Made by a program: the position numbers and the translations under genes. A DNA stretch of 64,000 nucleotides from Paramecium tetraurelia (Eukaryota; Ciliophora; Oligohymenophorea; Peniculida; Parameciidae). The notes under the pieces were generated by a model. It saw only the letters and a list, made by a program, of their open reading frames with translations, searched no databases and was not told the origin of the DNA. Shown piece by piece: positions 1-64,000 of this stretch. Each line of letters starts with the position of its first letter. Position 1 is the first letter of the stretch. The stretch is from positions 65,102 to 129,101 of the forward strand of contig NW_001799555.1 in NCBI RefSeq assembly GCF_000165425.1, given 5' to 3'.

Positions 1-3000
1 TAAGTGATAGATTGAATAAATAAAAAGCTATCATTGAAGAATTAACATCCTCAAACTCAGAAAATTTGGCAATTGAGATCGAACCATAATAAATTGAACT
101 TCAGAGTGCTCCTAACAATTTAATTGAAGATAATGGTAACTTAGAACTGATCAATACTGAACAATTCAATAAATTGAAAACTGCAAATGATAAATCTTTG
201 AGTAAATTATTCAGAGCTATGTTTTTGATTTCCAAAAAAAATAACCAAATAGATGAATTGAATTCGAGATTACTATAAACAAAAAAGCTATAATTGAAGA
301 ATTATCTCAAAACGATAATGCTTAATAATAAAGAGAGAAGATTCATAAGCTATGGGGCAAACTCTTTAGAGCAGTCAGTGATTTGAATGTGAAGTAGAAA
401 CTGAATGAAGAGTTGTAAGAACGATTATAAAAAAGTAAGGCAGTTGTAGATAGTTTACTCAATTAAGTTCCTCAAAAGGAAGAAGAGATAGTTTCTGAAA
501 GTAAATAATCTGATCAAAATGAGATAACTGGGCAAACGGAAAAAATTTAACGCTTAGAGGCTGATTAATAGCAATTAAAAAATAGAAATATTAAATTGAC
601 TTCCAAAAATGTTTAGGATTATGATCAAGTTAAGTCAAAAAGATAAAGTCATTCTATCCTTGTCAGACCGCCTTCAAACAGCAAAGAGCTAATAAATGAT
701 GAATTATAGAATTAAATAGTTAATACTCTCTAAGCATAACCTGAAAGTGAAACAAAAGAGATCGTTGTAAAACAGTTAGAGATAAATCCAGAAGAGTTCA
801 ATAAGATTAAGCATTCAAACAACAAATCTTTAGCCAAAATATTCAGTTTGGTGTTCAAATTAAATTAAAAGGAGAAGATTATTGATGAATAAAATTAAAG
901 AATTGCTAAATTGAAATCGATAATTTCTGAATTTGCACTCAATGATGACTCATTAAAAAAGTTAAAACGACAAAAATCATAAGTTGCTGGCTTAATAATT
1001 TAGAGTTGTGATTAAGTTAGCAAAATAATAATAAGAAATTGAAGAACTCAAGAACAGATTGATTAAATCTAAGTAATTGGTTGTTGAATAATAAGATATA
1101 GTTGAAAATTTGTAGTAACAACTTCAAAATAATGTGATCCTGAACCAAGAACAAGATACTCCAAAAGAGTAATCTTAGGAATAATAAGGAATTGATCTTT
1201 CGAGTAAAGATGAAGAAATTTAAAGATTAATTAGACAAAAGAACAAATAACTGGGAAAGCTTTTCAAAGTAATGATTTAGTTTGAGAGAAAGAATAAAGA
1301 AATCGAATAGTTATCATAGAAGTTGTTGAAATAGAAAGCAATAAATGATGAATTATTATTGCAAAATTCAAGTGACGAAACGGAAGTAAGCTCCTAATCT
1401 TAACAGAAAAATGAGCATGAACAAGAAGGTGTTCAAAATAATTAAGAAATAAAAGAGTTATAAGAAGAAAATGAGAAGCTCAAATAAGAATTGAAAAAGT
1501 AATCGAATTAGAATAATAGATGGTTAGCCAAATTATTTAGAGCTTTACATGATATAAAGAGTAAAAATAGTTTGGTGGAATCACTTAATCAAAAGTTAGC
1601 AAAACAAAAAGCCATAAATGAGGAATTGAGAGAGCAAATCAAGATGAATGAAGAAGAAATAGAAAATGTTGAAGTAGTGAAAGAAAATTCTGAACAATAA
1701 GTAGAATCAGCACCAGCATCACAAGATGATGGAGAAGGATTAAAAAAGCTCAGAAGTCAGAATAATAAATTGCTGGGCAAATTATTCAGAGTGATGAGTT
1801 AATTCAACAAAAAGAATAAGGAAATTGAGGAATTGAAGGAAAGATTACATAAATAGAAGGCAATTTTAGATGAATTAAGCAATTCAAACAACGCTTCCGT
1901 TTCAGAAGAAAAAGAAGATGACTTTGGATAAGCAGAAGAAATCGAAATAAATTAGGAAAGCTAATAAATTCCAGAAATTGCACAACTGAAGAAGCAAAAA
2001 GACACATTATTTGGAAAATTGTTCAGAGCAATGAGCTTAATAAACAAGAAGAATAAGGAAATTGAATCTTTAAGTGATAGATTGAATAAATAAAAAGCTA
2101 TCATTGAAGAATTAACATCCTCAAACTCAGAAAATTTGGCAATTGAGATCGAACCATAATAAATTGAACTTCAGAGTGCTCCTAACAATTTAATTGAAGA
2201 TAATGGTAACTAGAAACTGATCAATACTGAACAATTCAATAAATTGAAAACTGCAAATGATAAATCTTTGAGTAAATTATTCAGAGCTATGTTTTTGATT
2301 TCCAAAAAAAATAACCAAATAGATGAATTGAATTCGAGATTACTAAAACAAAAAGCTATAATTGAAGAATTATCTCAAAACGATAATGCTTAATAATAAA
2401 GAGAGAAGATTCATAAGCTATGGGGCAAACTCTTTAGAGCAGTCAGTGATTTGAATGTGAAGTAGAAACTGAATGAAGAGTTGTAAGAACGATTATAAAA
2501 AAGTAAGGCAGTTGTAGATAGTTTACTCAATTAAGTTCCTCAAAAGGAAGAAGAGATAGTTTCTGAAAGTAAATAATCTGATCAAAATGAGATAACTGGG
2601 CAAACGGAAAAAATTTAACGCTTAGAGGCTGATTAATAGCAATTAAAAAATAGAAATATTAAATTGACTTCCAAAATGTTTAGGATTATGATCAAGTTAA
2701 GTCAAAAAGATAAAGTCATTCTATCCTTGTCAGACCGCCTTCAAAAGCAAAGAGCAATAAATGATGAATTATAGAATTAAATAGTTAATACTCTCTAAGC
2801 ATAACCTGAAAGTGAAACAAAAGAGATCGTTGTAAAACAGTTAGAGATAAATCCAGAAGAGTTCAATAAGATTAAGCATTCAAACAACAAATCTTTAGCC
2901 AAAATATTCAGTTTGGTGTTCAAATTAAATTAAAAGGAGAAGATTATTGATGAATAAAATTAAAGAATTGCTAAATTGAAATCGATAATTTCTGAATTTG

Positions 3001-6000
3001 CACTCAATGTATGACTCATTAAAAAAGTTAAAAGACAAAAAATCATAAGTTGCTGGCTTAATAATTTAGAGTTGTGATTAAGTTAGCAAAATAATAATAA
3101 GAAATTGAAGAACTCAAGAACAGATTGATTAAATCTAAGTAATTGGTTGTTGAATAATAAGATATAGTTGAAAATTTGTAGTAACAACTTCAAAATAATG
3201 TGATCCTGAACCAAGAACAAGATACTCCAAAAGAGTAATCTTAGGAATAATAAGGAATTGATCTTTCGAGTAAAGATGAAGAAATTTAAAGATTAATTAG
3301 ACAAAAGAACAAATAACTGGGAAAGCTTTTCAAAGTAATGATTTAGTTTGAGAGAAAGAATAAAGAAATCGAATAGTTATCATAGAAGTTGTTGAAATAG
3401 AAAGCAATAAATGATGAATTATTATTGCAAAATTCAAGTGACGAAACGGAAGTAAGCTCCTAATCTTAACAGAAAAATGAGCATGAACAAGAAGGTGTTC
3501 AAAATAATTAAGAAATAAAAGAGTTATAAGAAGAAAATGAGAAGCTCAAATAAGAATTGAAAAAGTAATCGAATTAGAATAATAGATGGTTAGCCAAATT
3601 ATTTAGAGCTTTACATGATATAAAGAGTAAAAATAGTTTGGTGGAATCACTTAATCAAAAGTTAGCAAAACAAAAAGCCATAAATGAGGAATTGAGAGAG
3701 CAAATCAAGATGAATGAAGAAGAAATAGAAAATGTTGAAGTAGTGAAAGAAAATTCTGAACAATAAGTAGAATCAGCACCAGCATCACAAGATGATGGAG
3801 AAGGATTAAAAAAGCTCAGAAGTCAGAATAATAAATTCGCTGGGCAAATTATTCAGAGTGATGAGTTAATTCAACAAAAAGAATAAGGAAATTGAGGAAT
3901 TGAAGGAAAGATTACATAAATAGAAGGCAATTTTAGATGAATTAAGCAATTCAAACAACGCTTCCGTTTCAGAAGAAAAAGAAGATGACTTTGGATAAGC
4001 AGAAGAAATCGAAATAAATTAGGAAAGCTAATAAATTCCAGAAATTGCACAACTGAAGAAGCAAAAAGACACATTATTTGGAAAATTGTTCAGAGCAATG
4101 AGCTTAATAAACAAGAAGAATAAGGAAATTGAATCTTTAAGTGATAGATTGAATAAATAAAAAGCTATCATTGAAGAATTAACATCCTCAAACTCAGAAA
4201 ATTTGGCAATTGAGATCGAACCATAATAAATTGAACTTCAGAGTGCTCCTAACAATTTAATTGAAGATAATGGTAACTTAGAACTGATCAATACTGAACA
4301 ATTCAATAAATTGAAAACTGCAAATGATAAATCTTTGAGTAAATTATTCAGAGCTATGTTTTTGATTTCCAAAAAAAATAACCAAATAGATGAATTGAAT
4401 TCGAGATTACTAAAACAAAAAGCTATAATTGAAGAATTATCTCAAAACGATAATGCTTAATAATAAAGAGAGAAGATTCATAAGCTATGGGGCAAACTCT
4501 TTAGAGCAGTCAGTGATTTGAATGTGAAGTAGAAACTGAATGAAGAGTTGTAAGAACGATTATAAAAAAGTAAGGCAGTTGTAGATAGTTTACTCAATTA
4601 AGTTCCTCAAAAGGAAGAAGAGATAGTTTCTGAAAGTAAATAATCTGATCAAAATGAGATAACTGGGCAAACGGAAAAAATTTAACGCTTAGAGGCTGAT
4701 TAATAGCAATTAAAAAATAGAAATATTAAATTGACTTCCAAAATGTTTAGGATTATGATCAAGTTAAGTCAAAAAGATAAAGTCATTCTATCCTTGTCAG
4801 ACCGCCTTCAAAAGCAAAGAGCAATAAATGATGAATTATAGAATTAAATAGTTAATACTCTCTAAGCATAACCTGAAAGTGAAACAAAAGAGATCGTTGT
4901 AAAACAGTTAGAGATAAATCCAGAAGAGTTCAATAAGATTAAGCATTCAAACAACAAATCTTTAGCCAAAATATTCAGTTTGGTGTTCAAATTAAATTAA
5001 AAGGAGAAGATTATTGATGAATAAAATTAAAGAATTGCTAAATTGAAATCGATAATTTCTGAATTTGCACTCAATGATGACTCATTAAAAAAGTTAAAAG
5101 ACAAAAATCATAAGTTGCTGGCTTAATAATTTAGAGTTGTGATTAAGTTAGCAAAATAATAATAAGAAATTGAAGAACTCAAGAACAGATTGATTAAATC
5201 TAAGTAATTGGTTGTTGAATAATAAGATATAGTTGAAAATTTGTTGTAACAACTTCAAAATAATGTGATCCTGAACCAAGAACAAGATACTCCAAAAGAG
5301 TAATCTTAGGAATAATAAGGAATTGATCTTTCGAGTAAAGATGAAGAAATTTAAAGATTAATTAGACAAAAGAACAAATAACTGGGAAAGCTTTTCAAAG
5401 TAATGATTTAGTTTGAGAGAAAGAATAAAGAAATCGAATAGTTATCATAGAAAGTTGTTGAAATAGAAAGCAAATAAATGATGAATTATTATTGCAAAAA
5501 TTCAAGTGACGAAACGGAAGTAAGCTCCTAATCTTAACAGAAAAATGAGCATGAACAAGAAGGTGTTCAAAATAATTAAGAAATAAAAGAGTTATAAGAA
5601 GAAAATGAGAAGCTCAAATAAGAATTGAAAAAGTAATCGAATTAGAATAATAGATGGTTAGCCAAATTATTTAGAGCTTTACATGATATAAAGAGTAAAA
5701 ATAGTTTGGTGGAATCACTTAATCAAAAGTTAGCAAAACAAAAAGCCATAAATGAGGAATTGAGAGAGCAAATCAAGATGAATGAAGAAGAAATAGAAAA
5801 TGTTGAAGTAGTGAAAGAAAATTCTGAACAATAAGTAGAATCAGCACCAGCATCACAAGATGATGGAGAAGGATTAAAAAAGCTCAGAAGTCAGAATAAT
5901 AAATTGCTGGGCAAATTATTCAGAGTGATGAGTTAATTCAACAAAAAGAATAAGGAAATTGAGGAATTGAAGGAAAGATTACATAAATAGAAGGCAATTT

Positions 6001-9000
6001 TAGATGAATTAAGCAATTCAAACAACGCTTCCGTTTCAGAAGAAAAAGAAGATGACTTTGGATAAGCAGAAGAAATCGAAATAAATTAGGAAAGCTAATA
6101 AATTCCAGAAATTGCACAACTTGAAGAAGCAAAAAGACACATTATTTGGAAAATTGTTCAGAGCAATGAGCTTAATAAACAAGAAGAATAAGGAAATTGA
6201 ATCTTTAAGTGATAGATTGAATAAATAAAAAGCTATCATTGAAGAATTAACATCCTCAAACTCAGAAAATTTGGCAATTGAGATCGAACCATAATAAATT
6301 GAACTTCAGAGTGCTCCTAACAATTTAATTGAAGATAATGGTAACTTAGAACTGATCAATACTGAACAATTCAATAAATTGAAAACTGCAAATGATAAAT
6401 CTATTGAGTAAATTATTCAGAGCTATGTTTTTGATTTCCAAAAAAAATAACCAAATAGATGAATTGAATTCGAGATTACTAAAACAAAAAGCTATAATTG
6501 AAGAATTATCTCAAAACGATAATGCTTAATAATAAAGAGAGAAGATTCATAAGCTATGGCGGCAAACTCTTGCTAGAGCAGTCAGTGATTTGAATGTGAA
6601 GTAGAAACTGAATGAAGAGTTGTAAGAACGATTATAAAAAAGTAAGGCAGTTGTAGATAGTTTACTCAATTAAGTTCCTCAAAAGGAAGAAGAGATAGTT
6701 TCTGAAAGTAAATAATCTGATCAAAATGAGATAACTGGGCAAACGGAAAAAATTTAACGCTTAGAGGCTGATTAATAGCAATTAAAAAATAGAAATATTA
6801 AATTGACTTCCAAAATGTTTAGGATTATGATCAAGTTAAGTCAAAAAGATAAAGTCATTCTATCCTTGTCAGACCGCCTTCAAAAGCAAAGAGCAATAAA
6901 TGATGAATTATAGAATTAAATAGTTAATACTCTCTAAGCATAACCTGAAAGTGAAACAAAAGAGATCGTTGTAAAACAGTTAGAGATAAATCCAGAAGAG
7001 TTCAATAAGATTAAGCATTCAAACAACAAATCTTTAGCCAAAATATTCAGTTTGGTGTTCAAATTAAATTAAAAGGAGAAGATTATTGATGAATAAAATT
7101 AAAGAATTGCTAAATTGAAATCGATAATTTCTGAATTTGCACTCAATGATGACTCATTAAAAAAGTTAAAAGACAAAAATCATAAGTTGCTGGCTTAATA
7201 ATTTAGAGTTGTGATTAAGTTAGCAAAATAATAATAAGAAATTGAAGAACTCAAGAACAGATTGATTAAATCTAAGTAATTGGTTGTTGAATAATAAGAT
7301 ATAGTTGAAAATTTGTAGTAACAACTTCAAAATAATGTGATCCTGAACCAAGAACAAGATACTCCAAAAGAGTAATCTTAGGAATAATAAGGAATTGATC
7401 TTTCGAGTAAAGATGAAGAAATTTAAAGATTAATTAGACAAAAGAACAAATAACTGGGAAAGCTTTTCAAAGTAATGATTTAGTTTGAGAGAAAGAATAA
7501 AGAAATCGAATAGTTATCATAGAAGTTGTTGAAATAGAAAGCAATAAATGATGAATTATTATTGCAAAATTCAAGTGACGAAACGGAAGTAAGCTCCTAA
7601 TCTTAACAGAAAAATGAGCATGAACAAGAAGGTGTTCAAAATAATTAAGAAATAAAAGAGTTATAAGAAGAAAATGAGAAGCTCAAATAAGAATTGAAAA
7701 AGTAATCGAATTAGAATAATAGATGGTTAGCCAAATTATTTAGAGCTTTACATGATATAAAGAGTAAAAATAGTTTGGTGGAATCACTTAATCAAAAGTT
7801 AGCAAAACAAAAAGCCATAAATGAGGAATTGAGAGAGCAAATCAAGATGAATGAAGAAGAAATAGAAAATGTTGAAGTAGTGAAAGAAAATTCTGAACAA
7901 TAAGTAGAATCAGCACCAGCATCACAAGATGATGGAGAAGGATTAAAAAAAGCTCAGAAGTCAGAATAATAAATTGCTGGGCAAATTATTCAGAGTGATG
8001 AGTTAATTCAACAAAAAGAATAAGGAAATTGAGGAATTGAAGGAAAGATTACATAAATAGAAGGCAATTTTAGATGAATTAAGCAATTCAAACAACGCTT
8101 CCGTTTCAGAAGAAAAAGAAGATGACTTTGGATAAGCAGAAGAAATCGAAATAAATTAGGAAAGCTAATAAATTCCAGAAATTGCACAACTGAAGAAGCA
8201 AAAAGACACATTATTTGGAAAATTGTTCAGAGCAATGAGCTTAATAAACAAGAAGAATAAGGAAATTGAATCTTTAAGTGATAGATTGAATAAATAAAAA
8301 GCTATCATTGAAGAATTAACATCCTCAAACTCAGAAAATTTGGCAATTGAGATCGAACCATAATAAATTGAACTTCAGCAGTGCTCCTAACTAATTTAAT
8401 TGAAGATAATGGTAACTTAGAACTGATCAATACTGAACAATTCAATAAATTGAAAACTGCAAATGATAAATCTTTGAGTAAATTATTCAGAGCTATGTTT
8501 TTGATTTCCAAAAAAAATAACCAAAATAGATGAATTGAATTCGAGATTACTAAAACAAAAAGCTATAATTGAAGAATTATCTCAAAACGATAATGCTTAA
8601 TAATAAAGAGAGAAGATTCATAAGCTATGGGGCAAACTCTTTAGAGCAGTCAGTGATTTGAATGTGAAGTAGAAACTGAATGAAGAGTTGTAAGAACGAT
8701 TATAAAAAAGTAAGGCAGTTGTAGATAGTTTACTCAATTAAGTTCCTCAAAAGGAAGAAGAGATAGTTTCTGAAAGTAAATAATCTGATCAAAATGAGAT
8801 AACTGGGCAAACGGAAAAAATTTAACGCTTAGAGGCTGATTAATAGCAATTAAAAAATAGAAATATTAAATTGACTTCCAAAATGTTTAGGATTATGATC
8901 AAGTTAAGTCAAAAAGATAAAGTCATTCTATCCTTGTCAGACCGCCTTCAAAAGCAAAGAGCAATAAATGATGAATTATAGAATTAAATAGTTAATACTC

Positions 9001-12000
9001 TCTAAGCATAACCTGAAAGTGAAACAAAAGAGATCGTTGTAAAACAGTTAGAGATAAATCCAGAAGAGTTCAATAAGATTAAGCATTCAAACAACAAATC
9101 TTTAGCCAAAATATTCAGTTTGGTGTTCAAATTAAATTAAAAGGAGAAGATTATTGATGAATAAAATTAAAGAATTGCTAAATTGAAATCGATAATTTCT
9201 GAATTTGCACTCAATGATGACTCATTAAAAAAGTTAAAAGACAAAAATCATAAGTTGCTGGCTTAATAATTTAGAGTTGTGATTAAGTTAGCAAAATAAT
9301 AATAAGAAATTGAAGAACTCAAGAACAGATTGATTAAATCTAAGTAATTGGTTGTTGAATAATAAGATATAGTTGAAAATTTGTTGTAACAACTTCAAAA
9401 TAATGTGATCCTGAACCAAGAACAAGATACTCCAAAAGAGTAATCTTAGGAATAATAAGGAATTGATCTTTCGAGTAAAGATGAAGAAATTTAAAGATTA
9501 ATTAGACAAAAGAACAAATAACTGGGAAAGCTTTTCAAAGTAATGATTTAGTTTGAGAGAAAGAATAAAGAAATCGAATAGTTATCATAGAAGTTGTTGA
9601 AATAGAAAGCAATAAATGATGAATTATTATTGCAAAATTCAAGTGACGAAACGGAAGTAAGCTCCTAATCTTAACAGAAAAATGAGCATGAACAAGAAGG
9701 TGTTCAAAATAATTAAGAAATAAAAGAGTTATAAGAAGAAAATGAGAAGCTCAAATAAGAATTGAAAAAGTAATCGAATTAGAATAATAGATGGTTAGCC
9801 AAATTATTTAGAGCTTTACATGATATAAAGAGTAAAAATAGTTTGGTGGAATCACTTAATCAAAAGTTAGCAAAACAAAAAGCCATAAATGAGGAATTGA
9901 GAGAGCAAATCAAGATGAATGAAGAAGAAATAGAAAATGTTGAAGTAGTGAAAGAAAATTCTGAACAATAAGTAGAATCAGCACCAGCATCACAAGATGA
10001 TGGAGAAGGATTAAAAAAGCTCAGAAGTCAGAATAATAAATTGCTGGGCAAATTATTCAGAGTGATGAGTTAATTCAACAAAAAGAATAAGGAAATTGAG
10101 GAATTGAAGGAAAGATTACATAAATAGAAGGCAATTTTAGATGAATTAAGCAATTCAAACAACGCTTCCGTTTCAGAAGAAAAAGAAGATGACTTTGGAT
10201 AAGCAGAAGAAATCGAAATAAATTAGGAAAGCTAATAAATTCCAGAAATTGCACAACTGAAGAAGCAAAAAGACACATTATTTGGAAAATTGTTCAGAGC
10301 AATGAGCTTAATAAACAAGAAGAATAAGGAAATTGAATCTTTAAGTGATAGATTGAATAAATAAAAAGCTATCATTGAAGAATTAAAATCCTCAAACTCA
10401 GAAAATTTGGCAATTGAGATCGAACCATAATAAATTGAACTTCAGAGTGCTCCTAACAATTTAATTGAAGATAATGGTAACTTAGAACTGATCAATACTG
10501 AACAATTCAATAAATTGAAAACTGCAAATGATAAATCTTTGAGTAAATTATTCAGAGCTATGTTTTTGATTTCCAAAAAAAATAACCAAATAGATGAATT
10601 GAATTCGAGATTACTAAAACAAAAAGCTATAATTGAAGAATTATCTCAAAACGATAATGCTTAATAATAAAGAGAGAAGATTCATAAGCTATGGGGCAAA
10701 CTCTTTAGAGCAGTCAGTGATTTGAATGTGAAGTAGAAACTGAATGAAGAGTTGTAAGAACGATTATAAAAAAGGTAAGGCAGTTGTAGATAGTTTACTC
10801 AATTAAGTTCCTCAAAAGGAAGAAGAGATAGTTTCTGAAAGTAAATAATCTGATCAAAATGAGATAACTGGGCAAACGGAAAAAATTTAACGCTTAGAGG
10901 CTGATTAATAGCAATTAAAAAATAGAAATATTAAATTGACTTCCAAAATGTTTAGGATTATGATCAAGTTAAGTCAAAAAGATAAAGTCATTCTATCCTT
11001 GTCAGACCGCCTTCAAAAGCAAAGAGCAATAAATGATGAATTATAGAATTAAATAGTTAATACTCTCTAAGCATAACCTGAAAGTGAAACGAAAAGAGAT
11101 CGTTGTAAAACAGTTAGAGATAAATCCAGAAGAGTTCAATAAGATTAAGCATTCAAACAACAAATCTTTAGCCAAAATATTCAGTTTGGTGTTCAAATTA
11201 AATTAAGAGGAGAAGATTATTGATGAATAAGATTAAAGAATTGCTAAATTGAGATCGATAATTTCTGAATTTGCACTCAATGATGACTCATTAAGAGAGT
11301 TAAGAGACAAAAATCATAAGTTGCTGGCTTAATAATTTAGAGTTGTGATTAAGTTAGCAAAATAATAATAAGAGATTGAAGAACTCAAGAACAGATTGAT
11401 TAAGTCTAAGTAATTGGTTGTTGAATAATAAGATATAGTTGAGAATTTTGTTGTAACAAACTTCAAAATAATGTGATCCTGAACCAAGAACAAGATACTC
11501 CAAAAGAGTAATCTTAGGAATAATGAGGAATTGATCTTTCGAGTAAAGATGAAGAAATTTAAAGATTAATTAGACAAAAGTACAAATGACTGGGAAAGCT
11601 TTTCAAAGTAATGATTTAGTTTGAGAGAAAGAATAAAGAAATCGAATAGTTATCATAGAAGTTGTTGAAATAGAAAGCAATAAATGATGAATTATTATTG
11701 CAAAATTCAAGTGACGAAACGGAAGTAAGCTCCTAATCTTAACAGAAAAATGAGCATGAACAAGAAGGTGTTCAAAATAATTAAGAAATAAAAGAGTTAT
11801 AAGAAGAAAATGAGAAGCTCAAATAAGAATTGAAAAAGTAATCGAATTAGAATAATAGATGGTTAGCCAAATTATTTAGAGCTTTACATGATATAAAGAG
11901 TAAAAATAGTTTGGTGGAATCACTTAATCAAAAGTTAGCAAAACAAAAAGCCATAAATGAGGAATTGAGAGAGCAAATCAAGATGAATGAAGAAGAAATA

Positions 12001-12409
12001 GAAAATGTTGAAGTAGTGAAAGAAAATTCTGAACAATAAGTAGAATCAGCACCAGCATCACAAGATGATGGAGAAGGATTAAAAAAGCTCAGAAGTCAGA
12101 ATAATAAATTGCTGGGCAAATTATTCAGAGTGATGAGTTAATTCAACAAAAAGAATAAGGAAATTGAGGAATTGAAGGAAAGATTACATAAATAGAAGGC
12201 AATTTTAGATGAATTAAGCAATTCAAACAACGCTTCCGTTTCAGAAGAAAAAGAAGATGACTTTGGATAAGCAGAAGAAATCGAAATAAATTAGGAAAGC
12301 TAATAAATTCCAGAAATTGCACAACTGAAGAAGCAAAAAGACACATTATTTGGAAAATTGTTCAGAGCAATGAGCTTAATAAACAAGAAGAATAAGGAAA
12401 TTGAATCTT
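1..12409 (+). repeat. Six head-to-tail 2064-bp coding repeat units
   Basis: The same block starts at 1, 2071, 4138, 6206, 8275 and 10342; a seventh copy starts at 12410 and diverges after about 80-100 bp. Observed unit lengths are 2070, 2067, 2068, 2069, 2067 and 2068. Subtracting the one-base insertions that each copy carries against the others gives the same consensus length, 2064 bp, in every copy, which is 688 codons, so the repeat is in frame by design. The copies are otherwise almost identical, apart from an A-to-G cluster in copy 6. The tract continues off the left edge of the window, so the true copy number is unknown. Confidence 0.95.
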
Positions 12410-13025
12410 TAAGTGATAGATTGAATAAATAAAAAGCTATCATTGAAGAATTAACATCCTCAAACTCAGAAAATTTGGCAATTAAGATCGAACCATAATA
12501 AATTGAATAAGCACCTTATAATTTATCTCTCTAAAAAGATAATGAAATATTATCAATCGAAAATTCACAAATAAAATAATAATATGAAGCACTATTAATA
12601 AAATATGATTTATTAGAACAAAAATTTAATGACAAAATCATTTAGTTTTAAACACTTATTGAATAATTATTGAAGTAGAACTAAGATGATATTGAGGAAA
12701 ATCTGTAATTGACTTAACTGACAAAAGCATCAAATAAATTAATTAAACATATACAGTCAAAATAACAAGATTAAAGTTTTGAAAATTCAAGCTCTTCTTC
12801 CAGCATCATTAGTATTAAAGATGAAAGTTAAACATAATTAATTTATCTCTAACATTAAGTTGTTTATTTATAACACAGTGTATAGGAGTATGATGATGGA
12901 ATAAGTTAGTTAAATCGAAGAATCTAAGAATTATATAATAAAAATACACAATTGGAAGCATTATTACAATAAAATAATTGCAAAAGTAATTGTTTTTTTT
13001 AATTTTAGATTGCATTAAATTGTGA
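1..13025 (+). CDS. Giant repetitive coiled-coil protein, 3' part (start lies outside the window)
   Basis: With TAA and TAG read as Gln, one frame (agt gat aga... from base 3) runs through all repeat units into a unique tail and stops at TGA 13023-13025. A 23-nt intron at 12986-13008 gives the correct final frame. The protein is rich in Lys, Glu, Gln, Leu and Ile with heptad-like spacing. Each 688-residue unit holds nine modules of about 76 residues sharing an L-x-K-L-F-R-[AV]-M core followed by K-x-N-x-x-I-x-x-L-x-x-R-L-x-K-Q-K-A-I-x-[DE]-E-L. This suggests a very long fibrous cytoskeletal or cortical protein; no known family was recognised. One-base insertions break the frame three to six times per copy as written. 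No such defects are seen in the non-repeated tail. Function is inferred only from composition. Confidence 0.75.
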
Positions 13026-13123
13026 AATGATAATTATCTTGTGAAGTTTTAACACATCTTCATTATAATTAAAATTAAATACTTCTTTTTTATTTATTAA
13101 TTATAAAAATTGTTTTTGTCCTT

Positions 13124-14494
13124 ATGACTTCTTTGTAGGAGAATAACGAAAATCTTGGATAGGAAATCTTTGAGTTAACCTTAAATTTAGAATTAAAAGA
13201 AAAAGAAATAGAATAAATGAAATCTCCTCCAAAAGTTTCAAATCAATTTGAAACTCAATCTTTAGAATTATATTTAATATAAATTTAAGCATTTGCAATC
13301 TTAGTAGAAAATGAAAAAGAATAATTACAAAACATATTAGCTTAAATGATAAGCTCTTAACTTGAAGCATAAAAAGAAACTTTAAAGTAAAAATAGCAGA
13401 TGCAGAATGTAAAAAAAATTTAATGTTTCTTTCTTCATAAAAATAAGAAGAAGGAAGCCCGATTAAACTTGTTATTGATAAATTAAAAGATAAAGAAAAG
13501 GATTAATAAAATGCATTAAGCCTAGATATAGAAACCTTACTAAAATGAATGAATTAAAATGAATTAATAATTAACTCTCTAGCAGAATTCAAAAAACAAA
13601 GAGAAATCATAAAATATGATAATTTAAGATACTGTTACAATTTTAAAACGTAAAAACCAAAAATTAAGGGATGGTAGATTAATTAGAGTGATAAGGATAA
13701 GAATTAGAATAGGAAATCAAGGATTTAAACTTTTCCTGATATTTCTATTTCTTTCCCAGATCTGTATTTCGACATTCCATATATTGAATAATCAAAGAAA
13801 AATTTTAGATATTGATAAACAAATTTTACAATAGCTTTTACTGTCAAAAATGATTTGACTTCAGAGTCCAAAAATGGTTACATAAATATAATTTGCTTTC
13901 TTCTGTGAATTCTTATTTGAACGCTTCGGGGCTCCTCCTCTTGAGATTAGATTAAGTATAAATTAGTTTAATGATATTTGAAATTATAAATAAATAGAGG
14001 TACATAAAGAATTAGGGAGTTTACTTTAGAAAATTAGATTTTTGAATCCTTCATTTACGAAAAACCTTCAACTAACAATAAATCATCTTAAACCTAAACA
14101 TTGAAAGTGATGTTAATGCTGAAAATATTTTGGATGAAGATAAAAATAAAGATATTGCTTTTTAAGTCAACGTCTATTTTCAGGTGAATTTAAATAAATC
14201 GATGCCGAGTAGTATACATATAATATAGATTTAAATTAATTACTTCTTAGTTCTATGACACAATTGATGTCTCAACTATGCCCTAACTTCACATTGAATG
14301 CCATTTACTAGAAGAATAGTAATAAAGCGAGTTCTGCCTTAGAAATGGACTTAAAACTAACTCGAGGTTTGATTAAGGATAATTAATAAATATAGTCGAA
14401 TAATTAATGCTTTAATTAGAATACACGAAGAAGTTACTTTATAGTTTGCAAAATTCAATCTTTATTTATTGTTCTGATTGCATAAGAATTTTGA
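13124..14494 (+). pseudogene. Decayed or mis-sequenced coiled-coil gene
   Basis: An ATG at 13124 opens a Gln/Glu/Lys-rich ciliate-code frame. A GTTT...AAG intron of 23 nt in the 13418-13445 stretch carries it on to about 13550. The frame then meets an in-frame TGA inside a plausible peptide (…LETLLK-stop-MNQNELI…), continues readably, and meets more TGAs near 13810 and 13900. Readable pieces then alternate between frames up to a TGA at 14492-14494. The later part includes an acidic stretch (near 14095) and an F/L/I-rich end. I could not find introns that remove all the stops. It is therefore either a pseudogene or a region with several sequence errors. The family is not recognised. Confidence 0.45.
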
Positions 14495-14539
14495 TATAAA
14501 GAAATAATTTATTTTAATAATTTCCTTTTTTATAATATT

Positions 14540-17500
14540 TCAAGCAAATTTACTTTCATCTTCATTTTCTCCAGGATTTTTTGCTAAATGAATGGGTTCG
14601 TACTCATTTTCATATTCGTCATCCTCTTCTATTTATTTTCTAAATTTAATATAATCGATTAATAATGCCACCAATTATAAAATAAAATCGGTCACAATAA
14701 GTTCTGCAACTAAAGTACAAGCAAGCCCTATACCCCAATAGATTACAAGTCTATCATAAACTAAAAAGTAAGATAATGTTGAAATTAAAAATCCCACAAA
14801 CAATATAAGCGTTGTTATTAAGTAACTAAAGAATGTGTAAATACATTGCTTTTTTCTCTAACCTTTGGTATTTAAATATTCACATAAAACATTAAATACT
14901 CTAAGTAACAAACTTACTCCACTTGTAAATAATATTATTTTATCTAACTATATGATCTACATATTCACTATAAATCCAAGAACTCCAGCAATCATACTGA
15001 CTCTACTTAGTAACATAAGCAATCTTTATTTACGACCAAAATTTTTCTTGAACAAAAATATTCCCCCTAATAAATTGTTTACCTAATAGCAATTTGAAAT
15101 TCGATTTTCAGAATCAAACTATCTAACTGGCTATTCTTATTGCAACTCCTATTACGGTTTTTCTGGGCTATCAGATGGACTATTAGGTTCTCCCTCACTT
15201 GGCATAATTTGAGCTCTCCTCACTCTATTTAAAACCGAAACTTTTTTTATGGTAGGAGGCTATTTGCTGAATCCTGGAAGAATTGGAATAGTAGTATCAA
15301 TGTCTTTTGAATCTTTGATATGCCCAATAATCAAAAAGATAAAAATAAGGAGGAAAAATCCACCAAAGGCAAATAGAATGTATAATCGATCTAATACAAA
15401 GTTAAGATCGAAATAGAATGGTTTAAAATAATACTGGTAGTCGTCAACTAAGGTTACATATCCTGCATCACAGGAACATGTGATAGGAGGAGTTTATGAT
15501 GACGTTTGGCAACCAGTATCATCAAAAGTTTTAGCATCTGTACTTAAAATACAAACTAAATTAGTATCAACAGAAATGAAATCAAACAATTTTTATTTTG
15601 GTCTTATTTTCTTTAGCTCTGTATATTGCCTTACCTAACTCTCAGATTTGTAATAAAGTTATTGAGTATGATTTGGATAAGGGAAATTATTTTAAAGTCT
15701 AAGAATATTTGTTTCGAAATAGCTATCAACTTAATTGTTTTCCGTCACTAAAAGCCTCTTTTTTTGAGTAGATTTTTTTTATATTGTTATTGACATAGAA
15801 CTAGAAGTATAGTTTTGTGTTTCTCCCTCTAATAATATATCTCCCGTATATAAAATTAATGTATTGTAACTATCAAATAATTTTTAGTTAATTGTCTGCA
15901 TTTAAGCTACATAAGAATCATTAGTAAATAACTATTTATTTAGAGAGGATAAAAAGTTTAAAATTTTAAAGGCTGCTTAATAATTAATAGATTATAGGGT
16001 TTATGAAATGATCCCTGTATCTGTATTTTGAGGTTGAAGGAATGTATCTATCTATGAAAACAATTACTCAGTTTTTGTTAATTCAAATACAGATTTGAAA
16101 TATGATAGTTAATATAGAAGTGATAGAGAATTCATCACAACTTAAGACTATTCTGCCTTAGATAAATCAGAATAGAGTTTGGTGGCAAGTTAATCCCAAA
16201 CATTTTAATCATTTAAAATACCAGAACAATCTGAAAAAGTAGAGTAATCCTAATCACAAACACATACTTAATTCACGCATTCTCCCCGATTCCAACAATT
16301 ATAATTACATTTGATATTTTCTAGTAAATACAGTTCCATAATAGCAATTTAATCCAATACTAGATTGGTTTGATTAAAATCTATATAATCATTAACAAAT
16401 TCAATATTATTTTTTACGCTAACAGCAGTTTTTGCTTTATGCACTGTAACCTCTACATAACTCATTCCAAATTAATCATCTTTGTTAACTTTAACTAGAA
16501 GATATTTACACGAAGGGAGAATACTTTATATTGTTTTTTCTTTTCCCCAATCTAATAATAGATATCCATTATTATTTGAAAAATTTCCAATATCCCATTC
16601 AAGATTTTGGAAATTGCTATATATGTAAACTTGGTATTATGTAGAATCTGTTTCATTTTTTACTCCGTCATCGATCACTAATGAAAACTCTGTTGAAAGA
16701 GAATAACCTGAAGTAGGGGAGACAGTTAATTTACTCAAGAAAAGAGCTGGTTTAACTCTCAAATTATATCGATTTAAAGTTCCTCCAACAATAACACTGA
16801 TGTCTTACTATGTCTAAAGATTTCCTAGATAGAGATATAAATTTAGGCGAAGAACTGATTTTTCAATGTATTCAATCTTTAATATTTTGAAATATCGAAT
16901 AATCACTAAATAATAAGATGAGACATCTAGATTATAGAGCAAGTTATCAGTGACAACTAAAATGTCTTTATTTCCTATATCAGTATTAAAAATTTACTCA
17001 GTCATATTCAGATTACTAACAATGATCTGCTAATTTAGAGTGACTGAACGAGTTTCTTTTTTTATTGTACATGAAAATTAATAGACAAAGCCAGAGGGTA
17101 AATTAGAAACATTCAAGGTTTCATTATTGCCCATAACTAAAGGTTTATTAAGTGTTGTTCTACAAGGAATATTGTAAAATAGATTAACACAAGTCCAAGT
17201 GTAACTGAGACCAATTTTGCTTAGATTTTTTGCCACATCATTATCGGAAGCATTGACTGTAAGGTTAAATTGGTCAATTCCAACAATTCTATCTTCTGTT
17301 AGGAATTGAGAGTAGAGTTAATTACTACCAATTTTCAACTTTTTGCTTAGTTTTATATCTCCAACAGAAATATCTAACAAATATTCTTAACTGGCTTTTA
17401 ACTTACCTTCAGGTATTTTGAAGGCAGTGTCAACTCCACTATCTGCTGCAATAGAGGAATCAAACTGACTTGTACCAGATGTGCTTGACTTAATTGATAA

Positions 17501-20500
17501 GGAGACTGGATAGCTTTCTGTTAGTTCTTAAGCATTACCACCAGAGCATGAGTAGGAATAGATAGTAAAGGGTACTGCTATCTCAAGATTAGCATAATAT
17601 GTAGCAGTCTCATCAAAAGAAGTTAACAGCGAAGGGTTGGTTGATTTTGTCATTACTTTAAAGGTTGTAGTTTTATTATATCCTAAGAAATTCGAATAAT
17701 TAACAGTGATATAATATGCTGAGTCTGGCAGCATAGTTCCTCCTGGTATTTTAATATATGAAGATCCATCAAACTAGCTTAATACAGAATTGATTGCCTC
17801 CTCTGTGCTATTAGTGGTCCATTTATTGTAAATCATTGCTCTGCCTCCATTATAGACTTCTTTGATAACTTCGATGGAAAGATCCATACAATAGGATATT
17901 GCATTTTCTGGATATGAGAGTATCACATTAGGAATAATTGCTGTGGACAAGACCAACTGTGTGTTATTAAACTATTCAATATAAATATCTTAACATAGTT
18001 GCAGACTATTATCGATAAATACTTTTTCCTTAAATTCAATTACATCGTTAGGCATGATTGTAGGGTTATTGCCTAATTATATAATGTATTTGTTTCCATT
18101 CTATTAGCAAATAGGAGATTCTCCAAAATTTGTATTTTTGAACCATAATTGACAATTCTCTTTACTAAAGAAGTATGCATCCTCTGAGTTTGTAGTGATT
18201 GAATAAGTGAAAATTACGATAATTTGAGTGAAATCACTACTAAATCTAACTGATTCAGCAAAGGACAATTTGCACGAGATACAATAATCAGATACAATAG
18301 GAGGTGGACGTTTACATAGACAATCAGGAGGTTCAAGATTGAATGAACATGTTAAGCAATACGATTATGATTAGCAAGTCACACATGGAGCTTAGCACTT
18401 TTAGCAATTCAAACTCTTTCTATCATCATAGTATCCAGATTAGCAATAACATTAAGGAGCATTTTGACGATCTCCTCTACATTAGATACAATTATATTTA
18501 GATTCTAGACATGAGACACATCTAAACGCACATGAATCACAAGATACTTAATTTAAGAATGTTCCGACTGGACATATACCAATACAAAAATCCTCCTTTC
18601 TTTCAAAACCATTTTGACATTCTATGCAATCTTCATTTGTTCCCCCATTACATGTTTTGCATTCTAACGAGCATTTAGAACATACTTTATCTGTAACATT
18701 CTTATAATATCCATCAGGACAATCATAAATGCATTGTCCTTAATGTTTAACTTTAGTATTTGGACATTCATCCAAACATTATAAATTGCCTAAACCATCA
18801 TTGTTCACTAATTTACTACAAGTGGCCTCACACTAATAATTGACGAGATTTTGATAAAAGTTATTTTTACAAGTTCTTAAGCATTCTGTTCCTTATTAAA
18901 AATATTTAGCTGCACATTTTGAGCAGGATGTATCTGAAGAACATTCAATGCATTCTTATGGGCAAATCTAACATTTCAAGTTGCCATCAGCATAGTACCC
19001 TTTCGGACATTGTAATAAACAATGATCTTAATATTTTAGATGAGTATTTGGACAAACAGCTACACATTTCTTAAGTGAATCAACCATGAGCAGAGTTCCA
19101 GGACACTTTTCAACGCAAACATAACCATAATCACTTCTGTAATAAGTTGGATTTTCATCACAAGTTAATGAGCAAGTTCTTCCATCTAAATAGTAATTGG
19201 CTGAACATTTAGAGCAATTATAATTAGTTCCATCATCACATCGAGAACATTTAGCATCACAGACTTTGCATGTGTCCACATCTAAATATTTTCCTAATGA
19301 ACAATAATATGTGCATCTTTATCCATCTACATTAAAATTGGCTGGACATTAATCGTAGCATTCAAAAGTAGTACCATCATCTAAATAGTAATTTGGACAT
19401 GTAGATTCGCATATGAACGTTACAGTGTTGTGATATTTCCTATTGGTTGGACAAATTTGAACACAAATAGTATCATATAAATAATAACCACCTTTACAAT
19501 CTATGCAATTAGATGGTCCACCCTCACTACATTTATTGCATTCATTAGCACATAACAAACAACCATTATTAGTTACTTCTGGATAAGTTCCATCAGGACA
19601 TGTGCCTTAACATTTTTGTTCGTAGGCATAGGATCCATTTGGACATTTCAACACACATGTACTGTTGTATTGATAAAATTAAGGAGGACAAGCAGTCAGA
19701 CATCTTTAATTTAATAAATCTTCTAAAGGATAATCAACTGGGCAAGAAACATCACAATTTCGACCAACTAAAAATTAACCTGCAACACATTTTATGCAAT
19801 TTTCACTTATTCCTGGTTAGTCAACATTATCACATGTGAGGCATCCAGTGGCACATTATTGACAAGTAAAACCATTAAAAGATTTAGATTATGAAGTGTA
19901 TTTCAAAGTTACTGTAATTACATTCTCTACAGCAACATAACCATCAGGACATTACATAACACATTTTTTGAGAGAATCTTCAAATTAACTTGCTGGACAT
20001 GTATATAAACACTACATTCCGTATTGAACTCCAGGAGCTACACAGGTGTCAGTGCATTCATTTTCTAATTAATTAGCATACTTTTTAGCATCAGCACAAA
20101 AGTCTTCGCAAATATTCTATAAAAAGTAATAACCAAAATTGCATTTCGTGCATTCTTTATTTGAGCTTCCAGTGCATTCATAACATTTGCTATGACAACT
20201 CTTACAAATACCATTTTCATTAAATGTATTCTATGGGCATTCTGATAAGCACGTTTACAAATATTATTTATATCCATTCGGGCATTTCATACTGCAATAT
20301 TTAAGATCATCAGTCACTACTTGATATACTTCGCAGCTGTCAATGCAACTCATCTTATCAGTGTCTTTATAAACTGTATCACAAGTAGAACCGCATAATT
20401 AAGTGGCTTTTACTAAATATTAATTAGCAGGACAATCTACACACGAAGTACCATTAATACAAGAATTACAACTAGTATCACAGGCTTTACATTGCGAATT

Positions 20501-22228
20501 ATCCAAATAATATTTGCTATTGCATTTTAAACTAATAGAAGAAGAAGTATTTATTGTACTGAAATCTCCATTATATTTAGTAATGCATTCATATGTCCCT
20601 GTCAAACAATGAGTTGCAATTGTTGGGGCAGAACATTTGTTACTACTTAATGTTGAGCCCACAATACATTATGTACAAGTGTTAACATTAGAACCTCTTA
20701 AACAATTATCAACATTTATGACTAAACATGATGGTGAGGAGAAATATTGACCTTAAGGACATTAGAGTAAATCAGAAGAAACTAAAGTAGAAGGATTTCC
20801 GGATGTTCCTGCCTCTTTGCACATGTTATAAGTATCTGGATTTCCGTTGCAGGCTATGCATATAGGGTATAACTCCCCAACTTCTATGATGCAAGATTTA
20901 ATGCCTGGGGAAGGGTAAAATTGATAGTTATACCCTTTGAATATCCTAATATTAGCATATTTAAAATAATTAGAAGGAGCAGTTTGCCAAACAGTCGTTG
21001 TTGGATAATCTCCAATAAAATATTGATCTGATAAAGAATCACCATAAACTTTAAATGATTTTTTTCCATATTCCTAAAATGTAGGCGTTGTAATGTCAAA
21101 TAATGCCATACCTGGATTAGTGTTATCTGGATAAAAATTTAAATTGTTATAAACCGAAATTAAAATTGGAGTCCATTGGCTTAGAGGAGCAGATATCTAG
21201 CCATGTGATTCTCCAACAACCCCCCCAATCTATACTTAAACATTGAAGGTTGACGAAGAAGAAATAAATCTTATCTGAATTAATGGATTCGAATTCTGGT
21301 CAACTCTGTATAAAAAGTTCATTTCACTATTTGGATTACCGATGTATACATTCGCTGATATCATAAACTTGTCCCCAAAACTACTTCTCAAATTATTGAA
21401 TTGAGCATATTAACCCTTTTAGAATTACCAACCCCATTTAGAATCAAAAGTTACACCATTTTTTAAATCTCCAAGATCTTAAGTCGATGATAATGAGTTT
21501 AATGCCAAAGTAGTTGATGGTAGTAATGTCATCCAATAAGTGATGTATTCTACATCAAAATTATATGCTTATCTCGTTGTTTCTGTATAAAGATTACCGT
21601 AATATGTAAATTCTTTATATTTACCACAAAATCCATTGAAGTTGAAGAGACTTACTACTTTATTTTTAATGACTATTCCTGTTGAATCAGTAAAAGTTGA
21701 AATTGTTTTAAGTTCCAAGACTGAAGAATATATGTAAATTCTGGGTAGTGTATCTGAGTGTGTTACTAATTTGTAATATAATAGTTTTTTAGTTAAATTT
21801 ATTGAAACCAAAACATAGATCCATCTGTTATCAACATCAGTTATCATTAGCTCTGAAGTTTCAAATGTCATGCAATCCTTCGTCGAAAAACAACTCTGAA
21901 CTTTAAACTATTCATTTAGAGTGGCTGCCAGATGAAAATTCCTATTTTTATAAGTCACTCAATATACGCATAATTATTGGTATCTGGCCCAATTAAGAAA
22001 AGGAGGTTTTTAGAGGTGCTCGTTGATGAATCTTTTTTGAACCAACCTGCAACTGTAAACGATGAATAGGCTGGACCCAGAAGGCTGTTTGGTATTTATA
22101 AAATATTATCTGACGTATCGCAAGGCCCAGACTAATAATTAAAACCCATTAATTACCTATACGGTCGTGAATGGTTTGTAGATAAAGTATCCAAATGAAA
22201 GGGAAAATAGTGAAAAAAATATCAGCAT
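14540..22228 (-). CDS. Giant cysteine-rich REJ/GPS-like multipass membrane protein (polycystin-1/PKDREJ-like architecture)
   Basis: The ATG (22226-22228) begins a hydrophobic signal peptide. Introns at 22132-22156 (25 nt) and 21942-21967 (26 nt) leave 2546 codons ending in TGA at 14540. Domains in order: an extracellular N-terminal region to about residue 500; furin/EGF-like Cys repeats full of CxxC pairs (about 505-1300, plus coordinates 20660-18290); a beta-rich REJ-like region with Y-x-F/x-V patterns (about 1310-2200); a GPS-like motif with spaced Cys ending in C-S-C-D-A-G-Y (near 15470-15530); a strong transmembrane helix (15330-15395); a Ser/Pro/Gln-rich loop; then several more hydrophobic segments (15070-14640) and an acidic cytosolic tail. 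REJ-GPS-multipass order is that of polycystin-1 and egg-jelly receptors. A surface receptor or channel-regulating role is inferred. No PLAT domain or channel pore was identified, so the kinship rests on architecture. Confidence 0.75.
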
Positions 22229-22399
22229 ATTTTCAAAATAATTAATTTATATAATTTTCATTAAGTCATCTAGGACTTTAATAACGATTATTCTAATTAT
22301 TAAATCTATTATTAAAGATCTTTGATTTATTTTTACAGTAAATCTCCAGTTTCCATAATTTTGTTTATTTAGAATTACTCATATATTGGCTAGAAATAA

Positions 22400-24840
22400 A
22401 GAATTTATTACTAATTTCTATTCATAAATCTTTAAATTAAGTAAGTGATAAGTATTTCCTTTCCAAAATGTTAATTCTCCAGCCCTTATTTAGAAATTTT
22501 ATTTAATCTTAGTAAAGCTTAATCAAATCATTTTTTTCTGAAGTTGACTTTCTAATTACAATATTCTGGTATCTTAACTTTCTGAAACTAGATTAATGCA
22601 ACTAGATTATTTAATCTGTTTTGAATATTCATTCAATTTAACATTCAGATCATGAATTATTTAATCACTTTTAAAACCTCATTTTCCAATTTTTAAATCT
22701 GCTCTCTATATTTCTCCTATGCTATTTCATCCTTTTATTAAACTTTGAGCGATTTAAATAGTTATTCATTCTCTCTCTAAATTGCAATTCATGATTTCTT
22801 TTCTTCTTCCAATTCCTCTATCTACTAATTTAATTTTTGCTCATAAATTCCATTTCTTTTTATTAGGACGAGATCTATTCTTGACTTTTCTCTTCTTAAT
22901 TTTGGATTGTTTTAGTATTGGATTATGATATAACTGTTTATTTTAAAAATAATCCTTTTTTGGTTTACCTCTTTTTTGATTTGAGGCTATTGTTCTTTAT
23001 ACTATTACTATTATTCTTATTGTTATCATTATTATTTGATCTCTATTTACTAGTCAATTTATTCCTTTTTTCCTTAAAATCTTGGTCTTCAGTTGATTTC
23101 AAAAAATTATTTTTATTAATTAATAGTTTCCACACCTCCTAATAACCTTTCCTCTCTCAGAGCTATAAGTTCATGAATTTTAATTTTCCATTAATTTAAT
23201 GAAACTTTTTTTATTAATTTTTGATTAACTTCAGTGCATTAAGATACGAGGGCATTGATTTTTCTCATCAATTTAATTCTTTTTTCTATTGCTTTTTTAA
23301 ATAACAATTTTCTTATTGCTCTTTTAATCTTTAGTAATTTATTATGCAATTTTACTTATAACTTCTATATAATTGTGCTGATATTAATATAAATTCTGAA
23401 TTATTTCTTAATTTTCACAAAATTTTCTAATCTAAATTCAATTAGTCTAATATTAAGAAACTCTCGAAAATGTTACTTCATGAACAACTCAGTCTTTCCT
23501 ATTTATATTATTTTTTTTATTATTCATTTAAAAACTATCCAATTTTTTAATTTTCACCTAAAAGTTTAAAAATTTCTTACCTGTTCTGTCACAACAAACA
23601 TTTGATAATTAAAACGCGGCTCTAATCTTCATTTGTAAAATTAATATTATATTAATCAAGATTATTCTTATGTAATTGGTTGGTATCAGTAAATATTTCG
23701 AATCCAAATATATCTAAAATACCCATCCATGTATTTAAAGAACTAGGGTTGCTATAATTCTAAAAACTTAAAGATTTGATGTCTTTAATAGCAGCTAATT
23801 AATTTTCTCTATTAACTAATTAAATAGCTTTTCATAAACATGTTTTGCTAGAGTATCTCTGGAACTTTAAGCACTTTCCAAATTATTATTTTTAATCACT
23901 ATCTCCTTTCACAGAAGTAACTACTTTGCATATGAGATCTTCTAAGTCTTAAATTAGAATTCCTAATAGTGAGGATGCTAATTTAAGTGAATTATCTAGT
24001 ACCAATTTAGATTTGGAAGAATCATAATCAATTTAACATTGCTAAGATTTAACAATCCAGCAATAGTTTGATAAATATATATCTTTTCATTAGGACTACG
24101 ATTTAAATTATCTAAACATAAATCTGTTTCTTAGATTTCTGATTTTTCATTTCTTTGATAAGGTAGATCACCATCTTTTAAATATTCAAATTATTAAGGG
24201 GATATAAGTTCTTTTAATTTAATAAAAGATGTGATAATTCCTTTTTAGTTATTAATCTTTACAACTCTACTTTTCTCTAATAAATAATTATCTATTATAG
24301 CTGTACTGACTCTTTTCGTATCTGAATTGAAGTATTAGTGCATAAATTTTCCAAACCTGTCATTCTTGCAGTTTTAGCATTACCATATGCTTCTAGAACA
24401 GGATTAAAAGCAAATATTTACTATTCAATGGTTTTCCCTTGTTGAATTGTTCTAAATAAGCCACTTTTTGATTCTGCAGCTAAATAATTTAAAAGTATTT
24501 TTGTTGATTCTGTTTCCCTGATCCACTTTCTCTTGATGTATTTATAGAATATATTCTTAACTCTTATATTGGAATCTCAAAAAATTAGTCGAATGATAGT
24601 TATGTAATTTTAAATAAATGAGGTTCAAACTCATTCTCTCAGGTACTTGTTTTTAATCCTTTTTGATATTATCCTAGTTTATTCTATAATAAGCAAGGGT
24701 TTCTTGATTACAAATATTAGATAGAAAAATATAAGGATTTATCGACACTAATATGACGATAATATTTGGTGAACCAATTTAGGTGTATATTTATTCCTTC
24801 AAATATCTAATTCATATATTATGAAGACAATTGAATTCAT
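22400..24840 (-). pseudogene. Broken myosin heavy-chain gene
   Basis: Minus-strand pieces match the myosin motor in order: an S-P-N/NP-Y stretch near 24720-24770; the P-loop G-E-S-G-S-G-K at about 24513-24530 (first Gly changed to Arg); a KTEST-like continuation; a G-N-A-K-T-A-R-N-D switch-I-like segment near 24385; R-F-G-K-F-M-H; L-L-E-K-S-R-V-V near 24280; and W-M-G-I-L-D-I-F-G-F-E-I-F at about 23695-23735. A Lys/Glu-rich coiled tail follows toward 22690. The frame is lost by one base inside the P-loop, again at switch I, and again after the relay region, at places where no intron is possible. Switch I also lacks the usual N-S-S. This fits a pseudogene; errors alone would not remove residues. 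The ends are approximate. Confidence 0.7.
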
Positions 24841-25042
24841 TTCGATATGATAGCAACTATGATTTCCATTTAAATAATGATACAAGAAGATCTTATAGTC
24901 CTTCATTTGCCAAAGGATCAACCCTTAATCTATTCGAAGATTTATCTTCATTTACCCTTTCGATTTTATATACTTCTTTTCATCTTCTATCCAAACATCA
25001 TCATCATAACTCATATAAATTATTGAGTAATTATTAAAATAA

Positions 25043-28000
25043 ATGAAAAACGAAATAATCATCCTTTTTTTGCTGTTAATAGCAAGGCCATTACAAGCAG
25101 AAAATGGTTTTCAACTTTTTGATTAAAAGGGAGATATTTCTTTTGAGAATGTTAAGGTTAATCTAAAAAAAATATAAAAAAAATAAATAGAACCTTAAGA
25201 ATCTGTCAAAGAAGTTCCTAAATAATCATAAACTGGAAAATCATAAAAAGAGTTATTAGAGGAGTAATTGCAATAGATAGAAAAATATAAACCTTCGAAT
25301 ATTACTGTTGAAGGAGGGAGAGTATTCACACAATCATAGTAAAATTAATAAAAGGAATTGGACGAAAATTCAGAGGTTGATGAATAAACTGAGAGTTATG
25401 ATGAAGATGAAATTGATCAAGAGGATGAGGTTCTTTTAGCAATCTAATAAATATCAGCGGATGCTTAATTAGATGCGATTGAGTTTATTTTCAAAAAACG
25501 GCAGATAGATTATTAAAGAATGAAAAACCTAATAGAAATGATTGATCAATAAGAAATTAATGTAAAAATGAACTAGATTTACGAACTCAGTTCCAAATAC
25601 TCATTTTTATAAGTGTTTTAATAAGTTCTAAGTGAATTACACATTGAGTTCATTTAAGATAAGGATGAAGATACTAATGAGGATGAATCATTGGAAAGTA
25701 GCGATAATTCAGATGAATAAAGTGATAATGATATTGATACAAATTAATTTAATGAGTAATAGACGGATTTTACATTCGATGATTTAATTGATTTCGATGA
25801 TGATGAGTTATAGGATGGCAAATCTGATGACTAAGAAGAAACCAGCCAAGATTAATAAGACGACTTTGATTTTTATGACGATAACACTCCAGAGGATCTG
25901 TATAATTAAGATTTTGAAACTTTGGAGTTAGATGATTCCTAGTTCTAAATTTAAAATTCATTTATTACAGATAGCTAGGTAAATTAATCAATTACTGAAG
26001 AAGAAACTAATATTGAAGTAGAAGAAGAAGAACTGTTAACAGAAGAAGAGCATGCGATAAACTTTTTTGAATTTTAGAAATAATAATAGCAAATAGAAGA
26101 GGAGTTAGTGTATTCTGAATTCGAAGAATTGATAGAATAAAGCTATTCTGAAGAGGAAGAAGAAGAGTTTCATTCTAATATGTAATCTTGATAAATTGAT
26201 CTTAGTTAAGATAATATTTAGAATTCGCAAGAACAATCAGATAACCAAGAAAGTTATTAATAACCACTAAAAGTTGATAATCCAATTTTTCTATAAAAAG
26301 TGGAAGACATAATCTTGAGTAAGGAAGAGTAGGATTAAACATATATTGATGAAAATATACCTGTGGCAGTATTAAATTTTCAAGAAAATGATGATGTCTC
26401 TGAAGTAAAATTGTAAAAGGAGTTTGAATTCAGCCCAAAGAAATTTGATAACTTCAATAAGGATTTAAGTTCATTGTAAGCTTAATTTAATATATCAAAT
26501 GAAAATTTAGATCTGATTAATAAAAAATATGAGTAAATGAACTCAATCTTCAACTCAGAAACTAAAAATGAAGAAAGCGATCCACTTTAAAAAAAAGAAT
26601 AATAATAGGCACAATTTATTTAAATATCGTAATAAACAGAAGAAAATTAGGAAGAATAATCAACTAGTACTAATGATTAAGAAAATACAAATTAAAATGA
26701 AGAATCTAAACTTGAATCAGAAGTTAGTAATGAAAATACAGATAAAGTAGAAACAATTGATAATAGGATTCAAGAGAATTCTAAAGAAAACCAAAAATAA
26801 GCTGATTAAGAACCTGAAGTAGAAAAATAAAAAAATGATGATTAAGTCTAATAAGAATATAGATCACCTTAAAAATAATAAATTCCTTTGAGCAAACCTG
26901 CATAGCCTCATGAATTGGAGTTTGAGAAACCACAGTAGAAATAAGAAAAATCAGAGGAAGAAATTGCATAAGAGAAAGAAATGAAAGCTAGAGCTCGTTA
27001 TGCTAAGAGGTATTAAGCTTTGGATGTTGAAAATGAGGAACAAAAAAAGAAAGAATAAGAGGAAACTCACTATGTAGATGTTGACAAAAGCATTGATGAC
27101 ATTTTTATTATTCAATCTTTGGCTTCAACTAAAAAGAATAATGTAATAGAAATGAAGAACTTAAATGAAGAACCAAAGTCAGAGCCATTATAAGAACCTA
27201 ATTAAGAAAATGATGCAAAAATTGAAGTCTATAATTCTGTTACTTAAAAACATTTGAGCAAGGCTAATAATTAAAAAACATAGCATTTTGTAGAGGCTTT
27301 TGTTCAGGATATGTCTTTAAAATCATATACTTGTGATCCAAGTTATTATGGTCCAAATAAGGAGGCTCGTTAATTTGCTTGTTAATGCTCCTCCAAAATT
27401 TTCTTATTAGATGAAGAATCATGGTATTTGGCAGGTACCATTTAATATTACAAATAATACGAAAAGCTATTTGAATAGATTAAAAAAACTATTCCATTAG
27501 TTTTTGTTGGAACATCTAAAGATAAAGTTTGCTTCTCATCATAAATGCACTAACCTGTAATATTAAATGATTTTTTAAGAGAATTATTTTTTAAGACCAA
27601 AATTTAAAATAAATTTATCTAAATTCCAACAATCATTTCAATGTCCTATATGTAATTAGAGTACTCAGATAATTAAATTCACAATTTCATGATGGAAGCA
27701 GAATCAAATGATGAAATCAAACTTGCTTATGGATTTAATGTTCGATAAATTTTAATGAAATTAGCTTAAGAAAATCTTAACATTTAATATGTTGGTTCAT
27801 TTTTAGTTCATTAACAGCAAGTTCCATTTAGATTAACAAATTAATATGGTTCATTAAAAATAGATACAATGGAGATTACGGTGCAATTACCACAAGATGA
27901 ATTAATTTGTCTACAAATATGTGAGTAAATTTTGAGTGGTGATGTTGCATAACAATTAAAAGCCTTTATTAACTTTAAAAAAGGTTAATATTAAATAACT

Positions 28001-28057
28001 GTTAAAGTATTGAGTTCAAATGAAAGCTTTGAAATCTTTTATAGCTTAAAAAGTTGA
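25043..28057 (+). CDS. Secreted acidic Gln/Glu-rich protein, family unknown
   Basis: The ATG at 25043 starts a classic signal peptide (K-N-E then I-I-I-L-F-L-L-L-I-A). A single 24-nt intron at 26182-26205 leaves 997 codons including TGA. That intron is a multiple of three and carries an in-phase TGA, so failure to splice would stop translation. Residues about 20-740 are low-complexity and extremely rich in Glu, Asp, Gln and Ser. The last 240 residues or so (from about 27330) look globular, with several Cys (C-D-P-S-Y-Y-G-P, A-C-Q-C-S), mixed hydrophobics and no transmembrane segment. Together this suggests a protein exported to the secretory pathway, perhaps for a dense-core granule (trichocyst) or surface matrix, but that is inference. 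I do not recognise the C-terminal domain. Confidence 0.8.
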
Positions 28058-28242
28058 GATTAATTTTCATTTGAATTAACAAAATTTGTTTTATTATATT
28101 TAATACTAATATTTTTAGAATATTTATTAAACCATAAATAACTAACTGATTTTTATAAACATCACAACTCAATTTGTCCTTCCTTTTTTGAATTTCAATA
28201 TGTTATCAATTGAAACACTAGTGTAAAATTTAACGTAACACT

Positions 28243-29345
28243 GATGGCATTGAGGAGCTAAATTAAATCAATAGATAAATAATTTACAATCAACATTCCA
28301 TCAGTTGAACTGACTAGAATAGTGAAACATCTTGCAGCAGTTCAGGCAAATTATAAAAATACAGTTATAAATGCAATCTATCCAGTGTCTTTATTTTAAA
28401 GTTTGACTATATCTATGGTAGTCTTGCAAACATAACTACATAATATTTAAATTGCAATATTACTCAAAAAAAATGTTAATAATTATTGCTAAACTATTAG
28501 GAATGAGTCTTGTAAAGAAGGGCAAATTTACCCCAAGGAAAGTTGCAGCTCTTAAATAATATTCTCCAAGAGTGAATCATTTTTCATAAACCTTGTAAAG
28601 CGCAATAATGATCACAGTTTAAAATAATATAGCAACATTCTCAGCATAAAGCTTCCAAGAATTTTACTTATGCATATTATATGCAATAGAAAATGAATAA
28701 ACTAAGAGCTTTGATTTATATATTTGAAAATACTTCTGTGACTTTTGATTTTTGAATGATCTTAAAATTTAATGTGCTTTCAATATGACTGACAAAGCTA
28801 CAATTGAATAACTAACTAATTCGGATAAAGTTGTCTTAATGCAATCAATATATAAATAATCGTTTTGGATGATCAATTTATCGAAACATCTTCAGAATAA
28901 AATATAAAATACTGTTTTCTAATTGTTTTCTGTACTTTAGCAGAGCATGAATAAAGCAATATTATCTTGGTAAATAAGATATAAGTTAAAGTTTATGTGA
29001 ATAGAGTTGCAGCAAAATTTCGAAGGGCAATGAGTAATTTTTTAATACCAAAATAAAATAATAAAATAATTGATATTGAAACAGTAGCTCACTGTTTGAT
29101 TTTATTATTATAAATGAGGTTCAGAACATGAATCCAAAAATTGTAGCGATATTAAAACTATTATCTTTGATGAATAATCATTTGATTTAATAGACAATTA
29201 ATAGTCAAGATTAAGTTTAGTAAGAAATTAAATCTTCCAAATATTAAAGAGATACATTAAATATATGAATTAATTATGGTAAAATTTGAGAAGGGGATGA
29301 TGCATTTAGGAATTAGTAAGAGAAGAAAAGACAATAAATTTGAAG
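28243..29345 (+). pseudogene. Relic of a gene, possibly a UvrD/FBH1-type helicase
   Basis: The plus strand holds protein-like pieces in changing frames. An ATG at 28243 opens about 100 codons. A second piece around 28470-28710 includes K-F-T-P-R-K-V. A third (28730-29000) holds two in-frame TGAs. A last piece near 29080-29270 reads F-D-F-I-I-I-N-E-V-Q-N-M-N-P and ends in TGA. That last motif resembles the D-E-A-Q-D-M-N-P Walker B of UvrD/FBH1 helicases, with the two catalytic acids changed to Asn. I could not rescue one frame with introns. It is probably a dead gene. The helicase link rests on one short motif and is weak. Confidence 0.35.
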
Positions 29346-29403
29346 AGTGAATTAAACGATGTATTTTTTTAATAATTTTCATTTAATAATATATAAGATA
29401 ACT

Positions 29404-31527
29404 ATGAATAGACATATTCGATCAGGGTCTGAAAATAAGGTTTGTTTAATTGATTAAAAAACAGGGAGTACAAGTTTAAGAACATCGGCATCTCGTATAC
29501 GTTTGGGGAATGCTAATTCCTAGCCGTCAATTCGATAATATTATAGTGGTTAAGTAATGCATACTAATATGAAGTACTTTTATGATAAGCACAAATCATA
29601 TAATAAGGACATTTCAAAAGTGTTTAACAAATTTAATAGATTGAATCTTTTACCTTAATAGCATAGTTTACAAAATCTCACTTAGGATCATTATGTAACA
29701 AGAATAATCCCAGTTTCTCCAAGTCAAACATTGTTTTTAGATTAAGCACTACCAGTAAAGGCAAACTCAAGCAAAATGTCTCATCGCAAAGTGAACTCGT
29801 TGCTAACTGTATTATTATTTGTCTTATTTTGTTAAGTTTACACAAAAATAAAAGCTAAAAAATGCAGGATCCTTATAAAACATAAAATTAAAGGAAAGAT
29901 TAGTATTGATAGTTTTAAATCACAACCTTACTAAGTACAATTTTATAATAAAAATTGATGCAAATCAATAGATAATTTAAGATATTGCTACTTTAATATA
30001 CCTATTCCATTACAAAGAAGTTCATAAAGGGAGGCTGAATTATTGCTCCATTAAGTAGGTAAGGAACTATTGGATCAATTAAAGTTGGGATAAATAGAGT
30101 TGTATTTTTATTCTAAAGTAAAATTGTAATTGATTTAGAAAGGAGAGCCTTTGACATCCTTGTTTGATTGCCAACACCATAAAACAATAATAGTATCCCC
30201 AACTAAATAATTTAATGGCATAGCTGAGGCCAATAAAGTCTTAGAGTATTTGGATCAATTGGAATGTGTCTTAAAGGATTAGCAAATAGGAGAATAGAAA
30301 TCTGAGAGTTTGGAGACATTTATAAGCAAGAAATACCAAAGAAACATCTAAAATATAGCAGATTATTTGCAATAGCAAGATGATAAGATGTCTAATTTTA
30401 GGTTGAATTCTTAAGAAGCTGAAAGTTTATACAAAAGATGCAAATTGAAGGCTTAAAAAAAGTTAAATTTAGATGATATATTATAAAAAAAGTTTAATGA
30501 CATCAAGTAAACACCCCTAACTGAAAAATATCAAAATTAAGATGAATATTTAAATGATGATGAATAAATTACAATAGAACCAAGACAATTAGAAAATGAA
30601 CATATTATTAGGTAATATAGTCGAGAATTGTAAATTTTATAAAAAACTATCATATAAAATCATGATCCAGACGCTGTTGCTCCAAGTAATCTTTATTTAT
30701 ACTTTAAGTGGTGCTCCTTGGGGGGAGACTAGTGAAATATGAGGATCCATAATATCATGAGTAGCACTTAGATAAGTTGCAGTAATATATAGGAAATAAG
30801 AAGGAGAATCAGAATACTTATGAGATATAATTTGCAAATAGTGCACAAACGAGCAAAAATAAATATCATCATATCAAGACAAAAAAATAGATCCTCCAAA
30901 CCCTTTAAAAGAGGCAGAAGCTATTATTTACCTAGAACATACCTCAATTGATATAGGAAACAAAGCTAAATCGAAGAGAGTTATATTAGACATTTATATT
31001 ATATTAAGCCTTGGAAGCTGTATCAAGTTAAATGGAGGATGCATATGTGATTGGGGAGGGAGTGAGTTTTGAAGCGTTTCGAAATGGAATCTATTAGGTT
31101 TCAATGCAGCCGACTGATTTGGCAAAATAAATGTTTTAATAGATTGATTACAATTTTTCAGGGTATTTGAATTGGAGAGAATTTTTGAATCTAATGGTGG
31201 CCATTAGAGCGAAGACTTTGATGGATAGAGTGAATTTATTTATCAAGATTGCAGACAAAGATGGGAATAGAGCATTATCATATGATGAAGTGCACAATTT
31301 AACTAGGATATGTTTAAGTAAATATATAAAAGTAATAAATTGTAAAATGAAATTAGGATGATTGTCAATTATTAGATTTGTTATGTGATTATTTTACAAA
31401 ATTAATCTTTGAAACATTAGAAGTTGATAAAAATGATGACATACCTTTGGAAAAGATTAAATAAACAATTTTGGATGGTGGGGAGAATTGTTAACTTTTA
31501 AGCATGTTCTGTGGAGCTGATTTATGA
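29404..31527 (+). CDS. EF-hand calcium-binding protein, 673 residues
   Basis: The ATG is at 29404 and the TGA at 31525-31527. Introns at 29809-29836 (28 nt), 30059-30084 (26), 30686-30708 (23) and 31332-31356 (25) give exactly 674 codons. The first 450 residues or so are basic and Gln-rich with helical stretches and no domain I recognise. The C-terminus has a classical EF-hand pair: D-Y-N-F-S-G-Y-L-N-W-R-E at about 31145 and D-K-D-G-N-R-A-L-S-Y-D-E at about 31255. A third, degenerate loop (D-K-N-D-D-I-P-L) lies after the last intron at about 31425, lacking the Gly and the final Glu. It is therefore likely a calcium sensor with a long N-terminal partner-binding region. Cellular role is not deducible. 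Confidence 0.85.
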
Positions 31528-31571
31528 AGTTTAACAACTCACATATCATTTGTTATTATTATGATTATATT

Positions 31572-32219
31572 TCACTTTTGTAATGGCAATTCTTGTTTGT
31601 CTATCTTGACTTCTCCATCTAATGTGTAAATGAACACTTGTAATTTTTCTTTCTTGAACTCCAAAATCAAGAATGATGGAATTGAACTTTTTAATATTCA
31701 TACAACTAATACGTTTGTTGTCCATTGAATCCTCCTGTTGCTGAACCTGGATTGATAATATATTTCTTCTCGACAGCTGTGACTTTAGCAACGCCTGTGT
31801 GTCCTGTAATGAGGACATCCCCTTCCATCTCTTTCAAAAATGTATATTAAGATTCTTCATCGCCAAAGGGCACAAGCTAAATACATATCCATATCTTACT
31901 TGATGTCCATGCACCATCACCATCTTCCATGATCCAATTTACACAACCTTTGTCTCAGGTACTTCTTTCACTTCATCGAAATCTCCCTTTACAAAGTGAG
32001 TGTTTCCTGATAGCGTTTTTAGCCAATCTGCAGTTTCCCTGTTGCCAACATTCCCTGTGCAAAATACGTATTGGACTTTATTGGGTACAAGAAGATCTTT
32101 AAATTAAGGAGGCAAATCAGCAGCTCTTTAAGGAATGTTAAAATCACCAATTACTAATCCAAGCTTGAATATTTAAGATGATTTACTTCTCCAAATTCCT
32201 CGTCGTAATACTCAGACAT
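31572..32219 (-). CDS. VPS29: Vacuolar protein sorting 29, retromer subunit
   Basis: Introns at 32164-32186, 31877-31899 and 31687-31712 leave 192 codons; the 191-residue product matches the family length of about 185. The metallophosphoesterase-like fold is clear: V-I-G-D-F-N-I-P near the N-terminus, C-T-G-N-V-G-N-R-E, K-G-D-F-D-E, H-G-H-Q, G-H-T, I-N-P-G-S-A-T, and the typical end Y-T-L-D-G-E-V-K-I-D. VPS29 is the scaffold subunit of retromer, which recycles cargo from endosomes to the Golgi; in family members the enzyme-like site is a docking surface rather than a phosphatase. The start is the first ATG, ahead of a short acidic exon. It converges on the EF-hand gene with 44 bp between stop codons. 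Confidence 0.95.
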
Positions 32220-32519
32220 TATTTGCCAATATTATTTATATTAATATATTATATAATAAATGATTCCATATTATTTCTAATTAGACATTCCATTCTGAAT
32301 TCATTACTTTTTTGAGTATTCTTTTATCTCAAAGCACCTAATTGTGTTTTATAGAATTAACATCTTTCTATTTAATAGATAAGAATCATTTAATGTATTT
32401 AAGAGTTCTAGATTCATTAATATATTATTTTTAAGTTTATTTACCTGATTTCAGGATTTAGATTAAAAAATATAACTTACTTAACATTTTATTAGAATTT
32501 TTTAATATTATTATAAAAA
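32220..32519. other. Intergenic region between divergent VPS29 and FCP1-like genes
   Basis: About 300 bp of AT-rich sequence separates the two start codons, so it must hold both promoters. I see homopolymer-rich stretches and short near-palindromic AT runs but no coding frame, RNA gene or recognisable element. Confidence 0.6.
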
Positions 32520-34525
32520 ATGAGACCAAAATATTAGTAAACTTAGAATGATAGTAACAGCTAGGTTAGGATTAATATAAAAAATGCATCTCCAATTCAA
32601 ATAGAAGTGATGAAGTAAACAGGTGAAAGGGTGGAAGAGAGCTAAAAGATTGGGGCTTACACATTTGAAAATCAAAACAAATCCATTTTGGCATCTTCAT
32701 CAGGATACATTGTGTGGGCTCAAAATCAATAGGTTTTTGAAATACCACCCACTGATCAATACTTTACCATAGGAGTAATATATAAAAATAAAAGCGAAAT
32801 GCCTAATCAGGTAATAGTATTATTAATTTGAAGCAGGATGAGTATGAAATTAATACTGCACCTACTTCGTCATAAGCACAGCAAAATTATACAAAATTGA
32901 GTTTCTCATAACTATCCCTAAAGAATTGCTAAGGCAACATTCAAATCTTAAAGTGGAGAGTTAATGTGGGAGATTTTATTTCTCCAACTATGATTCTAGG
33001 TATTTGTACTGAAGAAAACCAACAGGATGAAATTGATTTGAAGCCTAGGATTAGAGGTCGCATCATAGAATTAGCTAAGACTAAAACTATATTGTCAAGA
33101 AATGATGTTTTGTTGGTGATTGATATTGCTCAGACTTGCAACCACTTGAAAATAGAAAAAAACTATTGTGTTATTTGTAATGAGAAGGTCATTAGATATG
33201 AGGAATCCTTGGATCTTAATTATTCAGATGATATTTCTAAGAAGATTTCAAAGGAAATTGTACTTGACATCTTAAAGAAAAGGAAACTTATTATGGTGCT
33301 TGATCTAGACTAAACTATTTTACACGCCATAAAGGTTACGAATAGCTTTAACAAATATGATTTTTGTGAAAAGTAGAATAAAATGTTACAGTCTGATAGT
33401 GATGGATAATTCAATGGGTTCAATTAATTGGGGTTTAATATAAAGGAGCACTTTTTAGAAATGGCTTGTGATTCATAGTGCAAATTTATCATTAAATTAA
33501 GACCGTACTTCGAGTAGTTTTTCTTAACATTAATACCGCTTTTTGACATCTTCATTTACACAAAAGCAAGTAGATCATACGCTGAGTTCATCTTGAACTT
33601 TATTTCCAAAAGATTAAATGAAGTCATTCCTGAACACAAGCCTTTCTTTCCACCACAACGAGTCTTGTCGCGTGATGATACTATATGTTCAAATAGTAAA
33701 TCGCTAAATAGACTATTTTATCCAGGAATTGCAACTAATTTATTAGTCATTCTTGATGATAATGCTGGGATGTGGAATCAATTCAAAGAGAATCTCATTC
33801 ATACTAAGCCATTTGTATACTTTGATGAACATTGTTCTACTAGGGATGGATAAGGAATTGCCACTGAGGTTGAGTAAGAAGTATAAATCTATAATAAAAA
33901 TGATTTCTGGCTATATACAATTACATAGAAATTGAAAGATATATCTGATTAATTTTGGAAGTAATTTAAATTGGCTCAAGATGATCCAAATTTCATAGTC
34001 GAGTTTGAATAGTAGATATCTAAGGCTAAAAAAATTAAAACAGAAATTATAGAGGAAACCAACAATCGATTGGAAGAAAGGACTCCTTTGGATTTGATCA
34101 TCAATAGAAAAATTAGTGTTCCAACCATATATTAAGAAATGAGAGGCAACGTACTGAATGGCGTTACTTTATTTTTTGCAATTTCCGAAGCACATGAAGA
34201 TTCCATTAAGAGAGGATTAGAATAAGCTAAGGATAAAGCGGTGTATTTAGGAGCCAAGGTTTATAGAGAGTTTAAAGAAGAATGGTTTATTGGCCAAGAA
34301 AGTAGTTTTGTTATTACAGTTGGGAGAAGAAAGATTAGGAGTATCATGATCGCTTAGGAGAAGAATATTCCCATAATACATTATAAGTGGATTGAAGATT
34401 GCGATAATTACTTGTTCAAAGCGGATTATAAACTATATGTTGAAAAGGAAGATGGGAACAATAAAAACTTAACTGAAGAAGATTAGAGAGATTATGTTTT
34501 AAAATGTTAGTTGATGAAAATATGA
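32520..34525 (+). CDS. FCP1-type RNA polymerase II CTD phosphatase with BRCT domain
   Basis: The ATG is at 32520 and one 23-nt intron lies at 32811-32833; 661 codons end in TGA at 34525. The HAD-family catalytic signature D-L-D-Q-T-I-L-H-A is at about 33300, just after M-V-L. Further FCP1 features are K-L-R-P-Y-F-E at about 33495, I-Y-T-K-A-S-R at about 33555, and L-D-D-N-A-G-M-W at about 33750, which corresponds to the D-D-x-x-x-x-W motif. From about 34150 a BRCT-like domain follows (G-V-T-L-F-F-A-I-S, then W-I-E-D-C near 34395). FCP1 removes phosphate from the heptad tail of RNA polymerase II so it can be recycled. The N-terminal 90 residues resemble the small beta domain seen before FCP1 catalytic domains. 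All key catalytic residues are present. Confidence 0.9.
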
Positions 34526-34576
34526 GGGATAAATTATTTGTTCAATTTGATTATAATTAAAAAAATAAATTTATTT

Positions 34577-35563
34577 ATGTATTAATACTACTCATCAAGA
34601 AGCTCTAATTAAGAAAACGATCGCAACAGATCTTTTGGGAACATGCTTAATTCCACCAAATCTGATACTCTTTAGACAGATTAGAAACACTCAGGATGTT
34701 TACAACGCCTGCAATTGTTAGTCTAAGAATTAGATCGAATGGCTGAAGCTTAACAGAGGGCCAACCAAGAAATAGCCTCACTGAGGTAGGAATTAGAATA
34801 AGCAAAGCAAAATAATCAAACTCTGGTCTTGAATAATGGTTTCGATTCAGAAATTCTTGAAGAATTAAAGCTATAGCAATAAAAATTTAATCAATACAAA
34901 CAAGTCAAAGAATAATAGGTTGAATAATTAGAAAATGAACTTCTCTAAATTCATAAACAATTCAAAGAAGAGAAGCTGATTCGTATGGACTTGAACCAGA
35001 AGTTTGAATAGAAATAAATTGAAGTTGATTTTTTATAGAAAGAACTATAAAGGAATGCTGAACAACATCAAGATCAGAATGATAGTGGCATTCTTAATTA
35101 ATTACATGAAGATGTAATTGAGTTGTAATGTCAAAATAAAGAACTCAAAAACATTAATTTAGGTTACCAAAAACAAATAGAACAACTTTTAGAAAATTAA
35201 TAAATCATGGAATAAAAATTAAAATAATATTAAGCTGAAATATCATTCTAACCATCTCCCAACAAAAGTCAATATGAATTCTCACCTTAATACAAAACAG
35301 AATCTATTAAAAAATATAATAGAACAAAAACAATGTAGCCTATGGATTTCGTAGATCATCAAAGTCTTAATTAATAACCAGCATCAAGACCATCATTAAA
35401 TGTTTTTCAATAAAGATTATCAATGGTTCAAATAGGATAAACAAATGATTTAGATACACTTTAAAATTAATAAGATACTATTAAAAAAGATACTCTTAGA
35501 AGCAAACCTAAACCTGTGGAAAACATAAAGTATAGCAAAAGCAAGTTTGCTCAATAATTTTGA
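34577..35563 (+). CDS. Intronless coiled-coil protein, 328 residues
   Basis: ATG at 34577 to TGA at 35561-35563 is one open ciliate-code frame with no intron. Residues about 40-225 form a long Gln/Glu/Lys/Leu coiled coil. The N-terminus is Ser/Asn-rich and the C-terminal 100 residues are disordered, with Pro, Ser and basic patches. There is no signal peptide or membrane segment. It starts 51 bp after the phosphatase gene ends, in the same direction. It is probably cytoskeletal or centriolar, but nothing names a family. Confidence 0.75.
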
Positions 35564-35574
35564 TTTTGATATTT

Positions 35575-36365
35575 TAATAATTTCAGTTATCATAAAGTAT
35601 TTAACTTCTTATAATTTTTCAACATATTAAACCCAGACTGTCTTCCTTTCAACTATTTTTAGACTATTAGGAGAACCAACAAATAGGAGAATGCTAACTC
35701 TAAATTAGAACGAGGATCATCAATTAGATAAAATAAGAACTGAAGGATTAATAAAGTTTAGAAAAAAAGTTCCTCATTATTAATAAATTGCTGAAATAGA
35801 AGCATCATAATTTAAATTATCAGTCATAGATTTGATTATTCTTTTATCTATTTCACTGTCTATGATAAAGCATATATAAGCATTTAAAAGGTTCATTCCA
35901 GGCATGAAAACTGAATGTTCTTCCTTCTTACATTCATATCTATCACTTCTATATCAAAGCTTCTATATTTCTGTTTTAATTTCAAAGAGTTGTACTTATT
36001 CTATAATTTTTCTACGAGGATTCTAATTGATATATTCACCTAAACCGACCTGCATCAGATTGTCCTCAACAGCTCTTCTTTACATAAAAGATGAACATAT
36101 CTATTACCTAATTTGCAAAGGTAATAAAGGCATTAATAAATTCTAGAACTCAATGTAATTTAGAGGATCATAAATGTAACTTACAAAGACTTTAAATAAC
36201 CTATTGATTGATTATATATTATAATTTATAAATTTTGGTATAATAATTATTTTCTTATCCTCGTTATGGTAATCATTATCCCCTCTATTTAATTATTTCT
36301 TTTTATTTAATTAATTATCTTCAAACTTAATTAAAAACTCGGCAAACTCCAATAGAAATTTGAAA
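35575..36365 (-). pseudogene. Relic of a helical protein gene on the minus strand
   Basis: Reading minus from about 36365, a ciliate-code frame gives convincing amphipathic helices: L-L-E-F-A-E-F-L-I-K-F-E-D, then R-L-F-K-V-F-V-S-Y-I-Y-D-P-L-N, then M-Q-R-R-A-V-E-D-N. It meets TGA inside the protein near 35950. The same frame reads on (H-S-V-F-M-P-G-M-N), and stops again near 35785. Other pieces (L-N-F-I-N-P-S-V, V-G-S-P-N-S-L-K) follow in a shifted frame. The opposite strand has a 165-codon frame here, but its Ser/Leu/Tyr/Cys composition looks like an antisense shadow. F-I-N-P-S recalls the RasGAP F-x-N-P motif, which is not enough to assign it. Confidence 0.35.
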
Positions 36366-36434
36366 TTTCAACAAAAAAACCTCATATGTAATAAATCTTA
36401 TCTTAAAACAAGAATTTTCTGTGTTTTTATATTA

Positions 36435-38319
36435 ATGAGTATTAAAAATTAAAGTATTTTTGTTTTTCCAGAAGAATTTATCTAATTAGATTGTGATCAA
36501 TATTTTTTCATTCAGAATTTTCTAATAAAATTATTTAAGAATATAATCAATCTAAACTAACCAAATGAATAAAATTAAGCTTTCCTTCAGAAGTCAATAA
36601 AAGCAAACCCAATTTTTTACAGATCAACTTCCAATGCTAACTTTTTTTTATGAAAGAGTCTGCATTTTTGGATCAATCAGTGCAGTAATTATTTTTTCTT
36701 TAGAATTCACTTACCCTATTGGATTTGGCAATAGCAGATATCTTATAATTTGTTTGCCATTGGTCTTTTTCATATCCTTTAAACTAATCAAAAGGTACCC
36801 AAAATTATTTAACTACATTTTACCTCTCAATAATCTTCTAATTGGTTTACTCTACAATATCAACCTTCTATTTAATTTCATTCCCGACTTAAATTTAATG
36901 ATCGGATAGACAGTTGTTTTAGTTTAATTCAGCCTGCTTTTGGGTTCGAACTTTGTTCTAAATATGGCAATTATAATATTTAACTTTTCCACTTTAATTT
37001 TAGTGTAAACAGTAGTATAGAAATCATTTAATGGAAATCAAATAATGTTCATATTAGGTACTCAAGACTAACATAAATTAGCCCTTATTTTGTCCTGCTT
37101 GTCATATTACTCAAATGAATATTAGAAACGAGAGTTTTTCTTACTGAAATAGCGAGATGATGTGCAATATGGCAGCCTGATTGAACAATTTAGTATATAA
37201 CTAATGAAGATTAAGTATGATAGAAGAACAAATTTCCTCAAATTAGAATCCTAAAATCACCCATAACTAGGATTCGACTTCTCTACCTAAGAGGAATTTA
37301 GATAATTTATCAGATAGATTCAAATTTTCAAATAACAAAGGAATACTATGATCTAATCAAAAATGTCCTCTTCAAGAATAAAGAATGACTTTATATAGTA
37401 GAATTCTCAAATTCGATTTCCTCGCCTATCTGTTCCTAATTTAGAGAATACAGAAACTCTGGAATAATTACTACATAAATCATTTACCTCTTAAAAAAAT
37501 GAGAATTTTGATTTCTTATAAGGGTATGACACAATCGGGAAGTGCGATTATAAAATAAAAATCTTATATATAATTGAAAAAGGTGAAGCGAAAGCAATAG
37601 TATTACTTTAGTAGAATGAGGTGAAAAGACAATTAATTAAAGTTAAATAATAACGAGACTATCTTAAAAAGGTGATATGGTAATTTCAATCAATTTTTGA
37701 AATTCGAATAAAATAGTTGAGTTCACTTATAAATCCTAAGAAATGCCTATCATATAATAGTTTATCTTCAGAAATATCGTTTCGCCTAGTTTAATTCATA
37801 TCTGAGTACTTTTCAATTTGTATAAGTAAAAACGACATTCCCAAACTGAAAATTTCAACTATTTATCTATAAAATCTACTCCAATAAATAGAAACCCGTA
37901 TAAAGGATTATTTAGATTCAAGATTAATAAAATTTACATATCAAACTGATCATAATTTAATTATAGTTAACGATGCTTATTTAATAACGCATTTAATACT
38001 AAGTCTACTGTGTTTTTTGGTTCAAAAATCTCCAGTATAAATCAGTTTATACATAAACTAGAATTAAGAATCAAAGAATCTAGTGGCAAATGTGGATGAG
38101 ATCATAATCAAAATAAACGCTTAATTTACTGGAACTCCTAAGAAAGTATTTGAAATAGATTGCTTTAATTAAATGATAAAAAAAGTTATCAAAATTATTG
38201 GTCCCAGTGAATAATTGATTAATGAATACGATAACAATTAGTTTGGATAAGTAATCAAATTTGAATGTGTTATCTTTAAGAATATAAACTCTTTTAAAGA
38301 CATTTTTTCAAAACTCTGA
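36435..38319 (+). CDS. Multipass membrane protein with histidine-kinase-like C-terminus
   Basis: The frame starts at ATG 36435 (a soluble, Asn/Phe-rich N-terminus of about 69 residues). It slips by one base at the T8 run 36642-36649 and then continues unbroken to TGA 38317-38319. A start at ATG 36634 would avoid the slip but lose the N-terminus. Five or six hydrophobic helices lie at about 36640-37070. A cytosolic region follows, then a helical region (about 37610-37730) and an N-box-like helix (I-V-N-D-A-Y-L-I-T-H-L-I-L-S-L-L, about 37965). This is the layout of hybrid sensor kinases, but I see no convincing phospho-His or G-boxes. It is likely a degenerate kinase-like receptor. Its substrate is unknown. 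Confidence 0.6.
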
Positions 38320-38472
38320 TTTTATATTTATCCTTAATTGCATATCACTATTAATTTTATTTTATGACCTTACTTAAAGAATCTAATAATATCCTTAATC
38401 AAAATTAGCTAAAATATGGTCCTATTTTATATATTTTATGAATAATTAAATATAATAATTACAGTTGTATAC

Positions 38473-40153
38473 ATGACACAGTTGCCCAAACTCATCCAAG
38501 AAACCTCATTATTTGAATGTAGAGGTAACCCATAAATAATTATGAAGAGTTAAAGTAACAATAACCAGATAATACTATCTATGATAAAACCATGAAAAGT
38601 ATAAAAATACATTCATCTAGAGGTTTCGTTTTGAAAGTCGGTCCTACCAATCCGTATACATATGTCAATTCTTAAGAATTAAATATCAAGGGTTCCAACT
38701 TATATGTACAAATATATGTGATTGAAAAATTAAAATTTATCCTTGAACTTTCTTTTAAAGATGAAGTATCGATTTCTATAATTAACGGAGTCTTATAAAA
38801 TAATTGTAGGCCCTAATTTTCAATAAACATACTCAAAAAACAAAAATGAAGTTAAAATATCAAGTGTATTCATCTTAACAAAGAAATGGATCAGTTTAGG
38901 ATTTGACGTTGATAGTTTTTTCAAGGTTGGAGAAATGTAAGTAAAGATGCTAAGCATTCAATCCTTAGGTAGATTGAAAAGAATTTATGAATCTAATATT
39001 TTTAGCAAAATAAAGTAATAATAATGTATAACAAAGTGATGGTTAATGTCTGATTCAGAAAATATGTGAAAAAAGAATTTTGGAATTATTACCAATGAGT
39101 ATTAGAGCATAATCTGAAAAATTAGAAATTAGAAAATAATAACTTACTAATCAACAACGACGATTATCCACTATATCAAATTCTTAAGAAAGAAATATTG
39201 AAAGTTAATCAGATAAAAAATCCTTCTAGTCAAAATAAATTAATATTAACATCTAATAGCAAATTAAATTAAACAATCCAAACGCATTAAAGTTCAAGTC
39301 CTCTTCATATACTTAAAACTAAAGAAAAACCTTTTAACTATAATAAACCAAGAATTTATCAATAAATAAAATTCAATTTTCAGCAAAACCTATTTCATAA
39401 GAATATTATGCTACAACTACAAATCCAAATTAAGATTAATAATAATCTATCTCATAATAATAATAATAATCATCTCTATCCAATTATAACAGATCAAAAC
39501 AATTACCCTCAACAGATGCAACTCTTATTAAATAACTATCTTAAGAGTGTTTATTAGAGAAGAAAATCTAATAAACAACAGGATTGAAAATTATTGAAGA
39601 AGTCAATTCCACCAAACCTCCTATACCTTCAATATGCAGTTCGACCAAGCAAAGTACCCAACTCTAGTTATAGAAAAAACCTGTATAAAGTTTTCTTAGA
39701 CATAATTAAGAGTTTTAAAATGGAAGTAATTGTATCAATGATCCTTATGATGAAGCAAAAATAGAGAATGATTAAAAACATAAATAATCTCAAATCAGCT
39801 CTGGTGTTTAGGACTTGTATTATGAGTGTGAAAATTCTGAATATCAAACCAAATATGGCAAGTTTTCTAACACTTTTACTCGTCCTTTGGGGTTATCCTC
39901 CTACAATCATAGGTTAGTTTCACAATAGTCTACTAATTAGAATTAAGGAAGTACTAACGAATATTTTTATTTGAGCAGCTAATAAATTGAATAAAATTAA
40001 AGTATAAATTAAACAGCAAATGAAATTGAAGAGTAAATAGAGGCTCCAGAATTAAAAAGCAAAATGACAGAGGAAAGTTTCAATTCTATAAATGGCTTAT
40101 AAATTAAATAAGAAGATAGTTAAGAAGAACTTGCAGTTTCAAAATTCGAATGA
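38473..40153 (+). CDS. CFAP20/DUF667-domain protein (CFAP20DC-like)
   Basis: The ATG is at 38473. Introns at 38525-38547 (23 nt), 38766-38790 (25) and 39015-39036 (22) give 537 codons to TGA 40151-40153. The first 180 residues match the CFAP20 fold: I-Y-D-K-T-M-K-S-I, F-V-L-K-V-G, L-Y-V-Q-I-Y-V, I-L-E-L-S-F-K-D-E, then W-I-S-L-G-F-D-V-D-S-F and L-K-R-I-Y-E. CFAP20 itself sits inside axonemal doublet microtubules. The long variants (CFAP20DC, WDR90/POC16) carry the domain at the N-terminus with other regions behind, as here. The remaining 350 residues are Gln/Asn/Ser-rich and disordered, with short poly-Gln. A cilium or centriole role is therefore likely in this heavily ciliated organism. Confidence 0.75.
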
Positions 40154-40579
40154 ATAAATTTTGTTATTATTAGAGATTATTTATTTATTTACTTTAATTC
40201 TCAGAATTTTATCGGTTTTAATTAACTACAATAACCACAGGATCAGGATTTAAAATCCCTAAAATAATAAAAGAAATAAACGATTATTTTTCAATCTTCT
40301 ACTTAATTAGATAATAAGATTGTTGCAAAATAATTACTGTTCTAATATTAGTTGCCTTTTTTGATAAAACCAACTTTTTTGTTTTAGAAAAGTTTGGATA
40401 AACTGTTTAAAAATTAAGATACAATATCAAATCATTTGTCCAAAACTTAAAACGACTAACTATAATAAATTTACTTACCATTATTAATTAGAATTTCTTG
40501 TTTAAACTAAGTTTAAATTTTTCCTATTATAATATTAGTATTCATAATCAAGCAAATAATATATTAAATATTTAATTTT
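40154..40579. other. Intergenic region, 426 bp
   Basis: AT-rich sequence upstream of the SAC3-like gene. Both strands were read with the ciliate code and show only short frames. A minus-strand stretch near 40235-40260 reads I-L-N-P-D-P-V-V-I-V-V, but it has no start or flanking coding sequence and is probably chance. No RNA gene or repeat was seen. Confidence 0.5.
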
Positions 40580-43500
40580 ATGAATAATAGAAATAATCGT
40601 AATAAGAGATAGCCTTATCGAAAACCTTATCAACCATATCAAAAGCGAACCTATTTTCAAAGTAAAGAACGAGCGCCTTTAAAATAGGATAAATCAATTT
40701 TAAATGATCCAATATTATTTGACAATCCCCCAACCAAATAGATAATTCGTATTATAAATACGAAATAATCCGATAATGAACATAAGAATGAGGACTTTAA
40801 GCAAAATACTGAAAGAGCCAAAATAAACAATACAAAGAAATAATTAAAAATTTAACACATTAAAAAAAAATAAGACGACAGGAGTCCTGAAGGTGAAAGC
40901 TTTTAAAATGACTATTCTGAAAAAAGCGATTATTCAGACAAGAGATATAATTAAGATGTGAATTTGAGCAATAATCAAAATAAAAAATAGAAGTATCAGA
41001 ATGAGGAAAACAATGAAAATAATAAAAATGTGAATAAAAAAAGGAAAAATGGATAAATTTTAAATGAGGAAGAAAAGAATGGAGAAAATGGATATGATGT
41101 TAATAAATAATATAAAGAAATTCCATATGTTAATGTTAAAAGTAATTATGTAAAAGGTAAAGATGAAGATGAGGAAGAAGGTGAAATAGAAGAAGAAGAA
41201 GAATTGTAAGAGAAGAATTCATATGAAAATAGAAAAAATGGTGAAAATAGGTCTGAGGAATATTCAGATGAGTATGATGAGTCTGAAGAAAGTTAAGAAA
41301 TGGATGATGATGAAAATGATGAAGATGATGTAGCTGATGAAGATGATGAAGATGATGGAGATGATGAAGATGAGGAAGACGAGGAAGACGATCGAGATGA
41401 TTTTAGTGATTAAGATGACTATGATGATGAAATCGAAGATAGAGTATAACCGCCAGTAATCCAACCAAAATTGGCTGATAGCGCAAAAAGGATGTTGTAT
41501 TTTTAAATGAGAAGAATAACCCGATCTTAACCTCAAGAGTTTGCTCAAAACGCATTAAATGTAGATAACAGTAAAAGAATAACAGAATAATTTAACAATT
41601 AATAATAAAATTAAACTAATGATTTAAGGTTAATATAAAAAAAAGATTAGGTCAATGCAAAGCTTATTGCAAAAGCGAAAGAATTATCATTGAAAAACAG
41701 TTATTAATAATAATAATAACAATAACAACAATAATAATAACAATAATAATAATAATAATAATATTAGTAGTAATAGCTATATTAATATTAATAAAAATAA
41801 TATGATCAAGAACCAGAAAATTAATTTGATGCAAATAGTTGGAAAATACCTACATTCACTTAAAATCTATAACCTATATCATTCAACTCTGAAGCAAAAA
41901 CATTGTAATATTCGTGCGAAACGAAATGGAATCAATATTAATTCATAGATGAAATGTGCACTCAGTAAAATATCTAAGATGCTCTCAAACTTAAAATGTT
42001 TGATAGCACATTTGAAGTAGATTAGAATTATGAGTTAAATACTTCCTTAATTGTTAAATAATATATAAGACCCAATTAAGGAAAGCAAGAAACAGTTTTT
42101 AGATCAGACGTTGGAATGATGTAATCAATCAGAAGATTGCATATGATATTTTGTGACAGATAGAAAAGAAAGAAGGATGGCAAATTAGTGAGTATCGTGG
42201 AAATCTTTTAATACATTTCTGATAGATTTAGGGCTTTGAGCACAGAGTTAAAACAAATAGAATCAAAAAATAGTAATATTTATATATTTAGGATCCAGTA
42301 TCTCGAATAGCTAAGTAAAATAATTTAGTTGTTAAATAGTCCGAATATATCTGCTGTCATATTTAGAGATGATGTAGGCAGATTAAAATTGGCCAGTGTT
42401 GTAGGACAATAAAAATAACTGTCATAAGTATCTGCTTGATGCACTTGATGATTTAGCGATCGATTATAAAAAGCTATTTAATGAGATGTATTTAATCAAT
42501 TGATAAATTATTATAGCAACGAAAGTAGATTTTACCTGTTGGACAATCTACCAGAGTTTATTTCGTATTACCATATTATGTTGAGTTAAAAGATTCTCTC
42601 AACTAATTCGATTACAAAGTTGGCAAATTTGGATAATGTTATCTTTTCAGAATTTAGTTACTTTGATAAATTAATTAAAACGTCTGAATATCAATTTAGC
42701 TAGTTGGTGAAGGAATACTTAATATAGAAAAATTATAGTGCTTTGCTAGATCTTGGATAAAATAGTAACATTACTTTATTTTAACAATTTTTTATATATT
42801 TATTTTAAGATTAAATAGAACAATACATCGAGAAATTTAATCAACAGATATTTCAGCACGAAAAGCTTAAACTAAATTTTATTAATATTGGGTCAATATA
42901 TCAGAAATGGCTATAAATAGATGACAAAATTTCCTTCATTAATAAAAGGGGAGATTTTTCAAAAATGATCTTTCAATAAGGGCAAATTGAAAACATTAAC
43001 TACTTTTTCCGTAATGAAAAATCCAATCAACAAGAAATTTAATAAGAAATCATCAAACAACAATCCTAAAAACAAGTAGATTAAGAAACTAAAAAGATGA
43101 AATCATCTATTTAAGAGATATTGCTTCAACTCTGTTAAAAGTAGGTTTTAAACAAATTTACAAAATTTTTAGCTCCTCATTTAGATAAGGTTGATGAATA
43201 ATTGGGTAACTTTTATAAGATGCAAAGGATTTTGAAACATTGGAGATTATACTCATTAACTGAAAAGAGATACAAAAACTTTGTGAAATTGTGTTAATAA
43301 AAAAATGAGAAAAATGTTAAAAAATAAATTAAAATCATCGATTAACCTAATTTTAGAATCGATTTATCGAGGAAACTAATCCAACAAAATCCTGCTTAAA
43401 AAAATCAATACTATAAGATTGTCATTTTAAACAATGACGAATAATAACAACAATTGGTTTCAAAGTTAATCTTTAGTTTATGTGATTAATAGCTATCTGG

Positions 43501-44508
43501 ATAAGACGATTCCATAATCATTGAATAGAAAATAGCTTACTCAAAAAGTGAATATACATTGTACATGAGCGTTTAGATTATGTCATAACTAGAGAAAGAA
43601 CGAATATGCGGAACTGACATCTATATCGCTATTGGAGATGTTCTAAAAGTAAATGTCGGCAAACCCTGTTTATAAATAGTGTTTGATTAAGACCTAATAG
43701 AAAATTCAGAGACTTTGAAATTGGACTATGAGTATATTGCATTGTTCGATAAACTTGATGAAAGCTATGAATTTAATAAAAAATTAAATGAAATAGTCAA
43801 TATGGGGTTAAAATCTAGGAAAGCAATAGAAGATTTGAAATTAATTTCTTTGGGAGATTATCTGAAAGAAATAAAAAGAACAGAATGTCAAGACTATTAG
43901 AAGGATTAAATTGAATATTTTATTACTAGATGTGTTTAGGCAGAATTGTGCCTGGAAGATGCATTAAATAATAATATCTATTCAGATGATTTACCTTAAG
44001 AACTTCTCTTTGATAGATATGTAGATCAGGAACTTGTTTTAAAATACGTTGCTAAAGTACTACTTGGTTGTCATAATTTTAGTTCAATCCAGCAAATAGA
44101 TTAATGATACCTCTCTGCAATTTACTATAGAAGAATACAATAAATGAAAGAGTAGTACTAAACCAGATAAAAGATTATCTAGACGAATACTTGGATGAAG
44201 AGGAATTATTAGTTTTACTAAAAAATCACTTCAAATTTGGAATAAATTGCCAAGGAGACTGGAAGTTGTTATTTGAGTTCATTATGGAGTAGTTGGTGTA
44301 GTACCTTGAGGATTCTGACATATATTTTGTATTGAAAGGAACTTACAACACAATTTTGGATCAAAATAAATTGAAAGTCAGAGTTCAAAAGGATCTTCGT
44401 CAATTACTTAATAAGAATTAAGTGTAACAACAGAAAAGTCAAATAATGTCGAAAATATTTAAATCTGAATGGCTTGAATTAATTGAAAATAAAAAAGTTT
44501 GCAAATGA
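40580..44508 (+). CDS. SAC3/GANP-family protein, mRNA-export-like, 1280 residues
   Basis: ATG 40580 to TGA 44506-44508, with introns at 42374-42404 (31 nt), 42488-42516 (29) and 44057-44082 (26), gives exactly 1281 codons. The first 370 residues are disordered: basic, then a very acidic Asp/Glu tract (41160-41450), then poly-Gln. From about 41920 comes the SAC3/GANP core: M-C-T-Q-Q-N, F-E-V-D, V-K-Q-Y-I-R-P, M-M-Q-S-I-R-R, Y-I-S-D-R-F-R-A-L, L-L-D-A-L-D-D-L, F-I-S-Y-Y. In yeast and animals this domain builds the TREX-2 complex at nuclear pores, linking transcription to mRNA export. A helical C-terminal half follows. Family assignment rests on ordered motifs rather than a search. Confidence 0.75.
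41705..41761 (+). repeat. Poly-glutamine codon run (19 codons)
   Basis: TAA codons interspersed with CAA encode 19 consecutive Gln, followed by a looser Gln/Tyr stretch. It lies between the acidic N-terminus and the SAC3 core. In a standard-code reading it would be a wall of stops. Confidence 0.9.
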
Positions 44509-44533
44509 TTTTTATCAATTTCTATTAAATATA

Positions 44534-45671
<1,138 letters not shown>

Positions 45672-45685
45672 AAATATATTATTAT

Positions 45686-49201
<3,516 letters not shown>

Positions 49202-49239
49202 CAATATAATTAATATATCGTTAAATTTGAAATTCTCAT
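49202..49239. promoter_or_regulatory. 38-bp gap between divergent start codons
   Basis: Only 38 bp of AT-rich sequence separates the Ca2+-ATPase start (minus) from the RCC1-protein start (plus). Both 5' leaders and any core promoter must overlap here or extend into the facing genes. No motif is recognisable. Confidence 0.6.
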
Positions 49240-51099
49240 ATGATCTCTGAATCCATAGTGTATGTTTGGGGAGGTATAAACTCGACTAAACATTCTAGCT
49301 GACAATGAAGGTCAATTGGGATTGGGCAAGAACCGAGGGTCCTCCCAATACTATCACATTCCTAAGATTTGCCATTACAAAATTGGGTTTATCTAAGTTT
49401 CTTGTGGCAAGGATCACACGGCCCTTCTGACTTAGAATGGCCATGTGTATACAATGGGTTGCAATGAACATAACAAATTGGGCCATGCCAATAAACAGTC
49501 TCTTTATGCTCCCCAAAGAATAGAGCAACTAAACAAGTACAAACTCTGATATTGAATAGAGAGTTATACAAGTTTCTTGTGGTTCCACTCACACTGCATG
49601 TGTCACGTCTGACGGATCCCTCTTCACTTGGGGGGACAATTCTTGTGGCCAATTAGGAGTCAAGTAGAATGGGAATTTGAACAGAGTGAGTACTCTAACA
49701 AATTGCATTCAGGTATCATGTGGCAATAAACACACATTGGTGTTGACAGGTATTTAAGGATATAAATCATATCAAAGATGCTTAGGAGTGTTTTGGATTT
49801 GGATTGAATGATGATTCTCAATTGGGAATTTCCAGATTGAAAACTGTATTTGAACCAACCAAAATTAAATTGCCTTCCTTATAACAAGTCAGTGCAGGCA
49901 ATCTATTTTCTGTGTTCCTGACTCAAGATGGAATTGTATACATTTGTGGATTGGGTTTTGGAAACTTATAAAAATTAAACTATAAATGTAAGAAGATCTA
50001 CTGATTAATAGAAAAATTTATTAAAATTGATGGCAAAAGCACTCCAATCGGTTTGACGTAATCAAATGAGTTGATCTTTTTTGAATTAGATGAATAACTT
50101 ATGAATATCAAAGATTTCTGCATGGGAGAGTTAGTTGGAATGTGCATAGGAGACAAGGCTTATTCGTGGTAATTTGATCCCGAATAAAAGAGAATTACTC
50201 AGCTAAAATCAATCGATCAATTGTATTCGAAATAGATAATACATTTTTCTGCTGGCAATAGTCATCTTATATGCATAGAATAGAAGGGGTCTTCGTCCTT
50301 CATAGAGAGTATTTGTAGTTCAACTACAACTCTGAGGGGGAAGCACGAGGAGAGGAGCAAAAGCAATTACATTGAAAAACAAGATGGTATTTAGAGTTTG
50401 AAAATTTAACAACTCGAAAAATAACTGGAGGAAAAGGATAGATTGATCTAGCAAATGAAAGCAGATTACCAAATAAAATTATAGCAGATGCAACAAAAGT
50501 AAAAGGAAATGGAAGGATAATTGCAAAACAAGGATAAAGAAATAGCCAAATTGTAATTACATTATTCTATTGTTAGAACGATAGAGTTGCATCGTCTGTA
50601 GGAAGATCAACAGAATAAGAATTCGGATTCGGAAATACTGCAATGTCATGTGCAAGAGGAAGCAAGCGAAGATGAAGGCGATGTCAAAGTCTTAAAGAAA
50701 CAAACATCATTACCTTATTAGTAGGCTACTCTGGCCTATCATCACACCTCTCATTCTTAGTTACAAAACTATTCTTGTCAATAGTAAGTGAAGAGTCCTG
50801 TCAAGACCATGATCCAAGAAAATTAATTTGAGGATAGTCTGTAGAAAAACAAATTCTGCAAAACCGACCATGATAGGGAGGGGAAGTATCAATCTTTGGA
50901 AAAGCAACGGAAGAAGGAGGTGTTGAATGAGAGACCTCAGAGTTCAATACGGGAGAAGAGCAATAATAATAATGAGAAGACGAATCTTTCTACGATAAAA
51001 TCAAGATTAACAGATTTGTAGAAAAATAAGGAGCAACTTGAATAGAGAATGAGACAATTTGAGGATCGTCTCAGGGAAAATAAGTTATATACAAAGTGA
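49240..51099 (+). CDS. RCC1-repeat protein with coiled-coil C-terminus, 585 residues
   Basis: ATG at 49240; introns at 49274-49298 (25 nt), 49537-49561 (25), 49750-49777 (28) and 49988-50011 (24) give 586 codons to TGA 51097-51099. The last intron is a multiple of three and carries an in-phase TGA. The N-terminal 300 residues hold about five RCC1 blades: [57 protein letters not shown] Gln/Lys/Glu coiled coil begins at about residue 370 and a basic, Ser-rich tail closes the protein. RCC1 propellers serve as Ran exchange factors or as protein docks; the added coiled coil argues for a scaffold rather than RCC1 itself. Confidence 0.9.
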
Positions 51100-51124
51100 T
51101 TAGATATATAATAATTAGTATAAT

Positions 51125-51445
51125 TCAATCTGATTACTTTCTTTCAATTTTTTTCTATATGAAACTAAGGAATGTGAAGGAAATGTTCTCACTGTAGGTT
51201 CTTTGTCTTCTTTGAGATTGTTCAAAGGGCAGAACTTAGATTTGTTCCAATTTATCAGTCACTTCTGGGTAGAAGGACTCGAAATTGTCAGTAGTGGTAG
51301 CATCACTCAGGAGATCCAAGGGATCAATGAGAAGATCTGGATTTAATTTTGGCTTTAGAGTAGGCTTCTTTGGTTCTTTTTCAAAATAAGTCACATACTC
51401 TTCCCACGTCATAGATGAATTCAATCTTTTTTTTAATTCTGTCAT
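51125..51445 (-). CDS. Small hypothetical protein, 106 residues
   Basis: The first in-frame ATG is at 51443-51445 and the frame runs without intron to TGA at 51125. The N-terminal 65 residues are convincing (M-T-W-E-E-Y-V-T-Y-F-E-K-E-P-K-K-P, then Pro/Leu/Asp-rich). The last 40 are basic and less certain, since another frame (P-T-V-R-T-F-P-S-H-S-L-V-S-Y-R-K-K) also looks coding there and no intron was found that joins it. It converges on the RCC1 gene with 25 bp between stops. The family is not recognised. Confidence 0.6.
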
Positions 51446-51637
51446 TTTATTTATATTATTCAAAATCCATTTGATTAATTATGCATTTGAATGATACTCT
51501 TAATTTAATTTATTTATTTTATAGTTATGTATAAATATTGTTTAAGTTTGAGAAATTCAAATAATAAAACAATTTAATTTTAATGAAGAAATAGAAGTTT
51601 TTATATGTGATAAATTAATATTGGGAATGCTAAATCA

Positions 51638-52011
51638 TCATCTTCTTGGTAAACGAGTGACTTTATTCTTCTTCTTCCTTTTAAAATTTGGATCATTTTT
51701 CTCCATTCCTGCTTTCACTTTCTTTGATTTAGAAATGGATTCATCCACCAAGAGATTGTCGATTTACAAATTTTCAGACAAATGGAAGTATCTGATATTG
51801 TTTCCTATGTAATGATACTCAGCAAACCTCTTATTGTCAATTAATCCAATCCCACAGGATTCTTTCCTTTCAATGTTAATTTCACTTTGCTTAAATGTGT
51901 ATTCATTCTAACATCCACTCCTGTGATTGTTCCTAAGACAACGGTCCCATTTTTTAATTCAACAATGACCTGCTCATTCTTGAGCTTCATCAGAAACCTG
52001 ACTAATTTCAT
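51638..52011 (-). CDS. SNRPD1: Small nuclear ribonucleoprotein SmD1
   Basis: ATG at 52009-52011 with a 23-nt intron at 51805-51827; 117 codons to TGA (51638), followed directly by a second TGA. The Sm fold is plain: [10 protein letters not shown] at the start, then [21 protein letters not shown] in Sm1, and I-R-G-N-N-I-R-Y-F in Sm2. SmD1 is part of the heptameric ring on U1, U2, U4 and U5 snRNAs. Where animal SmD1 ends in Gly-Arg repeats, this protein has a Lys/Arg-rich tail (K-R-K-K-K-N-K, ending L-P-R-R) without GR repeats. The length of 116 residues matches the family. Confidence 0.96.
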
Positions 52012-52083
52012 TTCTTATTTAATAATAATAAAAATGATTATTTCAATAATTCATCTCAACTAACTTTTAATTTTTATTATTTC

Positions 52084-55059
52084 TCACTCTTCTAATATAT
52101 ACAACTGATTGTTTACAATCATCGGCCTTATAATCAGTATTACTATCGTTCTCCAAATTACACTGCCGATTCCAATAACAATACAAATAAACCTTTGATA
52201 TGAACATTCAATTGTACCACTAATTCAAGCTCAACCCATCAAAGGTTTACATTACTATTCCTCCATACTCCACTATTAAGAATTGTAGTAATCCTATTAT
52301 CAGAATTGAAGAATAAATCATCCACGATCCAAAGAATCCACTAAATACATTGAATTCCAAGTACACCATACGAGAATTAATCAAATTAAACAAAGTAATC
52401 ATCACAAACAAATTGAATACCATCGAGGACTAAATAAATAAGTCGAGTAATTACTTAATGGACGAAAATTATGCAAACAGTTATGATGTAAATTGCAAGA
52501 ATTACAATGCGAATGTAAACAATGGTATCCAAGAGAAATCCATTTTTACTAGGAGGTTTTTAATGGTACAAATAAGAACTTGGTTTGCAATAAGACAAAG
52601 CAAATGTAGCAAATAAATCAGTGATTAAATTTATCCAAATAAATTAAAGTGGTGATATTACAGTATCTCCAATTGCTGATGAAGCGATTAGAATAATAAT
52701 CAACGAAAAGTGTGAAGTTATTTAATACTGAGCCAGTCTTTTGACTGAATCAAAGAGATTCCTGGCCAAAATGATTCCCTTATAAATAGAATGAATATTA
52801 TCGTCCAACAATAGAATACCGGAACTCTCTCTAGCCATCTCAGTCCCTGATATTCCCATACTATAACCAATATCACTCTTAGATATTGCAGGACCTAATT
52901 ATATATAATGTAGTTATTTTACAATCATTAGTGCCATCACCACATACTCCTACCACATGACCTAATTCCTATAATTCCTTGACAAGATTATACTTATCAT
53001 CAGGTCTAGCCCTGCTCATGACATAAATATCTTCAATGTCTTTCTTAAAATCTTCTGTTTTATTTTGTAATTTATTGGCAAACTCAACTCCCTCTGTTAT
53101 GATTGAGTCCAAAGCCATAATTCCAGCCTTAAATGGCAACACTTTTTGCAGTTGTTGAATTATCCCCTGTTACCATTACAACCTTGATTCCAGCCTACTT
53201 CAATCCTTCAACTGTCATTTTTGTTTCTATTCTCAAAGGATCTAAAAATAGCAGAGAACCCTAATAAAGTTAAATTTTATCTGTCAAATTCAAATTTATT
53301 GCCTTCTATCAACTGATCTACATTTTAATTTTTCAAGTCCACATCTGCATAAGCAATAGCAAGTGTTCTACCTTCTTGACTCAATTAAATCAAATTCTAT
53401 TCCAAACAATCCTTCATAAAATCATCAATCGCAACGATCCCATCTTTCAAACTATAAAACTTAATTGACTATTGAAGTATTATTTCAGATGCTCCCCTTA
53501 CAACCACCCTATTATTGTTAATAATTGTAGTCTAACCAATTATATAAATTTTCTTACCAATTTCTTTCTAGTACTATTAAAAGGTATTTGATGAGTCACT
53601 TATTTCTTTCTCTCCTCTAAATTGAGTCTCATATCTTAAGCTACCTATAACAAGGCTTTTTCAATAGGAGATCCTGAATTTGTTTCCGGATTGTATGTAT
53701 TATTAATAAAACAGGCATCAATAAATGCCTTTTGGAATTCTTAAGGGAAGTGATTAAATTTTGATTAAGTCAATTCATCAGTTGTATCATTCATGAATCT
53801 TTCCAATTACATTCGATTTTGGGTGAGAGTTCCTGTTTTGTCAAAAAGCAACTAAAAAATTATAACAAAAACTACTTAGTCCATAAACGGCAGATTTTCC
53901 AATTAATTGAGTTTTTTAACCAAATTTTATTAGTATAGCATCAAATTCACAGTTTAAGCTAATTACAATTAGAAATGAGTGATCAATGCCTTGGAAGCAT
54001 TTCCAGATATTAACACAATGATTAGATTAAGGATATTTGAAAATGTACTATATCCATTAACATCGGAATTATGATACTCTATCATGTATCTAGCCAGAAG
54101 CATAAAGATAACAACTATAGCTCCAACGAATCCAATAGTTTCCATTTTAGATGAAATAGCTTCAATTGCTGACAAGATGGGTGTCTTATTGTCCTCCTAC
54201 TTAACACACACCATTATTCTGCTGGCTTATTTTTCTAATCCAACAGCCAAGACCAATAGCTTTCCACTTCCCTTGATTACTTTGGACTATGCAAAGGCCA
54301 AGTGTTTCTATGGGGAAATTGGCTATTTCTTTTGGGTTGCTTCCTCTAACGTAATTTTACAAATCAAATCCTGTTCCCCTGTTAAGAAACTCTCCTAAAG
54401 ATGAGGTAATTACAAACAAGTACATCAATTTCTAAATTATTTTATTCAACAATCAATCCATCTACATAGAGTTAATCATGCTCTTACAAAATGACTACAT
54501 CACCAACCACAAGATCTCTTGCTATTAGAGTTTACTCTTGACCATTTCTCAACACTTTTACAGATTTAGATTATTCATCTGAAAGTAAAAGTTTTTTTTT
54601 ATTGTTATCAGCAATTTTCAACTTTGTTTATTTAATTGAAATTTTACATGAATAGCTGATATTATGAGATTCAAAGAAATTAATCCAAATATAACTAAAC
54701 TTTCTATCCATTCAATTCTATAAATTCCTTATGTGGACAAATATTTTAAACTGAATGCAATTAATGACAAGGTTAAGAAGAATATTGATTTAGGTTTCTT
54801 AGTTAAATTGATTGCTTACAAGTAAAATAATACAGAATGCATTCAAGAAACCTATTGAATCCAAATTCTCAATCTCATTGACCCCAAATACCTGTTGCCT
54901 CAATGCTATGTCATTCTCACTCAATCCTTAAGTAATTTTGCATTTTAAAGAATCTTCAAAGCGCTTTGTCGAATTGAACTCTACCATGCTGTCTTGAGGA
55001 TTTTAAGTTAATCCAGAAGACAATATCTCCTGAATTTTTTGTTTAGATACTTTAAACAT
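52084..55059 (-). CDS. Divergent Ca2+-ATPase-like P-type protein, frameshifted, PEGL motif lost
   Basis: Introns at 54798-54819, 54395-54423, 53532-53557, 52895-52922, 52430-52454 and 52193-52217 (plus an optional one at 53852-53875) leave about 932-940 codons plus one base. The order of motifs is that of a P2B pump: G-L-S-E-N-D-I-A-L-R-Q near the start, F-L-T-G-E-Q in the actuator domain, F-D-K-T-G-T-L-T-Q-N with the catalytic Asp, M-V-T-G-D-N-S-T-T-A-K, G-D-G-T-N-D, and N-L-I-T-D-L-F-A in M6. M4 reads V-L-I-S-G-N-A-S instead of the ion-binding P-E-G-L. Three one-base frame slips occur: a lost A in a run at about 54622-54628, and an extra T at about 53243-53247 and 53130-53133. It is either a decaying paralogue or an unpolished pseudo-pump. 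Confidence 0.75.
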
Positions 55060-55364
55060 AAATAATTTAATAAATAAATGAGAAGTCAAAGAATTAATAA
55101 TATAATTTCTTTCCTTATTTTTATTTACATTTTGAAATTTCACATTAACTTTGTTACTCATTAAATATTGTTGCAATCATTAATAAAACCAGGTTCTCCA
55201 TCAATTTTAGCTATAGAGATTAAATCTTTCTTTATAGTGTTTTACTATAAGCAAATTCAGCACTAACAATCAGTTATTGCCAGAAATAAAACGACTTTGT
55301 TAAAGTATTTCTGAAAATACAAAATTGACTTTTCAACTTTGATATAATTTTAGTAATTAATTTT
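55060..55364. other. Intergenic region between divergent genes, 305 bp
   Basis: AT-rich. A minus-strand stretch at about 55160-55320 reads protein-like (K-Y-F-N-K-V-V-L-F-L-A-I-T-D-C, then D-L-I-S-I-A-K-I-D-G-E-P-G-F) but has an internal TGA and no start. It may be a fragment of a lost small gene. Otherwise nothing is seen; both promoters must lie here. Confidence 0.45.
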
Positions 55365-56555
55365 ATGGAAGTCATCTATTGTTAGGACAAAGATCATACT
55401 GGAAATCCACTAAATTTATTTTGTTTGGACAAAGAATGCCAAAATAAAGGTTTAATATGTTCCTTCTGTTTGTTAAACTGTCATTAAGAACATGTAAATA
55501 ACGTATTTCCTTTAAAAACAATCGTACAGAATCTTAATAAAGCAAATAATCCTAAAAACCAATAGGAATTGTATAACAAAGGGAACTAAATATTTGAGAA
55601 ACATCATAAAATTAAACAAACCTTTCGATAAAATCTAATCCGAATCAAAGAGATTCTTAACAAATTAGAAAAAGAAATCGAAAAACAAATTAAAGTCTTA
55701 GACTTGGAGGCAGGTTTATTTGTTGGAGATGCTTTTGAAAAATCCATTTCCGTATTAAATAAGTAGAAATTACAAAAAGAATAAATTGAATAAGCTATCG
55801 AAAAAATTGAACCTCTGTTAAAGACTTGTGATGGACAGATTTGGATCCTTAGAGAATCAGAAATAAATCAGTCGGCTTAAAAGCTGATAAAAATAGCTGA
55901 GGTTATAGAAAGAGAAAGCAAATATTGGCTTGAGAAAGTACGTTATTTCTTAAATTTAAGTGTCTTCTCGATCTTAATAGGCTATATGAAACTTGTTAAA
56001 ATCCAATTAAAAAATAAGTCAAAATACTTACTAGTTAAAACAGATATTAGTTGACATATGAGTAATGGAATTTAAAGGAAACTGATGCTATAAGTTTTAG
56101 ATCCAAAAAGAAACATGATATATGGTTATCAGGAGTTGGCTTGTATGAAATTACAACTAGGTCTGGAATAACCACTTCTCATTTACGATTCAAGTATTTG
56201 AAGGTGCAAATGTCAATAGGTTTAGCATTGATTAATTGTATTTTTAGTAAAAAGGTCATTTATGAAGATACATTCGATGTATTACCAAACATAGATTATT
56301 GCAATCACATAGGGAAAATGTGCTTTAATAAGGCTATTAAGATTGAATTTGATTAGCCCTACACTATAGGTATTATTTATTTCATATGAAGCACTTAAAC
56401 CAAATTAAAGTTGTTTAAGTTACTACGGCGCAAATGGTAAGTTAGAAACTGAGGAATTTCAATTTTCAGAACCTTCATTCACTCAAGAGTTTAGTGACAA
56501 TTCAACTACTATAAATTAACGGCGAGTCATACCACATTTCTATTATGAAGAATGA
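55365..56555 (+). CDS. Zinc-finger, coiled-coil and PHR-domain protein, 381 residues
   Basis: ATG at 55365; introns at 55938-55960 (23 nt) and 56370-56391 (22) leave 382 codons to TGA 56553-56555. The first 45 residues hold a Cys/His cluster resembling a B-box (C-Q-D-K-D-H, C-L-D-K-E-C, C-S-F-C, C-H-Q-E-H). A coiled coil covers about residues 70-200. The last 150 residues read as a PHR domain: K-H-D-I-W-L-S-G-V-G-L-Y-E, the aromatic beta strands, L-S-Y-Y-G-A-N-G, and the closing R-R-V-I-P-H-F-Y-Y. PHR domains occur in MYCBP2/Highwire ubiquitin ligases and BTBD proteins and bind partner proteins. The order finger-coil-PHR recalls TRIM ligases, so a ubiquitin-related role is possible, but no RING is present. 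Confidence 0.75.
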
Positions 56556-56873
56556 TATTAAACTTTTTATAAAAGTATTTGATTAATAGTATTATTTATA
56601 ATTTTTAATGTAAGGAATAATGAAAATATGAAAACAACTAAATACTAATCTCTCAGGATTAAAGTCAAATAATTGGATGAATAAAATCAATTAAGGGAGG
56701 GGAGGGTTGCTACACATAGAAAAAGTATACATATTTAAATAAAGTAATAGATTGCATTTACCCAAAGAGTTTAGAGTAGGATCAAATGTTTTTCATTTTT
56801 ATAATATATAATATAAATGATATATAATATAATATTTACATATATATATGTTTATTTCGTTTTAAATAATATA
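56556..56873. other. Intergenic region, 318 bp, with a short upstream frame
   Basis: An ATG at about 56635 opens a basic, Gln-rich ciliate-code frame that contains no TGA before the next gene starts and joins its first ATG in frame. It could be an N-terminal extension, but its last third is almost pure A/T (56810-56870), so I treat it as non-coding leader. The near-pure AT stretch is the only other feature. Confidence 0.4.
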
Positions 56874-57765
56874 ATGAATGTAATGGATTTGTTGAGAGAT
56901 AGAGCATAAGATATTCGGCAGTTGCAAAATAGTCAAATGGCAATTAGACAAATAAGTATTACTATTATTTGATTTTCTGAGTATAGGGAGAAGATTCGAC
57001 AGATAATTGAAACTGATTTCCTGAATCAACTATCTCAAGCAAAGAAGATTAGTAAAAATGATCTCATACTCTTACAAGAAACTCTGAGATTCATCATCAG
57101 AATCATCGCACTTAACTTCGAAGTTCTTTGTTAGAAATATATTATAGATCAATAATCTAGAAGCCAATTTTGGTTCAACAACTAGGATCATCTTTGAACT
57201 ATATCAATATTTTGGACTATCATCCAAAGCAGAATTGTTATAGAGTGAGAAGCCTAGCCAAAGCAAATAGTCAGTTTTTTTGAATTTAGTTCAACATCTT
57301 GTTGACATCACAAGGATGGCTTTAGAACTAACAATCAAGAGTTAAACCAATTTAAGACTGTACTGTTTAGGCAAGGAAATCGGAGAAAAGGGAGTTCCAA
57401 ATAATAGCAAAGTGCCATTACTGAGGAGAGAGTAGAGAAGTGAGTCGAATCACCAGGACAAAGTCTATTAATCCAAAAAGTCCATTTAAAGGTTCGACTC
57501 GTAGCACATCTATGAATCTCTTCCAAAATCCCAAAGGACAATAGAAGAAACTCGACATTACTCAAGAGATACCTCAGCAGTTCGAAATCCTCAACAGAGG
57601 AAAACTGAGATCACCCAAAACAACAAAGCCTTGCCTTGTATTAATCAAATGAAATCGATTCAGCTTAGTTTATACCGATAACTAAAGTAGCGAAATTCTA
57701 GCATCCATAATTCAATATAGACATACATAAGACAAATTTACGATAAAAACACAATAACTGATTGA
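56874..57765 (+). CDS. Unknown helical protein, about 270 residues
   Basis: From about 56990 a good frame (E-K-I-R-Q-I-I-E-T-D-F) runs through a 25-nt intron (starting after N-F-E near 57120) to TGA 57763-57765. The middle is helical with hydrophobic runs; the end is basic and Ser/Gln/Arg-rich. The 5' end is uncertain. The start ATG 56874 joins in frame only if two introns are removed, a 23-nt GTAATG...TAG just after the second codon and a 31-nt one at 56956-56986; this gives exactly 271 codons. Without the first intron the N-terminus reads M-D-L-L-R-D-R-A-Q-D-I, which looks more protein-like but does not join. Stops of this gene and the ABC transporter are 8 bp apart. The family is not recognised. 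Confidence 0.6.
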
Positions 57766-57773
57766 TTTAAATA

Positions 57774-60564
57774 TCACATTTCTACAACTCTCATAAATAC
57801 GTCCTCCAAAGTAGCTTAGCTTATTCCCCAATCTTAGATTCTCAGTTCTTCTTTCTTCGATTCTATGGACTGAAAAACTTCAGAAACTACTAATTAATTT
57901 TTCTCCACTTGGTAGATGAAGTTACCATTAAATTCTTACACAAGAAGGGCTTGGGGTAAAATACTTTTTAAATAGCTTTTTATCATATTTTAATAATAGT
58001 ATTGGCTAAACTAAAATAATGTAATTACTTATGAGGATCATTATTCTTTTAAAGATAAAGTTCCTTATGGGAGCTAATGAACAGATGATAACCACCTCCA
58101 TAGATACTCTTTAAGTGTGTTGATTAGCCAATGCATCTAAGGACTCCAGAACTTATGATGCCAATCTACAATAGAATTCACATTATATAATTACTCTAGT
58201 ACAAAGAACATCTGCTTCTTCCATTGAGTGAGTAGTAAGCACCATGGCTCTTTTGCCTTTACATTGAGATATAATGTCCCAAAGTTGCCTTCTATTATCA
58301 GGATCTAATCCAGTTGAGGGTTCATCCAGGAATATTATCAATGGTTCACCTACGAGTGCAATAGCTATTGAGAGTCTTCTCTTCATGCCACCTGATAGTT
58401 GATTTGCATAATAGTTGAAATAAGGTTCTAATTTGACTTCTGCCATGCTCTATTGCACTTTGGCACGCTCGTTCTGTTTGTCTATTCCTTTTAATCTAGC
58501 ATAAGACAGTAAGTGTTCTTCAACAGTCAATTCTGGCCATAATAAATCAAATTAAGGACATACCCCAATATTCATCTGAACAGACTGCATATTAGTTTTA
58601 ATGCTATATCCACCCACATAAGCTTCGCCATCATTACATGAATACAACCCAGTTATGGCTGATAAAATAGATGTTTTTCCAGCTCCATTTGGACCCAACA
58701 ATCCAAAGATTTCACCTTATTCAACTGCAATACAAAAACATTTAACAGCCACGTTATTTTAATAGGTTTTCCTCAAGTCCTTACAAATGAGTGGATAATC
58801 CTCATAGTTTTTGATTTTGTACACCTTTTCCCTTTCGTTTTTAGAGTCTTAATCTTCTTGAGCATCTTGAATATTGATTTTGTATTCATCCTCATCTCTG
58901 AATTCTATTTTTCTCTTTTTGAAGAATCTAAAAATCCAAGGCTCACTTGAAACTCCAAATTCTTGTGGAATTATCTCATGAAGATAAACACCCAGAAGGC
59001 CAAATACAATGAAATTTACATAGAGTGAAATTATGCATCCTTATATCTCACTAGTCAAAGGACTTAATTAACTTATGCAACCTGTTTGAGCGCAAGCTGA
59101 AATAATAATGTATAGATTTACCCATTGAGAAGATGTAGACAATTCTGTTGAAGGCTATTTGGGGTATCATTTATAAATAGATTGGTATCTCATAGGGATC
59201 TGGATAAATGGCGAGATTGGCAGTTAGTGCAATAATGGACCCCCAAACTGAGAGCAAATATCCAATAATGGTAGCTGTTCTGGCTTTGCTTACAAAGACT
59301 TGGAAGAAAAACGACAATGAAATCTAGCACAATCCCCATCCAGTTAAGACAATGACCTAATAAGATATTGAAAATGATTACAAGAAGTTTGAAATTAGTA
59401 TCTGTAAGCAATGATATTCCTACCAGGTATATGCCTGTGAAGAGGAAGAGGGAGACAGGTTAATAGAGTCATCAATCCTGAGAATAGATATTACAATATC
59501 CAATAATCCTTCATTTTCATTCCATTCATTTTCATCATCTGCAAGAGTCTCTCCTCCTTCTCCAGGACTATTGCATACAAAAAGACAGGGAGTAAGAGAG
59601 AAAGTGACAACGGATAGAGCATGGCTCCGAATGACATTGATCAATTTCAAGAGGAAAGCTTTTATCCTGTCCCTTGAGTGGCATGTATTCGATTCCGGAG
59701 ACCAGCCAAACATTGGGGTTGTGATAATGCAGCAAAGCTCTGGAGATGAGATCGATGGTTGCTATTTACCCTTCGGCCACTAACATCATGGTGTTGGTTT
59801 TGTTGGGCTAGACCTTGTTTTGGTATCTAGAGAGAGGTTTGTTGATTGGGATTACCTTATCTTGGTTATGCCGTTGCTTCTGTGATACTCGTGCAATCTG
59901 ATGTCATTTACTTGAATACTCATGTTGATCTTCTTTTCGTTAGCTTCGAAGAATGTGTATCCTCCGTCAGGAATTAGGTAGAGGTCTGACAAGTAATATA
60001 AGATGCATACCTTGGAAGATCGGAGCCTCTCACAAAAGGCCACTGTGTGTAAATATTCTATTTGATGATAAATATCCTAATTTATTGTGCTATTGGGCTA
60101 CTATAGGAATGGCACGTTTTTAAATGCTAATTCATGGTCTTGTGTTTCGTAACTGCATCCCGGACGTTGGAGTATGTGTCGCAACAATCCAAGGGATCTT
60201 ATTTTAATATGCACAATGCTTACTAATTTCCATCATTATAGCCCAAAAACTATTTGTCCTATTCTCGCAACTGGGAGCTGTTGAAGTAATACCTAGAATA
60301 AAGTATCGTTTCGTACCATTGCAAACATGTCAAATTCAGTAATCCTGGCAATCCTGAGTATATGACAGGCACATTGAACAAATAGGGAAAATCCAATGAA
60401 AAATTGGCTCCTTTGAATTGGTCGAATGCCACCTCCTAAATCAAATATACAAATCCTAGACACAAGAGGGGAGTGAACATCTAACATAGATTGGTCCCAA
60501 TCTAGCGAGATTATAGAGCAGCATTTTTATAAAATAAAGCTCTAAATTAATAACTCTTCTTCAT
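57774..60564 (-). CDS. ABCA-type half transporter (one ATPase domain), about 870 residues
   Basis: The ATG at 60562-60564 starts [13 protein letters not shown], a typical ABCA N-terminus. Introns: 60198-60223, 59827-59855, 59435-59456, 59357-59381, 59097-59121, 58166-58194 and 58006-58028. A first membrane helix is followed by a large lumenal loop with several Cys, a block of helices with the family hallmark [14 protein letters not shown] (near 59510), and then one nucleotide-binding domain: Walker [10 protein letters not shown], signature L-S-G-G-M-K-R-R, Walker [13 protein letters not shown], switch H-S-M-E-E-A-D. The end [12 protein letters not shown] is also ABCA. Members move lipids. One frame slip, best explained by a one-base deletion, lies at about 59631-59643 before S-F-G-A-M-L. 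The intron at 59435 is unusually pyrimidine-rich. Confidence 0.92.
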
Positions 60565-60574
60565 TTAATTTAAT
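60565..60574. promoter_or_regulatory. 10-bp gap between divergent start codons
   Basis: The ABC transporter start (minus, 60564) and the next plus-strand start (60575) are separated by only 10 bp. Both start codons are the first in good frames. The promoters or leaders must overlap the opposite gene. Confidence 0.6.
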
Positions 60575-61375
60575 ATGCACTCTAACAATTACAAATCTAA
60601 CTTAAAGAACGATTTCAACGAATATTATTCTGGCCAATCAAACTCAACGCTTCCCAGATTTCAATTAATGAAGGAATTGTGTAAGGGTGGGGAATAGATG
60701 CATGAATTCATTCCATTCATTCGAGAACGGGATCAGATGAATCGTTTGGTTCGCATCAATTCAGAGAAACATAAATTGCACACCAACACTTCCAGATCCC
60801 CCTCCAATAGAAATTGCACTCCTGATCAATTTTGGCAATACAACAAAAATCACATCATCCCAGAGAAGAGAAAAAAGATGAGCTTCAAATTCAACTATCA
60901 AATCAAAATTGACCATAAAACTGAGTATCCCTTCCTGTCTCTCACTCCTCAATAGGGCAATGTTGAAACTTCCCAGTCCAAAAACCGAAAGAACTCTAAT
61001 TTACCCTCCCATTGAAACAAAGAAGAGGGGGAATAACCGATTGATCAATCCTAATTTAACTGCACGGCAGAGTGAGGAACCGAGGAAACAGCAGATGAAG
61101 ATTCCGCTAGAGATTCTGCAGCCCTACATAAACCAGGAGATGGAACAGATGAAACAAGATCTCTTTTTTAAAGTAGATTAAGATTATCAATTCCCCAGTG
61201 ATTTGAGTGAGAAATTGATGCAACAAAAAAAGTAATTATCGAATATTAATTGTCTTTCTTAAGACATATAGAGAATCTGAGAAAAAGACTCAGGGAGTGG
61301 GGTGAAATGAAAACCGAAGAAGATATTGAAGATTTGAAACAGCATGCTAAATTCATACTTTCTAAGAATTCTTGA
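60575..61375 (+). CDS. Unknown basic protein with C-terminal coiled coil, 245 residues
   Basis: ATG at 60575; introns at 60925-60955 (31 nt) and 61232-61263 (32) leave 246 codons to TGA 61373-61375. These are among the longest introns in the window, yet removing both restores one frame. The protein is basic and Asn/Lys/Pro-rich, with W-Q-Y-N-K-N-H and K-K-M-S-F-K-F-N near the middle and a short C-terminal coiled coil (L-R-K-R-L-R-E-W-G-E-M-K). Base composition is noticeably GC-richer than its neighbours. There is no signal peptide or membrane helix. The family is not recognised. Confidence 0.75.
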
Positions 61376-61400
61376 TTAGTTATATAATTGAAATAATTTA

Positions 61401-62343
61401 ATGAGCATTATTGATTCAGTAGAGTCTTTCGATTGGATTCACGAAATAGCAAGTAACGAACAAAGATAAGTGGAAAGGAGAATAGTCCTTTATCTTCAGG
61501 GTTTGGGATTGCAATATCGAACAGAATCAACAAAGAAGTAGGACCAGTATTTTTTAAGAGAATTTCTCCTTCAACATCAATCTAAACTCATTACAGATGA
61601 GAAGACAATGACCTTTCTTTTGAAAATCATTTTTCTCTATTTCTATATTTTGAGATATAAGAATGTAAACACATCACTTACTTGCTACTCTAAGAATTGA
61701 AAAACCAACCTAAAAACCACAATTCTTGAAAATCCTCCAGGATCACAACATCGTCAATTGCAACAACGAACAAATCGAATTGGCTTGGCAACATTGTCAA
61801 TTTAAAGAATACAAATAAGTTATAGATGTTTTGCAATAACAAAGAATGAGGAGCATTTCCTTGAATTCCCAGAAAATTTAAACCAAATTACAACCCCTCG
61901 TATCGATCTTCGATAAAATGGATAATATAAGGAAAAGAGATGGCGATGAAAAAGATATTAATAAATAATTGAGTGCCTTGAAATTCGAAGCCGAACGGAA
62001 ACTAAAAGATTTCATCAATGAATCCTGTTTGGACCGCAGCTTCACTCAGGTCTTACAAGAAAAGATAGTTGAATTTCAGGGAGAAAGAAATAAATTAAAT
62101 GAAGAATAAGGCAAAGAAGGTAGTTAAAAAGCATAACAAAGATTGATCGATCGACAAAAGCTTAAATCTGCAAAATTGCACCAATAAATTTAGTTCGTCC
62201 TGCATAATGATGACAACAAAGTGAGGGCATAGGCAATCTGTACCAAATTGCTTAATACTTCAGTTCCTAGATACAAATCAACATTGAATGATAAATAAGA
62301 ATAAAGAATAAATAAAATAATGAATACTAAGTTTTTATTATGA
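61401..62343 (+). CDS. Unknown helical protein, about 304 residues, one frame slip
   Basis: ATG at 61401 gives 95 good codons (S-F-D-W-I-H-E-I-A-S-N-E-Q-R). A 30-nt GTAAAC...AAG intron starts at about 61667. Beyond it a second good frame (E-K-P-T-Q-K-P-Q-F-L-K-I) runs to TGA 62341-62343. Joining them needs one base fewer at the junction, so one A there is probably extra. The second half is an Arg/Lys/Glu/Gln coiled coil, ending with a short Ala/Val/Leu helix and a basic tail. It is 25 bp downstream of the previous gene, and its stop is 12 bp from that of the kinase. The family is not recognised. Confidence 0.6.
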
Positions 62344-62355
62344 ACACTTACTTAA

Positions 62356-63777
<1,422 letters not shown>

Positions 63778-63928
63778 TTATTATATCATGATTAATTTGA
63801 TAAATATATTTAAAATATGATCAATCAAAAAATAGAATCCTATTTATCATTTAAATATAACTAAATAAATTTGAAATAATATGAAAAAATAATATTTCTG
63901 TACTTTTTATTGATTATATTTCACTTAT

Positions 63929-64000
63929 TCAGCCAATTAAATAGCTTAATTCATAGTCAGTTTTTAATGATTGATCGACGACAGTTGTATTTTTGTTGTG
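63929..64000 (-). CDS. C-terminal end of a gene continuing beyond the window
   Basis: On the minus strand a ciliate-code frame entering from the right edge reads N-K-N-T-T-V-V-D-Q-S-L-K-T-D-Y-E-L-S-Y-L and ends in TGA at 63929-63931. It is preceded (downstream) by AT-rich spacer up to the kinase start. Only about 24 codons are visible, so this is a weak call and no family can be named. Confidence 0.35.
   Translation of the reverse strand, partial: HNKNTTVVDQSLKTDYELSYLIG

Follow-up and report, generated by a model that had tools for sequence, protein, structure and literature searches.

A predicted giant protein of Paramecium tetraurelia built from two-level repeats, and a probable paralogue with similar ends and a differently amplified middle

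The repeat array

One repeat occurs seven times, in complete or partial copies, in positions 1-12507 of the window, the 64,000-nucleotide stretch of Paramecium tetraurelia DNA that was analysed (C194:65102-129101, where C194 is contig NW_001799555.1 in an assembly of 69 Mb and 231 contigs). The window has 29% G+C, and its stop-to-stop frames longer than 300 amino acids number 28 in code 6 versus none in the standard code. Reading TAA and TAG as glutamine (code 6) likewise opens the frames of the array, and the consensus unit, when doubled, has no stops in one code 6 frame, while the two remaining frames have 92 and 54. The first-pass annotation had assumed a ciliate code, and both the frames of the window and the unit consensus bear this out. 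The array and its parts are as follows.

1..12507, plus strand: tandem array, in-window part (blastn of the consensus unit; unit alignment)
1..1648, plus strand: unit 0, in-window part, from about consensus position 423
915..3011, plus strand: 699-aa raw open frame (code 6) with the end of unit 0, most of unit 1 and all nine module cores
1649..3714, plus strand: unit 1, 2066 nt raw
3715..5782, plus strand: unit 2, 2068 nt raw
5783..7851, plus strand: unit 3, 2069 nt raw
7852..9919, plus strand: unit 4, 2068 nt raw
9920..11987, plus strand: unit 5, 2068 nt raw
11988..12507, plus strand: unit 6, partial (modules 1 and 2)

A unit of exactly 2064 nucleotides, or 688 codons, had been described earlier. 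This holds for the majority consensus of the copies, but not for the five complete raw units, which measure 2066 to 2069 nt. The units are 98.9-99.6% identical to unit 1, and alignment of the seven copies to the consensus gives 25 single-base insertions, no deletions and 22 substitutions, some of which in units 0 and 1 resemble alignment shifts around indels. Because of these insertions, which we read as unpolished sequence, the raw frame is broken in places. It forms five successive stop-to-stop frames of 699, 817, 549, 777 and 484 aa (code 6), in which 9, 8, 5, 10 and 3 module cores, respectively, are present letter for letter.

The insertions, together with two TGA codons in unit 5, might instead indicate a decaying pseudogene whose frameshifts are real. 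However, insertions without any deletion and with few substitutions resemble sequencing error, and both the N-terminal exons (623 codons) and the C-terminal part (164-178 codons) are open, so that we consider this very improbable.

Unit 5 holds 14 of the 22 substitutions. Eleven of these 14 are A to G changes within about 380 nt (consensus 1285-1664), where no T to C change is found, and two of the A to G changes turn TAA (glutamine) into TGA (stop). The cluster may represent either read errors or hypermutation.

Positions 1..12409 had been given as the extent of the array, which actually ends at 12507 and starts 352 nt upstream of the window (C194:64750). When the consensus unit was compared by blastn with C194:35102-129101, including 30 kb of upstream contig, both flanks proved unique, and the array is therefore bounded in the contig. 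It starts just ahead of module 1 and exits inside linker 2, and it comprises about 6.2 units as assembled (about 6.05 inside the window), a unit number taken from the assembly.

One alternative is that the array is an assembly artefact, wherein one unit has been expanded or a longer array has collapsed. The near-identity of the units would fit this explanation, as would the contrast between the 25 insertions in the array and the 623-codon N-terminal exons, which read through without assuming any, and the fact that the paralogue described below stops at contig ends inside the gene. However, both flanks of the array are unique. In addition, the units split at consensus position 1529, with A in 0, 1 and 3 but T in 2, 4 and 5. 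This split argues against all units copying one assembled sequence, unless the split is an error too, and it would still permit collapse or a miscount. On balance, an artefact seems unlikely.

Modules within the unit

Nine related helical cores, each about 50 residues long, are located in the consensus unit, in agreement with the nine modules per unit claimed earlier. A module length of 76 residues had also been proposed, and this stands as a mean (76.4) but not as a fixed length, as the core-to-core spacing is irregular at 51-91 residues (79, 86, 51, 82, 76, 52, 88, 91 and 83). Three examples from unit 1, computed from the consensus alignment, are given here.

1731..1895, plus strand: module 1 core
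1968..2132, plus strand: module 2 core
2226..2543, plus strand: modules 3 and 4, a short-linker pair predicted to form two long helices

Pairwise identity among the modules of one unit is 22-56%, compared with 98.9-99.6% for whole units against unit 1. These values support the earlier proposal of an old module duplication that was followed by a recent amplification of the nine-module block.

An 18-row alignment yields the module consensus KLLxKLFRxMxxLxxKNKxIxxLxxRLxKQKAIxxEL. The rows comprise the nine modules of the unit, eight from contig C98 and a single one (A1) located upstream of the array. They were picked by eye on the K-L-F-R motif, and a partial C98 module and a weak upstream module were omitted. 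Hydrophobic residues in this alignment have their strongest period at 3.4-3.5, and the net charge of each 48-residue core is +3 to +6. The cores are basic with heptad-like hydrophobic spacing. Within the unit, the basic cores (+42 in total) alternate with acidic linkers (-42).

The annotation had allowed that a module alignment might be no better than shuffled coiled coil. This was not found, since a profile built from the eight C98 modules, as aligned jointly with the C194 modules, places eight of the nine cores above all 2,000 shuffles. Cores 1 to 9 score 69.6, 59.2, 57.9, 35.5, 52.2, 45.5, 16.0, 45.1 and 47.7 bits. Shuffles were of four kinds with 500 of each, and the best scores are 10.7 bits for global shuffles, 9.7 for shuffles in 20-residue blocks, 9.4 with heptad phase kept and 17.5 with heptad phase kept locally. 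Module 7 (16.0 bits) falls below the maximum of the last set only.

Modules 3 and 4, and likewise modules 6 and 7, are separated by a linker of only three residues. The two pairs share 43% identity over 108 aa, with linker and lead-in included, which points to the short-linker pair as an intermediate level of duplication. Another module follows module 8 of C98 at 52 residues, and therefore such a pair probably already existed before the two genes diverged.

The gene as a whole

Downstream of the array there is a short terminal region.

12508..13044, plus strand: C-terminal coil and stop, 178 codons unspliced, with a homologue at C207

From these features we predict that the locus covers the central and 3' parts of a single gene. 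In the assembly, and on the consensus reading of the array, this gene would encode a giant protein of about 5,070 residues. The predicted layout is an N-terminal coil, 58 modules (56 + 2) and a C-terminal coil, wherein the array contributes about 4,277 residues.

Introns in Paramecium are about 20-34 nt long. Upstream exons from C194:62828 provide 623 codons without a stop after removal of 26- and 25-nt introns. At the other end, removal of a 23-nt intron-like stretch (12986-13008) leads to a C-terminus of 164 codons. There are intron candidates of 22-28 nt elsewhere in the window, and a window-wide count of such candidates exhibits no peak at 25 nt. The start codon and last exon of this gene model are our own choice and are putative. 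Another coil-like frame starts near window position 13100.

The N-terminal region of about 620 aa carries two diverged modules upstream of the array, which score 40.1 and 18.4 bits with the C98-module profile. The other profile matches listed in the N- and C-terminal coils score at most 0.6 bits.

A paralogue on two contigs

With the 699-aa frame as query, a genome-wide protein search gives at least 20 matches, and all of those listed are on C194 or C98. Among the matches listed, the N-terminal query finds C98 and C194 only, and the C-terminal query finds C194 and C207 only. These searches score the best candidates alone, and match numbers are therefore lower bounds.

The C98 gene runs past the start of its contig, the C207 gene begins beyond the end of its contig, and the two orientations fit. 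Thus, C98 and C207 probably carry one paralogous gene that is broken in the assembly by its own repeats. Hand-chosen N-terminal parts of C194 and C98 (190 and 193 aa) are 47% identical, and hand-chosen C-terminal parts of C194 and C207 (117 and 119 aa) are 44% identical.

The middles of the two genes are different. C98 has nine modules, the last of them partial, without near-identical copies, and C207 has one weak module (16.7 bits) ahead of a different two-level repeat.

C207:359779-362286: two-level repeat, C-terminal half of the paralogue

Copies of this repeat are 768 nt (256 codons) apart, and over 539 aligned nt their identity is 98.5%. Four modules of another type, 43-44 residues apart and with the core [YF]-N-x-L-L-x-x-[HY]-L-x-L, are found in the first copy, and a second copy is visible in the translation. 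The main result beyond the earlier annotation is that similar ends flank differently amplified middles in two paralogues. Because the paralogue amplifies another unit between similar ends, we infer that length or valence is selected more strongly than any particular unit.

Giant repeat proteins of other protists

The first-pass annotation knew of no described protein of this type. For the module this stands, as Pfam and PDB sequence searches find no credible relative of it. For the kind of protein it does not, as FAZ10 and H49 have been described (PMC5358337, PMC3214072). By analogy, the C194 protein would belong to a known kind, the giant repeat-built cytoskeletal proteins of protists. With 623 + 4277 + 164 to 178 residues in the assembly and on the consensus reading, it is predicted to reach several hundred kDa with about 6.2 near-identical tandem units.

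FAZ10 of Trypanosoma brucei is annotated at 502 kDa and has 52 near-identical tandem repeats of 35 aa in coiled-coil regions (PMC5358337). Repeat number varies among its orthologues, some of which exhibit another repeat, and its size on gels is about four times that annotated; the gene model may undercount repeats (PMC5358337). It resembles the C194 protein in giant size and near-identical tandem repeats, by description rather than by sequence. However, its repeats are of 35 aa, and the two levels seen in the C194 gene are not described for FAZ10 in the portion of the paper cited. A flagellum attachment zone is not known from ciliates.

H49/calpain of Trypanosoma cruzi is a cytoskeletal protein with central tandem 68-aa repeats, both conserved and degenerate (PMC3214072). 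The likeness to the C194 protein, again one of description and not of sequence, lies in central tandem repeats with conserved and degenerate copies, whereas H49 is described as carrying calpain-like domains at its ends.

Sfi1 and centrin

In Sfi1, each repeat is reported to carry the motif A-x7-LL-x3-[FL]-x2-W-[KR] (PMC5112337). There are no matches to this motif in the 688-aa unit, where tryptophan occurs twice but not at the motif position. Sfi1 is also absent among the Pfam matches of the 699-aa frame at E values up to 1. The Pfam Sfi1 family (PF08457) has no hits in the P. tetraurelia genome, but none in any of the 14 control genomes either. Since the motif is absent from the unit and the core spacing is 51-91 residues rather than 33, membership in the Sfi1 family was set aside.

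A looser role in docking centrin or calmodulin is conceivable, as by raw count seven of the nine cores and one non-core site fit a much relaxed version of the Sfi1 spacing (a pair of hydrophobic or small residues, x3, F or L, x2, then a hydrophobic residue). One possibility is that the protein is a divergent scaffold of this type. Perhaps its basic amphipathic cores dock an EF-hand protein, in the manner of the Sfi1-like protein of the Paramecium infraciliary lattice or the giant proteins of Spirostomum, in which case the filament would shorten with calcium. The net charge of the cores is consistent with this, the infraciliary lattice of Paramecium is described as consisting of Sfi1/centrin filaments (PMC5483020, PMC6189993), and giant many-site scaffolds of other protists are reported to carry centrin or spasmin (PMC12661445). 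Unfortunately for this proposal, the strict motif with its tryptophan is missing, the cores are spaced unlike Sfi1 repeats, and many heptad helices would yield the loose spacing. Thus, we regard it as a doubtful candidate.

PtCenBP1, an Sfi1-like centrin-binding protein of the infraciliary lattice, is described as likewise a repeat scaffold in Paramecium (PMC6189993, PMC5483020). It is likened to the C194 protein by description, and it is Sfi1-like whereas the C194 unit is without the Sfi1 motif. Giant Spirostomum proteins with repeated modules were reportedly described by Zhang in 2023. They would likewise be giant, from a ciliate and modular, a likeness of description and not of sequence.

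Possible role

The interpretation that we favour, with some reserve, is that the C194 product is a giant protein acting as scaffold or tether, probably in the cytoskeleton, although its role may lie elsewhere. The ends of the protein might anchor it to other structures. The cores could form coiled-coil rods by pairing with a sister chain, or fold as hairpins at the three-residue linkers, as suggested by shallow, single-chain models judged on secondary structure and alignments. Alternatively, the cores might provide docking sites for an acidic partner that is itself repeated. The acidic linkers would act as flexible spacers, and the number of units would set both the length and the count of docking sites. 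Unequal exchange could change unit number and keep the units alike.

More speculatively, the same ends with middles replaced as different modules were amplified independently on two levels could indicate a charge-alternating helix-linker filament selected for length or valence. This might be a tunable elastic filament of the ciliate cortex, possibly driven by calcium or charge, a proposal that we offer tentatively. A new module without a credible Pfam or PDB match would join the ciliate structural proteins, a poorly known group, and the presence of two paralogues in one genome makes it testable whether selection acts on length or valence versus unit sequence.

Neighbouring frames

An intact 2472-aa stop-to-stop frame (code 6) occupies window positions 14543-21958 on the minus strand, and the Pfam family it matches best is a furin-like cysteine-rich repeat, below the cut-off of that family (E 0.0092). 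The plus-strand frame at 32756-34522 has NLI-interacting-factor-like phosphatase and BRCT domains, a pairing that we take to be as in CTD phosphatases. On the minus strand at 44658-48455 and 53450-54424, a TsaD-like frame adjoins P-type cation ATPase frames, and a further ATPase-like frame 5 kb on is perhaps a local duplicate. Frames with an ABC transporter domain and a protein kinase domain are located at 57883-59166 and 62079-63101, respectively, on the minus strand. Outside the window, the translation of the minus-strand frame at C194:36668-37738 contains the string IDLAGSER, which is presumably kinesin-like.
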